DNA of 64,000 nucleotides from Leucobacter sp. OLIS6 (GTDB taxonomy: Bacteria > Actinomycetota > Actinomycetes > Actinomycetales > Microbacteriaceae): positions 124,001-188,000 of the forward strand of contig NZ_MRAV01000011.1 in the NCBI RefSeq assembly GCF_002752355.1, in the 5' to 3' direction. Position numbers and translations under genes: made by a program. How positions within the stretch are numbered: the stretch's first letter is position 1; every line of letters starts with the position of its first letter. Positions 1 to 64,000 of the stretch are shown one piece after another. The notes beneath the pieces were generated by a model. It was given only the letters and a program-made list of their open reading frames with translations. It had not been told where the DNA came from and did no database searches.

Positions 1-1
1 C

Positions 2-1534
2 GAATCGGTGAACGCCTGCCTGCCCGTGGACCTGGCGGTCGGGAAGAACGTCGTCACCGGACTGCAGCGCAGCTACGGGTGGAGCCTGTCGAAGCGACTG
101 ACCAACCCCACCGTGCAGCTCGACGCGGACGGGAAGGCGACGCTCGAGTACGCCGTCACCCTGACCGAGGGCGCGAAGACGGATGCGGCCTGGACGATGA
201 ACGGCACGGTCACCGTGCAGAACCCCAACCGCTACAAGAGCGTGCAGGCCTCGCTGTCCGATACGCCCGACATCGGCGGGGGTGCGGACTGCGTCTTCGC
301 CGCGGGCGCCACCGTGACCCTCGCCGCGGGTGAGACCCGCGCGCTGGCGTACTCCTGCTCCTTCACCTCCGAGCCCGCCTACGCGGGCACGAACACCGCG
401 AAGGTGACTTGGCGGAGCGACGTTCCCGGAAGCGACCGCGCCCTGACCGTCGACCGAGCGGCCGAGGCTACGGCCGAGATCCGCGAGGCCGACTGGAACC
501 TGACCGAGTTCCGCAGGACCGTCTCGGTGCGCGACCTCATGAAGATCGGCGGGAAGGCCGCCCCGGTACGCGACTTCGGTCCGTACACCTGGAGCGCGGA
601 AGGGACGACCCACGTGGAGCGGTACTCGGTGCCGGTGCAGGTGGATCCCGGAACGTGCCTGGCGGTGGACAACGGGGCGACGATCCGTGAGCTCGGCGTC
701 ACGGCGAGCACGCAGCACACGCTCTGCAGGCAGGCCCCCCTTGCCGTGGCCGATACGGCCACGGCGAGCAAGGTGCGGGTGTTCGGCTGGGCGATCGACA
801 AGCGGCTCGACAACCGCGACGACATCGCTCGCGACGCCAGCCCCGAGTCGGTCGACGCGCGCTACTCGGTGACCGTCACGGAGCGCGGATTCACCGACTC
901 GGCGCACCAGCTCTCGGGAACCGTCCTGCTGACGAACCCGAACACGTTCCGCGCGCTGACCGTGAGCGTGCAGGACCTCACCGATATCGACGGGCTGGAG
1001 TGCCGCATCGAGGGGGCGCAGAAGGTGTTGATCCCGGCTTCGGGAACGGCGCGCGTGCCCTATCGATGCACCGGCGCCCCCTCGGCCGGAGCCGATGCGA
1101 AGCATCTCATCCGGGTCACCGGCACCGGGATCGACCCGATCGACCACGGGACCGCGGTGAAGTACCGGACCTCCGAGGTCGACCGGAAGGTCACCGTCTC
1201 GGACGACCGGTTCCGCTTCGATCCGGCGTGGCGGATCACCTGGAGCGCTGCGGGCACGGAGCATCGACGCGAGTACTCGATCCCCGTGCGCACGGAGGCG
1301 GGATCCTGCCAGGTGTTCACCAACACGGCGTCGCTCGGTCCGAAGGCGCCTGCGTCGACGGCCTCGTTCGAGATCTGCGCTCCCAGCGGCGCGGGCGGCA
1401 CCGGGCAGGGGTTCCTCGATCGGCTCTCCACCACGGGCGCCGGCGGGTGGGGCCTCATGATCGGGACGGGAGCGCTGCTGGCCGCAGCCGGTGCGCTCCT
1501 GGTGCTCCGTGCGCGACGGAGGCCGCGCGCATAG
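2..1534 (+). CDS. Cell-wall-anchored surface protein, C-terminal part (5' end outside window)
   Basis: The reading frame is open to the left edge, so the N-terminus and any signal peptide lie upstream. The visible ~510 residues contain two related ~230-residue modules. Each begins with an (F/Y)GW-x-(L/I)-x-KRL segment and continues with a 'LT(N/D)...NP' beta-rich stretch and paired cysteines, ending in a 'TWSAxGT-H-x-x-YS(V/I)PV' segment (about residues 195-210 and 415-430). The C-terminus is a sorting signal: LSTTGAGG, a ~20-residue hydrophobic helix and an RARRRPRA tail. This resembles the LAXTG signals used by class E sortases. The protein is probably exported, linked to peptidoglycan and displayed on the cell surface. 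Ligand and function are unknown. Confidence 0.8.
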   Translation, partial: ESVNACLPVDLAVGKNVVTGLQRSYGWSLSKRLTNPTVQLDADGKATLEYAVTLTEGAKTDAAWTMNGTVTVQNPNRYKSVQASLSDTPDIGGGADCVFAAGATVTLAAGETRALAYSCSFTSEPAYAGTNTAKVTWRSDVPGSDRALTVDRAAEATAEIREADWNLTEFRRTVSVRDLMKIGGKAAPVRDFGPYTWSAEGTTHVERYSVPVQVDPGTCLAVDNGATIRELGVTASTQHTLCRQAPLAVADTATASKVRVFGWAIDKRLDNRDDIARDASPESVDARYSVTVTERGFTDSAHQLSGTVLLTNPNTFRALTVSVQDLTDIDGLECRIEGAQKVLIPASGTARVPYRCTGAPSAGADAKHLIRVTGTGIDPIDHGTAVKYRTSEVDRKVTVSDDRFRFDPAWRITWSAAGTEHRREYSIPVRTEAGSCQVFTNTASLGPKAPASTASFEICAPSGAGGTGQGFLDRLSTTGAGGWGLMIGTGALLAAAGALLVLRARRRPRA

Positions 1535-1548
1535 CGGATGATCGACCG

Positions 1549-1588
1549 GACGCGGCGCGGGAGAATTCGAATTCTCCCGCGCCGCGTC
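1549..1588. terminator. 40-bp perfect palindrome, bidirectional terminator
   Basis: Two 20-nt arms, GACGCGGCGCGGGAGAATTC and its exact complement, meet with no spacer. It starts 14 nt after the surface-protein stop codon. There is no T-run, which is common for actinobacterial terminators. It lies between convergent genes and could serve the + strand gene and act as a back-stop for the regulator on the other strand. Confidence 0.75.
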
Positions 1589-1714
1589 ACCTTTGCACCG
1601 CCCCCGGCACTCTCAATGCGAAGAAGTCGAATACGGCAGAGAGTCCCCCTACTCGAGTCCCGGCTCTTCACCCACCGGCTCGCAGTTCCCCCCTTCTTGC
1701 CGCAGCCGGCACGG

Positions 1715-1745
1715 ATGGGCGTTCCTCCCCGGGAGGAACGCCCAT
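1715..1745 (-). terminator. Hairpin terminator of the SorC-type regulator
   Basis: Perfect 15-bp arms (ATGGGCGTTCCTCCC and its complement) around a single C, ending 4 nt past the regulator stop codon on the minus strand. No T-tract. Confidence 0.7.
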
Positions 1746-1749
1746 TCCC

Positions 1750-2730
1750 TTACCCTGCTCCGCTCCGCTCGCCCTCCAGCGCGAGCCACGCGAGCTCCTC
1801 GTCGACGACGAGCTCGGTGATGATCCCGGCCGCGAGGGCGCCGCGCAGGCTCTGCAGCTTGGCGGCTCCCGAGACGACGCAGATGCGGCGGGGGATCCGG
1901 CGCACGATGTCGAAGGAGGGGCCGCTCGATCGTTCGTTCAGGGGGATCCCGTCGGTGCTGCCGTCTTCGCGGAAGAACTGGGTGGCGCAGTCGCCGACCA
2001 CGCCGGCGTGCGCGAGCTCCTTCAGATCCTCGCGCTCCAGGTAGTTGCCCGAGTAGATGTGGGAGCGGCGGTCGCCGAGGCGCGAACCGAGGCTGAACAC
2101 GAACAGATTGGCGGATGCCTGGAGCTTGAGCACCCGGCTGATGGAGCGTTCGCGCCACAGCGCTCGCCGCGTCTCGGGGTCGTCGAAGATCGCGGGGACC
2201 GTGAACTGGTAGACGGTGGCCGAGAAGGCGTCCCCGAATCCGCCGAGGAGGCCCGCGGAGTACGCGAGGCCGGAGGTGTGGAGGTTCGCCGCGCCGTTCA
2301 GCTGCACCACGCGGGTCTCGTGCACCGGCTTCGCGGGGAGGTGCCGGGCGACGGCGGTCGTGGTGGCGCCCCAGGCGACGCCGATGGTGGATCGGTCGTC
2401 GACGGCTGCGGCGACGAGGTGGGCGGCGGTGCGGGCGGTGCGGTCGAGCCGTGCGGTCTCGGAGGCTCGGGCGGGGGCCGGCGCGACGTGCGCGGTGATC
2501 CCGAATCGCTCGGAGAGCTGCTGCTCGAGCCGGGAGCGCGCCTCCTGCGGTGAGTGGACGCGGATCTCGACGAGTCCGGTGTCGCGGGCGTAGCTCAGCA
2601 GCCGCGAGATGGAGGATCGGGAGACCCGCATCTCCTGCGAGATCGCCTCCATCGTGTGGTTCTGCAGGTAGTACAGCTGCGCCGCGCGCAGCGCCTCCCG
2701 CGCCTTCGTTGCGTTCGCCGGATCTGCCAC
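1750..2730 (-). CDS. SorC/DeoR-type sugar-binding transcriptional regulator of the glycerol genes
   Basis: 326 residues if started at the GTG at 2730, which follows a clear GAAGGAG ribosome site; the open frame extends 17 codons further up, but that would run through the operator. An N-terminal helix-turn-helix (about residues 10-55, with SRSSISRLLSYAR as the recognition region) is followed by a SorC-family effector domain (about 60-320) that normally binds a phosphorylated sugar. It is transcribed away from glpD-glpF-glpK, with perfect palindromes between the two starts, so it most likely controls that operon and itself in response to a glycerol metabolite such as glycerol-3-phosphate. Effector and sign of regulation are inferred. 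Confidence 0.85.
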   Translation of the reverse strand: MADPANATKAREALRAAQLYYLQNHTMEAISQEMRVSRSSISRLLSYARDTGLVEIRVHSPQEARSRLEQQLSERFGITAHVAPAPARASETARLDRTARTAAHLVAAAVDDRSTIGVAWGATTTAVARHLPAKPVHETRVVQLNGAANLHTSGLAYSAGLLGGFGDAFSATVYQFTVPAIFDDPETRRALWRERSISRVLKLQASANLFVFSLGSRLGDRRSHIYSGNYLEREDLKELAHAGVVGDCATQFFREDGSTDGIPLNERSSGPSFDIVRRIPRRICVVSGAAKLQSLRGALAAGIITELVVDEELAWLALEGERSGAG

Positions 2731-2753
2731 CGTGCTCCTTCGAGTCGACCCAT

Positions 2754-2771
2754 TCTGCACATATGTGCAGA
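2754..2771. promoter_or_regulatory. 18-bp perfect palindrome, putative SorC operator in the glp divergent promoter
   Basis: TCTGCACATATGTGCAGA is a perfect palindrome between the regulator start (2730) and glpD start (2835). A second shorter palindrome, GCTTGCAAGC, follows at 2774-2783. Position and symmetry suit a dimeric HTH regulator acting on both promoters. Confidence 0.7.
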
Positions 2772-2773
2772 TC

Positions 2774-2783
2774 GCTTGCAAGC
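2774..2783. promoter_or_regulatory. 10-bp palindrome, possible second operator half
   Basis: GCTTGCAAGC lies 2 nt beyond the 18-bp palindrome. Both share a (C/T)TGCA core, so SorC tetramers could contact both sites. Confidence 0.4.
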
Positions 2784-2834
2784 CCGTTCAGTGCTGGATC
2801 AGGCTGTGCGTGAATCTCGAAAGGTCTGGACCCC

Positions 2835-4559
2835 ATGAACGATCGCCCGTCGCCCGCTCGCCCCGCCGTCGAAGCTCTGCGTGAGCGCCCGAGCGCCGAT
2901 GTGCTGATCATCGGCGGAGGCATCAACGGCATCGCCACCTTCCGCGAGCTGGCCCTGCAGGGCATCGACGTGGCGCTGGTGGAGCGCGGCGACTTCGTCT
3001 CCGGCGCCTCCTCTGCGTCCAGCCACATGGTGCACGGCGGGATCCGCTACCTCGAGAACGGCGAGTTCCGTCTGGTGAAGGAGGCGGTCACCGAGCGCAA
3101 CCGCCTGCTGCGCACCGCCCCGCACTACGTCCGCCCGCTCGAGACCACGATCCCGATCTTCTCGACCTTCTCGGGGATCCTCTCCGCCCCGTTCCGCCTG
3201 CTCGTCACGCACGGCCGCGGCAAGCCCCGCGAGCGCGGCGCCGCGCTGATCAAGATGGGTCTCACCCTCTACGACACCTTCTCGCGCGACGGCGGCCAGG
3301 TGCCTCGGCACCGCTTCCTCGGGCGCCGGCGCTCGCTGGCGGAGCTGCCGCAGCTGAACGACGACCTCTCGTACACGGCGACCTACTACGACGCCTCGAT
3401 GCACGATCCCGAGCGGCTCGCCCTCGACGTGCTGCACGACGGGATCGTGGCCGGCGGCGACCGCGCCCGTGCCGCGAACTACCTGCCCGCAGTGGGATTC
3501 TCGGACGGCGCGGTGCGACTCCGCGACGAGGCGAACGGCGGCGAGGAGTTCGACTTCACCGCCAAGCTGATCATCAACACCAGCGGCCCGTGGACCGACC
3601 TCACCAACGCCGCGCTGGGCGAGGGCACCCGCTTCATGGGCGGCACGAAGGGCTCCCACGTGGTCCTCGACCACCCCGAGCTCCTCGCGGCGACGGGCGG
3701 GCGCGAGATCTTCTTCGAGCACTCCGACGGACGTATCGTGCTCATCTACCCGCTCAAGGATCGGGTGCTCGTGGGCACGACCGATATCGAAGCTGATCCG
3801 GCGAAGCCCGTGGTGTGCACCCCCGACGAGGTCGACTACTTCTTCGACCTGATCTCGCACGTCTTCCCGAAGATCGAGGTCGACCGCTCGCACATCGTCT
3901 ACACCTTCTCGGGCATCCGCCCGCTCCCGCGCCACGACGACACCGCTCCCGGCTTCGTGTCGCGCGACTACCGCATCGTCGCGTCCGAGCGCGCAGGGGT
4001 GCCCCTGCTGAGCCTCGTCGGCGGCAAGTGGACCACCTTCCGCGCGCTCGCCGCGCACCTGGCGGACGACGCGCTGGAGGTCCTGCACCAGCGCCGGAGC
4101 GTGCACACCGAGACGCTCCCCATCGGGGGCGGCGACGACTTCCCGCGAACCCCGGCGGCGCGGACCATCTGGGTGGCCTCACGGGCCGACGGGCACGGTC
4201 GGGATCGCGTCGAGCAGCTGCTCGACCGCTACGGCACCCGTGCCGACGAAGTGCTCGCCGCGGCGCCCGAGCACGAGGCGGAGCTCGCGGAGCTCCCGGG
4301 CTACACGGCGTCCGAGCTCGCCCATCTCGCGGGGACCGAGCAGATCGTGCACCTCGACGACCTGCTCCTGCGCCGCACGTCGATCGCGTTCGTCGGCGGC
4401 GTGACCGCCGAGCGCATCCGTGCCGCGGCCGACGCCATTGCGCCGGTGCTCGACTGGGACGAGGATCGGACCGCCGGCGAAGTCGCCCGCACCATCGAAC
4501 TGCTGCGCACCGCTCACCGCATCGACCCCGAGAAGGGAGGCGCGTTCATCGGCGGCTGA
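2835..4559 (+). CDS. glpD: Glycerol-3-phosphate dehydrogenase, FAD-dependent
   Basis: 574 residues, normal for GlpD. The FAD dinucleotide-binding motif VLIIGGGINGIATFRELA is at about residues 23-40, followed by the SASSHMVHGGIRYLE segment typical of aerobic GlpD and the C-terminal DAO_C domain. It oxidises sn-glycerol-3-phosphate to dihydroxyacetone phosphate at the inner face of the membrane and passes electrons to menaquinone. It starts at an ATG behind GAAAGG, and is the first gene of the glpD-glpF-glpK run, with intergenic gaps of 131 and 80 nt. The upstream palindromes suggest control by the adjacent SorC regulator. Confidence 0.95.
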   Translation: MNDRPSPARPAVEALRERPSADVLIIGGGINGIATFRELALQGIDVALVERGDFVSGASSASSHMVHGGIRYLENGEFRLVKEAVTERNRLLRTAPHYVRPLETTIPIFSTFSGILSAPFRLLVTHGRGKPRERGAALIKMGLTLYDTFSRDGGQVPRHRFLGRRRSLAELPQLNDDLSYTATYYDASMHDPERLALDVLHDGIVAGGDRARAANYLPAVGFSDGAVRLRDEANGGEEFDFTAKLIINTSGPWTDLTNAALGEGTRFMGGTKGSHVVLDHPELLAATGGREIFFEHSDGRIVLIYPLKDRVLVGTTDIEADPAKPVVCTPDEVDYFFDLISHVFPKIEVDRSHIVYTFSGIRPLPRHDDTAPGFVSRDYRIVASERAGVPLLSLVGGKWTTFRALAAHLADDALEVLHQRRSVHTETLPIGGGDDFPRTPAARTIWVASRADGHGRDRVEQLLDRYGTRADEVLAAAPEHEAELAELPGYTASELAHLAGTEQIVHLDDLLLRRTSIAFVGGVTAERIRAAADAIAPVLDWDEDRTAGEVARTIELLRTAHRIDPEKGGAFIGG

Positions 4560-4596
4560 GCAGCCCGAACCGAGCGGCGCGTCCGCTCCTCCACCC

Positions 4597-4615
4597 GCCG
4601 GTCCTGAGCACCGGC
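4597..4615 (+). other. Small hairpin in the glpD-glpF gap
   Basis: GCCGGT and ACCGGC arms (6 bp) around a 7-nt loop. It is too weak to call a terminator with confidence, but may set relative expression of glpD and glpF or mark an mRNA processing point. Confidence 0.3.
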
Positions 4616-4690
4616 ACTCCGAAACTTCTCCGATGCGCGGGCGATCCGCCCGGCGTGCAGCGCGAGAACACCCGAAAGGTCAATGACGAC

Positions 4691-5446
4691 ATGCAAGAAG
4701 TCAATCTCGGTCTCTACTTCCTCTCCGAACTCGTCGGCACGGGGCTCCTCGTCCTCCTCGGATGCGGCGTCGTGGCGAACGTCGTGCTCGCGAAGACGAA
4801 GGGCAACGGCGGCGGCACCCTGATGGTGAACTGGGGCTGGGGCCTCGCCGTGTTCATCGGCGTGCTCGCCTCCGCCTACTCCGGCGCGATCCTCAACCCG
4901 GCCGTGGGTGTCGGCCTGCTGATCGCGGGCAAGATCTCCGCGGCGCAGTTCTTCGTCGCGGCCGGCGCCGAGATGGTCGGCGCGATCATCGGCGCGATCC
5001 TGTGCTGGGTCGCCTACCGCCAGCACTTCGACGAGGAGCCCGAGGCAGCCAACAAGCTCGGCGTCTTCTCGACCGGCCCGGCGATCCGCTCGTACGGCTG
5101 GAACTTCATGACCGAGGTCATCGGCACGTTCGTGCTGGTCTTCGCGGTGTTCGCGTTCGCCGACCAGGGCGACATCAAGGTCGGCGTGCCCGGAGGCCTC
5201 GGGCCGCTCACCGCGCTGCCGGTCGCGCTCGTCGTCGTCGGCATCGGCGCATCGCTCGGCGGCCCCACGGGCTACGCCATCAACCCCGCCCGCGACCTCG
5301 GTCCCCGCATCGCGCACGCGATCCTCCCGATCAAGGGGAAGGGCTCCAGCGACTGGGGCTACGCTTGGGTTCCCGTGCTCGGCCCGCTCGTCGGCGGAGC
5401 GATCGCGGCGTTCGCTTCCCCCGTCCTCCTGGGGCTCGCCGCCTGA
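4691..5446 (+). CDS. glpF: Glycerol uptake facilitator (MIP/aquaglyceroporin family)
   Basis: 251 residues with six predicted membrane helices and the two NPA half-helices of the channel: ILNPAVG (about residues 68-74) and INPARD (about 197-202), the latter ending in the Arg of the selectivity filter. It passes glycerol by facilitated diffusion. The ATG at 4691 follows GAAAGG. The segment before the first NPA reads SGAILNPA where most GlpF proteins have SGAHLNPA, so the usual His is replaced by Ile. It lies between glpD and glpK, which makes glycerol rather than water the likely cargo. Confidence 0.92.
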
Positions 5447-5526
5447 TCGGCGCGCTCACGGCAGCAGCACCCGAACCAGCTATTTCCTCACCGGAGCAAC
5501 GCCGCTTTCACGAAAGGAAGCACCAC

Positions 5527-7041
5527 ATGTCTCAGTACATCATCGCGATCGACCAGGGCACGACCTCGAGCCGGGCGATCATCTTCGACAAGACGGGATC
5601 CATCATCTCCGTCGGGCAGAAGGAGCACGAGCAGATCATGCCCCAGGCCGGCTGGGTCGAGCACGATCCGCTGGAGATCTGGCGCAACGTGCAGGAGGTG
5701 ATCGGCATCGCGCTCGGGCGCGCCGACCTCACCCGGCACGACATCGCCTCGATCGGCATCACGAACCAGCGCGAGACCGCGGTGGTCTGGAACCGCAAGA
5801 CCGGCCAGCCCGTCTACAACGCGATCGTGTGGCAGGACACCCGTACGCAGGCCATCGTCGACCGCCTCGCGGCCGACGGCGGCATCGAACGCTTCAAGGA
5901 GCTCGTCGGCCTGCCGCTGGCGACCTATTTCTCGGGCACCAAGATCGCGTGGATCCTCGAGAACGTCGAGGGCGCGCGCGAGGCGGCCGAGGCCGGCGAC
6001 CTGCTCTTCGGCACCACCGACTGCTGGGTGCTGTGGAACCTGACCGGCGGACCCGAGGGCGGCGTGCACGTCACCGACGTCACCAACGCGTCCCGCACCC
6101 TCTTCATGGATCTGAAGACGCTCGAGTGGCGCGACGACATCCTCGAGGCCTTCGGCGTTCCCCGCTCGATGCTGCCGCAGATCAAGTCCTCCTCCGAGGT
6201 GTACGGCGAAGCCGAGGACTCCTCGCTGCTGCGCGGCACCCCGATCTCGGGCATCCTCGGCGATCAGCAGGCCGCGACCTTCGGCCAGGCGGCGTTCGAC
6301 GCGGGCGAGTCGAAGAACACCTACGGCACGGGCTGCTTCCTCATCTTCAACACGGGTGAAGAGATCGTGCACTCCCAGAACGGCCTGCTCACCACGGTCG
6401 GCTACAAGCTGGGCGACGGCCCCACGCACTACGCGCTCGAGGGATCCATTGCGGTCACCGGCTCGCTGATCCAGTGGCTGCGCGATCAGCTCGGGATCAT
6501 CTCGGCCGCGCCCGAGGTGGAGGAGCTCGCCGACAGCGTGCCCGACAACGGCGGCGTCTACATCGTGCCGGCCTTCTCGGGCCTGTTCGCGCCGTACTGG
6601 CGTCCGGACGCCCGCGGCGCGATCGTCGGACTGACCCGGTACTCCAACAAGGGGCACATCGCCCGTGCGGCGCTCGAAGCCGTTGCGTTCCAGACCCGCG
6701 ACGTGCTCGACGCGGTGAACGCCGACGCCGGTGTGGACCTCACCGAGCTGAAGGTCGACGGAGGCATGGTCGCGAACAACGCGCTCATGCAGTTCCAGGC
6801 CGACGTGCTCGGCGTCTCGGTCGTGCGTCCCGTCGTCGCCGAGACCACGGCGCTCGGTGCCGCGTACGCCGCGGGTCTCGCGGTCGGGTTCTGGAGCGGC
6901 CTCGACGATCTCGCCTCGAATTGGCAGGAGGATCGCCGCTGGGAGCCCGCCATGGAGGACGCGGAGCGCGACCGTCAGCTCCGCAACTGGCGCAAGGCCG
7001 TCACCAAGTCGACCGGCTGGGTCGACGAGGACGTGCGCTGA
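5527..7041 (+). CDS. glpK: Glycerol kinase
   Basis: 504 residues, the usual GlpK length. The FGGY-kinase nucleotide site [11 protein letters not shown] is at residues 7-17, and the glycerol-contacting and FGGY signature segments follow ([31 protein letters not shown]). It phosphorylates glycerol entering through GlpF, trapping it as glycerol-3-phosphate for GlpD. The ATG follows a strong GAAAGGAAG ribosome site with 6-nt spacing. It is the last gene of the run and is followed by a strong hairpin. Confidence 0.97.
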
Positions 7042-7057
7042 CGCTTCACAGCCCGAA

Positions 7058-7100
7058 AGCGGAGGGGTCCGTCGGAGTCGCTCCGACGGACCCCACCGCT
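7058..7100. terminator. Bidirectional hairpin terminator after glpK
   Basis: Inner arms of 14 perfect base pairs (GGGGTCCGTCGGAG and complement) with a TCG loop at 7078-7080. After an A/A mismatch come five more pairs (AGCGG/CCGCT). It lies between convergent glpK and the LuxR-type regulator. Confidence 0.8.
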
Positions 7101-7140
7101 CTCTCAGGCATCGCCGGGTGGCGGCACGGGGCGCACCGCC

Positions 7141-9744
7141 CTACCCCTCGCCCGCCTCGATGAGGCCGTGCCGGACGGCCGCGCGCACCGCCTCGGCGCG
7201 GGTGTGGGCACCCAGCTTGCGGTAGAGCCGCTGGATCTGGGTCTTCGCGGTGTTGACCGAGATGCCGAGCTCGTCGGCGATGGCCTGCACGCTCTGCTGC
7301 GTCGCGAGCGCCTGCAGCACTTCGCGTTCGCGCTGCGATGGCCGTTGGATCCGCGGCAGCTCCGAGACGAGCGAGGGGGCCGAATCGACGTCGGCGAGCA
7401 GATCGGCGAACGCGGGGAACTGCAGCTCGCGGGCGATCCCGGCCAGCTCGGTGCGCAGCCGTTCGGGGATGAAGCGCACCTGCAGCGACAGCCGGCTGCT
7501 CTCGGCGACCAGGGCCGCCTGCCCGAGGTACAGGGCGACCTCCTTCGTCGCAGCGCCGCTGTCGAGCGCAGCGGCAGCGGCGATGAGGGTGCGCCAGGCC
7601 TCGGTGCGCGGGATCTCGCGGGAGCCGTCGAACGCGCCGGTCTCGCGCGAGAGCCGCAGGGCTCCGCCGGGGTCGGAGCGGAGCAAGTGCTGCAGCGCCG
7701 GGATCACCGACTCGAGCGGGTCCGCGATCCCCGGAGGCGGTGCGCCCCCGGCATCGCCGTTCGGGGCCTCAGGGCCCATCGCGGTCGGATCGACGAGCCG
7801 CATGAGGGCGAGCGCGGTGCGCACGTAGCGGGGGACCACGACGCGGTCGCCCTGTTCGGTGCGGCTGCGCAGCGCGCGTTCGAGCCTGGCCGCGGCAGCG
7901 GGGATCCCGGCGGCGGTGTCGACGAGTGCGGCGATGCTCTCGTAGACGGGCCACAGCTCCGCGTCGCCGATGAGGGTGCGCGCGGTCGTGATCGATGCGC
8001 GCGCGGTGTCGAGATCACCGCGTTCGAGGGCGAGCATCCCGGCGACGAGCGGGGCGGACGCGGTCATGAACCGTGGTGAGCGCTCCGGGTCCGCGCGGCG
8101 CAGGGCCTGCAGAGTGCCTTCGGCGGTGGCCAGGTCGCCGCGGATGGCCTGGACCAGAACGAGATTGCCGCCGAAGACCGCGTTGATGGGCGGGTTCCCG
8201 GCGGCGACGGCGATCTCCCAGGAGGTGCGCATGCATGCCGAGGCCTCGGCGAGGCGGTTCGCGGCGAGGTAGGTCATCCCGGCAGTGTTGAGGCCCCAGG
8301 CGCCGACGCCCTGATCCCGCGGCGCGAGGGTGCGCGACAGGTCCTGCCAGATCGCGAGCACCCGGTCGGCGCAGTCGGTCGCGCGTTCGAGGTTGCCCTG
8401 GATCCGGAACGCGACGGTGAGGATCGCGAAGAAGAGGATCCGGTCGGCCGGGGGAGCGGGCATGGCGAGTTGCGTCGGCTCCATGGCGGCGATGAGCCGG
8501 ATCCGTTCGGTGATCCCGGGGCCCTCCCCGCGGGTGAAGACGGCGGCGAACCAGCCGAGGTACGGGCAGGGCTCGAACCAGGCCGGCGGCTGACCGAGGC
8601 ACTCGCGCGCGATCCGGTCGAGCACCTGCGTGTTGAGCCGTGCGGCCGCGGTGACGCCGATACGCCACGCGAGCTGCGCGCCGGCGCGAGGGAACGCGAT
8701 GTCCCAGGCCTCGTCGAGACGATCCTCGTCGATCCGGTCCTGAGCGAAGGCGGCGAGCAGCGGGAGCGCGGTCGCGTCGTCGAGGGGCGGCAGCGCGGAT
8801 CGGAGACCCGCGGGGACCCGGCTTCGGGCGCTGCCGGTCCCCGGGAGGGTCTCGAGCCAGCCCGCGCGTGCGAGGTGTTGCACGGTCCAGCCGTCGGGCA
8901 GACCGAGTGCGGCCTCGTCGCGGGCGCCGAAGGCGGGCAGCAGCGCGAGTCGCTGCAGGCTCGCGCGCGGGCCGGCCGCGCCGGGATCCGAGCCGTGCGT
9001 CGAGCCGGGGCACGCGCCGGGATCCGCGTCGAGCTCGGCGTCGACGAGTTCGCGCAGCGTGCGGGTCAGCTGCAGTCTGCCCGGCACCGGGCGGCGCTGC
9101 GCGACGGCATGGCGGAGCTCGTCGAGGATCGCGGCGACGAGTCCGGGCAGGCCACCGGTCAGCTCGTCCACGAGGGTCGTCGTCTCGGTGCCGGCGTCCG
9201 GGTGGGCGTCGGCGAGGATCGCGCCGAGCTCGTCCGGGGTGAAGCGCAGTTCGGGCAGGCGCAATGTCGCCGCCGCCGAGAGCCGGTGGTGGGCCCCCGC
9301 TGCGCGGCCGAGACCGGTGCGCGATCCGACGGCGATGCGCGCCGAGGGGCCGGCGGCCTCGATGGTCGCGGCGAGTCGCGGGCCCGCGCCCGCGACGTCC
9401 CCGTCGAAACCGTCGATGACGAGCGCGTCGACGCCGGTGAGGAGCAGGGGGATCTCGGCGTCGTCGGTTCCGGGAGCGCTCGCGCTCGCCGCAGCGGACT
9501 CGCCGGTGCCGGCCGGCACAGGCCGGCCGATGGACTCGATCCATGCGCCGGCGTCGATCCATGCGGTGCGCTCGCCGAGCGCGTGGTGCCGCTGCAGCCA
9601 TCGGTCGAGCAGGGCCGTCTTGCCGGCCCCGCGCGGTGCGGTCAGCACGGCGATCTCGGTCGAATCCAGTCGGTCGAGCAGGTGGGTGCGCGGCAGCGGG
9701 GCGGCGTCGGGCCGCGAGCGGGCATCATCGGTGAAACCGGTCAC
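7141..9744 (-). CDS. LAL-type (MalT-like) LuxR-family transcriptional regulator
   Basis: 867 residues. A P-loop (APRGAGKT, about 36-43) and a Walker B-like VIDGFDGD near 110 open an AAA/NB-ARC-like signalling ATPase. The middle ~450 residues are Ala/Leu-rich helical repeats of the TPR kind, and the last ~65 residues form a LuxR/GerE helix-turn-helix (PSQREREVLQALA...NTAKTQIQRLYRKLGAHTR). LAL regulators switch on catabolic or secondary-metabolite genes in response to a small molecule. The neighbours do not reveal the target here. The GTG start sits 6 nt behind TACAGT with no ribosome site, so the transcript looks leaderless. Confidence 0.85.
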   Translation of the reverse strand: MTGFTDDARSRPDAAPLPRTHLLDRLDSTEIAVLTAPRGAGKTALLDRWLQRHHALGERTAWIDAGAWIESIGRPVPAGTGESAAASASAPGTDDAEIPLLLTGVDALVIDGFDGDVAGAGPRLAATIEAAGPSARIAVGSRTGLGRAAGAHHRLSAAATLRLPELRFTPDELGAILADAHPDAGTETTTLVDELTGGLPGLVAAILDELRHAVAQRRPVPGRLQLTRTLRELVDAELDADPGACPGSTHGSDPGAAGPRASLQRLALLPAFGARDEAALGLPDGWTVQHLARAGWLETLPGTGSARSRVPAGLRSALPPLDDATALPLLAAFAQDRIDEDRLDEAWDIAFPRAGAQLAWRIGVTAAARLNTQVLDRIARECLGQPPAWFEPCPYLGWFAAVFTRGEGPGITERIRLIAAMEPTQLAMPAPPADRILFFAILTVAFRIQGNLERATDCADRVLAIWQDLSRTLAPRDQGVGAWGLNTAGMTYLAANRLAEASACMRTSWEIAVAAGNPPINAVFGGNLVLVQAIRGDLATAEGTLQALRRADPERSPRFMTASAPLVAGMLALERGDLDTARASITTARTLIGDAELWPVYESIAALVDTAAGIPAAAARLERALRSRTEQGDRVVVPRYVRTALALMRLVDPTAMGPEAPNGDAGGAPPPGIADPLESVIPALQHLLRSDPGGALRLSRETGAFDGSREIPRTEAWRTLIAAAAALDSGAATKEVALYLGQAALVAESSRLSLQVRFIPERLRTELAGIARELQFPAFADLLADVDSAPSLVSELPRIQRPSQREREVLQALATQQSVQAIADELGISVNTAKTQIQRLYRKLGAHTRAEAVRAAVRHGLIEAGEG

Positions 9745-9750
9745 GTGTCA

Positions 9751-9756
9751 ACTGTA
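9751..9756 (-). promoter_or_regulatory. -10 element of a leaderless promoter (LuxR-type regulator)
   Basis: TACAGT on the minus strand, 6 nt before the GTG at 9744. Transcription would begin at the start codon. Confidence 0.55.
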
Positions 9757-9863
9757 GGGCCATTCGGGCGGGGGAGGCACCGCGGTTCGATCGCGAGCGC
9801 CGATAGATTGATCGGATTCGATGAAGCAGGTAACCTATTGGAAAACAATCGAGGGGATCGATC

Positions 9864-10955
9864 GTGGCCTTCATGTCGACCGACATCACGGTGGTGCTCG
9901 GCACCAGGCCGGAGATCATCAAGCTCACCAGCGTCATCCGCGCGCTCGGCGATCGGGCCCGGGTGATCCACACCGGGCAGCACTGGGACGACGACATGGC
10001 GAGACGCTTCTTCGACGATCTCAGCCTCGGGGCCCCCGACGTGCGACTGACCGGCATGTCGGGAGCCGGGCGGGCCGGGCAGATCTCGGCGGGCATCGCC
10101 GAACTCGCGGCGCACTTCGAGGCGCATCCCGCTGCGGCCGTCGTGGTGCAGGGCGACACCAACTCGACCTCGGCGGGTGCGCAGGCGGCCAACTACCTCG
10201 GAATCCCCGTGGTGCACGTCGAGGCGGGGCTCCGCTCCTACGACCGCGGCATGCCCGAAGAGATCAATCGGCTGGTGGTCGGGGCCATCGCCGACGTGCA
10301 CTGCGCAGCGACCGAGCAGGCGGTCGCGAATCTGCTCGACGAGAACCATCCGGCCGAACGCATCGCGCTGACGGGCAACACCGTGGTGGAGGCGACCGCG
10401 GAGGCGGTCGCGCGCGCCGAGTCCACCGAGCGCTTCGCCAGGGAGCCGGGTTCCAGGATCCTCGCGACGATCCACCGCCCCGAGAACACCGACGATCCTG
10501 CAGCGCTCGAGCGCGTGCTCGCGGCGCTGATCGAGAGCCGGGCGAACGCGATTCTCGCGGCGCACCCGCGCACGGTGGCCGCCGCCGAGCGCTTCGGGCT
10601 CACCGAGATGATGCACTTGCTCGACGTGCGCACGGGGCTCGGGCACGCCGACTTCCTGGCGCTCGCCCAGCAGGCCGACCTGCTGGTCTCCGACTCCGGC
10701 GGCGTGCAAGAAGAGGCTACGGTGCTGCAGAAGCCGCTGCTCGTGGTGCGGCGCTCGACCGAGCGGCCCGAGTCGATCGCCGCGGGATTCGCTCGGCTGG
10801 TGCGGCCGAGCGAGGACCTGCTGGCGGCGATCCGCTCGGCGCTGGGGCAGAGCTGGGCGCACCTGCGTGAGACGCCGTCGCCGTACGGCGACGGGCTTGC
10901 GGGGGCGCGGATCGCGCGGATCGCGATGCGGCTCGGTGATTCTCGGGCACCATGA
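9864..10955 (+). CDS. wecB: UDP-N-acetylglucosamine 2-epimerase (non-hydrolysing)
   Basis: 363 residues of the GT-B fold epimerase family. Family landmarks are GTRPEIIKL (11-21), GDTNST, HVEAGLRSYDRGMPEEINR, TGNTVVE, HRPENTDD and the VSDSGGVQEEA segment of the UDP site. It interconverts UDP-GlcNAc and UDP-ManNAc, a precursor for teichuronic or linkage-unit polysaccharides in Gram-positive envelopes. The GTG at 9864 follows GAGGGG. It appears monocistronic, with a promoter-like 96-nt gap before the next gene. No other sugar-nucleotide genes adjoin it. Confidence 0.9.
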   Translation: MAFMSTDITVVLGTRPEIIKLTSVIRALGDRARVIHTGQHWDDDMARRFFDDLSLGAPDVRLTGMSGAGRAGQISAGIAELAAHFEAHPAAAVVVQGDTNSTSAGAQAANYLGIPVVHVEAGLRSYDRGMPEEINRLVVGAIADVHCAATEQAVANLLDENHPAERIALTGNTVVEATAEAVARAESTERFAREPGSRILATIHRPENTDDPAALERVLAALIESRANAILAAHPRTVAAAERFGLTEMMHLLDVRTGLGHADFLALAQQADLLVSDSGGVQEEATVLQKPLLVVRRSTERPESIAAGFARLVRPSEDLLAAIRSALGQSWAHLRETPSPYGDGLAGARIARIAMRLGDSRAP

Positions 10956-11051
10956 GGCGAATTTCCCCGGTGCATGGACGCTTCGGGATCTTGTATCTTG
11001 CATCTTCCAGGTGACCGCTGAGTTGTTAGGGTGGCAGTCGAGGAGGACGAC

Positions 11052-11717
11052 ATGCCGATCCCACAGACCGCATCGCCGATCATTCCAGCCCGGGTGCTGC
11101 TGAAGGACGCGATCACCGAGACGATCCGCGACGCGATCCTCTCGGGTGAACTCGCGCCGGGCGCTTCGCTCACCGATATCTGGGTGGCCGAGCAGTACGG
11201 AGGCACGCGCGCTTCGGTGCGCGCTGCGCTGCGTCGTCTGGCGGGCGAAGGCCTCGTGGTCGTGCGGCCGCAGGTCGGCACACGCGTGCGCGAGGTCACG
11301 CCGGAGCGGACGCGCGATGCGCTCGCGCTGTATCGCGGGATCACCGAATCGACCGCGTTCATGGTGGCGGCCGACCTCGATGACGACGATCTGGCTCGGC
11401 TCCGAGAACGGGCGGAGGGCATGCGTCAGGCTCAGCCGGGGCCGGCGAGCGTCGCCGCATTCGACGCCTTCTACGACGTGCTGCTGGTGCGCACCGGCAA
11501 CCGACTGCTGCACGACTTCCACACGCAGATCGCCGCGCACCTCACACAGGCCGCCGCGGTTCAGGGCGTCGCGCCGCTGTATCGGCCCGAGGTCGATGCG
11601 GTGCTCGCGGCGGCCGGGGCCCGCGACGCCGCCGAGCTGGAGCGCGCGATCGACGCGCACTTCGCGCGCGTGGCGGAGGCGTTCGACGTCGCGCTCGAAG
11701 CCGAAAGGGACAAGTGA
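11052..11717 (+). CDS. GntR-family transcriptional regulator, FCD type (first of a pair)
   Basis: 221 residues. The ATG at 11052 is chosen because AGGAGG lies 5 nt upstream; a longer GTG start is in frame at 11031. An N-terminal winged helix (about 10-75, with DIWVAEQYGGTRASVRAALRRL as the HTH) is followed by a helical FCD ligand domain with His/Asp residues that in the family often coordinate a metal and a carboxylate ligand. Its stop codon overlaps the next regulator (GTGA), so the two are translated together. The ligand and target are not evident. Confidence 0.85.
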   Translation: MPIPQTASPIIPARVLLKDAITETIRDAILSGELAPGASLTDIWVAEQYGGTRASVRAALRRLAGEGLVVVRPQVGTRVREVTPERTRDALALYRGITESTAFMVAADLDDDDLARLRERAEGMRQAQPGPASVAAFDAFYDVLLVRTGNRLLHDFHTQIAAHLTQAAAVQGVAPLYRPEVDAVLAAAGARDAAELERAIDAHFARVAEAFDVALEAERDK

Positions 11718-11719
11718 TC

Positions 11720-12358
11720 ATGCCGCAGACCGCCAACCGCACGTTCCTGCGGGACCAGGTGTACATCGCGATCCGCGACGCCATCGCCGACGGTGTGCTC
11801 GAGCCGGGGGAGCGCCTCCGCGAGGACGAGATCGTCGAGTGGCTGGGATCGTCGCGCGCGTCGATCCGGGACGCACTGGCGCGCCTCAGCGACCAGGGCC
11901 TCGTCGAGATGGTCCCGAACCAGTTCACCAGGGTCGCACCGGTGGATCGCGACGACGTGCTGCAGTCGCTCGTCACGCAGTTCGTGTTCTTCCGCATCGC
12001 GATCAGCGAGGGCGTGCCGGGCCTGACCGATGAGCATCGCGCGGAGCTGCAGCGTCTCATCGATGTGGTGACGACGTCGGTGGCCGAGGGAGGGCGCCCG
12101 TCCGTGTACATCTCGGGGCTCGGGGCCTACATGCGGGTGCTCGCGCGGGCGGCCGGCAACGAGATGCTGCTCCACTACATCGATCAGAGCGGACCGTTGG
12201 TGTCGCGCGTGCTCAGCATTCCGGGCACGAGCGTCGATCTGGATCGTCTGAACGGGTACGCGGTGGACGTGCACGAAGCGGTACTTGCGGGCGAAACGGA
12301 CCGCGCGGTGACGCTGCTGCGCGAGTTCGCCGCGGCGACCGTCGGCGACCTGGAGTAG
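11720..12358 (+). CDS. GntR-family transcriptional regulator, FCD type (second of a pair)
   Basis: 212 residues from the ATG at 11720; an in-frame GTG at 11714 overlaps the preceding stop codon and is equally possible (AAAGGG lies upstream of both). A winged-helix DNA-binding domain (REDEIVEWLGSSRASIRDALARLSDQG) is followed by an FCD domain. Sequence similarity to its upstream partner is modest outside the HTH, so the two could form a heteromeric regulator or be an old duplication. Translational coupling suggests they are needed together. Confidence 0.85.
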   Translation: MPQTANRTFLRDQVYIAIRDAIADGVLEPGERLREDEIVEWLGSSRASIRDALARLSDQGLVEMVPNQFTRVAPVDRDDVLQSLVTQFVFFRIAISEGVPGLTDEHRAELQRLIDVVTTSVAEGGRPSVYISGLGAYMRVLARAAGNEMLLHYIDQSGPLVSRVLSIPGTSVDLDRLNGYAVDVHEAVLAGETDRAVTLLREFAAATVGDLE

Positions 12359-12447
12359 CGCCCCGTTCCTTCGGACCACCCCGGTGCAGCGAGTCGGGCC
12401 CAGGGGCGGGGCTCTTGGTGTGCCCTCATCCCGGTCGGCGGGCGGAG

Positions 12448-12456
12448 TTATCCACA
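12448..12456 (+). other. Perfect DnaA-box sequence TTATCCACA
   Basis: A nine-base match to the DnaA-box consensus inside a 13-mer GAGTTATCCACAG. The identical 13-mer recurs at 40191-40203. A lone box upstream of the exosortase cluster is not an origin; it may bind DnaA as a regulator or be incidental. Confidence 0.4.
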
Positions 12457-12496
12457 GCGGGAGCGACTCGTCGAATCCGATCCGCGTTACCTGTTA

Positions 12497-12522
12497 CCGT
12501 GAGCTATCGCATCAGCTCACGG
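12497..12522 (+). promoter_or_regulatory. Hairpin overlapping the micro-protein start region
   Basis: Nine-base-pair arms CCGTGAGCT / AGCTCACGG around an 8-nt loop. It contains the GTG at 12499 and its right arm ends at the first two G of the GGAAGGGG at 12521-12528. The structure could mask translation initiation of the micro-protein. Confidence 0.5.
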
Positions 12523-12702
12523 AAGGGGTCGGACCTGTACACCGCAGCACCTCCCACCGGCATCGGTGTCGCCGCTGGCGTCCTCGCCATCACGGGCGGC
12601 GAACAGCTCGGCCTCATTCTCATCGGGATCGCGCTCCTGCTCGGCGGCGCAGTCCTCACGCGCCTGGGCTGGCTCAACCGCCGTCGTGCGCGGGCCGCGT
12701 GA
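12499..12702 (+). CDS. Micro-protein consisting mainly of an LAITG sorting signal
   Basis: 67 residues from the GTG at 12499. If instead translation begins at the CTG at 12535, 6 nt after GGAAGGGG, the product is 55 residues. The core is VLAITGGEQ, a ~20-residue hydrophobic helix and an RRRARAA tail, exactly the shape of a sortase/exosortase C-terminal signal but with almost no cargo in front. It ends 25 nt before the exosortase-fold gene and is probably co-transcribed with it. Not recognised as a named family. It may be a substrate, an adaptor or a partner of the membrane enzyme. Confidence 0.6.
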   Translation: MSYRISSRKGSDLYTAAPPTGIGVAAGVLAITGGEQLGLILIGIALLLGGAVLTRLGWLNRRRARAA

Positions 12703-12727
12703 TCCGCGGTACGAACAGGGGCGCGCG

Positions 12728-13375
12728 ATGAGCGGCATCACCACCACCCGCGTCCAGCCGCTGAGCCGCCGTGCCCGCCGAGAGCGGGGCGCGGCCCCCG
12801 AATCCAAGACCGCCTCGCAGCCCCGCGACTCGAAGACGCGTGGTGCCGGTTCGCCCTTCGACCGTCTCGGCCGGGCGCTCATCGCGTTCCTGCTCGTCGC
12901 CGTGGGCGTCCTCTGCTTCGTCTTCGAGGGCGAACTGCGCTGCATCGAGACCGAGATCCAGGCCTGGATCATGAACAGCACGGGCTTGGCCGAAACCGCG
13001 GTCTCATCGGTCAACAACGGGATCCCCGCAGTCACCTTCCACGCGAACGGCACCTGGATCTCGCTCCGGCTCATCCCGCAGTGCGCGATCGCCGTGTACC
13101 TGGGAGCGGGGTGCCTGCTCTCCGCGATCCTGATCCGGGCGCCCCGGGTGCGCCGCGTCCGTCTGCTCACGGCACTCGCCGTCACCAGCTCCGGCCTCAT
13201 CCTGCTCAACCAGGTGCGACTGCTGGTCAACGGGGTCATGTTCGCCGAGGGCGGGCGCGAGGCCTTCAACTGGGCGCATGGACCGATCGGCTCCACGATG
13301 ATGATGCTCGGCGTCGCCGGATCCCTCGCCGTGTTCTTCGCGCTCTGCATCCGACGCTCGGAGCGCCGGGCGTGA
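12728..13375 (+). CDS. Exosortase/archaeosortase-fold membrane protein
   Basis: 215 residues. A charged ~45-residue cytoplasmic N-terminus is followed by four hydrophobic segments. The residues that make up the exosortase/archaeosortase active site are in the expected order: Cys119 (IPQCAIAVYLGAG), Arg164 (NQVRLLVNG) and His184 (NWAHGP). In the family, this triad cleaves a C-terminal tripartite signal and transfers the protein to a lipid or glycan. The stop codon overlaps the GTG of the glycosyltransferase (GTGA), like the XrtG-glycosyltransferase pairs of Gram-positive bacteria. A few residues around Cys are diverged, so the subfamily is uncertain. Substrates are probably the neighbouring xTG-tailed proteins (inference). 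Confidence 0.7.
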   Translation: MSGITTTRVQPLSRRARRERGAAPESKTASQPRDSKTRGAGSPFDRLGRALIAFLLVAVGVLCFVFEGELRCIETEIQAWIMNSTGLAETAVSSVNNGIPAVTFHANGTWISLRLIPQCAIAVYLGAGCLLSAILIRAPRVRRVRLLTALAVTSSGLILLNQVRLLVNGVMFAEGGREAFNWAHGPIGSTMMMLGVAGSLAVFFALCIRRSERRA

Positions 13376-15189
13376 TCGCGGCCTTCGCCGCCACGGCGCT
13401 CGTCGTCATCTGCATCTCGTTCCTCTACCTCTGGACCCTGTTCTTCGCCGGGCTCCGAACCATGAAGAAGCAGGGGGCCGCGCTCTCGACCCTGCGAGGT
13501 GCGAAGTACGAGAACCCTTTCGCGGGCGAGCCGGGTACGTTCCACACCTATTTCCTGATCCCGTGCCTCAACGAGGATGCGGTCATCGGCGCCACGGTCG
13601 CGGCGCTCGCGGGCTCCCGGTACTCGACCACGATCGTGATCGACGACGCCTCCGACGACTCGACCGTCGTCACCGCCTACGCGCGCGGCGGCGACGGCGT
13701 GATCGTGCTCGAGCGCCAGCCGCCCAACGCCCGACGGGGCAAAGGCGAGGCCCTCAACGATGCGCTCAGCCTCGTGCGGCAGCTCGTCGCCGAACGGGGG
13801 CAGGATGTCGGCCGGGTGCTCGTCACCGTCATGGACGCCGACGGCCGCCTCTCGGACGGTGCGATGGCCGCCGTGCTGCCCCTGTTCGATGACCCCGAAG
13901 TCGGCGCGGTCCAGCTCGCCGTGCGCATCCGCAACCGCGAGCGCTTCCTCACCCGCTTCCAGGACTTCCACTTCTGGTCCCTGACCTCCGTCACCCAGTT
14001 CGGGCGTCACCAGTCCTCGACCGTATCGCTCGGCGGCAACGGCCAGTTCTCGCGCCTATCCGCCCTGAACGAGGCCGGCGAGACGCCCTGGAGCGAATCC
14101 CTCACCGAGGATCTCGACCTCTCCGTCACCCTCGCGATGAAGAGTTGGAAGCTCGCGACCACCCCCAACGCCGCCGTCGAGCAGCAGGGCGTCGCGCAGA
14201 TCAGCGCGCTCTTCACGCAGCGCCGCCGCTGGTTCCAAGGACACCTGATGCTGGCGAAGCGCCTGCCCGAGATCTGGGGCGACGCCCGGCTGTCGCAGGT
14301 GCGCGCGCTCGAACTCTCCGCCTACATCCTCACCCCGTGGGTCACGGTCCTCCCGTGGTCGATCCTCTTCCACTGGGGCCTCTTCGGTCTCATTGTCGAG
14401 GGCCCCTCGTTCTTCTCGTTCGTCACCGGCTCCGCGACGCTGCTCATCGGGTTCGTGATCTGGTACGCGCTTGCTTTCGGTCCCGTCGTCGTCTCCGCGT
14501 TCGTCTACTGGAGACGCGACGAGGAGATCCGGTTCCGGACCGCCTTCCTGCACGCGCACTGCTTCCCGCTCATGAACAGCATCGCCTTCGCCGCCGTCTG
14601 GTCCGCGCTCGTCCGTATTCTCATGGGTGAGAACGGCTGGCAGAAGACCGCCCGAGTGCGGGAAGGCCGTACCGGTGACCCCGTCGAGGTGCGAGCCGAC
14701 GCCGAAGTCGTATCGATGCCCGCCACCCCGCTCGGATCGCGCATCACCATGCACCCCGCCCGCCTCGAGCGCCTCGGGGACGCCCCGGCTCCGCTAGCGC
14801 TTCTTGCCGCCCGTGCCCGACGTCCGGGGACGCAGCCACGGGAACAGCGACCCGACGGCGACGCCGATGAGGAGCACGACCAGGAACCAGATCCAGGCCG
14901 GCATCGTGAGTGCGAGCCCGAGGAAGAACACGCTCGCGCTCCCCAGATTCGAAAAGACGAACAGCAGGGCGATCACGAGCAGCACGATCGCCACGATGCT
15001 CTTGGCCGAGAGGCCCTTCGACTCGGACTTCGCTCCCGGCGCGTTCGCCGGTGCTCCAGTGGTGTGCGACATCTGTCTGATCCCCCCTTGCCGGCCGAGG
15101 GTCGGCCGAATACTGAAAACGCTAGGGGCCCCGAGGGGTCGTCGAAGCCGCGGGTGACAGCAGGGGTGACATCGCGATTCGAAAGCTGA
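13372..15189 (+). CDS. Processive GT2 glycosyltransferase, exosortase-associated
   Basis: 605 residues by the open frame. An N-terminal membrane helix (3-27) is followed by a GT-A catalytic domain: IPCLNED (63-69), VIDDASDD (~89-96), MDADG (~154-158), TEDLDL (~244) and QRRRW (~283), the D,D,D,Q-x-x-R-W set of processive family 2 enzymes. A cluster of helices at about 310-420 follows. It should polymerise or export a sugar chain using a nucleotide sugar. The start GTG overlaps the exosortase-like stop. The last ~130 codons are Arg/Glu/Asp/Pro-rich and run antisense through the LapA-domain gene, so the natural C-terminus probably lies near 14780 and the in-frame stop may have been lost. Confidence 0.8.
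   Translation: MIAAFAATALVVICISFLYLWTLFFAGLRTMKKQGAALSTLRGAKYENPFAGEPGTFHTYFLIPCLNEDAVIGATVAALAGSRYSTTIVIDDASDDSTVVTAYARGGDGVIVLERQPPNARRGKGEALNDALSLVRQLVAERGQDVGRVLVTVMDADGRLSDGAMAAVLPLFDDPEVGAVQLAVRIRNRERFLTRFQDFHFWSLTSVTQFGRHQSSTVSLGGNGQFSRLSALNEAGETPWSESLTEDLDLSVTLAMKSWKLATTPNAAVEQQGVAQISALFTQRRRWFQGHLMLAKRLPEIWGDARLSQVRALELSAYILTPWVTVLPWSILFHWGLFGLIVEGPSFFSFVTGSATLLIGFVIWYALAFGPVVVSAFVYWRRDEEIRFRTAFLHAHCFPLMNSIAFAAVWSALVRILMGENGWQKTARVREGRTGDPVEVRADAEVVSMPATPLGSRITMHPARLERLGDAPAPLALLAARARRPGTQPREQRPDGDADEEHDQEPDPGRHRECEPEEEHARAPQIRKDEQQGDHEQHDRHDALGREALRLGLRSRRVRRCSSGVRHLSDPPLPAEGRPNTENARGPEGSSKPRVTAGVTSRFES
14794..15072 (-). CDS. LapA-domain (DUF1049) small membrane protein
   Basis: 92 residues from an ATG behind AAGGGGGG. 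A short hydrophilic N-terminus, two membrane helices (SIVAIVLLVIALLFVFSNLG and a second from about 52 to 75) and a basic tail ending GGKKR match the LapA/DUF1049 family of lipopolysaccharide-assembly-like proteins; in actinobacteria the role is unknown. It is transcribed against the glycosyltransferase, and its entire length lies inside that gene's overlong open frame. Confidence 0.8.
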   Translation of the reverse strand: MSHTTGAPANAPGAKSESKGLSAKSIVAIVLLVIALLFVFSNLGSASVFFLGLALTMPAWIWFLVVLLIGVAVGSLFPWLRPRTSGTGGKKR

Positions 15190-15238
15190 GTTCTTGCTGA
15201 AAGATCCCTTGAACAGGCGGCAGTTCTTTGGGGGAAAC

Positions 15239-18200
15239 ATGCTCGGCAAACGATGGCTCGCGTCCGTGGCGGCGCTCAGCGTAGTGCTCACGGCACTGGT
15301 ACCGCTCGGCGCGACGGCAGCGTCCGCCGCCGACAACGCGGTGCTGCAGCTCAAGAAGTCGCTCGTGGGGGAGCAGACGGTGTTCGAGCCGGGCGACACC
15401 TTCGAGTACGAGATCGTGGTGGGCTGCTCGTCCACCCTCGATCTGGGCTGCCTCGACGCCGCGCTCACCGACGCGCTGCCCGAACCCCTCGTGCTGAACC
15501 CCGCGAACCCCGACCCCGTGACCGCATCGGTCGCTCCGGGCGGCACCGCGGACGTGGTGCTCGACGGCACCACCGGGTTCACCGTCACGCCACAGCAGCA
15601 GGACGCCGACGGCAACACCGGCCTACTCGCCGGCGGCACCATGACCGTGACGGTCAACGTACAGGTCCCCGCCGATACCAGCGGTGAGTTCAACGGCGCC
15701 AAGATCACGAACACCGCGCACGCGGACGCCGGCAACGCCGCCGAGGTCCAGTCCTCAGCCGATGTCACCCTGCGGGTCGACACCACGCTGGCCGCGTCCC
15801 TCTCGAAGCGGGTCTCACCGACGACGGTTCCAGCGGTGCCGGGCCGTTCGGTCGAGTGGACGATCGCTCCGGGCAACGACTCGAACCAGACGGTCGACAC
15901 GATCGTGATGCAGGATCCCGCCGCGCCGCCGTTCGCCTTCGCACCGAACCTCGAACTCGCGGGCGTCGACGTCACCGATCCGGCGGGAGCCACCGGGCAC
16001 GAGGTCGAATACTGGGTGACCGGCACCTGGACCAATGCGCCGCCGAACCCGATCGGGAGCGCCGGCGGCGTGCGTGTCACCTTCACCGGGTCTTTCGCTC
16101 CCGGCGCGACCGGCGAGGTGAAGCTGCGCACGCGGACGACCGACGCCGTCGCCGGGATCCCCGAAGGAGGATCGATCGAGGCCGTCAACGCGGCGCAGGC
16201 GACCGTCGGCAAGAACGGCGAGGCGAGCGAGCCCGTCACCGCGGACGCGAAGACCACCATCTCGGCGAGCGGCCCCGACGCGACGATCACCAAGACCTTC
16301 GACGACAGCACCCTGATCGCGGGCCAGTCCACCGTCGCCACGATCACCGCGACGAACGGCGCGCAGAACGTGCAGCGCCTCACCGTCACCGAGCCGTCGG
16401 CGGGCAAGCCCGGCCTCGTCGCCCAGGGCCTCGAGTTCACCGGTTTCGGTGAGGCCCTCGCCTGGCCGGTCGCGGCGAGCAGCGCGACCATCACCTACCG
16501 CTACACCGACTGCGCCGAGACCAGCGAGCGCACCACCCGCGTCGATTCGCTGCCCGCCGCGCAGAGCGGCTGCACCGTCGACGGCTTCACCGTGGTGTTC
16601 GAAGCCGATGGCGACGGGATCCAGCCGGAGGCGTACGCGGCGCTGCCCCTGCGCGTCACGGCGCTGCCGGTGCGGACCACCGCGGAACTGCACAGCACCA
16701 ACTTCGTCGACACGCAGGTCGAGAACGAGCTCGGCCAGATCGGCTCGGCCGCGACCGAGGCCCCGTTCACCGTCAAGCCGCTCGTCGTCGACACCGAGGC
16801 GTCGAAGCGGATCACGCCCGCAGACATCTACGGGGTGCCGGGCACCCGCGCGAACGTCGCCCTCTCAGGCAAGGTGAGCGACGACTCCACGGTCGGGTCG
16901 ACCGAGCTCGTCCTCACCGACCCGGTGGATCCCGCGACCGACGGCGACTTCTGGAACGCCTTCGCGCCCGTGCGGATCCACGACACCGACATCCCCAACT
17001 GCGTGGCGCTCAGCGTCAGCATCTGGTCGCGGGCCGACGGGGCCTGGAAGCCGCTCGCCGGCGCGACCGACGTGCAGGGCGCGCAGGCCAAGTGGAGCGT
17101 CGACATCCCCGCGAGCGTGCGAGCGGACGCCGGCGGGATCCGCTTCGCATACCGGCCGACCTGCGAGAGCACGCTGCCGCCCGGCTTCACCGCGCTCGTG
17201 AACCTCGACGTCGAGGTGACCGCCGCGCACAGCGGGCGCGAGACCTTCACCAACACCGTGCAGTCGTCCGTGCACAACGACGACGCCGTCGAACCCGACG
17301 CGACCGATACGGCCGAGGCGCCGCTCGGCGTGCACCCGCTCGACGGCACCGGCCCCGATCTCGTCGACAAGCACTGGCTCGACGGCACGGTGCCCGCGCT
17401 GTCCGGCGAGGAGCGCACCGCGCGCATCGGCTGGAGCACGCAGGGCCTCAAGCTCACCGACATGACCATCACCGACCCGGCCGCGGCCGGCGAGCTCTCG
17501 AACATCGCGACGTCCGTCTACGACGCCTTCGACCTCGTCCGCATCGCACCCGTGACCCCGGCCTCCGATCCCCTGATCGAGAACGACCGGATCACGTCCG
17601 TCCTCCGCTACTCGGCGAGCGCGGGCGACTGGGTCGACATCACTTCCGCGGCGTGCGCCAACGGATGCGAGGGAAGGTTCGGTGGCTATTCCCTCTTGCC
17701 CGCCGAGCAGCGCGACACCCTCGGTATCCGCATCACATACTCCGAACGCGTCGCGGAAGCCGGGGTCGGCGCATCCTACGATCGCCGACCCCTGGACCTC
17801 GTGTTCCGGATCCGGGACACGCTGCGCAGCGACCCGAGCGCGTACGCGCTGGGCACGTTCCACGACTCCGGCTACAACACGGGAGAGCCCGGTCTCGTGC
17901 ACAACTCCGTCGCCGCCCACGGGGTGAACACCGCGACCGGCATCGATCGCACGAGCACCGACGGCGACCGGATCACGATCATCGACAGCCCGCTCAACGT
18001 GTCGCTGCAGAAGGAGTTCGACCAGAGCCAGCTCGGCCTGCCGCAGCCCGGCACCGATCCGGCCGACTATCCGCTGATCTCGGCGAAGCTCACCGCGAGC
18101 AACGACTCGGCCGTCCGCATCACGTCGATGCGGATCAGCGATCCTGCGCCCGCGCAGGCGCAGCCGACGGTGTTCGACACGCTGAACCTGTTCTCCATCG

Positions 18201-21200
18201 ACGGCGTCACCGCGCCCGCCGGGCTCGCGGCGGCCGATGCACGCATCGTGCTCACCCGCGGCGCGACCGCGGACGCGCCGATCACCGTCGCCGCGGCGCA
18301 GGCCCTCGCTCCGAACGACCTCGCCGACATCACCGGCATCGAGGTCGTGTTCGCGAAGCCCGACGGCAGCCCGGTGATCGAACCGGCCGCAACGGGCGTG
18401 CTCGACCTCACCTGGCAGCTGCGCGCCGAGAAGCGATCCGGCGGAGCGGCCTCGATCACCCCCGCGGGGGAGTCGATCCTCAACGAGGCGCATGCCGCGA
18501 TCGACAGCCCCGGCAGGATCGCGTGTCCCGCCGACGGGTGCAGCACCGGTGAAGCGACCGCCGACGACGAGTTCCGCGTGGTCGAGGCCGACTACGCGAT
18601 CCGCACGAAGAAGACGATCGCGCCCGGGACGATTCCCGAGAACGGCTCGACCGCCTACCGCACCACGCTCACCGGGCAGCCGCTCGGCAGCGCGCGCACC
18701 ACGCTGCTCACCCTGACCGATGCGACGCCGACCTTCTGGAACACCATGGAGTACACGGGCGTCAGCATCCGGGTGCCGCGCCCGGTCAACCAGCTGCGCA
18801 TGGACGTGCTGACCGGGGCCGACTTCGAATTGCAGGGCGGCGTGCTCGTCGCCGTCTGCGACGGGGCACCCGTCGACGCGTCGTCGGACTGCTGGAAGAC
18901 GGGCGACTGGGTCGACGTGCAGCCGGGCAGCACGGCCCAGCTCGACCTGCCGGCCGGCGTCCCGGCGGGCGATGTGGTCGGCGTGCGCTTCTCGGCGCGG
19001 GACCTCGAGAACGGCGCACCCGCGCAGTGGGAGCGCCCCTTCAACCCGACTCTGAACTACGAGCTGCAGACCGAGCGGCTCGAATACCTGCGCAGCGAGC
19101 CGATGCGACGCGTCTCGACCACGCGACCGGGCCTCGACCCGAACCCGGGCGAGGCCGAGCGCGGAGTCATCAGCGACACCGTCATCGCCGACGGCACTGC
19201 GCAGTTCGGTGCGGACCAGCGGTTCACCGACCAGAAGACGGACACCGCGAAGACCACGGTCACGCACCTGACGAACGCGATCAGGGTGACCAAGACCCGC
19301 GGCACCAACCCGCTGGTCAGCCCGAGCGCCACCATCCCCTACGTGATCACCGTCGCGAACACCGGCCAGTGGGACATGACCGGCTTCCGCGTGAGCGACC
19401 GGATCGGGCTGATCGACGGGCGCTCGCCGCTGGTCGAGCCGACCCCGGCCGCGTACGATTTCGCGATCAGCGGCCCCGGCGCCCCGTCCGGCGCAGCCGG
19501 ATTCTCGGCCAGTCTCGACGCGAGCACGGGGATCCTCGACATCGTCAACGCCGACCCCGGCTTCGTGTTCAAGGCGGGATGGACCCTGACCGTCAAGACC
19601 CCGCTGAAGTTCCGCGCCGGTGTCTCGCCCGATGTGACGATCGACAACCGGGTCTCGGCGACCTCGGACCGCCTGTTCGACACCTGCGCGTCGACCACCA
19701 CCGACCTGCAGCCGAACCCCGACACCCACGAGGTCGCGACCTGCGCGGCCGATACCGCGACCGGCGCGCGCGCCAGCGCCTCCGTCGCGCTGAAGAAGTG
19801 GGTCAAGGGCGACGGGGCGGGCGACCCCGCGACCGGCGCCGACGACCTCGGCGTGCTCAACGTGCTGGGCGACGGCACCGAGTGCGATCCGTCGACGCCG
19901 GGCCTCACCGACCGCGGCTTCACCTCGTACCCCTGCGCACCGATCACCCGCCCCGGCGGGCTCGCGACCTGGCGACTCGACTTCCAGAACACGGGCAACG
20001 CGAACGCGCGGGTCATTGCGGCGGTCGACACGCTGCCCGATGTGGACGACCAGGGCGTGATCGTGTCGAGCGGACGCGGGTCCCAGTTCCACGTCACCCT
20101 CGCGGGGACCGCGGGCAGCAACCTGAGCGAGCTCGCGGACGCCGCCGACGGGCACTTCGAGCTGTTCGGCTCGACCTCCGTGCAGAGCCAGACCTGCAAC
20201 CAGAACGCGATCGAGCACTTCACCGAGGGCGCGGCCGTCGACCCGGCCTGCGGTTTCGACTGGCAGCCGCTCGCCGTCGGCATGGACGAGGCGCAGCTGT
20301 CGAGCATCCGCTCGCTGCTCGTCGTGCTCCGGTTCGACGATCCGACGCGTGCGACGAAGCCGGGCCTGCGACCGGGCGAGACGCTGCAGCTCGAGTTCGA
20401 TACGCGTACCCCGTGGGTGCTGCCGGTCGAGAGCGCAGTCGCCGACGGCCTGCCGGTCGCCTACAACTCCTTCGCGGGGGCCTCCCGCTCCGTCGCGACG
20501 GCGACGCAGCCCGAGCGCCCCGAGCTGGTGCTCGAGCCGCAGCGCGTCGGCATCGCGACCGTCACGGGGCAGCTCCAGCTGCGCAAGACGGTCGAGCGCG
20601 GCGGGTTCCCCGCCGGGGTCGAGCTGCCGAGCAACTTCTCACTGCGCGCCGACTGCGTCTCGGGCATCGCGCCCGTATCGCTCCTCGCCGCGGACGGAGG
20701 CGACGCGAGCCGGACGACGGTGCCGGGAGACGGCACGCCGGTGCTCGTCAATGCCGCGACCGGCCCCGTGAACCTGCCCCTCTTCGCGAAGTGCGGCATC
20801 ACCGAGGACCCGGCACCGGCCGGGGCGACCGTGTCGGTGGATCCGGCGGGCGGCGTCATCGTCGACCGGGATCTGTCGCAGAACGCCGCGGTGTGGAACC
20901 CCTACCGGGGCGATACCGAGCGCTCGGCCGTCACCGTGACGAACACCTACACGACCGGCGGCTTCACCGTGCGCAAGGTCGCGGATACGGGCGGCGCGGT
21001 CGATCAGAACGGCACGCCGATCGGCACCGCGCAGCGCTTCGCGTTCGCGGCGAGCTGCGATTACCTCGGCCAAGAGGTCCTGCCCCAGGCGCAGCGCGGC
21101 TTCGAGCTGCGGGCGGGTGAGACCCGGACGATCACGGGGATCCCGACCGACGCGAACTGCCGCGTGACCGAGACGGATACGGGCACCGCGGTGGGAACGA

Positions 21201-22459
21201 GCACGACGGTCACGGGCGACTCGGCCGAGCCGCGCACCGAGGCCGGCGAGATCGCCCGCTTCCGGGTCGTCCCGGGCGCGACGCCGCAGGTCGCGGTCGA
21301 GTTCGTGAACCGCTTCACCACGGGCACGCTCAGCATCACGAAGGAGCTCACCGGAGCCGGCGCGGAGCGCTGGGGTGACGGGCCGTTCACGGTGCGGGTC
21401 GTGTGCACCCTCGCCGGGGCCCTGCCCGAGACCGTCTACGACGGCGAGGCGCAGGTGTCGCGGGCGGCACCCGTCGCGACGGTCGAGCACCTGCCCACGG
21501 GCGCGGAGTGCACCGTCACCGAGACGGATGCGGGCGTCGCGACCGAGCACACGACGGAACCGGCGGACGGCCGCGTCACGATCGGCGACGACGCGGACGA
21601 TCCCGTGGCCGCGGTGACGGTCGTCAACGAGTTCCGCACGGGCGGCTTCGACGTGCTCAAGGAGGTCGCGGGACCCGGTTCCCCGACGTTCTCCGACGGG
21701 CCGTTCGACTTCGGCTACGTCTGCACCTTCGGTGGCGAGCGGATCGCCGACGGCACGCTGACGCTGCGCGGCGACGGCTCGGGAGATCCGCTCCGGTCGG
21801 AAGCGGTGCGCGGGTTGCCCGTCGGAGCCGAGTGCGCGATCACCGAGAACGGCACGGGCGGCGCCGACGAGACGCCGGCGCCGGTGAGCATCACGATCCC
21901 CGACGAGCAGGAGGGTGAGGAGTCGGTGGCGACCGCCGGATTCCTCAACGTGTTCTCGGTCGGCACCGCGACCGTCGAGAAACGCCTCGACGGGCCCGGC
22001 GCCGAGCTGCCGAGCGCGCGGAACGCGCAGTTCACGATCCTCGCCACCTGCCAGGTGGAACGCGATGGCACGCTCGTCACGCTGCACGAGGCGAGCCTGC
22101 GGATCCGTGGCGGCCAGACCCTGGCCGTGGCCGACGCGAACGGCGACCCGGTGCAGCTGCCGCTCGGCGCGCACTGCTTCATCCGCGAGACCGACCGCGG
22201 CGGGGCCAGCGCCTCGACCGTCAGCCACGGCGACTATGCGAACGCGGCCGTGATCGCGCGCTCCGATGCGTCGCAGACGCTCGCGCTCATCGCGACCAAC
22301 ACCTTCGAGCTCCCGGCCCCGAAGCCGGGCGGCAGCGGCGGCGCGAACGGAATCGCAGTGACGGGCGCACCGCTCGGCACCCTGCTCGGCACCGCCGGAG
22401 CCGCGGCGCTCATCGCCCTGCTCGGCGGGGTGCTGCTGCTGCGCCGACGGAGGTCGTAG
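15239..22459 (+). CDS. Giant cell-wall-anchored surface protein with DUF5979 repeats
   Basis: 2406 residues from the ATG at 15239, directly behind GGGGGAAAC. A signal peptide (about 1-32, cleaved after AASA) leads into ~1700 residues of DUF11/isopeptide-type beta modules with recurring 'SKRITP', 'VTDP' and 'NTVxS' segments. Five C-terminal DUF5979 repeats of ~105-125 residues start near 1775, 1905, 2029, 2134 and 2241, each with a (G)(F/L)xVxK core and paired cysteines. The tail has a Pro/Gly linker, IAVTGAP (~2371), a hydrophobic helix and RRRRS. It is a fibrous adhesin-like surface protein, anchored by a sortase or by the nearby exosortase-like enzyme (inference). Confidence 0.88.
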   Translation: MLGKRWLASVAALSVVLTALVPLGATAASAADNAVLQLKKSLVGEQTVFEPGDTFEYEIVVGCSSTLDLGCLDAALTDALPEPLVLNPANPDPVTASVAPGGTADVVLDGTTGFTVTPQQQDADGNTGLLAGGTMTVTVNVQVPADTSGEFNGAKITNTAHADAGNAAEVQSSADVTLRVDTTLAASLSKRVSPTTVPAVPGRSVEWTIAPGNDSNQTVDTIVMQDPAAPPFAFAPNLELAGVDVTDPAGATGHEVEYWVTGTWTNAPPNPIGSAGGVRVTFTGSFAPGATGEVKLRTRTTDAVAGIPEGGSIEAVNAAQATVGKNGEASEPVTADAKTTISASGPDATITKTFDDSTLIAGQSTVATITATNGAQNVQRLTVTEPSAGKPGLVAQGLEFTGFGEALAWPVAASSATITYRYTDCAETSERTTRVDSLPAAQSGCTVDGFTVVFEADGDGIQPEAYAALPLRVTALPVRTTAELHSTNFVDTQVENELGQIGSAATEAPFTVKPLVVDTEASKRITPADIYGVPGTRANVALSGKVSDDSTVGSTELVLTDPVDPATDGDFWNAFAPVRIHDTDIPNCVALSVSIWSRADGAWKPLAGATDVQGAQAKWSVDIPASVRADAGGIRFAYRPTCESTLPPGFTALVNLDVEVTAAHSGRETFTNTVQSSVHNDDAVEPDATDTAEAPLGVHPLDGTGPDLVDKHWLDGTVPALSGEERTARIGWSTQGLKLTDMTITDPAAAGELSNIATSVYDAFDLVRIAPVTPASDPLIENDRITSVLRYSASAGDWVDITSAACANGCEGRFGGYSLLPAEQRDTLGIRITYSERVAEAGVGASYDRRPLDLVFRIRDTLRSDPSAYALGTFHDSGYNTGEPGLVHNSVAAHGVNTATGIDRTSTDGDRITIIDSPLNVSLQKEFDQSQLGLPQPGTDPADYPLISAKLTASNDSAVRITSMRISDPAPAQAQPTVFDTLNLFSIDGVTAPAGLAAADARIVLTRGATADAPITVAAAQALAPNDLADITGIEVVFAKPDGSPVIEPAATGVLDLTWQLRAEKRSGGAASITPAGESILNEAHAAIDSPGRIACPADGCSTGEATADDEFRVVEADYAIRTKKTIAPGTIPENGSTAYRTTLTGQPLGSARTTLLTLTDATPTFWNTMEYTGVSIRVPRPVNQLRMDVLTGADFELQGGVLVAVCDGAPVDASSDCWKTGDWVDVQPGSTAQLDLPAGVPAGDVVGVRFSARDLENGAPAQWERPFNPTLNYELQTERLEYLRSEPMRRVSTTRPGLDPNPGEAERGVISDTVIADGTAQFGADQRFTDQKTDTAKTTVTHLTNAIRVTKTRGTNPLVSPSATIPYVITVANTGQWDMTGFRVSDRIGLIDGRSPLVEPTPAAYDFAISGPGAPSGAAGFSASLDASTGILDIVNADPGFVFKAGWTLTVKTPLKFRAGVSPDVTIDNRVSATSDRLFDTCASTTTDLQPNPDTHEVATCAADTATGARASASVALKKWVKGDGAGDPATGADDLGVLNVLGDGTECDPSTPGLTDRGFTSYPCAPITRPGGLATWRLDFQNTGNANARVIAAVDTLPDVDDQGVIVSSGRGSQFHVTLAGTAGSNLSELADAADGHFELFGSTSVQSQTCNQNAIEHFTEGAAVDPACGFDWQPLAVGMDEAQLSSIRSLLVVLRFDDPTRATKPGLRPGETLQLEFDTRTPWVLPVESAVADGLPVAYNSFAGASRSVATATQPERPELVLEPQRVGIATVTGQLQLRKTVERGGFPAGVELPSNFSLRADCVSGIAPVSLLAADGGDASRTTVPGDGTPVLVNAATGPVNLPLFAKCGITEDPAPAGATVSVDPAGGVIVDRDLSQNAAVWNPYRGDTERSAVTVTNTYTTGGFTVRKVADTGGAVDQNGTPIGTAQRFAFAASCDYLGQEVLPQAQRGFELRAGETRTITGIPTDANCRVTETDTGTAVGTSTTVTGDSAEPRTEAGEIARFRVVPGATPQVAVEFVNRFTTGTLSITKELTGAGAERWGDGPFTVRVVCTLAGALPETVYDGEAQVSRAAPVATVEHLPTGAECTVTETDAGVATEHTTEPADGRVTIGDDADDPVAAVTVVNEFRTGGFDVLKEVAGPGSPTFSDGPFDFGYVCTFGGERIADGTLTLRGDGSGDPLRSEAVRGLPVGAECAITENGTGGADETPAPVSITIPDEQEGEESVATAGFLNVFSVGTATVEKRLDGPGAELPSARNAQFTILATCQVERDGTLVTLHEASLRIRGGQTLAVADANGDPVQLPLGAHCFIRETDRGGASASTVSHGDYANAAVIARSDASQTLALIATNTFELPAPKPGGSGGANGIAVTGAPLGTLLGTAGAAALIALLGGVLLLRRRRS

Positions 22460-22477
22460 GCGGCGGGAACGGCGACG

Positions 22478-22507
22478 CGGGGCGGGGATCCAGAGATCCC
22501 CGCCCCG
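22478..22507. terminator. Bidirectional hairpin terminator after the giant surface protein
   Basis: Thirteen-base-pair arms (CGGGGCGGGGATC and complement) around a CAGA loop, 18 nt past the stop codon. It lies between convergent genes and has no T-tract. Confidence 0.75.
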
Positions 22508-22554
22508 GGGTCACCGCCTCGGCAGTCGACCGACTCTGCCCGGCGGACGCAGAC

Positions 22555-24969
22555 TCACTCCACCCGGCGACGGTGCCAGAAGCGCAGCGCCTCGATGACG
22601 ACCATGCCGACGAGCGAGACGACGAGCACGGCGATCGCGAGCGGCGCGGGCAGGAACTCGACCCGGAAGAACGTCGCGACGATCGGGATGCACCAGATCA
22701 GCGCGAGGCCGGCGTACATGGCGACCACGACGGCCGCGCGGAATGCGGTGACCGGGCGGGCCAGCACGGCCAGCACCCACAGCGCGATGCCGGCGAGCAC
22801 GAGCGTCGACGCGGACTGCATCTGCACCACCGTCGCACCCATGTCGTGGCCGACGATGCGCAGCGCGATGAGCCCGGCGGTCACCACGAGGCCCGCGGGG
22901 ATCGCGAACGTCAGCGATCGGCGCAGGAAGCCGGACCGGTAGCGCGACGCGTTCGGCATGAGCGCGAGGAAGAACGCGGGGATGCCGATGGTGAGACCGT
23001 CGGTGATCGACAGCTGGCGCGGCAGGAACGGGAACGCCCAGGCGAGCAGGCCGAAGATGATGCCGATCGCGAAGGCGTAGGTCGTCTTCGTGAGGAACAG
23101 CATCGAGACGCGCTCGATGTTGGCGATCACGCGGCGGCCCTCGGCGACGACGCCCGGCATGCGGTCGAAGCGGCCGTCGAGCAGCACGAGGCGGGCGACG
23201 GCCTTCGTGGCTTGCGCGGCGGAGTCCATCGCGATGCCGAGGTCGGAGTCCTTGATCGCGAGGGCGTCGTTCACGCCGTCGCCGGTCATCGCGACGACGT
23301 GCCCGCGGCTCTGCAGCGCGTGCACCATGGCGCGCTTCTGCTGGGGGGTGACCCGGCCGAACACGCGCTCGGTCTCGAGCACCTCAGCGAGCGCGTCCTG
23401 ATCCTCGGGCAGCGTGCGCGCGTCGTAGCCGTGCGCCGCGTCGAAGCCGACCTCGCGTGCGACGGCGGCGACGGTGCGCGGATCGTCGCCCGAGATGACT
23501 CGGACCTCGACGCCCTGCTCGCGGAAGTAGGCGAGGGTCTGCGCCGCGTCCTCGCGCACGCGCTCGTGGAACGTGACGAGCGCGACCGGAGCGAGGCCCG
23601 CGGGCAGCTCCGGGTGCTCGGCCGGGCCGTCGATCACGGCGCTGTGCGCGAGCACGAGCGTGCGCTTGCCGGCCTCGGCGAGTTCGCCCGCCTGCTGCAG
23701 CACGCGCTCGATCTCCGCGTCGCCGCGTGCCTCGGCGAGCACGAACTCGGGGGCGCCGAACACCCAGGTGCCGCCGCCCTCGGCGGCCGGACCGCCGGTG
23801 AGCACGGCGCTCCACTTGCGCGCCGAGTCGAAGGGGATCTCGCCCGTGACCGGGGGCGCCTGCTCGCCGCCGAAAGGCTCGGCGAGGCACTGGGCGGTGA
23901 GGTTCGCGTCGGGCGCGGACCCGATGCGGCCCAGGATCCCGCGCCAGCCGGCGACCTCGCGCAGTTCGATCGTCTCGCCGAAGCCCATCTTGCCGGTGGT
24001 GAGGGTGCCCGTCTTGTCGAGGCACAGCACGTCGACGCGGGCGAGGCCTTCGACCGCGGGGAGCTCCTGGATCAGCACGTTCTGGCGCGACAGCTGCATC
24101 GCGCTCACGGCGAAGGCGATGCTGGTGACGAGCACGAGGCCGAGCGGCACCATCGCGATCACGGCGGCCACGGCGCCGACGACGGCCTCGCGCCACTCGC
24201 CGGTCTCGAGCGCGCGCTCCCACCCGCCGTGCGACTGGATCTGGCCGTACGCGACGATGAGGATCATGGGGCCGAGCGCCCACGCGATCCATTTGAGCAG
24301 GCGGTTGATGCTGCCGCGCAGCTCCGACTGCACGAGCGAGAAGCGGCGGGCCTCGTTGGTGAGTTTCGCCGCGTAGGAGTCGTCCCCGACCCGCACGACC
24401 TCTGCGAGCGCGGTGCCGCTCACGACGCTCGATCCCGAGAGCACCTCGTCGTCGCGGCGCTTGCGGATCGCGTCGGACTCGCCCGTGAGCAGCGACTCGT
24501 CGACCTCGAGGCCGCTCGGGCCCTGCTCGTCGGTCTGCACGACTCGAGCGTCGGCCGTGACCTGGTCGCCGGTGTGCAGCACGAGCAGGTCGCCGAGCAC
24601 GACCTGCTGCAGCGGGATCTCGGCATCGGCGCCGTCGCGGCGTACGCGGGCGGTCGGAGCGTTGAGCACGGCGAGCCGGTCGAGGGTGCGCTTGGCGTTG
24701 AACTCCTGGACGACGCCGATGACGGTGTTGAACAGCGCGGGGAACGCGAAGAGCGCGTCCTGCCAGCGGCCGAGCGCGAACAGGATCCCGAAGCCGGCGA
24801 ACACGATCGCGTTGAACAGCGTGAACACGTTTGCGAGCAGGATCTGCCACAGCGAGCGCGTGGAGCCGTCGCTCGACACATTGCCCTGCCCCGCTTCGAA
24901 CCTGAGGGCAGCCTCTTCGGAGGTCAGACCCGTCTGCTCGGCGTCGACCTCGTCCATCACCCGTTCCAT
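22555..24969 (-). CDS. Cation-translocating P-type ATPase, CtpE-like
   Basis: 804 residues, close to mycobacterial CtpE (a metal/Ca2+ transporter). Visible are the actuator LTGES, the phosphorylation site DKTGTLT, the hinge TGDGVND and eight to ten membrane helices. It uses ATP to move a cation across the membrane. The membrane-helix-4 motif, written PEGL in most P2-type pumps, reads VPLGL here (about residues 261-265), so the ion-liganding Glu is absent. The start ATG lies 7 nt behind TAGTCT with no ribosome site, so the transcript is probably leaderless. It is monocistronic and convergent with the giant surface protein. Confidence 0.85.
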   Translation of the reverse strand: MERVMDEVDAEQTGLTSEEAALRFEAGQGNVSSDGSTRSLWQILLANVFTLFNAIVFAGFGILFALGRWQDALFAFPALFNTVIGVVQEFNAKRTLDRLAVLNAPTARVRRDGADAEIPLQQVVLGDLLVLHTGDQVTADARVVQTDEQGPSGLEVDESLLTGESDAIRKRRDDEVLSGSSVVSGTALAEVVRVGDDSYAAKLTNEARRFSLVQSELRGSINRLLKWIAWALGPMILIVAYGQIQSHGGWERALETGEWREAVVGAVAAVIAMVPLGLVLVTSIAFAVSAMQLSRQNVLIQELPAVEGLARVDVLCLDKTGTLTTGKMGFGETIELREVAGWRGILGRIGSAPDANLTAQCLAEPFGGEQAPPVTGEIPFDSARKWSAVLTGGPAAEGGGTWVFGAPEFVLAEARGDAEIERVLQQAGELAEAGKRTLVLAHSAVIDGPAEHPELPAGLAPVALVTFHERVREDAAQTLAYFREQGVEVRVISGDDPRTVAAVAREVGFDAAHGYDARTLPEDQDALAEVLETERVFGRVTPQQKRAMVHALQSRGHVVAMTGDGVNDALAIKDSDLGIAMDSAAQATKAVARLVLLDGRFDRMPGVVAEGRRVIANIERVSMLFLTKTTYAFAIGIIFGLLAWAFPFLPRQLSITDGLTIGIPAFFLALMPNASRYRSGFLRRSLTFAIPAGLVVTAGLIALRIVGHDMGATVVQMQSASTLVLAGIALWVLAVLARPVTAFRAAVVVAMYAGLALIWCIPIVATFFRVEFLPAPLAIAVLVVSLVGMVVIEALRFWHRRRVE

Positions 24970-24976
24970 GGGGAAA

Positions 24977-24982
24977 AGACTA
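24977..24982 (-). promoter_or_regulatory. -10 element of a leaderless promoter (P-type ATPase)
   Basis: TAGTCT on the minus strand, 7 nt upstream of the ATG at 24969. Confidence 0.5.
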
Positions 24983-25093
24983 CGGAACGCGGGCCCGCTG
25001 AGGACCGGAAATCCTCCCTGATCGGCCGAAGATGGTACTCGGGTACCACCTGTCCCGCCGCGGCCCCCTACCGGAGAGGGAGCCGCGTGCGGT

Positions 25094-25099
25094 TAGGCT
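25094..25099 (+). promoter_or_regulatory. -10 element of the erm leader transcript
   Basis: TAGGCT 7 nt before the leader-peptide ATG. The leader ORF would be the very first thing on the mRNA. Confidence 0.55.
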
Positions 25100-25106
25100 G
25101 TCCGGC

Positions 25107-25151
25107 ATGGGAATCTCAGCGCACGCGATCACCAGGATCCGCCGCTCGTAG
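25107..25151 (+). CDS. erm leader peptide (macrolide-stalling type)
   Basis: A 14-residue ORF, MGISAHAITRIRRS, upstream of the methyltransferase. It carries an Arg-Ile-Arg segment (residues 10-12), an instance of the R/K-x-R/K motif at which macrolide-bound ribosomes are known to arrest (as in the ErmD and ErmX leaders). Arrest with Arg12 (codon 25140-25142) in the A site would cover the left arm of the hairpin at 25138-25158. Being only 45 nt, it is easily missed by gene callers. It appears leaderless. Confidence 0.75.
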   Translation: MGISAHAITRIRRS

Positions 25152-25241
25152 CGGCGGACGCAGTTCCACGTCGTCTCCGCCGCTCCTCGGTCCAACCGGG
25201 CGGCCGTTCTCGCGCGCCCGGAAGATCTTCCGCTCCAGGAG
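25138..25241 (+). promoter_or_regulatory. Translational attenuator controlling erm
   Basis: Three 9-nt segments can pair in two ways: TCCGCCGCT (25138-25146), AGCGGCGGA (25150-25158) and a second TCCGCCGCT (25176-25184). CTCCT at 25183-25187, overlapping the third segment, is complementary to the erm ribosome site AGGAG (25237-25241). Without drug, 1:2 forms and CTCCT can mask AGGAG. A ribosome stalled on the leader blocks segment 1, 2 pairs with 3, and AGGAG is freed. This is the ErmC-type logic, deduced from sequence only. A 14-bp palindrome CGGAAGATCTTCCG lies at 25219-25232. Confidence 0.65.
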
Positions 25242-25250
25242 TGCATTCCC

Positions 25251-26018
25251 ATGCCCACGTACCGTGGCGGCCGTCATGAGCACGGCCAGAACTACCTCAC
25301 CGACCGACCGACGATCGCCGCGTTCACCCGGCTCGTCGCAGACTCGACCGGGCCGATCATCGAGATCGGACCGGGGCGGGGCGCGCTGACGCGCGAACTG
25401 CACCGCCTCCATCGTCCGCTCACCGCGGTCGAGATCGATCCGCGCAGCGTCGCTGCCCTCGGCGACGCCCTGCCCGGGGTTCGAATCGTCCACGCGGACT
25501 TCCTCGACTGGCGGCTGCCCGGATCCCCGCACGTCATCGCAGGAAACGTGCCGTTCCACCTGACCACCGCGATCCTGCGCAAACTGCTGCACGCGCCTGG
25601 CTGGAGCCGGAGCGTGCTGCTCGTCCAGTGGGAGGTCGCCCGCCGTCGTGCCGGAGTCGGAGGCGCGAGCATGATGACGGCGCAGTGGTGGCCCTGGTTC
25701 GAATTCGGAGTCGATCGTCGAGTGCACCGTTCCGCGCTGCGCCCGGCTCCGAGCGTCGACGGCGGGATCCTGGTCATGAATCGGCGGGCGCAACCGTTGA
25801 TCGTCGATCGGGATCGCGCCGCCTACCGCGAGTTCGTGCATCGCGTGTTCACCGGTCCCGGGCGCGGCATCGCGGCGATCTCCGCCGCGGCATCGGGACT
25901 GCCCCGGCGCGAGGCCGCGCGACGTGTGGCTCGGATCGGGATCGCACCGGAACGGCTGCCGAAGGATCTGAGCGCCGAGCAGTGGGAGGTGCTCTTCCAG
26001 GTCATGCGTCGGCAGTGA
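25251..26018 (+). CDS. erm: 23S rRNA adenine N6-dimethyltransferase (Erm family)
   Basis: 255 residues. RrmAD/KsgA fold: Q-N-Y-L-T-D (14-19), SAM motif I EIGPGRGALT (~40-49), EIDPRSVAAL, HADFLDW and the catalytic motif IV AGNVPFHLTT (~103-112). It methylates the adenine at position 2058 (E. coli numbering) of 23S rRNA, blocking macrolides, lincosamides and streptogramin B. The ATG lies 9 nt after AGGAG. A leader peptide and attenuator upstream point to inducible expression. It is not flanked by mobile elements and its base composition matches its neighbours, so it looks like a resident gene. An N-terminal 'YRGGRHEHGQNYL' is typical of actinobacterial Erm. Confidence 0.92.
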   Translation: MPTYRGGRHEHGQNYLTDRPTIAAFTRLVADSTGPIIEIGPGRGALTRELHRLHRPLTAVEIDPRSVAALGDALPGVRIVHADFLDWRLPGSPHVIAGNVPFHLTTAILRKLLHAPGWSRSVLLVQWEVARRRAGVGGASMMTAQWWPWFEFGVDRRVHRSALRPAPSVDGGILVMNRRAQPLIVDRDRAAYREFVHRVFTGPGRGIAAISAAASGLPRREAARRVARIGIAPERLPKDLSAEQWEVLFQVMRRQ

Positions 26019-26118
26019 CTCGGGCGAATCCTTGGAGGTTCCTTGGCGGGCCGGGCGGAGGCTGGGTTGCGCGGTGCACCGATTCCGGAGCGCCGTGCGA
26101 CCTGCGGGAGGAACTCGG

Positions 26119-26862
26119 ATGACTCGGATGATCACGACCCGGCCGGTGCGGCCCGCACGGTCCGCACCGCCGGCGCGAGACCGAGCGGGCCTCGGCGCGC
26201 AGCGCGGAATCCTGCGCCGAGCTCCGCGGCCCGCCGTCGCGTTCGTCACGACCGCCGTGGCCGCCGCGGCCGTGATCGCGCTCGGCTTCGTCCTGCGGAC
26301 CCACCCGTTCGACGCCGGGATCGTGGCCGCGTTCAATCGGGATCACGTCGGAGCCTGGGGCTTCGTCGGGGACGCGATCTACCGGCTCTTCAGCCCCGTC
26401 CCCGCCGTCGTGCTCGTCGTCGCGCTCGCCCTGCTCGTCTGGTGGCGTTCGCGCTCCCTGCTGCCGGCGCTGGCGTTCGGCGGCACGATCGCGGTGACGT
26501 GGCTGCCGGTCGCGGTGATCAAGGCCCTCGTGGATCGCCCGCGCCCCGATCTGTCGCTGCTCGCGCACCTCCCGGCCCGGGTCCAGACCGACGGGTCGTT
26601 CCCGAGCGGGCACACGGCGTTCGCCGTCTCGCTCTCGATCGGGATCTGGTTCCTGCTGCGCGACAGCCGGTGGGAGGGGGTCGCGATCGTCGGAGGCGTC
26701 GCGTTCACCCTGCTCGTCGGTGCCGCGGTCGTGAGCGACGGCCTGCACTACCCGAGCGACGCCCTCGCCTCGGTCGTATGGGGGCTCGCGATGGCACCGA
26801 CGGCGCGGATCCTGGTCGCCGACATCGCCCTGAGCCGGCTCGCGGCGCGATTCGCGCGCTGA
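26119..26862 (+). CDS. PAP2-family membrane phosphatase
   Basis: 247 residues from the ATG at 26119 behind GGAGGAAC. Six membrane helices and the three PAP2 acid-phosphatase signatures are present: KALVDRPRP (motif C1), FPSGHTAF (C2) and SDGLHYPSDAL (C3, with the Ser of SRxxxxxHxxxD followed by Asp rather than Arg). The family removes phosphate from lipid phosphates such as undecaprenyl pyrophosphate or phosphatidic acid at the outer membrane face. It precedes LCP and RodA genes, so a cell-envelope role (lipid carrier recycling) is likely. Confidence 0.85.
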   Translation: MTRMITTRPVRPARSAPPARDRAGLGAQRGILRRAPRPAVAFVTTAVAAAAVIALGFVLRTHPFDAGIVAAFNRDHVGAWGFVGDAIYRLFSPVPAVVLVVALALLVWWRSRSLLPALAFGGTIAVTWLPVAVIKALVDRPRPDLSLLAHLPARVQTDGSFPSGHTAFAVSLSIGIWFLLRDSRWEGVAIVGGVAFTLLVGAAVVSDGLHYPSDALASVVWGLAMAPTARILVADIALSRLAARFAR

Positions 26863-26877
26863 CCGACCCGGCGCTGC

Positions 26878-26904
26878 CACCCTGCGCACCCTGCGCACCC
26901 TGCG
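26878..26904 (+). repeat. Three tandem copies of a 9-bp unit
   Basis: CACCCTGCG occurs three times in a row in the gap between the PAP2 and LCP genes, followed by a partial unit. It is outside any convincing coding frame and could vary in copy number. Confidence 0.7.
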
Positions 26905-26961
26905 CAGCCGGTGCCCCCGGCACTCGCCCCACCGCCACGAATTACGGAACGGACGGAACGC

Positions 26962-28293
26962 ATGTCTCGACGACCCCGGAACCAGCTGCTGCTCGACGAC
27001 TCGACTTCGGGCAGGCGTCGGATGAGCCGCCGGAAGCGTCTGCTCATCACGATCTCGGTCGCGCTGACGACGCTCCTCGTCGCGGCCGGCGCGGCGGCCG
27101 CGTTCGTGCTGCGCAGTCTGGACGCGGGGATCGTGCGCTCGGACTTCGCGCTGCCGCACGCGACGAAGAAGCCCGAGCCCGGTGAGCAGAACATCCTCAT
27201 CATGGGGATGGACACCCGGGTCGACCAGCGGGGGAAGCCGCTGCCCAAGCAGGTGTACGAGGCCCTGCATGCGGGTACCGAGGACGACGGCGGGTACAAC
27301 GCGAACGTGCTCATGCTGGTCCACATCCCCAAGGATCGGAAGAAGTCGGTCGGCATCTCGATCCCGCGCGACGACTACGCCGAGATCGTCGGCGCTCCGC
27401 TCGGGGTGACGCACTCGAAGATCAAGGAGGCGTACGGCCTCGCGATGCAGCAGCGCATGAACGAGCTGCAGGACGACTCGAGCCTCACACCGGACGAGCG
27501 CTACCAGCAGGCCCGAGCGGCGGGCCGCCAGGCGCAGATCGAGACCGTCTCGCACTTCCTCGGCGACGTGCGCATCGACCACTTCGTCGAGATGACGATG
27601 GGCGGTTTCTACTCCGTATCCCAGGCGGTCGCCCCGATCACGGTGTGCCTGAACCGGGCGACCGAGGACAGCTACTCGGGGGCCCATTTCGCGGCGGGCG
27701 TGCAGGAGCTCGACGCGCAGCAGGCCATGAGCTTCGTCCGTCAGCGCCGTGACACGGGCGTCGACGGACCGGAGCTGACCGACCTCGACCGAGCGCGGCG
27801 CCAGCAGGCGTTCCTCGTGGCGCTCGCCGACAAGCTGAAGCAGCAGAGCACCCTGACCGACCCGAAGACCGTGACGGAGCTCGTCGGGGTCACCCAGTCG
27901 CACGTCGCGCTCGACACCGGCTTCGACGTGCTCGGGTTCCTCGACATCGCCCGAGCGGCCGCGCAGAACGGGATCGAGTTCGTCACCCTGCCGATCGTCG
28001 AGTTCGGCACCATCGACGGGGCCGCCGTGAACATCGTCGATCTCGATGAGATCCACCGGGTCACCGCCGAGCTGCTCGGAACCGCGCCGAAGGCGGCAGC
28101 CGGTGCCGCCCCGTCGCCGGCGGGCGCCGAGCCGAGCACGGCCTCGCCGGCCTCGCCGCCGGTCGAGGGCGGATCGGTCGAGGGCGGATCGGCCGAGCCG
28201 TCACCGTCGGAGCGATCCTCACCGTCGGGCACCACCGCCGTCGACTCCTGGGATCAACCGATCCGCCCCGGCACCCGCCCCTGCGTGAACTGA
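26962..28293 (+). CDS. LytR-CpsA-Psr (LCP) family wall-polymer ligase
   Basis: 443 residues from the ATG at 26962 (the open frame extends 17 codons upstream without a better ribosome site). A short Arg-rich cytoplasmic N-terminus, one membrane helix (~26-49) and an extracellular LCP domain follow, with ILIMGMDTR (~75-83), the SIPRDDY Arg/Asp cluster (~132-138) and FVRQRRD (~257-263), the residues that hold the lipid pyrophosphate and metal. The last ~75 residues are low-complexity Ala/Pro/Ser/Gly with two exact VEGGS repeats. LCP enzymes transfer teichoic or capsular polymers to peptidoglycan. It is followed closely by RodA/FtsW. Confidence 0.9.
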   Translation: MSRRPRNQLLLDDSTSGRRRMSRRKRLLITISVALTTLLVAAGAAAAFVLRSLDAGIVRSDFALPHATKKPEPGEQNILIMGMDTRVDQRGKPLPKQVYEALHAGTEDDGGYNANVLMLVHIPKDRKKSVGISIPRDDYAEIVGAPLGVTHSKIKEAYGLAMQQRMNELQDDSSLTPDERYQQARAAGRQAQIETVSHFLGDVRIDHFVEMTMGGFYSVSQAVAPITVCLNRATEDSYSGAHFAAGVQELDAQQAMSFVRQRRDTGVDGPELTDLDRARRQQAFLVALADKLKQQSTLTDPKTVTELVGVTQSHVALDTGFDVLGFLDIARAAAQNGIEFVTLPIVEFGTIDGAAVNIVDLDEIHRVTAELLGTAPKAAAGAAPSPAGAEPSTASPASPPVEGGSVEGGSAEPSPSERSSPSGTTAVDSWDQPIRPGTRPCVN

Positions 28294-28300
28294 GCTCGCC

Positions 28301-29503
28301 GTGCCCCCGATGCAGCGCAGCACCATCGGCCTCCCCGAAGCCGCCCCGGCCCGGTTCCGGCTGATCCCCGAGGCCCGGGGACCGCTGCGCCGCCTCACCG
28401 TCGCGCTGCTCGTCGTGGTGCTGCTGCTCGTCGCCGTCGGCGTGGTCATGGTCCAGTCGGCCGGCGAGGTCACGGCCATCGCGGCCGGTCAGTTCCCGCT
28501 CGAGGGGCTGATGCGGCAGAGCGCGTACGCGATCCTCGGTCTCGGGGCGATGCTCGTGCTGAGCCAGGTGCCCACCGCGCTGCTGCGGCGCTGGGCCTGG
28601 GTCGCGCTGCTCGGGGGGTTCGCCCTGCAGGCGCTCGTCTACACCCCGCTCGGCTACGAGGCGGGCGGCAACCGCAACTGGCTGCAACTCGGACCCGTCT
28701 CGATCCAACCCGCCGAGTTCATGAAGGTCGTGCTGCTCGTCTGGATCTCGACCGTGCTCGCCGCCAAACGCACGCTGCTGTCCCGCTGGGTGCACGTCGT
28801 GATCCCGATCCTGCCCGTGGTCGCGCTGTCGATGCTCATCAACGTGATCGGCGGCGACCTCGGCACGCTCATGATCATCGCGGCGCTCGTGTTCGGCTGC
28901 CTCTACTTCTCGCAGGTGCGCGCGCGGATCCTCGCGGGGATCGCGGGAGTCGCCGTGTTCGGCATCGGCGTCATGACCGTCATCAAGCCCAATCGGGTGT
29001 TCCGCATCGCGCACTTCCTCGAGGTCGACTGCGTCACGGACGCCGCGCACGCGCAGGGCATGTGCTGGCAGTCGCTCAACGGCTTCTGGGCGCTCGCGGG
29101 CGGCGGCCTGTTCGGTACCGGCATCGGCGGATCCACCGCCAAGTGGTCATGGCTGCCCGAGGCCGACACCGACTTCATCTTCGCGATCGTGGGCGAGGAG
29201 CTCGGCTTCGTGGGTGCGGTCTCGGTCGTACTGCTGTTCGCCGCGCTCGCCGCCGTGCTGCTCGCGCTCATGGCGCGCTGCCGCGACCCGTTCGCCGTCT
29301 CGGCGATCGGCGGGTGCATGACCTGGATCACCGCCCAGATGCTCGTGAACGTCTCGGTGGTGCTGGGGTTCGTGCCCGTGCTCGGGGTGCCGCTGCCGCT
29401 CGTGTCGGCGGGCGGCACCTCGCTCGTCTCGACGCTGATGGCGGTCGGGGTGGTGCTGTCGTGCGTGCGCGAGCAGGCGCTCGCGGCGGATCCCGGGCCC
29501 TGA
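28301..29503 (+). CDS. FtsW/RodA/SpoVE-family peptidoglycan glycosyltransferase
   Basis: 400 residues and about ten membrane helices. SEDS-family landmarks are visible: GGNRNWLQLGPVSIQPAEFMK (the Gln-Pro-Ser/Ala-Glu 'SIQPAE' region), GGDLGTLMI, GTGIGGSTAKWSWLPEADTDFIFA and the C-terminal PLPLVSAGGTS. SEDS proteins polymerise lipid II into glycan strands with a cognate class B PBP. The GTG start at 28301 is 7 nt past the LCP stop; an ATG at 28310 is the alternative. It is too distant from a dcw cluster to be assigned as FtsW, and RodA is more likely by context with LCP (inference). Confidence 0.9.
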   Translation: MPPMQRSTIGLPEAAPARFRLIPEARGPLRRLTVALLVVVLLLVAVGVVMVQSAGEVTAIAAGQFPLEGLMRQSAYAILGLGAMLVLSQVPTALLRRWAWVALLGGFALQALVYTPLGYEAGGNRNWLQLGPVSIQPAEFMKVVLLVWISTVLAAKRTLLSRWVHVVIPILPVVALSMLINVIGGDLGTLMIIAALVFGCLYFSQVRARILAGIAGVAVFGIGVMTVIKPNRVFRIAHFLEVDCVTDAAHAQGMCWQSLNGFWALAGGGLFGTGIGGSTAKWSWLPEADTDFIFAIVGEELGFVGAVSVVLLFAALAAVLLALMARCRDPFAVSAIGGCMTWITAQMLVNVSVVLGFVPVLGVPLPLVSAGGTSLVSTLMAVGVVLSCVREQALAADPGP

Positions 29504-29561
29504 CGTGCGAGAGTGGACCCGGGCCCGGCTTCGGGCCGTGCGCAGACGGAGGGGGAGCGTG

Positions 29562-30572
29562 ATGCCCGCAACCCGGATCGAACCGGGGGAGCTGCCCGAC
29601 GAGCGCGCCTACCGGCGGTCGGCCTCGCAGATCGGCTGGCAGGTCATGGCGGTGTGCGCCGGGCTCGTCGTGATCGGCGGCGGCGTGATCCTCGCGTTCG
29701 TGTTCTGGCAGACGACCCCCTGGGAGGCGAATCAGCCGCCGCAGCCGGGGGAGATCGAGGTGCGCCTCGATCCCGGTGAGCTGGTGCTCGCGGTCGTGCT
29801 GCTCGCGACGGGCGCGGTGCTGAGCGCCGGCTTCGCGGCCCGCATGATCGCCCGCAGGGCCGTGGAACCGCTCGACGAGGCGTTCCAGTTGCAGCGCCGC
29901 TTCGTCGCCGACGCCAGCCACGAGCTGCGCACACCGCTCGCCGTGCTGGGCGCCCGGGCGCAGCAGCTGGCCGCGATGACCCCCGACGGGGATCCGCGGG
30001 GCGCGATCGTCGCCGAGCTGCGGCAGGACGTGCGCAACCTGGCCGTGGTGATGGACGACATGCTCGATGCCGCGACGGGCGCGGTGGCGGCCCGCGGCCG
30101 GGCGGCGCTCGACCAGGTCGCCGGCGAGGTCGCCCGTGACCTCGCGACCGTCGCCGAGGAGTTCGGTGCCGCGATCGCGGTCTCGGCCCCGCCCCTCGCG
30201 GTCGCGATGCCCGAGAGCGCCCTGCGACGCTGCCTCGTCGCGCTCGTCGACAACGCGCTCGATCACTCGCCCGCGGGCGGCACGGTGAGGATCGAGGCCG
30301 AGCGGCGCGGCGTCTCCGCGGTCGTCGCGGTGTCCGACGAGGGGCCCGGGATCCGGGGCGTCGCCCCCGAGCGGGTGTTCGACCGCTTCGCCCACGGCGC
30401 GCCCCCGAGCACTCCGCGCGGACGCGGCCGCACGGGGCGGGGGATCGGCCTCGCGCTCGTGCGCGAGCTCTGCGAGGCCTCCGGCGGGGACGTCCGAGTC
30501 GCCGCCACCGGTCCGCATGGGACCCGGTTCGAGCTGACGCTGCCGCTCGCCGCGGACGGGGCTCCGCGATGA
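29562..30572 (+). CDS. Two-component sensor histidine kinase
   Basis: 336 residues from the ATG at 29562 behind GGGGGAG. Two membrane helices (about 26-48 and 74-94) frame a short ~25-residue extracellular loop, so sensing is probably within the membrane. HisKA follows with phospho-acceptor His120 (VADASHELRTPL). The HATPase_c domain has NALDHSP (N box), DEGPGI (G1) and GRGIGLALV (G2). Overlaps the response regulator by ATGA. It sits downstream of LCP and RodA, so a cell-wall stress sensor is plausible. Confidence 0.92.
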   Translation: MPATRIEPGELPDERAYRRSASQIGWQVMAVCAGLVVIGGGVILAFVFWQTTPWEANQPPQPGEIEVRLDPGELVLAVVLLATGAVLSAGFAARMIARRAVEPLDEAFQLQRRFVADASHELRTPLAVLGARAQQLAAMTPDGDPRGAIVAELRQDVRNLAVVMDDMLDAATGAVAARGRAALDQVAGEVARDLATVAEEFGAAIAVSAPPLAVAMPESALRRCLVALVDNALDHSPAGGTVRIEAERRGVSAVVAVSDEGPGIRGVAPERVFDRFAHGAPPSTPRGRGRTGRGIGLALVRELCEASGGDVRVAATGPHGTRFELTLPLAADGAPR

Positions 30573-31222
30573 TGCGCCTGCTGCTGATCGAGGACGATCC
30601 GCGGCTCGGCCCCATCATGCGCGACGTCCTGGGCGCCGACTGGCGGGTCGAGCTCGTCGAGTCGGCGGAGGCCGGGTTCGAGGCGGTGCGAACGACGGAC
30701 TTCGACGCGATGGTGGTCGACCGGGGGCTCCCCGGGATCAGCGGCGAGGACTTCGTGCGCGAACTGCGCAGGCAGCGGATCGCCACCCCGATCCTGCTGC
30801 TCACCGCGCTCGGGCAGCTGCACGACCGGGTGGAGGGGCTCGACGCGGGCGCCGACGACTACCTCGTGAAGCCGTTCGAGTTCGAGGAGCTGAACGCGCG
30901 GCTCCGGGCGATGACCCGCAGCTACGACCAGCCGCTCGGGGTCGAGATCGGCGGGTGGTTCTTCTCGCCCGAGGACCGCAGCATCGGGTCGCCCTATTCG
31001 GGCCGGATCGCGCTGACCGAGACGGAGACGGCGCTGCTCGCCGTGCTCGTCGCCGAGCCGGAGCGCACCTTCACCCGTGAGCAGCTGCTCGAGCGGGTCT
31101 TCGCGCAGGGCGAGAGCGCGACCACGGTCGAGACCTATGTGCACTACCTGCGACGCAAGGTCGACCGCGACCTGATCCGCACGGTGCGCGGTCGCGGGTA
31201 CCGGCTCGGCGCGCTCGACTGA
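30569..31222 (+). CDS. OmpR/PhoB-family response regulator
   Basis: 217 residues. The receiver domain has acidic pocket Glu8-Asp9-Asp10, phospho-acceptor Asp51 (VVDRGLPG) and the conserved Lys in LVKPFEF. The C-terminal winged helix (about 120-215) ends ETYVHYLRRKVDRDLIRTVRGRGYRLG, the trans_reg_C signature. The ATG at 30569 overlaps the kinase stop codon, so the pair is translationally coupled. Confidence 0.95.
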   Translation: MMRLLLIEDDPRLGPIMRDVLGADWRVELVESAEAGFEAVRTTDFDAMVVDRGLPGISGEDFVRELRRQRIATPILLLTALGQLHDRVEGLDAGADDYLVKPFEFEELNARLRAMTRSYDQPLGVEIGGWFFSPEDRSIGSPYSGRIALTETETALLAVLVAEPERTFTREQLLERVFAQGESATTVETYVHYLRRKVDRDLIRTVRGRGYRLGALD

Positions 31223-31256
31223 GCGAACGGCCGAGCCGGCACCCGCGAGGCGAGGG

Positions 31257-31424
31257 TCAGTCGCAGCAGCCGCAGCCGCGGCGGCGCACCAGCATCTCGT
31301 TCGGCTGCATCACGAGGCGCGAGTAGCGGCGCTCGCGCCGCGCGGCCGCTGTGGCGACGCGCTCATCGCGCTTCGCGCTGCGGTCGGTGGTGCTGCTCTC
31401 GGAGGAACGGGCGGACGGGTTCAT
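31257..31424 (-). CDS. Small basic protein with C-terminal CGCC, in the fur-catalase operon
   Basis: 55 residues from an ATG behind GGAGAACCCT. It starts 26 nt after the catalase stop on the same strand. The N-terminal half is Ser/Arg-rich and helical; the C-terminus is RRRGCGCCD, a cluster of three cysteines. No family recognised. The genetic linkage to a peroxide-responsive Fur and catalase suggests a metal, haem or thiol role, for example delivering iron/haem or acting as a redox-sensitive partner; this is inference. Confidence 0.7.
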   Translation of the reverse strand: MNPSARSSESSTTDRSAKRDERVATAAARRERRYSRLVMQPNEMLVRRRGCGCCD

Positions 31425-31449
31425 AGGGTTCTCCAATGCTCGTGCGAGC

Positions 31450-32901
31450 TCAGGCCAGGTTCGCGCGGAGCGCGGCGCCCAGCTCGGCGTCGACTCGGGT
31501 CCAGTAGTCGATGGCCCGCTCGCGGATTTCGATGCGCTGCACCGAGCCGACGGCGCCCGTGATGGTCGCGAGGAAGCGCTCCTTCGCGGCCGCGTCGAAC
31601 ACCTCGCGGTAGAGGGTGCCGGCCTGGCCGAAGTCGTCGTCCTCGGGATGCAGGGTGGCTGCGGCGCGCAGCAGCTCGCCGTCGGACTCCCAGGAGCCCG
31701 CACCCGCGGCGGCAGGATCGGCGACGGGGCCGCCGAGCGAGTTGGGGGCGTAGACCGGCGTGCTCGGCGAGTTGAAGCCGTGCCGCTGCGCGCCGTCCTG
31801 CGAGTAGTTCGCGACCGGCGCCACGGGGGCGTTGACCGGGATCTGGTTGTAGTTCGTGCCCACGCGGTAGCGCTGTGCGTCCGGGTACGAGAACACGCGG
31901 GCCATCAGCATCTTGTCGGGCGAGATGTCGATGCCGGGGACGGTGTTCGCCGGCGAGAAGGCGGCCTGCTCGATCTGTGCGAAGAAGTTCTCGGGGTTGC
32001 GGTTCAGCTTGTGGACGCCCACCTCGATCTTCGGGTAGTCCGCGTGCGGCCACACCTTGGTCAGGTCGAACGGGTTGAAGCGGTAGGTCTTGGCCTCCTC
32101 GTAGGGCATGACCTGGACCGACACCTTCCACGCGGGGAAGTCGCCGCGCTCGATCGCCTCGTACAGGTCGCGACGGTAGTAGTCGGCGTCGGCACCGGCG
32201 ATCGCCTCGGCCTCCTCGTTCGTCAGCTCCTCGTTGCCCTGCAGCGCGTCGAAGTGGTACTTCACCCAGAAGCGCTCGCCGTCGGCGTTGATCCACTGGT
32301 AGGTGTGCGAGCCGAAGCCGGGCATGTGGCGCCACGAGCGGGGCAGGCCGCGGTCGCCCATGAGGTAGGTGACCTGGTGCGCCGACTCGGGCGAGAGGGT
32401 CCAGAAGTCCCACTGCATGTCGGCGTCGCGCAGGCCCGAACCGGGCAGGCGCTTCTGCGAGTGGATGAAGTCGGGGAACTTGATGCCGTCGCGGATGAAG
32501 AACACGGGGGTGTTGTTGCCGACGATGTCGTAGTTGCCCTCGCTCGTGTAGAACTTCACCGAGAAGCCGCGGACGTCGCGCCAGGTGTCCGGCGATCCCA
32601 TCTCGCCGGCGACCGACGAGAATCGCTGCAGGGTCTCGGTGCGCGCACCCGGCTGGAACACGGCGGCGCGGGTGTAGGCCGAGACGTCGCCGGTGACGAC
32701 GAACTCGCCGAAGGCGCCGCCGCCCTTGGCGTGCACGATCCGCTCGGGGATCCGCTCGCGGTTGAACTGGGCCAGCTTCTCGACCAGGTAGCGGTCGTGC
32801 AGGGCGATCGCGCCGTCGGGGCCGGCGCTGAGCGAGTGGGCGTCGCTCGCGACCGGGGTTCCGGTCTGCGTGGTGGTCTGCGGGGTCTGGGGGCTGGACA
32901 T
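31450..32901 (-). CDS. katA: Clade 3-type monofunctional haem catalase
   Basis: 483 residues from the ATG at 32901, behind AAGGAG. The distal His is in [14 protein letters not shown] (~57), the distal Asn in [13 protein letters not shown] (~130), and the proximal haem-ligand Tyr in [12 protein letters not shown] (~341). It breaks down hydrogen peroxide to water and oxygen in the cytoplasm. The length matches small-subunit catalases. It follows a Fur-family gene by 74 nt on the same strand, the arrangement of FurA-Kat and CatR-CatA operons, so peroxide induction is likely. Confidence 0.96.
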
Positions 32902-32975
32902 GGCTCTCCTTGGGGGATTTCCGGGCACGACGAATCACCGCCCGGCCGTGGGGCGGGCGGACGAACGCGAGTCGT

Positions 32976-33398
32976 CTATGCGGCCGAGGCTCGGCACTCG
33001 GGGCACAGGCCCCAGAACGTGACCTCGGCGGTCTGAACGGTGAAACCCGACGTTGACGACGGGTCGAGGCACGGCGCGTGACCGACGACGCAGTCCACAT
33101 CACCGACCGCGCCGCATCCGGTGCAGACGATGTGGTGGTGGTTGTCGCCGACGCGCCGTTCATACAGCGCTGCGGATCCTGCCGGCTCGATCCGGCGGGC
33201 GAGGCCCGCCTCCGTCAGGTCCGCGAGGATGTTGTGCACCGACTGGATCGAGGTGGTCGGCACGGTTCTCGAGACCGCTCGGAACACCTGGTCGGCGTCC
33301 GAGTGGGGCATGGAGGCGAGCGCGTCGAGCACGGCGACCCGGCCAGCGGTCGCACGCAATCCGGCACTGCGCAATGCCGATTCGAGCGTCGTCTCCAT
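32976..33398 (-). CDS. Fur/PerR-family peroxide- or iron-responsive repressor
   Basis: 140 residues from the ATG at 33398, behind GGGGAAC (an ATG at 33416 is in frame, upstream). An N-terminal winged helix (RSAGLRATAGRVAVLDALAS) and a C-terminal dimerisation domain carry DNHHHIVCTGCG and CPEC, giving the His cluster for the regulatory metal and two CxxC pairs for the structural zinc. First in an operon with katA; a near-perfect palindrome sits directly upstream. It probably represses catalase until peroxide oxidises its metal site. Confidence 0.92.
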   Translation of the reverse strand: METTLESALRSAGLRATAGRVAVLDALASMPHSDADQVFRAVSRTVPTTSIQSVHNILADLTEAGLARRIEPAGSAALYERRVGDNHHHIVCTGCGAVGDVDCVVGHAPCLDPSSTSGFTVQTAEVTFWGLCPECRASAA

Positions 33399-33419
33399 GT
33401 TCCCCAACCCTATCATTTA

Positions 33420-33436
33420 TTTTGAATGATTCAAAA
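33420..33436. promoter_or_regulatory. Fur/PerR-type operator
   Basis: TTTTGAAT-G-ATTCAAAA, eight-base perfect arms around one G, 22 nt upstream of the repressor start. AT-rich in an otherwise GC-rich region. It has the size and symmetry of Fur/FurA/PerR boxes, so fur-katA is probably autoregulated. Confidence 0.75.
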
Positions 33437-33453
33437 AAGGAGGCGTTTCCCCA

Positions 33454-34248
33454 TCATTCCCCGCTCCGATTCTCCCGCAGCGGACCGCGATCCTCCAGGG
33501 CGAGCGAGCGCCGGTACCTTCCGGGCGTCTGCCCGACGAGTTCGGTGAAGGCGTCGATGAACGCGCTCGGGTTCGCCCAGCCGCACGCCGTGGCCGTGTC
33601 GACCACCGAGACCCCGTCGGTGAGCAGCAGGAGCGCGCGGTGCACGCGCAGCTGGATCCGCCACTGCCGGAAGCTCATGCCGACCTCCTGTCGGAACAGG
33701 CGGCTGAGGGTGCGACCGCTCGCGCCGACCCTGCGACCCAGCTGATCGAGGGTCGCGGGGCTCGACAGGTCCCGCTCGACCAGGCGGGTCAGGGCGCGGA
33801 GCCGGTCGTCGTGCGGCTCCGGCAGGTGCAGGGGCTGCTCGGGCGTCGCGCACACGTCCTCGATGATCACGCGGCGCAGCCGATCGCGCGACTCGGGGGA
33901 GCGGGAGGGATCCCCGGTCAGGGTGAGCGTCGCCTCGCGGGCCAGTGGGCTCATCGCGAGCACCGCCGGACGCTCGGGCAGCAGCTCCGCGAGGGCCGCG
34001 GGCAGGAACACGACCCGCATGTCGGTCGCGCCGTGCGCCCGGTGCCGGTGCCGGAACCCCGCCGGGATCCAGACCACCCGGTTCGACGGGGCGATCCACG
34101 ATCCGTCGTCGGTGACGAGCGAGAGCACGCCGGTCGCCGGATACACGAGGTGCCCCATGGCGTGCAGGTGCACGGGGGTGCGCTCGGCGTGATCCAGGAG
34201 CAGGATCTGCTCGGGCGCGAGCGAGTCTTGGCGGGTTTCGGGCATCAC
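33454..34248 (-). CDS. AraC-family transcriptional regulator
   Basis: 264 residues from GTG 34248 (ATG immediately follows at 34245). An N-terminal cupin ligand domain (with HLHAMGHLVYP and VWIPAGFRHRHRA) is followed by two helix-turn-helix motifs (SPATLDQLGRRVGASGRTLS and SVVDTATACGWANPSAF) of the AraC/XylS domain. Transcribed away from the MFS gene at 34390 over 141 nt, which suggests it controls that transporter. TACAGT lies 5 nt before the GTG, consistent with a leaderless mRNA. Ligand unknown. Confidence 0.88.
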   Translation of the reverse strand: MMPETRQDSLAPEQILLLDHAERTPVHLHAMGHLVYPATGVLSLVTDDGSWIAPSNRVVWIPAGFRHRHRAHGATDMRVVFLPAALAELLPERPAVLAMSPLAREATLTLTGDPSRSPESRDRLRRVIIEDVCATPEQPLHLPEPHDDRLRALTRLVERDLSSPATLDQLGRRVGASGRTLSRLFRQEVGMSFRQWRIQLRVHRALLLLTDGVSVVDTATACGWANPSAFIDAFTELVGQTPGRYRRSLALEDRGPLRENRSGE

Positions 34249-34253
34249 TGGTC

Positions 34254-34259
34254 ACTGTA
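34254..34259 (-). promoter_or_regulatory. -10 element of a leaderless promoter (AraC regulator)
   Basis: TACAGT on the minus strand, 5 nt before GTG 34248 and 8 nt before ATG 34245. Same hexamer as upstream of the LAL regulator. Confidence 0.5.
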
Positions 34260-34389
34260 CCGGTGGATCGCCGCGGCCGGCAGCGGTGGAATGGAGGCAC
34301 TGGTCGGGATCTCCGACCGCGTCCCGATGCCGAGCCGCCGCAGCCCCCGCCGCTCGAGCGTCTCGGCCCCTTTCGTGAAGGAGCCGCCC

Positions 34390-35706
34390 GTGCGCACCTC
34401 GGAAATCCCGATCATCGACGACCTCCCGGTCGAGGCCGAGCGGCCCGTCGATCGGTCGACGGAGCACCCGGCCGAGCGCTCCCGGAGCCGGGGCGGCATG
34501 CTGCTGCTCGCCGCCGGACTGATCCTCATCGGACTCAACCTGCGCATCGGTGTCGCCTCGATCGGCCCGGTGCTCGGCGAGATCCGAGACGCGCTCGGGC
34601 TCTCGACCACCGCGGCGGGACTCCTCACCACGATCCCGGTGTTCGCCTTCGGCGCCTTCGCGTTCCTCACGCCCGGGCTCACGCGCCGCCTCGGCATGCA
34701 CCGGCTGCTCGGCATCACCATGATCGTGCTCGCCGCCGGGATCCTGCTGCGCCTGCACCCGAGCCTCGTCGGGCTGTTCGTCGGGACCGTGCTCGTCGGG
34801 GCCGCGATCGCCGTCGGCAACGTGCTCATGCCGCCCGCCATCAAACAGGACTTCTCGCATCGGGCCGGGCTCATGATGGGGCTCTACTCGACCGCCCTGT
34901 TCGTCGGTGCCGCCGCCGCATCAGGCCTGACCGTGCCGCTGCTGCCGCTGGTGGGCGGCGGCTGGCGTGCGGCGCTCGCCGTCTGGGCGGCGCCCGCGAT
35001 CCTCGCGGCCGTGATCTGGATCCCGCAGATGCGCCGCTCGCCCGGCCGCTCGCGGGCCGGCGCCGGGGTCGCCGACGCGCCCTCCGAAGCCGGCGAGCCG
35101 CCGTTCCGCGCGATCCTCGGCGACCCCATCGCCATCGCCGTCACCGCGCTCATGGGCCTGCAGAGCGCCGCCTATTACACGAGCCTCACCTGGGTGCCGA
35201 CGATCCTGCAGGACGCCGGAATCGCGGCCGGTACCGCCGGTTGGCTCTTCGCGTTCTCGGCGTTCCCCGGGATCCTCGCCTCGTTCGTGGTGCCCGCGCT
35301 CGCGAAGCGGATCCGACCCCTCTGGCTGCCGGTCGCGGTCGCGGTCGCGCTGATGGCCGTCGCCTACATCGGGCTCGCGGTCGCGCCGGCCGCGGCCCCC
35401 TATCTCTGGATGACGCTGCTCGGCCTCGGTCAGGGCGCGTCGATCAGCCTGTCGCTCGCCTACATCGTGCTGCGCTCGCCCGACGCGCATCACACGGGGC
35501 ACCTCTCGACCATGGCGCAGGGCTTCGGCTACCTGATCGCCGGGCTCGCGCCCATCGGTTTCGGCGCGGTGCACGCACTCAGCGGGGAGTGGACGCTGCC
35601 GCTCGCCGCGCTCGGCCTGCTGCTCGTGCTCCAGCTCGTCGCCGGAGTCGTCGCCAGCCGGCCCGGGCACATCCGGGCGCGGATCCCCGGGAGGGCGGCC
35701 CGCTGA
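34390..35706 (+). CDS. MFS transporter, CynX/NimT type
   Basis: 438 residues from the GTG at 34390, 6 nt after AAGGAG; the frame is open further upstream but without another ribosome site. Twelve membrane helices. An LNLRIGVASIGPVLGEI segment near the first helix and the GGWRAALAVWAAPA segment in the middle are typical of the cyanate/nitroimidazole-type MFS subfamily. It probably exports or imports a small anionic compound; the substrate is not shown. Divergent AraC gene is its likely regulator. Confidence 0.85.
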   Translation: MRTSEIPIIDDLPVEAERPVDRSTEHPAERSRSRGGMLLLAAGLILIGLNLRIGVASIGPVLGEIRDALGLSTTAAGLLTTIPVFAFGAFAFLTPGLTRRLGMHRLLGITMIVLAAGILLRLHPSLVGLFVGTVLVGAAIAVGNVLMPPAIKQDFSHRAGLMMGLYSTALFVGAAAASGLTVPLLPLVGGGWRAALAVWAAPAILAAVIWIPQMRRSPGRSRAGAGVADAPSEAGEPPFRAILGDPIAIAVTALMGLQSAAYYTSLTWVPTILQDAGIAAGTAGWLFAFSAFPGILASFVVPALAKRIRPLWLPVAVAVALMAVAYIGLAVAPAAAPYLWMTLLGLGQGASISLSLAYIVLRSPDAHHTGHLSTMAQGFGYLIAGLAPIGFGAVHALSGEWTLPLAALGLLLVLQLVAGVVASRPGHIRARIPGRAAR

Positions 35707-35798
35707 GGCGGGGCGGGTCGCTTCGGCTGTCAACCGGGTGGCGCAGGGCGCGGTATCGGCCTAGCGTGGCTCCTCCCACATCGAAAGGAGATCGGATC

Positions 35799-36291
35799 AT
35801 GGCGGAGTCCGCGCTGAGTCCCGAGGTCGATCTGCTGGTGCGCGAGGTCGCTCGAGCCGCTGAGCTCGCGGGCTGCAGCATCGGCTCTGCCGAGTCCCTG
35901 ACCGGGGGGACAGTTGAGCGCGGCCCTCACCGCCGCGCCGGACGCGGGCGACTGGTACCAGGGCGGCATCGTCGCCTACCGGCCCGAGGTCAAGTACGCC
36001 CTCCTCGATGCTCCGAGCGGGCCGGTGGTCACGGCGGACACCGCGATCGCCATGGCGCAGAGCGCTGCCGCGCTGCTCATGGCCGACTGCGCAGTGGGGC
36101 TGACGGGCGTCGGCGGTCCGGAGCCGGAGGAGGGCGAAGCGCCCGGAACGGTGTTCATCGCCGCGGTGCACCGGGGCTCGCCACCGGTGGTGGCGCGGTA
36201 TCGCTTCGACGGGGACCCGGTCGCCGTGATCGAGCAGAGCATCCTGGAAGCGCTCCGCGCGCTCCGAGCGCGGATCCCCGAAGTTCCCTAG
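35799..36291 (+). pseudogene. CinA-type nicotinamide-nucleotide amidohydrolase, frameshifted
   Basis: An ATG behind AAAGGAG starts a CinA C-terminal domain (MAESALSPEVDLLVREV...CSIGSAESLTGG). After the run of six G at 35904-35909 the family sequence jumps to the next frame, which continues QLSAALTAAPDAGDWYQGG...LTGVGGPEPEEGEAPGTVFIAAV to the stop at 36291. With five G instead of six, one continuous 163-residue CinA protein would result. So either the gene is a recent one-base pseudogene, the run is phase-variable, or it is a sequencing error. The enzyme converts nicotinamide mononucleotide to nicotinate mononucleotide in NAD recycling. Confidence 0.85.
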
Positions 36292-37022
36292 CTCCGCGCG
36301 ATCGTCTCGATCAGCGCGGGCAGCTCGTCCATGTGGGTGAACACCGCGACGGCGCCCGCCGCGCGCAGCGCATCGGGCGCCGTGCGAGTGGGGCCTTCGG
36401 GCGAGAAACCGAGCACCGTGGCCCCCGCAGCGACGCCGGCGGTGGTGCCCGAGACGGTGTCCTCGATCACGATCGCGCGGCCCGCATCGATGCCGATCGC
36501 CGCGGCCGCCGCGAGGTAGACGTCGGGCGCGGGCTTGCTGCGGGGCTGATCCATGCCGCTCAGCACCCGGTCGCCGAACAGCGGGGCGAGGCCCGTCAGC
36601 TCGAGCTGCATCCGCGCCTTCGGCAGGTCGGCGCCCGTCGCGACCGCGATCCGGCCCGCGAAGCGCTCGGACGCCGCCGCGACGGCCTCCCGCGCCCCCG
36701 GGATCGCGGTCAAGTCCGCGCGCAGACGTTCGTCGCGCCGCTCGCGGAAGCGCGCGATCCACTCGTCGGTGATGCGGAAGCCGGTTCTGTCGAGGATCAC
36801 CTTCCACTCGTCCTTCAGCGCGCGACCGATGAACAGCCGGATGCAGTCCTCCGCCGAGATCGCCCAGCCGAGCTCGTGCAGCATCTCGCGCAGCACGCCG
36901 TTCGTGATCAGCTCGGAGTCGACGAGCACGCCGTCGCAGTCGAACAGCACCCCGTCGAAGCCGCCGCTCGCGGTCCCCGTGGTCGTGTCGGTGGTGGTGC
37001 TCTGCTGCGGGGATCCGGTCAT
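36288..37022 (-). CDS. HAD-superfamily hydrolase (beta-phosphoglucomutase/phosphatase-like)
   Basis: 244 residues. Motif I DCDGVLVDSE has the nucleophile Asp28 and acid Asp30; motif II is ATGADLPKARMQ (Thr), motif III the Lys in SKPAPDVY, and motif IV the acidic pair in VIEDTVSG. The cap domain (about 40-105) matches the sugar-phosphatase and phosphoglucomutase branch. A ~20-residue Thr/Ser/Gly-rich leader precedes the fold. The ATG is 6 nt behind TAGCCT, suggesting a leaderless mRNA. It is convergent with cinA, overlapping by 4 nt. Confidence 0.85.
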   Translation of the reverse strand: MTGSPQQSTTTDTTTGTASGGFDGVLFDCDGVLVDSELITNGVLREMLHELGWAISAEDCIRLFIGRALKDEWKVILDRTGFRITDEWIARFRERRDERLRADLTAIPGAREAVAAASERFAGRIAVATGADLPKARMQLELTGLAPLFGDRVLSGMDQPRSKPAPDVYLAAAAAIGIDAGRAIVIEDTVSGTTAGVAAGATVLGFSPEGPTRTAPDALRAAGAVAVFTHMDELPALIETIARS

Positions 37023-37028
37023 GCTCGG

Positions 37029-37034
37029 AGGCTA
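37029..37034 (-). promoter_or_regulatory. -10 element of a leaderless promoter (HAD hydrolase)
   Basis: TAGCCT on the minus strand, 6 nt before the ATG at 37022. It overlaps the stop codon of the preceding membrane-protein gene. Confidence 0.5.
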
Positions 37035-37619
37035 TCCCACCTCGCTGAGGTCGATGAGCGCGAGCCGCGTGCCGGCGTCGGTCGGCCCCTCGAGCACGAC
37101 GACCTCGGGCAGGCGCTCGCCCGAGCCGTTCGACGGCACCGAGAGCCGCTGCGCCTCGAGGATCTCGATCAGCCCCTGCCCGACCGCGCGATTGAGAACC
37201 TCCTGCGACAGCTCGCCGGGCTGCACCTCGCGGAACCGCGGATCGAGCGTGATGGAGCCGTGCTCCGGGACCCGGACCAGCGCGCTGCGGTCGACCTTCG
37301 ACCGCGCGCCGCCTCCCGAAGATTCGGACCGGACCAGCTGCGTCCCCTCGGGGAACGAGATGCGCGCCCGATCCTCGACGGCGCCGAGGATCTCGGTCTC
37401 CGAGGCGGTCCGGCACGCCTGCGCGTCGTGGAGGAAGCACTCCGTGCCCCGCTCCTGGGTCTCGGGCAGCGCCGAACCGACCCAGAACGCCAGGCCGACG
37501 AAGATCGCCACGGCGGCCGCGCCGAGAGCGACGACGAGGCCCCAGTGCGCGGAGGTCCGGGTCGCGAGCCGGGCCGGGTCGTCGACCTCGGTCGCCTCGG
37601 GGAGCTCCGGAAGCGTCAT
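37032..37619 (-). CDS. Single-pass membrane protein, unknown function
   Basis: 195 residues behind GGAGGGGG. A ~25-residue acidic cytoplasmic tail, one membrane helix (~27-49) and a ~145-residue extracytoplasmic domain with two cysteines (ECFLHDAQAC, probably disulfide-bonded). No family recognised. It lies 9 nt upstream of the HAD gene on the same strand, so the pair may be co-transcribed besides the HAD gene's own promoter. Confidence 0.75.
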   Translation of the reverse strand: MTLPELPEATEVDDPARLATRTSAHWGLVVALGAAAVAIFVGLAFWVGSALPETQERGTECFLHDAQACRTASETEILGAVEDRARISFPEGTQLVRSESSGGGARSKVDRSALVRVPEHGSITLDPRFREVQPGELSQEVLNRAVGQGLIEILEAQRLSVPSNGSGERLPEVVVLEGPTDAGTRLALIDLSEVG

Positions 37620-37769
37620 GGGGACCCCCTCCGCCGCGGGTGTCGGGCCGCCGCGGCTCCGGCCAGGATACTCAGCGGCGATGAATCCTCGCGGGGCGCT
37701 CGGAAAGCCGATACAAGTAGGAGTGGGCGATGAACGCCCGGCGACCCGCACCGCGTCGAAAGGGCACCC

Positions 37770-39407
37770 GTGACCGACTCCCAGCTGCTCCACTGCACCG
37801 GCCGCTTCGTGCGTACCGACCTCGACTGCGTCGGCACCGATGGCGTGCCCGCCGACCCGACCGCCGCACCCGAGGCGATGCTCGTCCGAGACGGGATCAT
37901 CGTCGCGATCGGATCCCGCGACGAGGTGCCCGCGCCCGCGGGCGCCCGGAGCATCGATCTCGGCGAGGGCTGGGCGATCCCGGGTCTCATCGAGCCGCAC
38001 GGCCACCCCTCGGAGTCCGCCGCGCTCATGGGCGACGGCACCATCGACATCCGACCCGTCACTCTCGGCACCGCCGACGAGGTGTGGGCGGCGATCCGCA
38101 CGGCGCTCGCCGCCGATCCACGACCGGAGCGCGTCGTCGCGAACGGCTGGGATCCGCTGCTGCAGCGCGGACTCGTGCCGCCTACGATCCAGGAGCTCGA
38201 CGCGCTCGCGGGCGAGATCCCGCTCGTGATCGTGCACAACTCCCTCCACTCGGTGTACTTCAACTCGGCGGCGGCGCGCGAAGCCGGCGTCGATCGCGAC
38301 ACCCCCGATCCGGTGGGCGCCTCCTACGGGCACGACGGATTCGGAGAGCTCAGCGGCGTCGCCTACGAGGCCGCCGCCGTCGCGCGCATCGCGGGCCCCG
38401 CGCTGGCCGCCGCCGAGGCCGACATGCCGAGGCGCCTGGGCGCGCACCTCGCCGAGCTGCGACGGCGCGGCATCACGACCATCGCCGACCTCACCTGGAC
38501 CGAGGACCTCGCGCGCCTCGCGACCGGTATGTCGGCGGCCGGGCAGCTGCCGATCCGTCTGCGCGGCTACGAGATGTCGAAGCCCGGTGCGACCGCCACC
38601 GCGAAGCTCGACAACGGCGACGCCCGTTACCGGCAGGTGGGGATCAAGATCTGGTCGGACGGCTCGCCCTGGGTCGGCAACATCGCGACCTCGTTCCCCT
38701 ACCTCGACACGGCGGCGACGCGCGCGCTCGGCTTCGCACCCGGGCACATCGGCCACGCGAACTACTCGACCGAGCAGCTCATCGAGATCGGATCGCAGTA
38801 CGCGGGGGAGGGCTGGCAGTTCGCCTGCCACGCGCACGGCGACGTCGCGATCGACAGCACGCTCGACGCCTACGAGGAGCTGATCCGGCGCTTCGACCTG
38901 AGCGACCACCGATTCCGGATCGAGCACTGCGGCCTCATGACGCCGGAGCAGTTCCGGCGTGCCGCGGCGCTGGGTGCGACCGTCAGCCTGTTCGTCGATC
39001 ACATCACCTATTGGGGCGACGTGCTGGTCGACGACCTGTTCGGCGAGCACGGAGCGGCCTGGGCCGACGCAGGGGCGGCGTTCGCCGCCGGGCACCGCGC
39101 GACGTTCCACAACGATGGCACGGTCACGCCGTGCGAGCCGCTGCGCAACATGGCGGTCGCCGAGACCCGCACCTCGCGCACGGGGCGCAGGCTGGACGGC
39201 GGCACCGGGGTGAGGCGCCTCGACGCGCTGCGGGCGCACACCGCGAACGCGGCCTGGCAGCTGCGCAGCGAGCACGAGATCGGGGCGCTCGCACCGGGCC
39301 TCCGCGCCGACTTCGCGGTGCTCGACGTGGATCCGCGCACGGCGGAACCGGAGGCGCTGGCCGGGGCGCGGACGCTCGCGACCGCGGTCGACGGCGAGCT
39401 CGACTAG
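37770..39407 (+). CDS. Amidohydrolase, YtcJ type (first of two)
   Basis: 545 residues from a GTG behind GAAAGG. TIM-barrel amidohydrolase: IEPHGHPSE (metal HxH, ~75-83), the QVGIKIWSDGSPW strand, CHAHGD (~352-357), RIEHCGLM and a C-terminal beta-sandwich. YtcJ-type enzymes hydrolyse N-acyl or formamide bonds with one or two zinc ions. An identical length and the same architecture are found in the amidohydrolase at 55231-56868. Substrate unknown. Confidence 0.85.
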   Translation: MTDSQLLHCTGRFVRTDLDCVGTDGVPADPTAAPEAMLVRDGIIVAIGSRDEVPAPAGARSIDLGEGWAIPGLIEPHGHPSESAALMGDGTIDIRPVTLGTADEVWAAIRTALAADPRPERVVANGWDPLLQRGLVPPTIQELDALAGEIPLVIVHNSLHSVYFNSAAAREAGVDRDTPDPVGASYGHDGFGELSGVAYEAAAVARIAGPALAAAEADMPRRLGAHLAELRRRGITTIADLTWTEDLARLATGMSAAGQLPIRLRGYEMSKPGATATAKLDNGDARYRQVGIKIWSDGSPWVGNIATSFPYLDTAATRALGFAPGHIGHANYSTEQLIEIGSQYAGEGWQFACHAHGDVAIDSTLDAYEELIRRFDLSDHRFRIEHCGLMTPEQFRRAAALGATVSLFVDHITYWGDVLVDDLFGEHGAAWADAGAAFAAGHRATFHNDGTVTPCEPLRNMAVAETRTSRTGRRLDGGTGVRRLDALRAHTANAAWQLRSEHEIGALAPGLRADFAVLDVDPRTAEPEALAGARTLATAVDGELD

Positions 39408-39463
39408 CGGGATCCCGGGCAGGGCCGGCCGGAAGAACCGGTCGGAACCGAGTCGGCCCGTCG

Positions 39464-40144
39464 TCAGCCCTGCGGCCCGCCGCCGAGCTGCTGCGGCGTC
39501 GCGACGGTGCCGAGCGCCACGCGCTGCTCGGGGTGCATCCAGTAGTAGTGCAGCGCGGAGTACAGCAGCACCGGGTCGGCGTCGATCACGGCCGGCTGCA
39601 GATCCCAGTGTTCCATCCCGCGTTCGATCCGCAGCACGGGCACGAGGGCGGGCGCCTTGCCCGCGCTCTTGCGCCTCGTCGCGCGCACCGCGGTGACCTC
39701 GTGCCAGGGCACGTCGAAGTCGAAGCCCTGCAGTCGGATCGCGACGCCGTTCGTGCCGAAGGCGACGCACTGGCGGTTCGCCCAGCTGCCTCGAGTGAAC
39801 GACGCCGTGATCGCGTTCACGAACGCGAGGAGGAAGAACAGGCCGAGCACGCCGAAGCCCGCGGCGACGATGAACGGCATCGGCCCCTGCATGCTGGGCG
39901 TCGTGCCGGCTTGCGCGAGCGCGCCCCACACGATCAGGCCGCACACTGCGGCGATGACGCCGCACGCGATGAGCAGCGGGAGCGGGGGGCGGCGCAGCGG
40001 CGCGACGTGCAGGTACGCGTCGGGCGCCGGGCGGTACGAACGGTTGAAGAGCTCGGCGGGCATGATGCGCAGCGGCTTGCGCGACGGTGCGCGACCGGCC
40101 CAGCCGTCGGGGATCGAGGCGATGCGCGGGTCGAGGTCGGTCAT
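39464..40144 (-). CDS. Two-pass membrane protein with C-terminal PH-like domain, unknown function
   Basis: 226 residues from the ATG at 40144. An N-terminal cytoplasmic segment, two membrane helices (~55-75 and 85-110) and a C-terminal ~100-residue beta-rich part with the VPWHEVTAVRATRRK element typical of bacterial PH/DUF-type domains. No catalytic motif. The ATG lies 7 nt behind TAACGT, suggesting a leaderless transcript. Confidence 0.7.
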   Translation of the reverse strand: MTDLDPRIASIPDGWAGRAPSRKPLRIMPAELFNRSYRPAPDAYLHVAPLRRPPLPLLIACGVIAAVCGLIVWGALAQAGTTPSMQGPMPFIVAAGFGVLGLFFLLAFVNAITASFTRGSWANRQCVAFGTNGVAIRLQGFDFDVPWHEVTAVRATRRKSAGKAPALVPVLRIERGMEHWDLQPAVIDADPVLLYSALHYYWMHPEQRVALGTVATPQQLGGGPQG

Positions 40145-40151
40145 GCGGGAT

Positions 40152-40157
40152 ACGTTA
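40152..40157 (-). promoter_or_regulatory. -10 element of a leaderless promoter (PH-like membrane protein)
   Basis: TAACGT on the minus strand, 7 nt upstream of the ATG at 40144. Confidence 0.5.
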
Positions 40158-40193
40158 CCCGCGGGCACCGGTCGAAGCATCGAATCCACCGAG

Positions 40194-40335
40194 TTATCCA
40201 CAGGTGGACGGTGACTTGGAACTACACCCGTGTAATTCTCACGATGGAATTACACCTGGTCAGGACTCATTTCGTGAAAACCGGATTGGCGTTTCTCCAC
40301 GGACGTCCCCAGTGGACTCCACAGAGTTGTCCACG
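40194..40335. other. Intergenic island with DnaA-box repeats and TACAC inverted repeat
   Basis: Begins with TTATCCACA (40194-40202), and ends with TTGTCCACG (40327-40335). These lie in degenerate direct repeats of about 22 nt (AGTTATCCACAGGTGGA and AGTTGTCCACGAGGGGGA). Between them are GAACTACACCCGTGTAATTC (40219-40238, an inverted repeat with a 2-nt centre) and a further GAATTACACC (40247-40256). No convincing gene is present. It separates two minus-strand genes and is less GC-rich than its surroundings. Confidence 0.45.
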
Positions 40336-40349
40336 AGGGGGACATGGCG

Positions 40350-41276
40350 CTACTTCGTCGACCCGGCCAGCAGCGCCGACACGAAGTAGCGCTGGAAGGC
40401 GAAGAACACGACGAGCGGGATCAGCATCGACAGGAACGCACCCGACGAGAGCACGTCGATGTTCGCCCCGAACTGCCGCAGCTGGCTCTGGATCGCGACC
40501 GTCACCGGCTGCGAGCTCGGGTTGGTGAAGATCAGGGCGACGAGCATGTCGTTCCACACCCACAGGAACTGGAAGATGCCGAGCGACGCGATCGCCGGCA
40601 TGCCGAGCGGCAGGATCACGCGAACGAAGATCCGCCACTCGCTCGCGCCGTCGATGCGCGCGGCCTCCATGAGCTCCGCGGGGATCTGCGTGAAGAAGTT
40701 GCGCAGGAGGAAGATCGCGAACGGCAGGCCGAACGCCGTGTGGAAGAGGATGACGCCGAGCACGGAGCCGAAGATCCCGAGTGCGCCGAACAGCTTCGAC
40801 ACCGGGATCAGTGCGACCTGCACGGGCACGGCCAGCAGCACGATCACCACGATGAGCAGGGCGTCGCGTCCGGGGAAGCGCATCCACGCGAACGCGTAGC
40901 CGGCGAGCGCGCCGATCACGACCACGAGCACGGTCGAGGGGACCGTGATCGCGATGGTGTTCCAGAACGAACCCATGAACTGCGCGTTGCCGAGCAGCCC
41001 CGCGTAGTTGTCGACCGTGAGCTGGGCGGGCGCGGTGAACACCGTCCACCAGCCGCTCGCGCTGTTGTCGGTGCTGCTGCGCAGCGACGAGAGGAAGAGC
41101 CCGAAGCTGGGAACCAGCCAGAACACGGCGACGATGCCGAGCACGAGGTTGACGACGCTCCGGCCGAGGAGCGCGCTCGGCCCGGAGCGGCGCGATCCCG
41201 CCGGGCGCGGTTTCGGAGCCCGGCGAGCCGACGCGATGGGGTCGGTCCCGGGGGCGGTGGAGAAGGTGGTGGCCAC
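40350..41276 (-). CDS. Sugar ABC transporter permease, MalG type
   Basis: 308 residues from the GTG at 41276, which is 2 nt past the stop codon of the upstream permease. Six membrane helices and the EAA loop ELMEAARIDGASEWRIFVRVILPLGMP that contacts the ATPase. It forms a channel with the MalF-like subunit for a sugar imported by the upstream binding protein. The N-terminal ~30 residues are Arg/Pro/Ser-rich. No ATP-binding subunit lies in the operon, so a shared MsiK-like ATPase elsewhere probably energises it. Confidence 0.9.
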   Translation of the reverse strand: MATTFSTAPGTDPIASARRAPKPRPAGSRRSGPSALLGRSVVNLVLGIVAVFWLVPSFGLFLSSLRSSTDNSASGWWTVFTAPAQLTVDNYAGLLGNAQFMGSFWNTIAITVPSTVLVVVIGALAGYAFAWMRFPGRDALLIVVIVLLAVPVQVALIPVSKLFGALGIFGSVLGVILFHTAFGLPFAIFLLRNFFTQIPAELMEAARIDGASEWRIFVRVILPLGMPAIASLGIFQFLWVWNDMLVALIFTNPSSQPVTVAIQSQLRQFGANIDVLSSGAFLSMLIPLVVFFAFQRYFVSALLAGSTK

Positions 41277-41278
41277 GG

Positions 41279-42631
41279 CTATCGACTCCGATCCTCGCGG
41301 AACCTGCGGACGTTGATGATCATCGACGGGATGACGAGCACGAGCAGCAGGATCGAGAGCGCGCTGCCGAGGCCCTGGTCGTTGCCGCCGCCGAACGACA
41401 CCGTCCACATCTGCACCGCGATCACGGTCGCATCGGGCAGCGAGGATGGCGGCGGAATGACGTAGACGAGGTCGAAGATCTTGAGGACGTTGATGATCAG
41501 GGTGACGAACACGACCACGAGCACGGGGGCGAGCATGGGCACGGTGACACGGGTGAACACCTTCCACTCGCTCGCGCCGTCGATCCTCGCGGCCTCCTGC
41601 AGGGAGCGGTCCAGTGCCGAGAGGCCCGACGCGATCATCACCATGGCGAAGCCGGCCCAGATCCAGATGTAGCTCAGGATGATCACGGCGGTGACGAGGC
41701 CGGGCCCGAGCCAGGGGACCCCTTGGAAGCCGGCCGTGAAGTTCGATGCGGGCAGGCGCACGGTCGTCTCCCCGTCGCCGACCCCCTCGATGGCGAAGGT
41801 GCCGTCATCGGCGGTGGTCGCGGTGCCGACGACCGAGCCGTCCGCACCGAGCGCTTGCACCTCGACGCCGGGGAGGCCGCGCTTGCCGTCGCCGAGTGCT
41901 CCGACGGTGCCGCCTCCTCCCTTCACGAAATCGAGCCAGACGGTTCCGGTGACGGTGCCCGCCTTCGGTTCCGCGGCGACGGCCGGCTTCGCGCCGGCCG
42001 GCAACGAGTCCGGCTTCACCCCGACGAGCGGGAACCCCGCCGCCCGGCCGGGCGTCGAGACGAGTTCGAGGCCGCCCGCACGGTTCTCGATGCCGAGATC
42101 GGGCCGGGGCCGCGCTCCCGGATACCCGGTGGACGTCCCCGCCGCGTCACTGATCGCGACGAGCCCCGCGTTGACGGCGCCGAGCTGCGGGTTCTCCTGG
42201 AACGTCGTGCGGAAGATCACGCCCGCGGCGACCATCGAGATCGCCATCGGCATGAACAGGATGAGCTTGAACGCGGTGCCCCAGCGGATCTTGTCGAGCA
42301 GCACGGCGAAGATGAGCCCCAGAATCGTGCAGCTGATCGGCACGACGAGCACCCAGATGAGGTTGTTGCGGATCGCCGTGAAGGTCTCGGGATCCGTGAA
42401 CATGGTGACGTAGTTGCCGAGCCCCAGGAAGTCCGTCCCGGCCGCGTCGTAGAGCGACCGCCAGCCCGAGTAGATGACGGGATAGGCGACGAGCGCGCCG
42501 AGCAGGATCAGGGCCGGGGCGAGGAAGAGTCCGGCCGTGATGAGCTGACGGCGCGAGAACGTGCGTCGGTGCTGCGATCCCCGTCCGCCCGTCTCGACTC
42601 GCCGCATGACCTCGGTCTGCGTGGTGGCCAC
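41279..42631 (-). CDS. Sugar ABC transporter permease, MalF type, with extracytoplasmic beta domain
   Basis: 450 residues, about 150 longer than most actinobacterial MalF-like subunits. Helices 1-3 end near residue 142; residues ~150-310 form an insertion before helix 4, and topology places it outside the cell. Within it, about 225-293 (GTVTGTVWLDF...GLPGVEVQALGADGSVVGTATT ADDGTFAIEGVGDGETTVRLP) resembles a prealbumin/carboxypeptidase-regulatory or SdrD B-like fold. The EAA loop follows (EAARIDGASEWKVFTRVTVP). The E. coli MalF P2 loop is in the same place and holds the binding protein; this domain may do likewise. Confidence 0.88.
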   Translation of the reverse strand: MATTQTEVMRRVETGGRGSQHRRTFSRRQLITAGLFLAPALILLGALVAYPVIYSGWRSLYDAAGTDFLGLGNYVTMFTDPETFTAIRNNLIWVLVVPISCTILGLIFAVLLDKIRWGTAFKLILFMPMAISMVAAGVIFRTTFQENPQLGAVNAGLVAISDAAGTSTGYPGARPRPDLGIENRAGGLELVSTPGRAAGFPLVGVKPDSLPAGAKPAVAAEPKAGTVTGTVWLDFVKGGGGTVGALGDGKRGLPGVEVQALGADGSVVGTATTADDGTFAIEGVGDGETTVRLPASNFTAGFQGVPWLGPGLVTAVIILSYIWIWAGFAMVMIASGLSALDRSLQEAARIDGASEWKVFTRVTVPMLAPVLVVVFVTLIINVLKIFDLVYVIPPPSSLPDATVIAVQMWTVSFGGGNDQGLGSALSILLLVLVIPSMIINVRRFREDRSR

Positions 42632-42691
42632 GGATCCTCCCTCCGCTGCATCGGGCCCGCGCCGGAGCGCGGACCCGATGGTGTTCGGCGA

Positions 42692-44005
42692 TTACTTCCA
42701 GGCGGCCGCGGCCGCGGCTTCGAGCTTCTGCTGGGTCCCGGCGACGTCGCTCGGGTTCTGGAAGAAGTCGATGAGGATCTGCCACTCGCCAGCGCCCTTG
42801 GTGCCGCCGAAGGCGCTGGGCGCGAGGTCGGACATGTCGAAGCGGAACGTCTCAGCCCCGGTCAGCGCTTCCGCGATCTGCTTCGACGTCTCGTCCGGAT
42901 ACTTCGCGGTGTCGACCTTCGAATTCGGCGAGGTGAATCCGCCGAGCTCCACCCAGACGGTCGCCGCCTCGGGAGACGCCAGGTACTGCATGAGCGCCGC
43001 GGCTCCCTTGTTGTCCTTGAGCTGCACGGCGGCGTTGCCGCCGCCGACCACCGAGGGGCCGGAACCGTTGATCGCGGGGAAGTCGTAGAATTTCGCGTTC
43101 TTGCCGACGACCGACTTGGTGCTCGACGCGATGTTGCCGGCGACGAAGTCGCCCTCGTACACCGTTCCGGCCTTCGGCGGATCGCCGAACACCGCGGTCA
43201 CCGAGTCGCCGAAGGTGCGCTGGGCGGTACCCGGCTGGATCAGGGTCTTGTCGCCCCACAGCTTGCCGAGGGTCTCGAGCGCCGTCTTCACCGACGGGTC
43301 GGTCCACGGGATCTCGTGTTTGCTCAGCTGGTCGTACTTCTCGGGGCCCGCCGTGCGCAGGTACACGTTCTCGAACCAGTCCGTGAGGGGCCAGCCCGCG
43401 TCGGCACCGATGGAGAGTCCGTACACGCCCGAGTCGGAGACGGTCCCGAGCTGCTTCAGGAATCCGTCCCAGTCCTTCGGCACGGTCGCGCCCGCCGCAT
43501 CGTAGACGTCGGTGTTGTACCAGACCGTCGACTTGTTGGAGCCCTTGAACCAGACGCCGTAGAGCTTGCCGTCGACCTTGCCGAGATCGACCCAGTCCTT
43601 CGAGTAGTTCTTCTCGACCTCGGCTTTCGTCGCCTGATCGACCTCGATGAGGGCCTGCTTCTGCGCGAGCTGCTGCATGAGGCCCGGCTGCGGGATCACT
43701 GCGACGTCCGGCGGATCCCCGCCGTCCACCTTCTGGCCGAGCACCGTGGCGACGTCGGTCCCGTAGCTCGTGTAGTTGACCTTCGCGCCGGTCTGCTGCT
43801 CGAACTTCGCGAGTACCTGCTCGAAGTTCTTCTGCTCCGCACCCGACCAGTCGGCGGCGACGTTCAGCGTGACCCCCGAGAGCTCGGAGCCGCCGCCGCT
43901 GCCGCCACCTCCGTTCCCGCCGCCGGAGCAGGCGGTGAGAGCGAGCGCTGCTGCGCCCGCGAGCGCGATCAGAGCGGTGGGGATCCGTTGCTTCCGAGAC
44001 TGCAT
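42692..44005 (-). CDS. Sugar ABC transporter substrate-binding lipoprotein
   Basis: 437 residues. The lipobox LTACSGG puts the lipidated Cys at ~26, followed by a Gly/Ser linker and a family 1 extracellular solute-binding domain (NVAADWSGAEQKNFEQVLAKFEQQTG and the ...PDVAVIPQPG segment). It captures a sugar or oligosaccharide and passes it to the permeases 60 nt downstream. The ATG follows AAAGGA. First gene of the operon. The substrate cannot be deduced from the sequence. Confidence 0.9.
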   Translation of the reverse strand: MQSRKQRIPTALIALAGAAALALTACSGGGNGGGGSGGGSELSGVTLNVAADWSGAEQKNFEQVLAKFEQQTGAKVNYTSYGTDVATVLGQKVDGGDPPDVAVIPQPGLMQQLAQKQALIEVDQATKAEVEKNYSKDWVDLGKVDGKLYGVWFKGSNKSTVWYNTDVYDAAGATVPKDWDGFLKQLGTVSDSGVYGLSIGADAGWPLTDWFENVYLRTAGPEKYDQLSKHEIPWTDPSVKTALETLGKLWGDKTLIQPGTAQRTFGDSVTAVFGDPPKAGTVYEGDFVAGNIASSTKSVVGKNAKFYDFPAINGSGPSVVGGGNAAVQLKDNKGAAALMQYLASPEAATVWVELGGFTSPNSKVDTAKYPDETSKQIAEALTGAETFRFDMSDLAPSAFGGTKGAGEWQILIDFFQNPSDVAGTQQKLEAAAAAAWK

Positions 44006-44150
44006 GATGGGAGTCCTTTCCCCCGGTCCGGGGGCTGCCCTGCCCCTGGACGGGCTGCCTTCACGCTACGTCGGGACTCGGATGGCGGCACGGATCGTGA
44101 CCTGGTCGTTACCTCGGTCCGAAGGGGTTGACCGGCCGAACGAGGCTCTG

Positions 44151-45272
44151 CTACTCGCCCTGCGGCGCCTGGGTCTTCGCGTCCTGCGCCGGGAACACGA
44201 CCTTCTGGATGATGATGATCAGGCTCGCGGCGACGGGGATCGCGACCAGGGCGCCGAGGATCCCGCCGAGCGCGCCGCCGCCGACCGCGGCGATGACGAC
44301 CATCGCTCCTGGCACGGCGACCGCCTTGCTCATGATGCGCGGGCTGAGCACGTACGCCTCGATCTGCATGTAGACGAGGTAGTAGATGATCGCGACGAGC
44401 GCGGTCAGGGGCGAGGCGAACAGGCAGATCACCGAGTTGATGATCGCGCCGCTCAGGGTGCCGACGAGCGGGATCAGGGAGCCCATGAACGCGATGAGCG
44501 CGAGCAGGGCCGGCATGGGTGCCCCGATGATGCTCAGGAAGATGAGGCTCAGGATGCCGTTGATGAGCGCGAGGCTGGCCTGGCCGATCACGTAGCGGCC
44601 GACGGCGCCCGAGACATCCTCGAGGATCTCCGAGAAGCGGGGGCGGCGGTAGGCGGGGACGAAGCGAGCGGCGGCCTTCTTCATGGAGCGCAGCGAGGCC
44701 ATGAAGTACAGCGTGAGGATCAGCACGATCGTCACCCCCGTCGCCCCGCCCGCGATCCCGGCGCCCACGGCGAGGATCCCGCCGCCGATCTGGGTGAGGT
44801 TGTTCGGGTCCTGCAGGAAGCTGATGGCGCCCTGGATCGCCTTGTCGAAGGTGTCGCCGTACTGGCTGGTCACGTCGTGGTACCAGGCGCTCGCGGTGAA
44901 CTCCTTGATGAGGCGCGGGGCATCGTCGATGAGGCCCGCGACCTGCTGCACGAGCACCGGGATCACGGCGACGACGATGCCTGCGAAGGCGGCGATCACC
45001 GCGACGACCACGATCGTGACCGCGGCCGGGCGGGGGAGCTTGCGCTCGATGTAGGAGACGATCGGGTCGAGTCCGAGCGAGAGGAACAGCGCGACGCCGA
45101 TGTAGATGAGCACGGTGGCGAGCTGCCCGACGATGGAGCCGATGAGGAGCGCGACGAGCACGCCGAGGGTGCCGACGAGTCCGAAGGTGAACGGTTCGAT
45201 CCGCGCCCTCGGCGTGCTCGTCGCGCGCGTCGACGCGCCTTCGGTTTCCACAGCGCTTCGCTTGATCCGCAC
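44151..45272 (-). CDS. AI-2E (PerM) family transporter
   Basis: 373 residues from a GTG behind GAAGAGG; longer in-frame extensions have no ribosome site. Eight predicted membrane helices, with an extended extracytoplasmic region in the middle and the family motifs TLYFMASL, PxF..SGAVGRYVIGQ and GSLIPLVGTLSGAI. Members export autoinducer-2, Na+ or unknown solutes; no quorum-sensing gene is near. Transcribed toward the sugar ABC operon but probably separate. Confidence 0.85.
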   Translation of the reverse strand: MRIKRSAVETEGASTRATSTPRARIEPFTFGLVGTLGVLVALLIGSIVGQLATVLIYIGVALFLSLGLDPIVSYIERKLPRPAAVTIVVVAVIAAFAGIVVAVIPVLVQQVAGLIDDAPRLIKEFTASAWYHDVTSQYGDTFDKAIQGAISFLQDPNNLTQIGGGILAVGAGIAGGATGVTIVLILTLYFMASLRSMKKAAARFVPAYRRPRFSEILEDVSGAVGRYVIGQASLALINGILSLIFLSIIGAPMPALLALIAFMGSLIPLVGTLSGAIINSVICLFASPLTALVAIIYYLVYMQIEAYVLSPRIMSKAVAVPGAMVVIAAVGGGALGGILGALVAIPVAASLIIIIQKVVFPAQDAKTQAPQGE

Positions 45273-45355
45273 GTTGACCTCTTCCTCGACCGGTGTGCAC
45301 TCAGTCGAGCACCGCGGGATCGCCGAGTCAAGTCGAGCGCGCGGCGGGGCGGCAC

Positions 45356-45393
45356 GTCGGCAATTACACGTACACTGTTCCGGTAATGTGCCG
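45356..45393. promoter_or_regulatory. Inverted repeat in the AI-2E/DUF1266 divergent region
   Basis: CGGCA-ATTAC and GTAAT-g-TGCCG arms flank a TACACT -10-like hexamer about 65 nt before the DUF1266 start. It shares an AATTACAC word with 40249-40255. Could be an operator for one or both divergent genes. Confidence 0.35.
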
Positions 45394-45441
45394 AGGTCGG
45401 ACCGAGTCCGCCCGGCCGCTCGCGAAAGGATCCCCCCTCCT

Positions 45442-46299
45442 ATGGAAATCATCACGCAGTTCTTCGACTGGTTCTGGGACCCGGCCAACGCCGTGATCCG
45501 CTGGATCATCATCGGCGTGCTCGTCGTCGCCCTGCTGTTCGTCGTCCTGCTCATCTGGGGCAAGTTCGCGCCGCTCGCGCACCACAAGGACTTCCCGGTC
45601 GATACCCGCGAGGCGAACCTCCTCGCCCTCGGTTTCCAGCAGATCCTGAACTCCGGCGAACTGTGGAACGACCCCACGGCCAGCACGCTCACCGCCAAGC
45701 AGAAGCAGGAGCTCGCACGGATGTGGGGGCTGAATTCGACGCAGGACGTCATCGAGAACGTGGAGCGGCTCACCACCCAGCGCCGCCGACGCGAGCTGTG
45801 GCAGCAGCTGCTCGCGCTGCGGGCGCGCGCCGCCCAGGCGAACGGCGGACGCCGTCCGAGCGAGCGCCAGTGGATCGCGGCCATCAAGGAGGCCGGCGGC
45901 ACCGGCAAGGGCGAGGAACGGGACTTCGTGCGCGCGGTCAACTACTACGAGAAGGAGCTCGGCAAGAAGATGTTCCCCGCGAACGAGCCGGTCGTGAGCC
46001 TCGACGGCTACGCGCTCGGGCAGGCGGCCGCGGTGCCGGTCTGGGGCGTCGGCATGGGGCTCATCTCGCGGGCGGACTCGATGAAGCTCGTCGAGTACGT
46101 CAACGGTCTCGCCCGCACCGAGTTCGACTCGTGGGCGGCCTTCGGCCGCAGCTACGCCCTCGGCCGGGTCATGCACTGGAGCGACGGCACCATGGACGAG
46201 AAGCAGGCGAACCGCGGCGGCGACGCCGTCGTCGCGATGCAGCACGCGCTCGACGGCAAGCGCCGCGGCCCGTGGGGCCTGCTCCCGTGGCGGATCTGA
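45442..46299 (+). CDS. DUF1266-domain membrane-anchored protein
   Basis: 285 residues, ATG at 45442, AAAGGA upstream. One membrane helix (~20-42) and a cytoplasmic ~230-residue domain ending in the DUF1266 segment (RTEFDSWAAFGRSYALGRVMHW). Function unknown. A second membrane protein starts inside its 3' end, overlapping by 13 nt, so the two are translated together. Confidence 0.78.
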   Translation: MEIITQFFDWFWDPANAVIRWIIIGVLVVALLFVVLLIWGKFAPLAHHKDFPVDTREANLLALGFQQILNSGELWNDPTASTLTAKQKQELARMWGLNSTQDVIENVERLTTQRRRRELWQQLLALRARAAQANGGRRPSERQWIAAIKEAGGTGKGEERDFVRAVNYYEKELGKKMFPANEPVVSLDGYALGQAAAVPVWGVGMGLISRADSMKLVEYVNGLARTEFDSWAAFGRSYALGRVMHWSDGTMDEKQANRGGDAVVAMQHALDGKRRGPWGLLPWRI

Positions 46300-47390
46300 G
46301 CCGACACGATCCGAGTCGCGTCCGCCGTCCGCCGCTTCTCGGCCCGGCGGACGTGCTCGAGCCGTCGCCCACGCTCCCGGAGCTGCGGGAGTACCGGCGC
46401 GGTGCCGGCGTTCCGTGGCACCGCGGGGTCGCCGTGCTCGCGATCGGATCCCTGCTCGGAGTGGCGCTCGTCGTCTGCGTCGCGATCCTGATCGCCCGGG
46501 CGATCGACCCGGTCGGGTTCCCGCCGCTCGTCCGGCTCGCGCTGCTCCTCGCCCCGCTCTCCTGGACCCTGCTGATCCTCGGCGGTTTCGCCTGGTGGCT
46601 GCGCTGGCGACTGCGCGACGTCCGGCTGCGCAGGTTCGCGCGGGCGAACGGTCTGGGCTTCGTCGACCGGGCCGCCTCCGGAACGCTCGACTGGCGGGTC
46701 GCGCGCACCGGACTCGGGTTCCCGAAGAGCATGGTCAACGTGGAGCGGGCGGCGGTGCTCGGCGACGGGATCGTTCTCGCCCGCAACCAGCCCGTCGCCA
46801 AACCGGGCGGCGGATCGGGCTTCCGCCGCCCGTTCGCGTTCGCGCAGCTCGATCTCCCGCGCGAGGTGCCGCACATCGTGCTGAAGAACCGGCGGTCGCG
46901 CGTGCTCGCCCTCGCTGGTCTGGGGCTCGGCAACCGGGTCGTGCTGAGCCTCGAGGGCGACTTCGATCGGTACTTCACCCTGTTCTGCCCCGCGGGCTAC
47001 GAGCGCGATGCCCTCGAGATCTTCACGCCCGATGTGATGGCCGCGCTGATCGACGTCGCGAACGACTGCGAGGTCGAGCTCGTCGACGATCACCTGCTGC
47101 TCTACTTCCGCTTCGGGCTGCCGCTCTGGAGGGTGGAGACGATGGAGCGGGTGCAGGCGACGCTCGCGCTGCTGCGCGAACGCTTCGCCCGTCAGGCGGG
47201 CGGATACCGGGACGAGCGCTCGGCGCGCCCGCGCGATGCGGTCGGGGGCGCGGGATCGATCGCGCTCGCGGGACGCCGTACGACGAGCGGCACGGGCGTG
47301 CCCGCGGCGGCCGTCGTCGCGACCGCCGCGGTGCTGCTGCTCAGCGCCGTGGCTACTGCGCTCTCGGTGTTCGTGCTGCCGGGGCTGTAG
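46287..47390 (+). CDS. Membrane protein, unknown function, coupled to DUF1266 gene
   Basis: 367 residues from a GTG that overlaps the DUF1266 gene. Two N-terminal membrane helices (~50-72 and ~82-106), a ~210-residue cytoplasmic part with no recognised motif, and a C-terminal helix (~345-365). The middle part contains a conserved-looking EIFTPDVMAALIDVANDCEVELVDDHLLLYFR stretch. No family assigned. Translational overlap implies it acts with the DUF1266 protein. Confidence 0.75.
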   Translation: MADLSRHDPSRVRRPPLLGPADVLEPSPTLPELREYRRGAGVPWHRGVAVLAIGSLLGVALVVCVAILIARAIDPVGFPPLVRLALLLAPLSWTLLILGGFAWWLRWRLRDVRLRRFARANGLGFVDRAASGTLDWRVARTGLGFPKSMVNVERAAVLGDGIVLARNQPVAKPGGGSGFRRPFAFAQLDLPREVPHIVLKNRRSRVLALAGLGLGNRVVLSLEGDFDRYFTLFCPAGYERDALEIFTPDVMAALIDVANDCEVELVDDHLLLYFRFGLPLWRVETMERVQATLALLRERFARQAGGYRDERSARPRDAVGGAGSIALAGRRTTSGTGVPAAAVVATAAVLLLSAVATALSVFVLPGL

Positions 47391-47408
47391 GCGTACCACC
47401 TGGCCGGA

Positions 47409-48350
47409 TCAGGCGTGCCGCACCGCGCTGCCCTCCTGGTCGCGGATCTCCTCCGTCTCGATCTGGAACGTCGAGTGCTGCACCGAGACCTTGAAGTGCT
47501 CTGCGACGCAGGACTTCACCGTGCTGAGCGTCTCGGCCGCATGACCGTCGGTGAAGCACTCGTCGTCGACCACGATGTGCGCGGTGAGGGTCGGCAGGCC
47601 GGTCGCGACGGTCGACGCGTGCAGGTCGTGCACGTCGAGCACGTGGTCGAGGCGCAGGATGTGCGCGCGCACCTCGTCGAGATCGAGCCCCTTCGGAGTG
47701 AACTCCATGAGCACGCCCGCGGTCTCCCGCATGAGGGTGAACGCGCGGGGCACGATCAGGGCGGCGATGAAGAGGCCCGCGAGCGCGTCCGCCTGCTGGA
47801 AGCCGGTCGTCGCGATGACGATCGCCGCGACGATGACGCCGAGGGAGCCGAGCGCGTCGTTCATCACCTCGAGGAAGGCCGCCCGCATGTTGAAGTTCGC
47901 GCCGCGGCTGGACGACAGGATCAGCAGGGCGACGATGTTCGCCACGAGGCCGATCACGCCGAACACGAGGAGCTCGCCCGCCGGGACCTCGGGCGGCGCG
48001 AAGAGGCGGCGCACGCCCTCGATCGCGGCGTAGACACCGACCACGAGCAGCAGGGTCGCCTGGCCGAGCGCCGCGATCACCTCGATGCGGCGGAAGCCCC
48101 AGGTGCGCTTCGACGAGGCGGGGCGGAGCATCAGCGTTCCGGCGATGAGGGCGACGAGCAGGCCTGTCGCGTCGGTCAGGGCGTGCGCCGTGTCGGTCAG
48201 CAGTGCGAGGCTGCCGGTCACCCAGGAGCCCACCGCCTGGGCCACCACGATGATCGAGGTGATCGCGAAGGCGATCGCCAGCCGCTTGCGGTGGTCTCCG
48301 GGATGGCCGGCTTCGCCGACTGCGGGTCCGTGATCGTGTCCTGCGCCCAT
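47409..48350 (-). CDS. Cation diffusion facilitator (CDF) metal exporter
   Basis: 313 residues. A His/Asp-rich N-terminus (GHDHGPAVGEAGHPGDH), six membrane helices and a C-terminal metal-sensing domain. Helix 2 has the metal ligands in TDTAHALTDATGL (HxxxD). Helix 5 reads FLEVMNDALGS where zinc CDFs usually have HVLxD, so one ligand is Glu in place of His. It exports a divalent cation (Zn, Co or similar) for H+. It overlaps the ArsR repressor upstream, which should control it. Confidence 0.9.
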   Translation of the reverse strand: MGAGHDHGPAVGEAGHPGDHRKRLAIAFAITSIIVVAQAVGSWVTGSLALLTDTAHALTDATGLLVALIAGTLMLRPASSKRTWGFRRIEVIAALGQATLLLVVGVYAAIEGVRRLFAPPEVPAGELLVFGVIGLVANIVALLILSSSRGANFNMRAAFLEVMNDALGSLGVIVAAIVIATTGFQQADALAGLFIAALIVPRAFTLMRETAGVLMEFTPKGLDLDEVRAHILRLDHVLDVHDLHASTVATGLPTLTAHIVVDDECFTDGHAAETLSTVKSCVAEHFKVSVQHSTFQIETEEIRDQEGSAVRHA

Positions 48351-48742
48351 CAGTGGTCCTTTCGCTCGGCGGCCGGCGCCGCGGTTCGGGGGGTACGGAG
48401 GTGCGAGCAGAGGATCGCCCGCGTTCCGGCCGCTTCGAGCAGCGCTTCGGCGGCGGCGATGACGGTGCTCAGCTGCCCGGGGTGCGCGAGCGAGTACCAG
48501 GAGGCGCGTCCGTCGGGACGGACCGCGACGAGGCCGCACTCGAGCAGGAAGCTCAGGTGCTTGCTGACCGTCGACTGCGCGAAGCCCATGTGCTGCACCA
48601 GGTCGCGCACCCGGTGCTCGCCCGAGGCGAGGTGCTGCAGCACCGCGAGGCGGGTCGGATCCGCGAGGCCCTGGAAGAGGTGGGCGTAGGCCGCGGTGGC
48701 CTGCGGGTCCAGGACCACCGGCTCGATCGCATTCATCGTCAT
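48350..48742 (-). CDS. ArsR/SmtB-family metal-responsive repressor
   Basis: 130 residues. Winged helix (RVRDLVQHMGFAQSTVSKHLSFLLECGLV) with a C-terminal Cys (ILCSHLRT) and several His. It should release DNA on binding a metal. Its stop codon overlaps the CDF start (ATGA). The first ATG at 48742 lies inside a perfect palindrome and 6 nt behind TACCAT, so the mRNA is probably leaderless and autorepressed at the initiation site; a second ATG follows at 48736. Confidence 0.9.
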   Translation of the reverse strand: MTMNAIEPVVLDPQATAAYAHLFQGLADPTRLAVLQHLASGEHRVRDLVQHMGFAQSTVSKHLSFLLECGLVAVRPDGRASWYSLAHPGQLSTVIAAAEALLEAAGTRAILCSHLRTPRTAAPAAERKDH

Positions 48743-48751
48743 ATGACGATG
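48734..48751. promoter_or_regulatory. 18-bp perfect palindrome operator (ArsR)
   Basis: CATCGTCATATGACGATG spans the start codons of the ArsR gene and overlaps the -10 hexamer. Perfect two-fold symmetry suits an ArsR-family dimer. Confidence 0.7.
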
Positions 48752-48754
48752 GTA
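48749..48754 (-). promoter_or_regulatory. -10 element of a leaderless promoter (ArsR-CDF)
   Basis: TACCAT on the minus strand, 6 nt before the ATG at 48742. It lies between the two operators. Confidence 0.55.
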
Positions 48755-48769
48755 TCGCCTGATGGCGAT
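48754..48769. promoter_or_regulatory. Second ArsR-type inverted repeat
   Basis: ATCGCC-TGAT-GGCGAT, adjacent to the 18-bp palindrome and on its upstream side. Together they bracket the promoter. Confidence 0.5.
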
Positions 48770-48866
48770 TTTGAGAAGGCTCGATTCTCCCGTCGATCTC
48801 AGGGACGAGTGTTAGCTTGGCTGGGTTTTCTGTTCGTCCGCAGCGATTCCGACCGGGAGGTGGAGC

Positions 48867-49364
48867 ATGGAGCAGGCACGCGCGATCGCGCGCCGGAGCG
48901 CACCGGGCTCCGCCACGCCCTGGATCGTGCTCGCGGTCGCGGCGATCGTGCTCGGCCTGCTCGGCATGCACGCCCTCCGCGACGTGGATCCCGCGCACGG
49001 CGCAGCGGTTCCCGCCGCGTCGAGCGTCGCATCCGGATCCACCGAGACTCGGATCGCACCCCACGACGGCGCCGCCGCGGCGGCAGCCCCGGTCCCCTCG
49101 AACCAGGGCCTGACCGGACAGGAGCGCATGCGCAGCACTCCCGCGGAAGGCCACGACACCGCGGCCCCGATCGGCGGCTGCCTCGACTTGGTCTCGGTCT
49201 GCGTGCTGGCGCTCCTCCTCACCTTCGCCGTCGCGATCCGTCGGAACCGCGGCCGCACGAGCACCCTCTCGAAGCGGGCGTTCGTCGTCCTCCGCGTCCG
49301 CGCACCCGGTCGCCCCTTCGTCGAGCCCCCATCCCCCTTCGCGCTCTCCGTCCTCCGTACCTGA
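48867..49364 (+). CDS. Two-pass membrane protein, DUF6153-like
   Basis: 165 residues, ATG behind GGAGGTGGAGC. Two membrane helices (~18-36 with GLLGMHALRD, and ~102-122 with CLDLVSVCVLALLL) flank a Thr/Ala/His-rich extracytoplasmic segment; a basic C-terminal tail follows. The layout (LGMHAL, central His, CLxxC-type second helix) resembles the actinobacterial DUF6153 family, whose role is unknown. Adjacent ArsR-CDF genes suggest a link to metal handling. Confidence 0.65.
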   Translation: MEQARAIARRSAPGSATPWIVLAVAAIVLGLLGMHALRDVDPAHGAAVPAASSVASGSTETRIAPHDGAAAAAAPVPSNQGLTGQERMRSTPAEGHDTAAPIGGCLDLVSVCVLALLLTFAVAIRRNRGRTSTLSKRAFVVLRVRAPGRPFVEPPSPFALSVLRT

Positions 49365-49496
49365 TCGTCGGTGCCGCCGCCGCTCCTGCCCCATGCCTCC
49401 GCATCGGATGGTGAGCCGCCGCGCAGCAGACCGTTCCGCGGCGACCGTTCCGGCCGCACGCGGATCCCCGACGACCGATACCCAGAGGAGTCCTCG

Positions 49497-49613
49497 ATGC
49501 GCTCGACCAAGCATCCGTTCCGCAACCCCATCGTCTTCACCGTGCTCATCGTCCCGGCAGCGCTCGTCGTCGCCGGCCTGAGCTACGCGCTCACGGCGGT
49601 GCTGTTCGCGTGA
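49497..49613 (+). CDS. 38-residue single-helix membrane protein
   Basis: MRSTKHPFRNP followed by a ~25-residue hydrophobic helix ending AVLFA. ATG is 6 nt behind AGAGGAG, and its stop codon overlaps the GTG of the M23 peptidase (GTGA), so it is very likely expressed. It may be a regulator or assembly factor of the downstream envelope proteins. No homologue known to me. Confidence 0.7.
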   Translation: MRSTKHPFRNPIVFTVLIVPAALVVAGLSYALTAVLFA

Positions 49614-50437
49614 GCACCGAATTCCCGAACGCGCCCGAGCCGCACCCCCGCGGTGAGCTCCGCACGCCGAACCCGATCCACCTGATGTCGGCCGATGGGC
49701 CGCAGCCCGCGCTCGAAGCGGCGGAACCCGAGAGCGCCCCACCCACCGCGGCACGGCGGCTGCGGCGCGCAGTGACCGCGACCACCGCCGCACTCGGCGC
49801 CTGCGTCATGGTCGCGGGTCTCGCCGCGCCGCTTCTCGCCCAGCCGCAGCAGGCGGGAGCGTCCGGATCCGGTATCGCGCTCGCCGCCGCGGCACCCGCG
49901 CAGCACCTGAGCGGCACGGGCGGCACGGCGCTCGGCTCCGGCGAGCGGGCCTTCGACGCCATCTCGCCGATCGAGACCGCGCCCGAGGCGAAACCGGGAT
50001 CCCCCGACCTCTCGGGGCTGTCCGACTCGAAGGTGCGCTATCCGTTCGACGCCCAGGTGCCCCTGACCGACCCGTTCGGCTATCGCACCGCCCCCGTCGC
50101 CCAGTTCCACGACGCGCAGGACTTCGCGGCGGCCGACGGCACACCAATCCGGATCATCGCGAGCGGGATCGTGCTCGAGGCCGGGCAGACGATCGACGGC
50201 TGCGGCTTCGGCCTCAAGGTGCAGCACAAGATCGGCGGGCGCGATGTCACGAGCCGGTACTGCCACATGCAGAACGACTCGAGCAGCTTCCAGGTCGGCC
50301 AGCAGGTGAAGATCGGCGATACGGCCGGCCGGGTCGGCGCGACGGGCATGGCCTTCGGCGCACACCTGCACCTCGCGATGCGGCAGGACGACAAGCCCAT
50401 CGACCCCATGGTCTTCCTGACCAAGAACATCCGGTGA
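49610..50437 (+). CDS. M23-family peptidoglycan peptidase (LytM-like)
   Basis: 275 residues. A ~45-residue cytoplasmic N-terminus precedes a signal/anchor helix (~50-75), a Pro/Ala/Gly linker and the M23 domain (~130-270): FGYRTAPVAQFHDAQDFA (the HxxxD zinc pair), SRYCHMQ and GAHLHLAM (HxH). The usual HxGxD is HDAQD here. Cuts stem-peptide bridges or acts as a regulator of amidases in the wall. Starts by overlapping the 38-aa gene. Confidence 0.85.
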   Translation: MSTEFPNAPEPHPRGELRTPNPIHLMSADGPQPALEAAEPESAPPTAARRLRRAVTATTAALGACVMVAGLAAPLLAQPQQAGASGSGIALAAAAPAQHLSGTGGTALGSGERAFDAISPIETAPEAKPGSPDLSGLSDSKVRYPFDAQVPLTDPFGYRTAPVAQFHDAQDFAAADGTPIRIIASGIVLEAGQTIDGCGFGLKVQHKIGGRDVTSRYCHMQNDSSSFQVGQQVKIGDTAGRVGATGMAFGAHLHLAMRQDDKPIDPMVFLTKNIR

Positions 50438-50463
50438 CCGGCGGAACGGCAGAGGAGCAGCGC

Positions 50464-51174
50464 ATGACCACCCCTTCCGACCCCACCCGGCCCAAACGGC
50501 TCTCGACCTCGACGCGGACGGCCCTGATCGTGATCCCCGCGGCGATCCTGCTCGCAGTCGTCGCGATCGCGGTTTCGATCCTGGCTCGGCCGGCGACCCC
50601 CGCGCCGAGCGCCGACGCGCCCGCCTCGGCGGCCGACGTCGTTGCGGCGGACTCGCATGTGCTCGACGACGGCGGTCCGGGCGCCCCCACCCTCGTCGAG
50701 TTCCTCGACTTCGAGTGCGAGGCCTGCGGCGCCTTCTATCCGTACGGCGAGGAGATCCGCACGCAGTACGACGGCAAGCTCACCTACGTGATCCGCTACT
50801 TCCCGATGCCGGGGCACAAGAACTCGATGACCGCCGCGCTCGCGGTCGAGGCCGCTGCGCAGCAGGGCAAGTTCGAGCAGATGTACCGGCAGATGTTCGA
50901 GACCCAGGCGGAGTGGGGTGAGAAGCAGGCCTCGGAGGCGCCACGATTCCGCGAGTACGCGAAGCGCCTGGGTCTCGATCTCGCCGCCTACGACGCCGCG
51001 GTCGCCGACCCGAAGACCCGCGAGCGGGTGCAGAAGGACTTCGACGCCGCGCGCCTGCTCGGGGCGACCGGCACGCCGACCTTCTTCCTGGACGGGCGCA
51101 AGCTCGAGCTCACGAGCGTCACCGACCTGACCGACGCGCTCGATCGGGCGCTCGCCGCGAAGTCCGGGACCTGA
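50464..51174 (+). CDS. Membrane-anchored DsbA-like thioredoxin-domain protein
   Basis: 236 residues from the ATG behind GAGGAG (GTG 50434, overlapping the M23 stop, is in frame). Membrane helix ~21-41, then a thioredoxin_4 (DsbA-like) domain: LEFLDFECEACGAFYP with the redox pair Cys85-x-x-Cys88, and the cis-Pro element ATGTPTFFLDG. It probably forms or isomerises disulfides in secreted proteins; the neighbouring proteins have paired cysteines. Confidence 0.88.
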   Translation: MTTPSDPTRPKRLSTSTRTALIVIPAAILLAVVAIAVSILARPATPAPSADAPASAADVVAADSHVLDDGGPGAPTLVEFLDFECEACGAFYPYGEEIRTQYDGKLTYVIRYFPMPGHKNSMTAALAVEAAAQQGKFEQMYRQMFETQAEWGEKQASEAPRFREYAKRLGLDLAAYDAAVADPKTRERVQKDFDAARLLGATGTPTFFLDGRKLELTSVTDLTDALDRALAAKSGT

Positions 51175-51240
51175 CCCCACGTCCGAAGCAGTCGAACCGC
51201 TGCAACCACCGAATTCCCGAATCCCCGAAGGAGAACCATC

Positions 51241-51561
51241 ATGAAATGTCCCATCGACGCGACCGACCTGGTGATGTCGGAGCGCTCCGGAGTCGAGATC
51301 GACTACTGCCCGCAGTGCCGGGGCATTTGGCTGGACCGCGGCGAGCTCGACAAGATCATCGACCGCGCCGCGACCGAGTACGGCCGCACCGCTCCCGCCG
51401 CTCCGCAGGCGCCGGTCGACGACCGGGGTCGCTTCTCGGACCACGGACGCGACCGCAGCTTCGACCGCGGTCGTGATCGGGGCCACGATCGCGACTACGA
51501 CCAGCGCTCGGGCAAGAAACGCCGCCGCGAGGGATTCCTCGGCGAGCTCTTCGACTTCTGA
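51241..51561 (+). CDS. zf-TFIIB-domain protein
   Basis: 106 residues behind GAAGGAG. N-terminal zinc ribbon: KCPID (Cys3) and YCPQCRGIWLDRGELDKII, matching the zf-TFIIB family found in many bacteria. The C-terminal half is a His/Asp/Arg repeat (DRG, HDR) and a basic patch KKRRREG, suggesting nucleic-acid or protein contact. Function unknown. Confidence 0.85.
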   Translation: MKCPIDATDLVMSERSGVEIDYCPQCRGIWLDRGELDKIIDRAATEYGRTAPAAPQAPVDDRGRFSDHGRDRSFDRGRDRGHDRDYDQRSGKKRRREGFLGELFDF

Positions 51562-51586
51562 TCGATCGAGGCCGGCATCTGCGACG

Positions 51587-51626
51587 GCGGGCCGGGATCC
51601 TCCTCGTCGGAAGGATCCCGGCCCGC
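51587..51626. terminator. Bidirectional hairpin terminator
   Basis: Fifteen-base-pair perfect arms (GCGGGCCGGGATCCT and complement) around a 10-nt loop. Lies between the convergent zf-TFIIB and TetR genes. Confidence 0.8.
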
Positions 51627-51649
51627 TGCCGTTCGCGCGGTGCGCCGGC

Positions 51650-52264
51650 TCAGTCGCGCGCGTCCTCGGGCAGTGCGGCCCCCAGCTCGCGCATCGCGGT
51701 GCGCGCCGATTGCCGGACGATCTTCTCGGTGATGGGCGCTTCGCCGGGGAGCGCGGCGCGCAGCAGCAGCGGGCCGTAGAGCAGGTCGATCACGTACTCC
51801 GCGTCTTCCGGGGGATCGATCTCGCCGCGGTCGACCGCGCGCTGCAGCATGCGGCGGCAGGACTCCCGCTGGGGGTGGATGAACTGGGAGGCGAACAGTT
51901 CGGCGACGACGTCGTCCTTCGCGCTGGCGTCGAGCAGCAGCGGGATCAGTTCGCGGCAGACGCCGTCGGTGTACATGTTCACCTGATCCTGCACGACGGA
52001 CTCGATGTCGCCGAGGAGGGTGCCGGTGTCGGACGCGGGGTCGAGCGCGTAGCGGTGCACCGCGACGTCGACCAGGAAGTGCCCGAGCGAGTTGTAACGC
52101 CGGTAGAAGGCGTCACGGTTGGTCCCGGCTCGGGTGATCAGGTCTTTCATGGAGATCGAGCGGATCTCCGAATCGATGGCGAGGCCCTCGAAAGCGCGCT
52201 TGAGCGCTTCGTCGATGCTCTTGTCGCGGGGCCGCCCGGAAGAGGTTCCTGCTGCTTTGCTCAT
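51650..52264 (-). CDS. TetR-family transcriptional regulator
   Basis: 204 residues from the ATG at 52264 (a TTG three codons upstream is possible). N-terminal HTH (SISMKDLITRAGTNRDAFYRRYNSLGHFL) and a helical ligand domain. The upstream gap to the Pr6Pr gene (188 nt) holds an inverted repeat, so it probably controls itself and perhaps that divergent gene. Ligand unknown. Confidence 0.85.
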   Translation of the reverse strand: MSKAAGTSSGRPRDKSIDEALKRAFEGLAIDSEIRSISMKDLITRAGTNRDAFYRRYNSLGHFLVDVAVHRYALDPASDTGTLLGDIESVVQDQVNMYTDGVCRELIPLLLDASAKDDVVAELFASQFIHPQRESCRRMLQRAVDRGEIDPPEDAEYVIDLLYGPLLLRAALPGEAPITEKIVRQSARTAMRELGAALPEDARD

Positions 52265-52295
52265 TGCTCGCAAGGATAGAGCATCGACCCTTTTT

Positions 52296-52311
52296 CCTTA
52301 CTGAGGTAAGG
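52296..52311. promoter_or_regulatory. TetR-type operator
   Basis: CCTTAC-TGAG-GTAAGG, six-base arms, 32 nt upstream of the TetR start. A further GTAAG half-site follows at once. Confidence 0.55.
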
Positions 52312-52440
52312 TAAGTGCTGGGTCGCGCATGCGCGCGGCGACGAGCGCCCTCCCCCCTGCACGGGGCCCGTCGTTCCACTCTGCCGGCACCCGGATCCGC
52401 GTCCGCGTGGAGCGGGGTGCCGGCAGAGTGCCCCAGCCGC

Positions 52441-52446
52441 TATGTT
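52441..52446 (+). promoter_or_regulatory. -10 element of a leaderless promoter (Pr6Pr protein)
   Basis: TATGTT, 6 nt before the ATG at 52453. Confidence 0.5.
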
Positions 52447-52452
52447 CGTGTC

Positions 52453-53166
52453 ATGAACTCGCCCCGCGGCATGAGAGCCTGGTCCTTCGTTCGGCTCCTC
52501 GGGTCGGCGCTGATCCTCGCCGCGGTCGTGCATCAGCTGATCATCACGGTGACGAATGCGCTCGAGGCGACCACGCCGCACGGGTCGCACCTGCCGACCG
52601 TGCTCGCCAACTTCGCGAGCTTCTTCACGATCGAGTCGAACCTGACCGCGGTGGTCGCGCTGCTGCTCGCCGGCCTCTGGGGGCTCCGCGCTGCGGAGGG
52701 CGAACGGGAGCCCCGCGGGCTCGCGATCCTGCTGGCCTGCGCCTCGACCTACATGATCACCACCGGCATCGTCTACAACATCCTGCTGCGCGGGATCGAA
52801 CTGCCGCAGGGCGCGACCGTGGCCTGGGCGAACGAGATGATGCACCTGGTCGGGCCGCTGCTGCTGCTCGCCGACGTGCTCGTCGCGCCGGGGCGCGGGC
52901 CGCTGCGAAAGCGCACGGTCGCCGTGATCGCGGCGTTCCCGGTGCTCTGGGCGGTGTACACGCTCGTGCGCGGGCCGCTCGTCACGAGTCCCGCGACGGG
53001 TCTGCCCTATTGGTATCCGTACCCGTTCCTCAATCCGAACCAGCCCGGCGGCTACCCGCTGGTCGCGGCGTACATCGTCGGAATCGCGATCGTCGTGCTC
53101 GCGATCGGGGCCGGGGTGGTCTGGATCTCGCGGCGGCGGAGCCGGAATCGGGCGTCGGTGCGCTAA
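52453..53166 (+). CDS. Pr6Pr-family six-helix membrane protein
   Basis: 237 residues. Six membrane helices with the conserved NFASFFTIESNLTAV, TYMITTGIVYNILLRG and WANEMMHLVGPLLLLAD elements of the Pr6Pr (FAR-17a/AIG1-like) family. Function unknown; eukaryotic relatives hydrolyse fatty-acid esters of hydroxy fatty acids using Thr and His residues, and a Thr and His occupy similar places here (ITTG, MMHL). It lacks a ribosome site and appears leaderless. Confidence 0.8.
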   Translation: MNSPRGMRAWSFVRLLGSALILAAVVHQLIITVTNALEATTPHGSHLPTVLANFASFFTIESNLTAVVALLLAGLWGLRAAEGEREPRGLAILLACASTYMITTGIVYNILLRGIELPQGATVAWANEMMHLVGPLLLLADVLVAPGRGPLRKRTVAVIAAFPVLWAVYTLVRGPLVTSPATGLPYWYPYPFLNPNQPGGYPLVAAYIVGIAIVVLAIGAGVVWISRRRSRNRASVR

Positions 53167-53402
53167 CGCGCGAGCGCCGCGACGACAAACCAGTGGCCGC
53201 CCGTGCTGCGCGCTTCGAACTCGCGCAGCGCCCCCGAGATCTCGGAGCGTGCGTGGAAGCGCCATCTCGCGCCCGCGGCATCGGCGAGCGGAGCCGGGGC
53301 GTCCACGACGCGCCAGCGTTCGCTCCGCCACACCATGCGGTCGGGCCGGCCGTCGGTGAGCCAGAGCGCGACCTGATCGTCCAGCAGCACGTCGACGCTC
53401 AT
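53163..53402 (-). CDS. SOS-controlled small protein, DUF6504-like
   Basis: 79 residues from the ATG at 53402; the open frame extends farther but through the LexA box. A compact beta-type domain with VDVLLDDQVALWLTDGRPDRMVWRSERWRV and a C-terminal GGHWFVVAALAR. Resembles the DUF6504 family often found beside actinobacterial DNA-repair polymerases (ImuB/DinB/DnaE2). A perfect LexA box lies 19 nt upstream, so it is probably induced by DNA damage. Function unknown. Confidence 0.7.
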   Translation of the reverse strand: MSVDVLLDDQVALWLTDGRPDRMVWRSERWRVVDAPAPLADAAGARWRFHARSEISGALREFEARSTGGHWFVVAALAR

Positions 53403-53420
53403 CTCGCACCCCCGAATCGT

Positions 53421-53436
53421 TCGAACACATGTTCGA
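53421..53436. promoter_or_regulatory. LexA (SOS) box
   Basis: TCGAACACATGTTCGA matches the actinobacterial consensus TCGAAC-N4-GTTCGA exactly and is fully palindromic. Nearest gene start is the small protein at 53402 on the minus strand. Confidence 0.85.
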
Positions 53437-53493
53437 GTATCCAGGGGCTCCGGAGGCGGTCGCAAGTCGACGCTCGGCGATCCGCGAGATCGG

Positions 53494-54123
53494 TCAGGAG
53501 CGCCGAAGATCCTGCGAGATCCCATCCGACGCGAGCACGGCCCGGTCGATGAGTTCCCGGTCGCCGGGCCGTTCGGGATCGAGCCAGTCGTCGTGCATCT
53601 CGGCAGGGAGGATCAGTGGCATGCGCGGTTCCCCGTCGCCGGAGTGCGCGTCGAGCGCCGGACCGACCGCGCGACGGGTCACGAGCGAGTAGCTCAGGAT
53701 CTCCTCGCCGTTCGCGTCGTGCGACGCGGAGGTGATCGCGGCGATGCCGAACATCGCGCCGCCCAGGTCGAGCCTCACCCCCTTCTCCAGGTACCAGCTC
53801 GCGGGCACCAGCGCGCGGTGCTGGAACGGGGTGCGCCAGGATCGCAGCAGCGCGTCGTCGCGGGAATTGAACGCCGAGAACCTCGCCGGTGCGTCGCCCC
53901 TCCAGAGCCACCACCAGGCCAGGTCGAGCCGCCGCTGCCCGTCGACCTCGCGGATCAGCGGGTTCAGGTTTCGGGCGTGCTTGCCGGTGATCCGCGCCGT
54001 GCCGTCGCGCTGCGCCGCCCACTCGGCGACGCGTTCCGCCGATTCCCGCTCGTCGAGCGGCGGGATCGGGGTGTCCGGCGGTTCGACGTAGGGTCCGCCG
54101 CCCAGTCCGTACTGCGCGCACAT
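53494..54123 (-). CDS. SRAP-domain (YedK/HMCES-like) protein, divergent active site
   Basis: 209 residues, starting MCAQYGLGG so that Cys2 becomes the N-terminal nucleophile. Landmarks of the SRAP fold include FSAFNSRDD (Asn, equals Asn75 of YedK), ALVPASWYLEKG and EPRMPLILPAE. In E. coli YedK the last two read GWFEW (Glu105) and HDRRP (His160); here Leu-Glu and Glu replace them. SRAP proteins bind abasic sites covalently through Cys2 to protect DNA. It sits upstream of a LexA-boxed gene on the same strand. The chemistry may differ from YedK. Confidence 0.85.
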   Translation of the reverse strand: MCAQYGLGGGPYVEPPDTPIPPLDERESAERVAEWAAQRDGTARITGKHARNLNPLIREVDGQRRLDLAWWWLWRGDAPARFSAFNSRDDALLRSWRTPFQHRALVPASWYLEKGVRLDLGGAMFGIAAITSASHDANGEEILSYSLVTRRAVGPALDAHSGDGEPRMPLILPAEMHDDWLDPERPGDRELIDRAVLASDGISQDLRRS

Positions 54124-54173
54124 GCCGGAATCGTACGTCCGGCGGCGCGCTGGGGGAAGGCCGGAGTCCCGGT

Positions 54174-55154
54174 TCACCCGCCCATCGTCAGCACGAGCTT
54201 GCCGGTGGTGCGCCCGGTCTCGCCCGCGGCGTGCGCGGCGGCGGCCTCGCTCATCGGGAAGACGCCCGCGATCTCGGCGCGGAGCGCACCGTTCGCGGCG
54301 AGCTCCGCCACGGCGAGCATTCCCGCGTGGTCGGCCTCGACGAGGATCAGCTCCGCGCGGACGCCGAGCTCGGCCGCCCGATCGAAGAGCCCCTCGGCCG
54401 GGCGGGGGAGCGTCGAGACCATGATTCCGCCGAGGCGGAGCGTGCGCAGCGAACGCAGCTGGTAGTCGCCGCCGATGGTGTCGAGCACGACGTCGACGTC
54501 GCGCACGACCTCGGCGAAGTCCTCGGTGCGGTAGTCGACCACCTCGTCGGCACCGAGGCCCCGCACGAACTCGTGCTTGGCGGCGCTCGCCGTGCCGATC
54601 ACCGTCGCGCCGCGCGCCTTCGCGATCTGGACCGCGAGGTGCCCCACCCCGCCGGCCGCCGCGTGCACCAGCACGCGCTGCCCCGGTCCGACGCCCGCGG
54701 TGTCGACCAGCGACTGCCAGGCGGTGAGCGCCGCGAGCGGCAGCGCGCCGGCCTGCACGATGCCGATCCCCTCGGGGATGCGCACGAAGGCGCGCGTCGG
54801 GCCGACCACGAACTCGGCGTGGGATCCGACTCCGTGCGGGTACGGCAGCATGCCGAAGACCTCGTCGCCCGGCGCGAAGAGCGTGACTCCGAGGCCCACC
54901 GCCTCCACGACCCCGGCGACGTCCCAGCCGAGGGTCAGTGGCAGGGCGCCGGCCCATCCGGGGGCGGCGCGGTGCTTCCAATCGGTGGGGTTCACCCCGG
55001 CGGCGCGCACCCGGATCAGCACCTCGCCGATCCCGGGAACGGGGCGAGGCACCTCCGCCAGGTGCAGCACCTCCGGGCCGCCGAACGACTCCTGCCGGAC
55101 GGCGCGCATGGTCGGCGCTTCGGTCGTGCTCGGGATCTGCTCCGCAGTGCTCAT
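54174..55154 (-). CDS. NADP-dependent MDR oxidoreductase (quinone-oxidoreductase type)
   Basis: 326 residues from the ATG at 55154 (a longer start at 55178 is possible). GroES-like N-terminal domain (MRAVRQESFGGPEVL, GVNPTDWK) and a Rossmann domain with AAAGGVGHLAVQIAK. No zinc-ligand Cys. Reduces quinones or enones using NADPH. TACCCT lies 7 nt before the start. Confidence 0.9.
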   Translation of the reverse strand: MSTAEQIPSTTEAPTMRAVRQESFGGPEVLHLAEVPRPVPGIGEVLIRVRAAGVNPTDWKHRAAPGWAGALPLTLGWDVAGVVEAVGLGVTLFAPGDEVFGMLPYPHGVGSHAEFVVGPTRAFVRIPEGIGIVQAGALPLAALTAWQSLVDTAGVGPGQRVLVHAAAGGVGHLAVQIAKARGATVIGTASAAKHEFVRGLGADEVVDYRTEDFAEVVRDVDVVLDTIGGDYQLRSLRTLRLGGIMVSTLPRPAEGLFDRAAELGVRAELILVEADHAGMLAVAELAANGALRAEIAGVFPMSEAAAAHAAGETGRTTGKLVLTMGG

Positions 55155-55161
55155 GGTCCTC

Positions 55162-55167
55162 AGGGTA
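55162..55167 (-). promoter_or_regulatory. -10 element of a leaderless promoter (MDR oxidoreductase)
   Basis: TACCCT on the minus strand, 7 nt before ATG 55154. Confidence 0.4.
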
Positions 55168-55230
55168 GCCCCGGCCACTGCGTGCGCGCCGGGGTGATCT
55201 GGCGCGCACGAAGTGGCCGGGCGGCTGCGG

Positions 55231-56868
55231 TCACGCGCGGTGCGTCACGAGGCCGTCCGACACGGTCAGCAGCACCCGGCCCGCCGCGAGCGCGTCGGGG
55301 TCCGCGGCGAGCGGATCGACGTCGAGCACGGCGAACGAAGCGGGCTCGTCGACGGCGAGCACGCCGGAGCGCTCGCCGATGGCCGCGCCGGGCTGCGTCG
55401 TGTAGCCCTCGAGTGCTTCGCGGGCGGTGAGGCCCTGCTCGGGCAGCACGGGCTCGACCTCGGGCGAGCCCGCCGGGCGGCGCAGTTGCGCGTCGGCCAT
55501 GATCTCGAGCGGGTTGAACGGTGCGACGGGGAAGTCGGAGCCGAGGGCGAGGACCGCGCCCGAGTCGCGGACATCCCGCGTGCACCAGGCGCGATGCGCG
55601 CGCGTCTCGCCCAACCGCCGCGACCAGTCGTCGCTGCCGTCGGCCCGGGTGTAGTGGGTGCAGTGGGTCGGCTGCATGCTCGCGGCGATGCCGGCGGCGG
55701 CGAGCCGCTCGATGACGTCCTTCGAGACCGATTCGATGTGCTCGATGCGGTGCTGCGGCCCGCCCGCGGGGAGCGCGGCGAGGGTCTCGACGACGAACCG
55801 GATGCCGCGCTCGCCGATCGCGTGGGTCGCGGTCGGGATCCCGGCCCCGTGGAATCGGGCGATCCGCTCGGCGTAGGCGGCGTGGTCGCGCCAGACCGAC
55901 TCGGTGTTCTCGCCGTGGATGTCAGGGGTCTCGAGCCAGGCGGTGCCGCCCTCGACCGTGCCGTCGATGAAGAACTTGATCCCGCCGACGCTCCAGCGAT
56001 CCCCGCCGCGGCCCTGCCGGGCGATCAGCTCGTCGATCCCCGCGTCGGTCGTGCCGGGCTCGCACCACGGCGAGAGGCGCAGCGAGACGGGGAGCGGGGC
56101 GATCCGCTCGGCGGCCTCCAGGATCGCGATGGCGTCCGGATCCTGCAGATCCATGACGTGCACGCGGGCGATGCCGGTCGCGGCCATCGCGCCGAGCAGC
56201 GCGTGCAGCTCGTGCGCCTGCTCCTCGGGGCTGCGCGCCGGCAGGTGCGCGCGTACGTCGTTCAGCGCGCTGAACTCGAGCACGTGCCCGGTGGGGCGGC
56301 CGTCGGCGTCGGCGACGATGCTGGAGCCGTCGGGATAGCTGCGCCCCTCGGTGAACCCGGCGAGACGGAGCAGCGCGTCGGAGGCCAGCGCGGAGTGGCC
56401 GTCGAACATGCCGACGTGGGCGAGCCGATCCGGGCCGAGAAGTTCGGTGAGGATCCCGTTCGTGATCGGGGCGCCCTCGAACGCGTTCGGATCCAGCCCC
56501 GAGGCGAAGAACCAGTCGCTTCCGGCCTGCTCGGCGGCGCCCCGCGCGAGCGCTTCCCGCAGAGCCGCGAAGGTCGGCACCCCAGAGAGGTCGGTGCCCT
56601 GCGGGATCGAGACGCTCGCGACCGGGTGCGCGTGCGCGTCGGTGAACGCGGGGACGATGGTGCCGGCCGCGAAGTCGAGACGCTCGGTGCGCTCATCGGC
56701 CAGTGCGACGATCTCGGATCGCGGCCCGACGGCGACGATCCGGTCGCCGGCGACGGCGATCGCGTCGGCCGCGGGGTTCGCACTGCCGGCACTGCCGTCG
56801 CCGCCGCCGGCGTCGAGGGCGTGGAGTCGGGCACCGGTGACGATCAGATCGATCGGAGGAGTGGTCAT
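55231..56868 (-). CDS. Amidohydrolase, YtcJ type (second of two)
   Basis: 545 residues, ATG at 56868 with GAAGGGAA upstream. Amidohydrolase barrel: FTDAHAHPVASV (HxH), VGGIKFFIDGTVEGGTAWLE, ATHAIGERG and RIEHIES, then GSDFPVAPFNPLE (metal Asp). A putative N-acyl amino acid or formamide hydrolase. It lies 26 nt after an APC amino-acid permease on the same strand, so uptake and hydrolysis of an amide may be coupled, under the divergent LacI regulator. Confidence 0.88.
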   Translation of the reverse strand: MTTPPIDLIVTGARLHALDAGGGDGSAGSANPAADAIAVAGDRIVAVGPRSEIVALADERTERLDFAAGTIVPAFTDAHAHPVASVSIPQGTDLSGVPTFAALREALARGAAEQAGSDWFFASGLDPNAFEGAPITNGILTELLGPDRLAHVGMFDGHSALASDALLRLAGFTEGRSYPDGSSIVADADGRPTGHVLEFSALNDVRAHLPARSPEEQAHELHALLGAMAATGIARVHVMDLQDPDAIAILEAAERIAPLPVSLRLSPWCEPGTTDAGIDELIARQGRGGDRWSVGGIKFFIDGTVEGGTAWLETPDIHGENTESVWRDHAAYAERIARFHGAGIPTATHAIGERGIRFVVETLAALPAGGPQHRIEHIESVSKDVIERLAAAGIAASMQPTHCTHYTRADGSDDWSRRLGETRAHRAWCTRDVRDSGAVLALGSDFPVAPFNPLEIMADAQLRRPAGSPEVEPVLPEQGLTAREALEGYTTQPGAAIGERSGVLAVDEPASFAVLDVDPLAADPDALAAGRVLLTVSDGLVTHRA

Positions 56869-56894
56869 TGCGGGTTCCCTTCGGTTCCGTGCGA

Positions 56895-58325
56895 TCAGCG
56901 GGTGGCGTTCTCGTCGAGCGGGTGCTCGTCGGCGTAGGCGTCGATCGCCTCGGTGGAGGGGGTCTCCTCCTCGAAGCTCATGCGCGGCACCGGGCGGCGG
57001 AAGAAGCCGGTCTTCGCGGCGATGATCGCGAAGCCGATCAGGGCCCAGATTCCGCCGACGATCCACGTCGTGGGGTGCAGCGAGGTCCAGAGCCAGATCG
57101 AGAGCGCGACGCCGACGGCGGGTACGACGCCGTAGAGGATCCAGCCCTTCGCACTGCGGTCGCCCGCGCCGCCGCGGGGGAACAGGTACACGCGGATCAC
57201 CGAGAGGTTGACCATGGTGAACGCCGCCAGGGCGCCGAAGCTGATCATGAACGCGGCCTGGTCGAGGGTGAGGAACAGGCAGGCGAGCGCGAACACCGAG
57301 ACGGTGACGGCCGCGACGACGGGCGTGCCGAAGCGCTTCGAGAGCCGGCCGAGGGGCTTCGGGAGGGTGCCGTCGCGGCCCATCGAGTAGAGGATGCGGG
57401 CGACCGAGACCTGGCCGGCGAGGCCGGATCCGATGCAGCCCGCGATCGAGCCGATCACGACGATGGCCTCGAAGAGCGGAGCGAGACTTCCGCCCAGGTG
57501 GGAGACGAGCGCGACGCCGGCCGCGTTCTTCATCTCGTCGGGGATCGCCGACCAGTCGGCGGGGTGGTAGGCCAGCGCGCCGATCCACGAGATGAAGATG
57601 AAGAGCGCACCGCCGATGAGGGTGGTGAGCATGATGGCGCGCGGGATGTCGCGGCGGGCGTTCTTCGCCTCTTCGGAGAGGGTCGAGACGGCGTCGAAGC
57701 CGAGGAACGAGAGCGCGAGCACGGCGGCGCCTGAGAGCGCGGGGCTGAAGCCCTCGGCGCCGGGCACGAAGGGTTCGAGCAGACCGGGCGCGTTCGGGTC
57801 GTTGATCGCGGCCTTCACCGCCAGGATCACGAAGAGCAGGGCGGTCGCGAGGGAGACCGCGATGATGGCGGTGTTGAGCCGGTTCACCATCTTGATGCCC
57901 AGGATGTTGAACACCAGCACCAGCACGAGCGCTGCGAAGGCGAACACCTGCGGCGGGACGCTCGGGAACTGCGTGCCGACGTAGAAGCCGAGGATCATGA
58001 AGTTGATCATCGGGATGAAGAGGTAGTCGAGCAGCAGCACCCAGCCGGTCATGAATCCGGCGATGCCGCCGTAGGCCTGCTGGGTGTAGGTGTAGGCGGA
58101 TCCCGCGACGGGGAACTTCTTCACCATCGCCGCGTAGCTCGCGGCGGTGAAGAGCATGGTGATGAGCGCGATGACGTACGAGAGCGGGAGGTGGCCGTCG
58201 GTCAGCTGGTTGACGATGCCGTAGGTGGTGAAGACGGTACCGATGGCCATGTAGCTGAGGCCGAAGACGACGAGGCCGGTGAGGCCGAGGGTACGGCGCA
58301 GGTGCGCGGAAGATTGCTGGGCCAC
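56895..58325 (-). CDS. APC-family amino-acid/amine permease
   Basis: 476 residues from the GTG at 58325, behind GAAGGAG; an ATG at 58346 would add seven residues. Twelve membrane helices of the APC fold, starting GLTGLVVFGLSYMAIGTVFTTYG and containing the SFLGFDAVSTLSEEAKNARRDIPRAI signature. Imports an amino acid or related amine with H+ or Na+. First gene of an operon with the YtcJ amidohydrolase. A TTGCG-AC-CGCAA operator lies upstream. Confidence 0.9.
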   Translation of the reverse strand: MAQQSSAHLRRTLGLTGLVVFGLSYMAIGTVFTTYGIVNQLTDGHLPLSYVIALITMLFTAASYAAMVKKFPVAGSAYTYTQQAYGGIAGFMTGWVLLLDYLFIPMINFMILGFYVGTQFPSVPPQVFAFAALVLVLVFNILGIKMVNRLNTAIIAVSLATALLFVILAVKAAINDPNAPGLLEPFVPGAEGFSPALSGAAVLALSFLGFDAVSTLSEEAKNARRDIPRAIMLTTLIGGALFIFISWIGALAYHPADWSAIPDEMKNAAGVALVSHLGGSLAPLFEAIVVIGSIAGCIGSGLAGQVSVARILYSMGRDGTLPKPLGRLSKRFGTPVVAAVTVSVFALACLFLTLDQAAFMISFGALAAFTMVNLSVIRVYLFPRGGAGDRSAKGWILYGVVPAVGVALSIWLWTSLHPTTWIVGGIWALIGFAIIAAKTGFFRRPVPRMSFEEETPSTEAIDAYADEHPLDENATR

Positions 58326-58380
58326 GGGTTCTCCTTCGAACGGCATTCGCGGGTCTGGGGTGAATGCTAAACCGATATAG

Positions 58381-58392
58381 TTGCGACCGCAA
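58381..58392. promoter_or_regulatory. LacI-type operator between permease and LacI gene
   Basis: TTGCG-AC-CGCAA, five-base arms, midway in the 122-nt divergent gap. LacI-family sites commonly have this TTGCG half-site. Confidence 0.6.
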
Positions 58393-58435
58393 ACCCGCCG
58401 CCCGTACCGCGGTCCGGCTGCGGGCACGTCGGTGA

Positions 58436-58441
58436 TACCTT
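58436..58441 (+). promoter_or_regulatory. -10 element of a leaderless promoter (LacI regulator)
   Basis: TACCTT, 6 nt before ATG 58448; no ribosome site. Confidence 0.55.
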
Positions 58442-58447
58442 CGCTTC

Positions 58448-59476
58448 ATGCCCGTCAAACGCCCCGTGACCCTGCAGGACGTGGCGGACCTCGCCGGCGT
58501 CTCGCGCGGAGCGGCGTCGTTCGCCCTCACCGACCGCGCCGGAGTGTCCGCCGCGACCCGCGAACGGGTGCGCGCCGCCGCCGCCGAACTCGGGTACCGA
58601 CCGAACCCGACGGCCCGCAACCTCCGCGCCGCGCGCACCGGGATCATCGTCGTCTACCTGCCGAGCATCGCGACCACGCTCGGTTATTACACGGAGGCGG
58701 CGTTCGGCATGGTCGACGAGGCGCTCGATGCCGGCCTGCTGGTGACGCTCCTGCCGCGGCCGGCGAGCGGACGACCGCTGCCCCGCATCGACGCCGACGG
58801 CATCATCGCCATCGACCCGGTCGCGGACGATCCCGTGCTCGAGCAGCTGCTCGCACCCGGGCTCCCCGTGGTGAGCGGCGAAGCCATGCCAGCGGAGTAC
58901 CGGACGGTCGACGGCGAGGTCCGCTCCGATCACGCCGCAGCGACCCGCGAGCTGCTCGACCACTTCGCCGAGCACGGTGCGCGCGCCCCCGCGATCATCG
59001 TGCCCGAGATGTTCAGCGGGTGGTCCGACGAGATCACGCAGGCCTACCGCGACTGGTGCGCCGAACGCGGAGTGCGCGAGCGCATCGAAGCCGTCTCCGT
59101 GGAAGGACTGACCGACTCGACGATCGCGGCGACCCGGAAACTGCTCGGCGACGCGGATCCGGCCGACGCGATCATCTCGCTCACCGAAGGGTCGGTGCTC
59201 AACGTGATCACCAGCGCGACGGAGTACGGCCGCACGGTCGGGGAGGACCTGCTCGTCGCCGCGGCAGTGGACTCGCCGGCGCTGCGCTACACCGAGCCGT
59301 CGATCACCGCGATCGACCTGCACCCGCGGGTCTTCGGACGCGAGTGCATGCGGATCATGCGGGAGGTGCTCGACGAACGCGCCTCCGGTGCGGCGCCACG
59401 GCGGCGGGACGTACCGATCGACGTGGTCTTCCGCGATTCCACACGCGGACGGGGCGGGGCGTGGGAGCGCGCATGA
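58448..59476 (+). CDS. LacI-family transcriptional regulator
   Basis: 342 residues. N-terminal HTH (VTLQDVADLAGVSRGAASFAL) and hinge helix, then a periplasmic-binding-protein-like effector domain (IIVVYLPSIATTLGYYTEAAFGMVDEALDAG). Divergent from the APC permease-amidohydrolase operon, its likely target. Stop codon overlaps the MarR start (ATGA). The effector is probably a compound imported by the permease rather than a sugar (inference). Confidence 0.92.
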   Translation: MPVKRPVTLQDVADLAGVSRGAASFALTDRAGVSAATRERVRAAAAELGYRPNPTARNLRAARTGIIVVYLPSIATTLGYYTEAAFGMVDEALDAGLLVTLLPRPASGRPLPRIDADGIIAIDPVADDPVLEQLLAPGLPVVSGEAMPAEYRTVDGEVRSDHAAATRELLDHFAEHGARAPAIIVPEMFSGWSDEITQAYRDWCAERGVRERIEAVSVEGLTDSTIAATRKLLGDADPADAIISLTEGSVLNVITSATEYGRTVGEDLLVAAAVDSPALRYTEPSITAIDLHPRVFGRECMRIMREVLDERASGAAPRRRDVPIDVVFRDSTRGRGGAWERA

Positions 59477-60060
59477 GCGACGCCGACCGGCTCGACGGCG
59501 CGGAGCAGGAGCTCTGGCGGAATCTGGTGCGGATCACCGCCGAGCTGCCGAGCGCGATCGAGGCGCGGCTCAAGCGCGACGCGGGGGTCTCGTACCTCGA
59601 CTTCCGGCTGCTCGGGTCGCTGTCGGAAGCGCCATCGGGGATCCGGACCATGAGCGAGCTCGCGGCCCGCATGAGCGTCTCGATCGCGCGGCTGTCGGTC
59701 GCGGTCGGCCGGCTCGAACGGCGGTCCTGGGTGCAGCGCGAGCAGAACCCCGATGACGGCCGTGCCACGGACGTGGTGCTCACGGAAGGCGGCCGGGCGC
59801 ACCTCGAGGCGCACGTCGTCGCGCACGTGCAGCAGTTGCGACGGCTCGTTTTCGAGGCGATCGAGCCCGCTCGGCAGGCCGAGCTCTCGGAGCTGCTCGG
59901 GCGCGTGCTCGGCACAATCGGGAAGGACCCGTGCGCGCGCTTCGAGGGCGATGCGCGCACCGCGCAGCCCGTCGCGTACGCAGCGGCCTGGTCGCCGCTC
60001 ACCGGGCCGCGGTCGGTCAGCGATACACCTCGCGGCGGTGCGCGGCCCGGACGACGGTGA
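59473..60060 (+). CDS. MarR-family transcriptional regulator
   Basis: 195 residues. Winged helix (SELAARMSVSIARLSVAVGRLERRSWVQREQNPDDGRATDVVLTEGG). The C-terminal ~40 residues are not conserved and their coding sequence overlaps the 3' end of the RelE toxin gene by 44 nt on the opposite strand. Translationally coupled to LacI. Confidence 0.85.
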   Translation: MSDADRLDGAEQELWRNLVRITAELPSAIEARLKRDAGVSYLDFRLLGSLSEAPSGIRTMSELAARMSVSIARLSVAVGRLERRSWVQREQNPDDGRATDVVLTEGGRAHLEAHVVAHVQQLRRLVFEAIEPARQAELSELLGRVLGTIGKDPCARFEGDARTAQPVAYAAAWSPLTGPRSVSDTPRGGARPGRR

Positions 60061-60274
60061 CCAGTAGCCGGTCGTCGGCCACTTCGTAGATCACCCGGTA
60101 GTCCCCGGTCCGGATCCTCCAGGCGAGATCTTCACCGACGAGCTTCTTGGCGCCGGGCGGTCGGGGATCGGCCTGCAGGTTCTCGATCGCGTCGAGCAGC
60201 CGTTCACGCGCGGGGCGCGGGAGCCTTCGGATCTGTTTCGCGGCTGCCGAGGTGAATTCGACGGCGTAGATCAC
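60017..60274 (-). CDS. RelE/YoeB-type mRNA interferase toxin
   Basis: 85 residues. Complete ParE/RelE fold with AAAKQIRRLPRPARERLLDAI, WRIRTGDYRVIYEV and HRREVYR, which supply the basic residues for mRNA cleavage in the ribosomal A site. Overlaps the antitoxin gene by ATGA. Confidence 0.92.
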   Translation of the reverse strand: MIYAVEFTSAAAKQIRRLPRPARERLLDAIENLQADPRPPGAKKLVGEDLAWRIRTGDYRVIYEVADDRLLVTVVRAAHRREVYR

Positions 60275-60534
60275 AGCGCGCGGTCACCGCGCAGTTCGGC
60301 GAGTGAGACTCGGATGCCGTCGTCGCTCGACTTCGCATCGCGGTAGGCGGCGAGGTCCTGGCTCATCTCGAGCTCTTCGAGGAGCTCGAGATCCTCGACG
60401 CCCACCACGACCGCCGCGAGCTTGCCGTTGCGGGTGACGCCGATGCGTTCGTGCGCGTACGCTGCGCGGCTGAGGATGTCCGATAGCTGGCCGCGAAGCT
60501 CTCGCGTGCTGACTTCGAGCGAGATGGTGTCCAT
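60271..60534 (-). CDS. Phd/YefM-type antitoxin
   Basis: 87 residues. N-terminal Phd/YefM DNA-binding domain (ISLEVSTRELRGQLSDILSRAAYAHERIGVTRNGKLAAVVV) and a C-terminal toxin-neutralising tail. The ATG lies 6 nt after TACACT; the promoter contains a GTGTA/TACAC inverted repeat that could be the autoregulatory operator. Confidence 0.92.
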   Translation of the reverse strand: MDTISLEVSTRELRGQLSDILSRAAYAHERIGVTRNGKLAAVVVGVEDLELLEELEMSQDLAAYRDAKSSDDGIRVSLAELRGDRAL

Positions 60535-60540
60535 GGAATA

Positions 60541-60560
60541 AGTGTAGCGACTGCGTACAC
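60541..60560 (-). promoter_or_regulatory. Leaderless promoter and operator of the antitoxin-toxin operon
   Basis: TACACT (60541-60546, minus strand) is 6 nt before the start codon. GTGTA (60542-60546) and TACAC (60556-60560) form a spaced inverted repeat over it, suiting Phd/YefM autoregulation. Confidence 0.55.
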
Positions 60561-60597
60561 ATCTGTCACCGTATCCACGGACTTGGTTTTGGGATCG

Positions 60598-61737
60598 CTA
60601 GCGCGACGGCCAGTGCCAGGGCGGAGCGTCGAGCAGCCCCTGTCCGAGCACCTTCGTGCCTTCGCCCGACGACACGAGTTCGACGGCCGTGCCCCGGGGT
60701 TCGAGCGCGCGCCGTAGCGCGGTGGAATGCGTGACGACGATGATCTGCGTGCGCCGCGCCGCCTCCGTGAGGAGCGAGCCGAGCGGACCGAGCAGATCCT
60801 CGTGGAGCGAGGCCTCCGGCTCGTTGACCACGATGAGCGGCGGGGGATCGGCGGGCAGCAGCGCGGCGCAGAGCAGCAGGCACCGCAGGGTGCCGTCCGA
60901 GAGCTCCGCAGCGGTCAGCGGTCGCAGCAGGCCGCGCTGGGAGAACAGCAGGCGGAACACGCCGTCGACGGCGTCGATGTCGACGTGCGAACCGGGGAAC
61001 GCGTCGGCGACCGCGGACGCCAGCGGTCCTTCCTGGCCGGATTCGATCGCCGTCGCCCAGACCGCGGCGAGATCCGCGCCGTCGTCGCTCAGCCAGCGGG
61101 TCCGGGTGCCGACCTGCGGCTGCCGGGCCGGGGCATCACGGTCGGCCCGGAAGTGGTCGTAGAAGCGCCACTGCGCCATCCCGTGCCGCAGCCGCAGGAC
61201 CTCGGGAAGCGCCGAGGGATCCTCGAGGTCGAGCAGCACGCTCTGGCCGGGTGCGAGCGTCTGGGGCACCGAGCGCCAGCCGCCGTCGCGCACGCGCACC
61301 GCGGCCCGGGTGCGGTCGATGACCACCGACGCCGGTCGCGCGAACGGGCCGGTGAAGACCTGCTCGCGCTTGATCTCGGGATCGCGGGTGAAGAAGCTGC
61401 GTGCGGGGTCGACCTGCGGCAGGCCGAGGTCGGCGAGGTAGCCGAAGTCGTCGGAGGCGAAACCGATCCGGAGCGAGACCGGGCGTTTGCGCACCGTGCC
61501 CTGACCGCTGCCCCGCCCGGGGTGCTCGGGGCCCGCCCAGAGCACGCTGGAGAGTCCGCCCTCGCGAGCGATCGCACCGACCGTGCGGCCTTCGCCGGCG
61601 GCTGCGAGCAGGTGCAGCGCCCGATAGAGGTTGGACTTGCCGGTGCCGTTGGCGCCCGACACGACGGTGAGCCGGTCGAGCGGCAGCACGAGCTCGACGA
61701 GGGAGCGGTATCCGCTGACGGCGAAGGTGGTGAGCAC
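60598..61737 (-). CDS. AAA family (SMC-like) ATPase
   Basis: 379 residues from a GTG. Walker A SGANGTGKSNLYRAL (~29-43), the ABC-type signature ELSDGTLRCLLL, and Walker B LIVVNEPEASLHEDLL followed by VVTHSTALRRAL. Belongs to the AAA_21/OLD-like group that reads out DNA or RNA. Between the toxin-antitoxin operon and an ABC-2 exporter; might be a defence or repair factor, but no partner nuclease is visible. Confidence 0.85.
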   Translation of the reverse strand: MLTTFAVSGYRSLVELVLPLDRLTVVSGANGTGKSNLYRALHLLAAAGEGRTVGAIAREGGLSSVLWAGPEHPGRGSGQGTVRKRPVSLRIGFASDDFGYLADLGLPQVDPARSFFTRDPEIKREQVFTGPFARPASVVIDRTRAAVRVRDGGWRSVPQTLAPGQSVLLDLEDPSALPEVLRLRHGMAQWRFYDHFRADRDAPARQPQVGTRTRWLSDDGADLAAVWATAIESGQEGPLASAVADAFPGSHVDIDAVDGVFRLLFSQRGLLRPLTAAELSDGTLRCLLLCAALLPADPPPLIVVNEPEASLHEDLLGPLGSLLTEAARRTQIIVVTHSTALRRALEPRGTAVELVSSGEGTKVLGQGLLDAPPWHWPSR

Positions 61738-61810
61738 GGGGGCAGTCTGGCAGCCACCACCGACACTGCGGACCGGCGCGGCCTCGTCGGCCCGAGCCGC
61801 CCCGCCGGGC

Positions 61811-62632
61811 TCAGACCCGCGCGGTGTCCCGGCGCAGCATCATGATCGCGGCACCCGAGAACAGCGCCAGCCAGACGATGAAGTTCACGTAGGACCACGG
61901 GTCCGGTGCGACGCCGAGCGACGCCGACTGCGACATGTCGGCGATGCCCCACAGCGGCGTGAACTTCGCGGCGATCTGCAGGGCCTGCGGCAGGATCTGC
62001 AGCGGCACGAACAGGCCGCCCATGAAACTCAGCACGGGGAGGATCGGGCCGAGGTAGCGCATCGCGTTCTGCGCGGGGAACGCGTAGCCGACCGCGAGGC
62101 CCAGCGCGGTGAGCATGAGCGACGAGATCCAGGCGATGAACCCGGCGAGCAGCAGATTGCCGAGCGGGGCGTGGATGCCGATGATGACGCCGGCGATGAG
62201 TGTCGCGGCGACGCCGACCGCGCCGACCGCGAGCCCCGTGAGGATCTTGACGCCGATGTAGACCCCGGGGTTCAGCGGCGTGAGCCGCAGCTGGCGGCTC
62301 CAGCCCTGCGAACGCTCCGTCGCGACCGAGACGCCGATCATGGTCGACGCGACCATCGCGCCGTACACCGCCATCGAGATCATGATGGGCACGGCGGCCG
62401 AGAGGCCGCCCTCGGCGATGGGGACGTCGGTCGCCGCCGTGTTCTTGTTCGGCAGCGCGATCATGAAGAGCATGCCGATGGGGAATGCGAGGGTGAAGAT
62501 CAGAGTTCCCGTGTTGCGGAAGCTGCGCTTCAGCTCCATGCCGAGGAACCGCAGGTTGAATCCGCCGAACGGCGGGGTCGTGCGGTTCGCCGTGTCGATC
62601 CGGCCCGGCCGGGTCTGCTGCGTGCCGCTCAT
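61811..62632 (-). CDS. ABC-2 type exporter permease
   Basis: 273 residues. Six membrane helices and an N-terminal cytoplasmic segment (GGFNLRFLGMELKRSFRNTGTLIF). Works with the ATPase whose stop codon overlaps its start (ATGA). DrrB-like; likely exports a lipid or drug. Confidence 0.88.
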   Translation of the reverse strand: MSGTQQTRPGRIDTANRTTPPFGGFNLRFLGMELKRSFRNTGTLIFTLAFPIGMLFMIALPNKNTAATDVPIAEGGLSAAVPIMISMAVYGAMVASTMIGVSVATERSQGWSRQLRLTPLNPGVYIGVKILTGLAVGAVGVAATLIAGVIIGIHAPLGNLLLAGFIAWISSLMLTALGLAVGYAFPAQNAMRYLGPILPVLSFMGGLFVPLQILPQALQIAAKFTPLWGIADMSQSASLGVAPDPWSYVNFIVWLALFSGAAIMMLRRDTARV

Positions 62633-63570
62633 CGTGCCGCCTCCGCGTTTGCTCGTTCGGTGGCGTCGCCCGTGAGCTGCAAGAACGCCTGCTCCAGGTT
62701 CTGGCTGGTGATGGTGACGTCGTGCGCCGCGGTCGCGGTGAGCAGGTGCCGGGCCGTGTCGTCCGACGACGCCGTGCGCACTTTGACCCGGTCGCCGCGC
62801 AGCTCCACCTGTTCGACGCCGGGCAGCGCGCGCAGCACGGGTTCGAGCTCGGCGCGGTTCGCCTCGGCGCCCTCCAGCACGGCCTCGACGGTGCGGCCGG
62901 CCGCCATGCTCTTGATCTCCGCGGCGGAGCCGTCGGCCACGATCCGGCCCTGGCGGATCAGCACGATGCGATCCGCGTACTGGTCGGCCTCCTCGAGGTA
63001 GTGCGTCGCGAACACGACGGTGCGTCCGCGGGCCGCGTCCGCGTGGATCGCGTTCCAGAAGGATCGCCGCCCCTCGACGTCCATGCCGGTGGTCGGCTCG
63101 TCGAGGATCAGCAGCCCGGGATCCGAGAGCAGCGCCATCGCGAAGCGGAGCCGCTGCTGCTCGCCGCCCGAGCACTTCTCGACCTTGCGCGCGGCGATCT
63201 GCAGGATTCCGGCGCGCTCCAGGGCATCGTCGACGTCGATGGTCGACGTGAACAGCGAGGCGTTCAGTCGCATGATGTCGCGCACCGTGAGGTCCTTGAG
63301 CAGGCCGCCCGTCTGCATGACGGCCGACACGAGTCCGCGCGCGATCGCGGCGCGGGGGCTCATGCCGAACAGCTCGACCGAGCCCGCGTCGGGGCGACCG
63401 AGGCCGAGGATCATGTCGATCGTGGTGGTCTTGCCGGCGCCGTTCGGGCCGAGGAACGCGACCACCTCGCCCTGCGCGACCTCGAGGTCGACGCCGTCGA
63501 CCGCCGTATGCTTGCCGAATCGTTTGACGAGCCCGGTCGCACGGATCGCCGGGGGAGTGCCAGTGTTCAC
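62629..63570 (-). CDS. ABC transporter ATP-binding protein (DrrA/CcmA-like)
   Basis: 313 residues from a GTG. Walker A LGPNGAGKTTTIDMI (~37-51), signature CSGGEQQRLRFAMALL, Walker B LLILDEPTTGMD, H loop TVVFATHYLEEAD. The C-terminal ~70 residues are the domain characteristic of daunorubicin-resistance type exporters. The start is 6 nt behind TAACGT with no ribosome site (leaderless). Confidence 0.93.
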   Translation of the reverse strand: MNTGTPPAIRATGLVKRFGKHTAVDGVDLEVAQGEVVAFLGPNGAGKTTTIDMILGLGRPDAGSVELFGMSPRAAIARGLVSAVMQTGGLLKDLTVRDIMRLNASLFTSTIDVDDALERAGILQIAARKVEKCSGGEQQRLRFAMALLSDPGLLILDEPTTGMDVEGRRSFWNAIHADAARGRTVVFATHYLEEADQYADRIVLIRQGRIVADGSAAEIKSMAAGRTVEAVLEGAEANRAELEPVLRALPGVEQVELRGDRVKVRTASSDDTARHLLTATAAHDVTITSQNLEQAFLQLTGDATERANAEAAR

Positions 63571-63576
63571 GACGTC

Positions 63577-63582
63577 ACGTTA
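63577..63582 (-). promoter_or_regulatory. -10 element of a leaderless promoter (ABC exporter)
   Basis: TAACGT on the minus strand, 6 nt before GTG 63570. Confidence 0.55.
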
Positions 63583-63684
63583 CCGCTCGGGCTCCTGAGC
63601 GAGTCTGCGTGCGGGCCGTGAGTCGCGAATCCGCACTGCTCCGCACGGCGCTGCATCGCCCCGCGGGCGTTCGGACGCCTCCCT

Positions 63685-63690
63685 TAGGCT
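63685..63690 (+). promoter_or_regulatory. -10 element of a leaderless promoter (HAD hydrolase)
   Basis: TAGGCT, 6 nt before the ATG at 63697. Same hexamer as at the erm leader. Confidence 0.55.
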
Positions 63691-63696
63691 GAGCCC

Positions 63697-64000
63697 ATGG
63701 AACGCATCGAAGCACGGGCAGCGCTGCTCGACATGGACGGCACCCTCGTCGACTCGACCGCGGTCGTCGAACGGCTCTGGGGTGAGTGGGCGGACCGGCA
63801 CGAGGTGCCCCGCGGCTCAGTACTGTCGGTGATCCACGGCCGTCAGGGGCACGAGAGCATGGCGATCCTGCTGCCCGAGCGCTCCGCAGACGAGAACATC
63901 GCCGAGAACGCCGGCATGCTGGCGCGCGAGGCGGTCGAGACGGACGGCGTCGTCGAGATCGCGGGCGCCGCCGCGTTCGTGGAGGCGCTCGCCTCTTTCC
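63697..64000 (+). CDS. HAD-superfamily phosphatase, N-terminal part (runs off the window)
   Basis: The first ~101 residues are visible: MERIEARAALLDMDGTLVDS has the nucleophile motif DxD (Asp12, Asp14), followed by a helical cap (GEWADRHEVPRGSVLSVIHGRQGHESMAILLP). This resembles sugar or glycerol phosphatases of the YfbT/DOG1 group. The 3' end lies outside the window. Confidence 0.85.
   Translation, partial: MERIEARAALLDMDGTLVDSTAVVERLWGEWADRHEVPRGSVLSVIHGRQGHESMAILLPERSADENIAENAGMLAREAVETDGVVEIAGAAAFVEALASF

Follow-up and report, generated by a model that had tools for sequence, protein, structure and literature searches.

Which proteins does an actinobacterial exosortase act upon when its gene overlaps that of a processive GT2 glycosyltransferase, and when the genes around it encode both a micro-protein and a giant surface protein with xTG tails of the kind recognized by sortases? 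This question is raised by a locus of Leucobacter sp. OLIS6 which lies in a 64,000-nt stretch of its genome (the window, that is, the whole stretch of DNA that was analysed). An initial annotation of this DNA had proposed that a new exosortase-like enzyme attaches xTG-tailed surface proteins to a glycan or lipid made by the GT2, and all of the genes that it named were found where it had placed them (Table 1). The compound that exosortases join to their clients is called unidentified in one account of these enzymes (PMC7468200), and a module composed of an exosortase (Xrt), a GT2, an epimerase, one client and one micro-protein constitutes a compact set in which the exosortase acceptor could be tested. 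Parts of this set are already known, as NCBIfam models exist for exosortase R (XrtR), for the XrtP-associated glycosyltransferase and for a LAXTG small protein.

Table 1. Genes at and around the exosortase locus of Leucobacter sp. OLIS6 (positions are those of the window)
Feature	Position	Strand	Remarks
Large LuxR/MalT-like regulator	7141..9744	-	Possible module regulator; HTH matches below curated cut-offs
WecB-type non-hydrolysing UDP-GlcNAc 2-epimerase	9864..10955	+	TIGR00236 274.5 bits, cut-off 210.15
GntR-family regulator	11094..11717	+	Likely incidental or regulatory
Second GntR-family regulator	11714..12358	+	
LAxTG micro-protein	12535..12702 (ORF from GTG 12499)	+	NF058583 16.9 bits, cut-off 65
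Exosortase R (XrtR)	12728..13375	+	215 aa; NF012138 214.2 bits, cut-off 150
GT2 glycosyltransferase, processive type	13372..14799	+	PF13641 93 bits, cut-off 27
Small membrane protein	14797..15072	-	Holin-X match weak, under the cut-off; kept apart from the module
Giant surface protein, DUF5979 repeats, IAVTG tail	15239..22459	+	2406 aa

The membrane enzyme and its gene neighbours

By its match to NF012138, which extends over profile positions 1-160 of 160, the membrane enzyme is an exosortase R, a member of a known family. The XrtP and XrtS models gave 45 and 36 bits, below the cut-offs of those families, and the superfamily signature TIGR04178 was exceeded by a narrow margin (23.4 bits, cut-off 23). 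The searches proposed in the initial annotation thus matched exosortase families, whereas the Pfam model Exosortase_EpsH (PF09721) had no match in the Leucobacter sp. OLIS6 genome; its description of the enzyme as exosortase-like was right, but a new exosortase family is ruled out by the XrtR score (214.2 versus 150 bits). The residues Cys119, Arg164 and His184, which it had noted in exosortase order, are present and were kept without exception in the 30 Xrt proteins compared. An AlphaFold model of XrtR is mostly helical (mean pLDDT 84), with a confident membrane part; a Foldseek search with this model returned no PDB match at E <= 0.001, and the only matches of the XrtR sequence to solved structures were to lipoprotein signal peptidases, at E 0.11-0.15.

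XrtR is a known but little-studied enzyme that is thought to fasten proteins to a cell-surface sugar polymer. Its occurrence in the genus is patchy, as profile searches found it in 5 of 54 genomes (4 over the cut-off). The order sample gave matches in 17 of 297 genomes and the phylum sample in 10 of 396, with the window's own genome being the one match over the cut-off in each. Weak Xrt matches in the phylum sample (8 of the 10) and in G056 were kept outside the locus counts given below and were followed for at most 3.4 kb; two of these eight phylum-sample matches have an adjoining GT2.

As had been annotated, the GT2 gene and the XrtR gene share the four bases GTGA, the first with its GTG start at 13372 and the second with its TGA stop. 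Its product contains the motifs DDASDD, DADG, TEDLD and QRRRW, which we take to mark processive GT2 enzymes, and it scored 261.6 bits against NF053846 (XrtP-associated glycosyltransferase), below the cut-off of 520. The frame is open to 15189, with its last ~390 nt mostly antisense to the next gene. That gene runs on the minus strand at 14797-15072, after the conserved region of GT2 and ahead of the giant gene, so these two do not form one simple operon; genes and positions were as originally claimed, but the GT2 gene is split from that of the giant protein. LuxR-type genes also occur within the loci of Leucobacter sp. Ag1, L. komagatae, G317 and G273. In addition, four XrtR-clade loci contain an acyltransferase-3/SGNH gene (Pfam-confirmed in both of two tested), which is likely to encode a glycan modifier.

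The initial annotation also saw no classical sortase gene in the window, and no PF04203 sortase was found there, but three are encoded in the genome, one of them ~23 kb before the window. One is of class E (LAxTG-type) and two are of class C, the presence of the class E enzyme being a result for the OLIS6 genome only. Among the 30 loci read of 42 LPXTG-anchor matches in this genome there are 22 other xTG tails, 14 of them LAxTG. A second anchored protein, with an LSTTGAGG tail, was found as described; the part inside the window ends at 1534 and is the C-terminal region of a protein of 1792 aa whose gene starts ahead of position 1. When the window was shuffled 30 times under a first-order Markov model, no LAxTG/LPxTG tail with a hydrophobic stretch and a basic end arose.

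Surface proteins at related exosortase loci

Twenty-nine Xrt loci were read, of which 20 carry a micro-protein gene in one row with Xrt and nine, of the XrtP type, have none. Genes in relatives were called by six-frame profile searches and a retrained caller, and gene starts outside the window depend on the caller; a related-locus search with a 4-sequence alignment led to two loci. A GT2 is present in all 29, consistent with the pairing of enzyme and glycosyltransferase noted earlier, and a WecB-type epimerase in 23 (14 of the 20 loci with a micro-protein and 9/9 of those without). Of the six loci missing WecB, one is a contig of 3.5 kb.

A surface protein with a proline-containing, hydrophobic and basic tail is encoded at 26 of the 29 loci (17/20 and 9/9, respectively); one of the 17 is cut by a contig end. 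In none of these 26 tails does xTG stand before the hydrophobic stretch, the sole match to that pattern (L041) lying after it, and four XrtR-clade loci have the motif DTPV-xxx-I-GG or one close to it. This proline-containing, non-xTG tail is likely to be the exosortase signal. The three loci where no such protein was found are those of OLIS6, Leucobacter sp. Ag1 and G816. A tail profile likewise found no proline-type XrtR tail in the OLIS6 or Leucobacter sp. Ag1 genome (nothing below E 0.4), and clear matches among four genomes searched were limited to the two from which the profile had been built, a profile of limited reach which recovers 2 of 11 held-out tails and 2/2 in the XrtR clade. In a tree of the enzymes, the nine XrtP-type loci form one group (support 92/87, under the level that the tool marks with a star; root unknown) which adjoins a micro-protein-bearing relative, so a single loss of the micro-protein would explain the XrtP loci.

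These tails bear on the proposal that the giant protein and further xTG proteins are attached by XrtR to the glycan made by GT2. The 2406-residue protein ending in IAVTGAP, a helix and RRRRS was indeed found at 15239-22459, its gene follows 0.4 kb after the conserved region of GT2, and Leucobacter sp. Ag1 has a 95% identical gene at this position. Since no proline-type tail was found in OLIS6, the giant protein stays a candidate XrtR client by position, and the same view is favoured by the search of Leucobacter sp. Ag1, in which no such client was found either. So does the LPXTG-anchor model TIGR01167, which has no giant tail among its 42 matches at E <= 10 in the OLIS6 genome; an NCBIfam scan at E <= 1 also gave no TIGR01167 match to this tail. 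However, the giant family (defined by the first 900 residues, E <= 1e-10) occurs in 20 of 54 genus genomes, including 3 of the 5 with XrtR and 17 of the 49 without it. All 17 homologues read have LxxTG-helix-basic ends, and 16 of them come from XrtR-less genomes (the 17 do not include the two near-identical strains, the additional copies that two genomes have, or a weak match in G322). In L. komagatae, XrtR is present with an adjoining proline-type client, and the giant homologue, with an LPTTG tail, is ~70 kb away. The intervening minus-strand gene, the 22 xTG tails and the three sortases of OLIS6 also speak against the proposal. Because homologues in XrtR-less genomes keep LxxTG tails, and because surface proteins at related Xrt loci have proline tails without xTG, the giant protein is disfavoured as an XrtR client and most likely is a sortase client, which leaves the originally proposed mechanism improbable.

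The LAxTG micro-protein and its partners

In the micro-protein a short N-terminal stretch leads to LAITG, which is followed by a single hydrophobic helix and an Arg-rich end. Its plus-strand ORF (12499-12702) encodes 67 aa from GTG, and a CTG at 12535 (55 aa), followed by a Tyr codon, is preceded by a ribosome-binding-like box (GGAAGGGG). This box and an alignment with relatives make the CTG the likely start, and the same start is present in Leucobacter sp. Ag1. All 23 copies compared keep the L, A, T and G of this motif, as well as an Arg that follows the helix; x is free, and 22 of the copies have Tyr at position 2. Some copies were found by patterns that require TG, so the LAxTG count of 23/23 is inflated; a cleaner set is provided by the family sample, in which 10/10 profile-found micro-proteins have LAxTG. 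The earlier view of a conserved sorting-signal protein is thus borne out. Class E sortases accept LAXTG signals (PMC5148588), and with its LAXTG, hydrophobic helix and basic end the micro-protein has the signal of a class E client, from which cleavage and wall linkage are predicted. It was not among the TIGR01167 LPXTG-anchor matches at E <= 10 in the OLIS6 genome.

A held-out profile search of 398 family genomes (E <= 1e-7) added 14 genomes, 10 with free-standing micro-proteins and 4 with tails of long ORFs. A GT2 is in the same fragment as the free-standing micro-protein in 10/10 cases, a raw count that would include any chance neighbours, and Xrt is part of the row in 7/10 and present anywhere in the genome in 8/10; the 4 tail-only genomes have no Xrt (0/4). 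In G1092 the micro-protein and GT2 are together and Xrt is 270 kb away. In G1090 and G894, where no Xrt was found, the micro-protein lies 22 and 16 bases, respectively, from a GT2 of another type, and since both belong to one genus the absence of Xrt counts as one event. These two events of separation suggest that GT2, rather than Xrt, is the steadier partner of the micro-protein. The Xrt gene row of G946 has its GT2 on the opposite strand.

Among Xrt genomes that have a micro-protein, 20 of 21 have both genes in one row; the two are direct neighbours at 12 of these 20 loci and have GT2 between them at the other 8. In an order-wide search for the micro-protein, 107 of 297 genomes had a match at E <= 0.001; eight matches, all in genomes used to build the profile, scored 59-76 bits, and the others listed scored ~34 bits or less. 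Most of the weak matches are in long frames; a few, such as one of 97 aa in G294, are in short ones and may include solitary copies.

Candidate mechanisms and relation to known systems

We propose, tentatively and at a little short of an even chance, that an actinobacterial exosortase-glycan module and a micro-protein of sortase type, distinct from that module, lie side by side at this locus. From family knowledge and gene company, the WecB-type epimerase would supply UDP-ManNAc, the GT2 would build and extrude an amino-sugar polymer, and XrtR would cut the client tail and join the new C-terminus to the GT2 polymer or a precursor of it. The micro-protein would insert in the membrane with its N-terminus outside and be cut between the Thr and Gly of LAxTG by the housekeeping class E sortase; its short N-terminal peptide would be fixed to the wall, where it may hold or serve the GT2 product, a role suggested by the separation events. 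The giant IAVTG protein would be an ordinary sortase client whose gene adjoins those of the module in two strains that are close relatives. In our reading the micro-protein most likely works with the GT2 and is sorted by the class E enzyme; that it is separable from Xrt but not from GT2 points to a sortase signal in the anchoring or building of a glycan. A literature search found no paper, by title or abstract start, on a sortase signal that anchors or builds a glycan, and none that combines exosortase with XrtR or with Leucobacter.

The same-row (20/21) and direct-neighbour (12) counts also fit a micro-protein that is itself the substrate of XrtR, perhaps the only one here, with a cut between the Thr and Gly of LAITG and transfer of the peptide to the GT2 glycan. 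The 8 loci with GT2 between the two genes, the position of the micro-protein-less XrtP clade among micro-protein-bearing Xrts (with the root unknown), and the lack of any other XrtR-type tail found in the OLIS6 genome agree with this alternative, and we regard it as unlikely while giving it appreciable weight. It is opposed by the LAxTG kept beside GT2 in the Xrt-less G1090 and G894, and in G1092 at a distance of 270 kb from Xrt, by LAxTG being a class E signal (PMC5148588), and by the different, proline-containing tail of the co-encoded surface proteins. A further, rather improbable mechanism would make the micro-protein a peptide primer or anchor, with the GT2 product on its exported N-terminus (perhaps on the Tyr at position 2), class E sortase joining the peptide to peptidoglycan, and the exosortase adding one surface protein to the same polymer in Xrt genomes; if true, it would provide a sortase-anchored polysaccharide and two unrelated transpeptidases acting on one glycan. 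Other processive synthases are known to have small subunits. The presence of GT2 near 10/10 held-out matches and a length too short for a display protein would suit an uncut structural or regulatory GT2 subunit with LAxTG serving for packing only, but L, A, T and G invariant around a free middle position in 23/23 copies are a sortase-recognition pattern (in a set whose detection was partly motif-guided), and this last explanation has in our judgement only a slim chance of being correct.

Several known systems resemble parts of this module. OLIS6-type hosts presumably have no outer membrane, unlike those of the PEP-CTERM/EpsH system. The two systems share the Cys-Arg-His order, a tripartite tail and nearby polysaccharide genes, and the name exosortase and these residues were proposed in 2006 in an account of PEP-CTERM/EpsH (PMC1569441), but the tail motif differs, one client was seen per locus and PF09721 has no match in OLIS6. 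The critical residues reported for ArtA are Cys173, Arg214 and Arg253 (PMC9263693). The OLIS6 enzyme is a member of the XrtR family (NF012138), with a full-length match, Cys-Arg-His and no family-level difference. XrtP/XrtS loci (NF012139, NF033767), with the glycosyltransferase of NF053846, have the company of Xrt, GT2, WecB epimerase and one proline-tailed surface protein in common with it; XrtP-type loci differ in having no micro-protein (9/9 read) and, in 8/9, another gene of ~310-390 aa before Xrt. One such gene has weak GAF and GGDEF matches, and one has no NCBIfam match.

In the XrtG system of Firmicutes, the exosortase, a glycosyltransferase and a Firmicu-CTERM client are described as one set, which was among over-expressed transcripts (PMC12854382). 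Pairing of an exosortase with a glycosyltransferase is common to both systems, although the OLIS6 GT2 scored only 20 bits against TIGR03111 (cut-off 364). The LAXTG signal is shared with clients of SrtE1 of Streptomyces coelicolor, and a class E sortase is also encoded in the OLIS6 genome; the SrtE1 clients described are chaplins, which are displayed proteins (PMC5148588), whereas the OLIS6 micro-protein has a peptide of ~20 residues before the cut site. The LAXTG motif-containing small protein (NF058583) has the same size and plan as the micro-protein, which nevertheless falls far below its cut-off (Table 1). When six micro-protein relatives were compared with this model, four scored 22 to 38 bits and two had no match (0/6 over the cut-off); one of the two unmatched relatives is narrowly over the LPXTG-anchor cut-off (16.3 versus 15.9).

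Start codon of the micro-protein and frame of the glycosyltransferase

The LAxTG micro-protein encoded upstream of the exosortase (Xrt) gene probably starts at a CTG codon at position 12535, a start position that is identical in a second Leucobacter, and annotation pipelines could overlook a gene with such a start or call the wrong one. The GT2 frame (13372-15189, +) has no stop at the point where the GT2 of relatives ends and runs on open for a further ~390 nt, most of them lying opposite the following gene on the other strand (14797-15072, -); the same 605-aa frame is likewise open in Leucobacter sp. Ag1.

Variation in the gene set around the exosortase

In eight XrtP-type loci (L036-L043), a gene of ~310-390 aa immediately precedes Xrt, the place held by the micro-protein in other loci. 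One copy of this gene gave weak GAF and GGDEF matches in Pfam, and another single copy had no NCBIfam match. For two pairs of a GT2 and an LAxTG micro-protein, at L196 and L199 (see table), no exosortase was found in the genome that carries the pair.

Features in the window and at other loci (L-numbers)
Feature	Location	Remark
545-aa gene	37770-39407	C-termini of the two similar
545-aa gene	55231-56868	
GT2 + LAxTG micro-protein pair	L196:6656-8134	
GT2 + LAxTG micro-protein pair	L199:8030-9523	
667-aa LATTG-tailed protein, Leucobacter sp. Ag1	L026:1722-3725	adjoins LuxR-type gene

Other xTG-tailed proteins and possible paralogues

The two 545-aa genes of the window are perhaps paralogues. The LATTG-tailed protein of Leucobacter sp. 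Ag1 is absent from the corresponding place in the window. A row of three xTG-tailed proteins occupies window positions 1-1534 and the region upstream (L149), the last one ending at position 1534.
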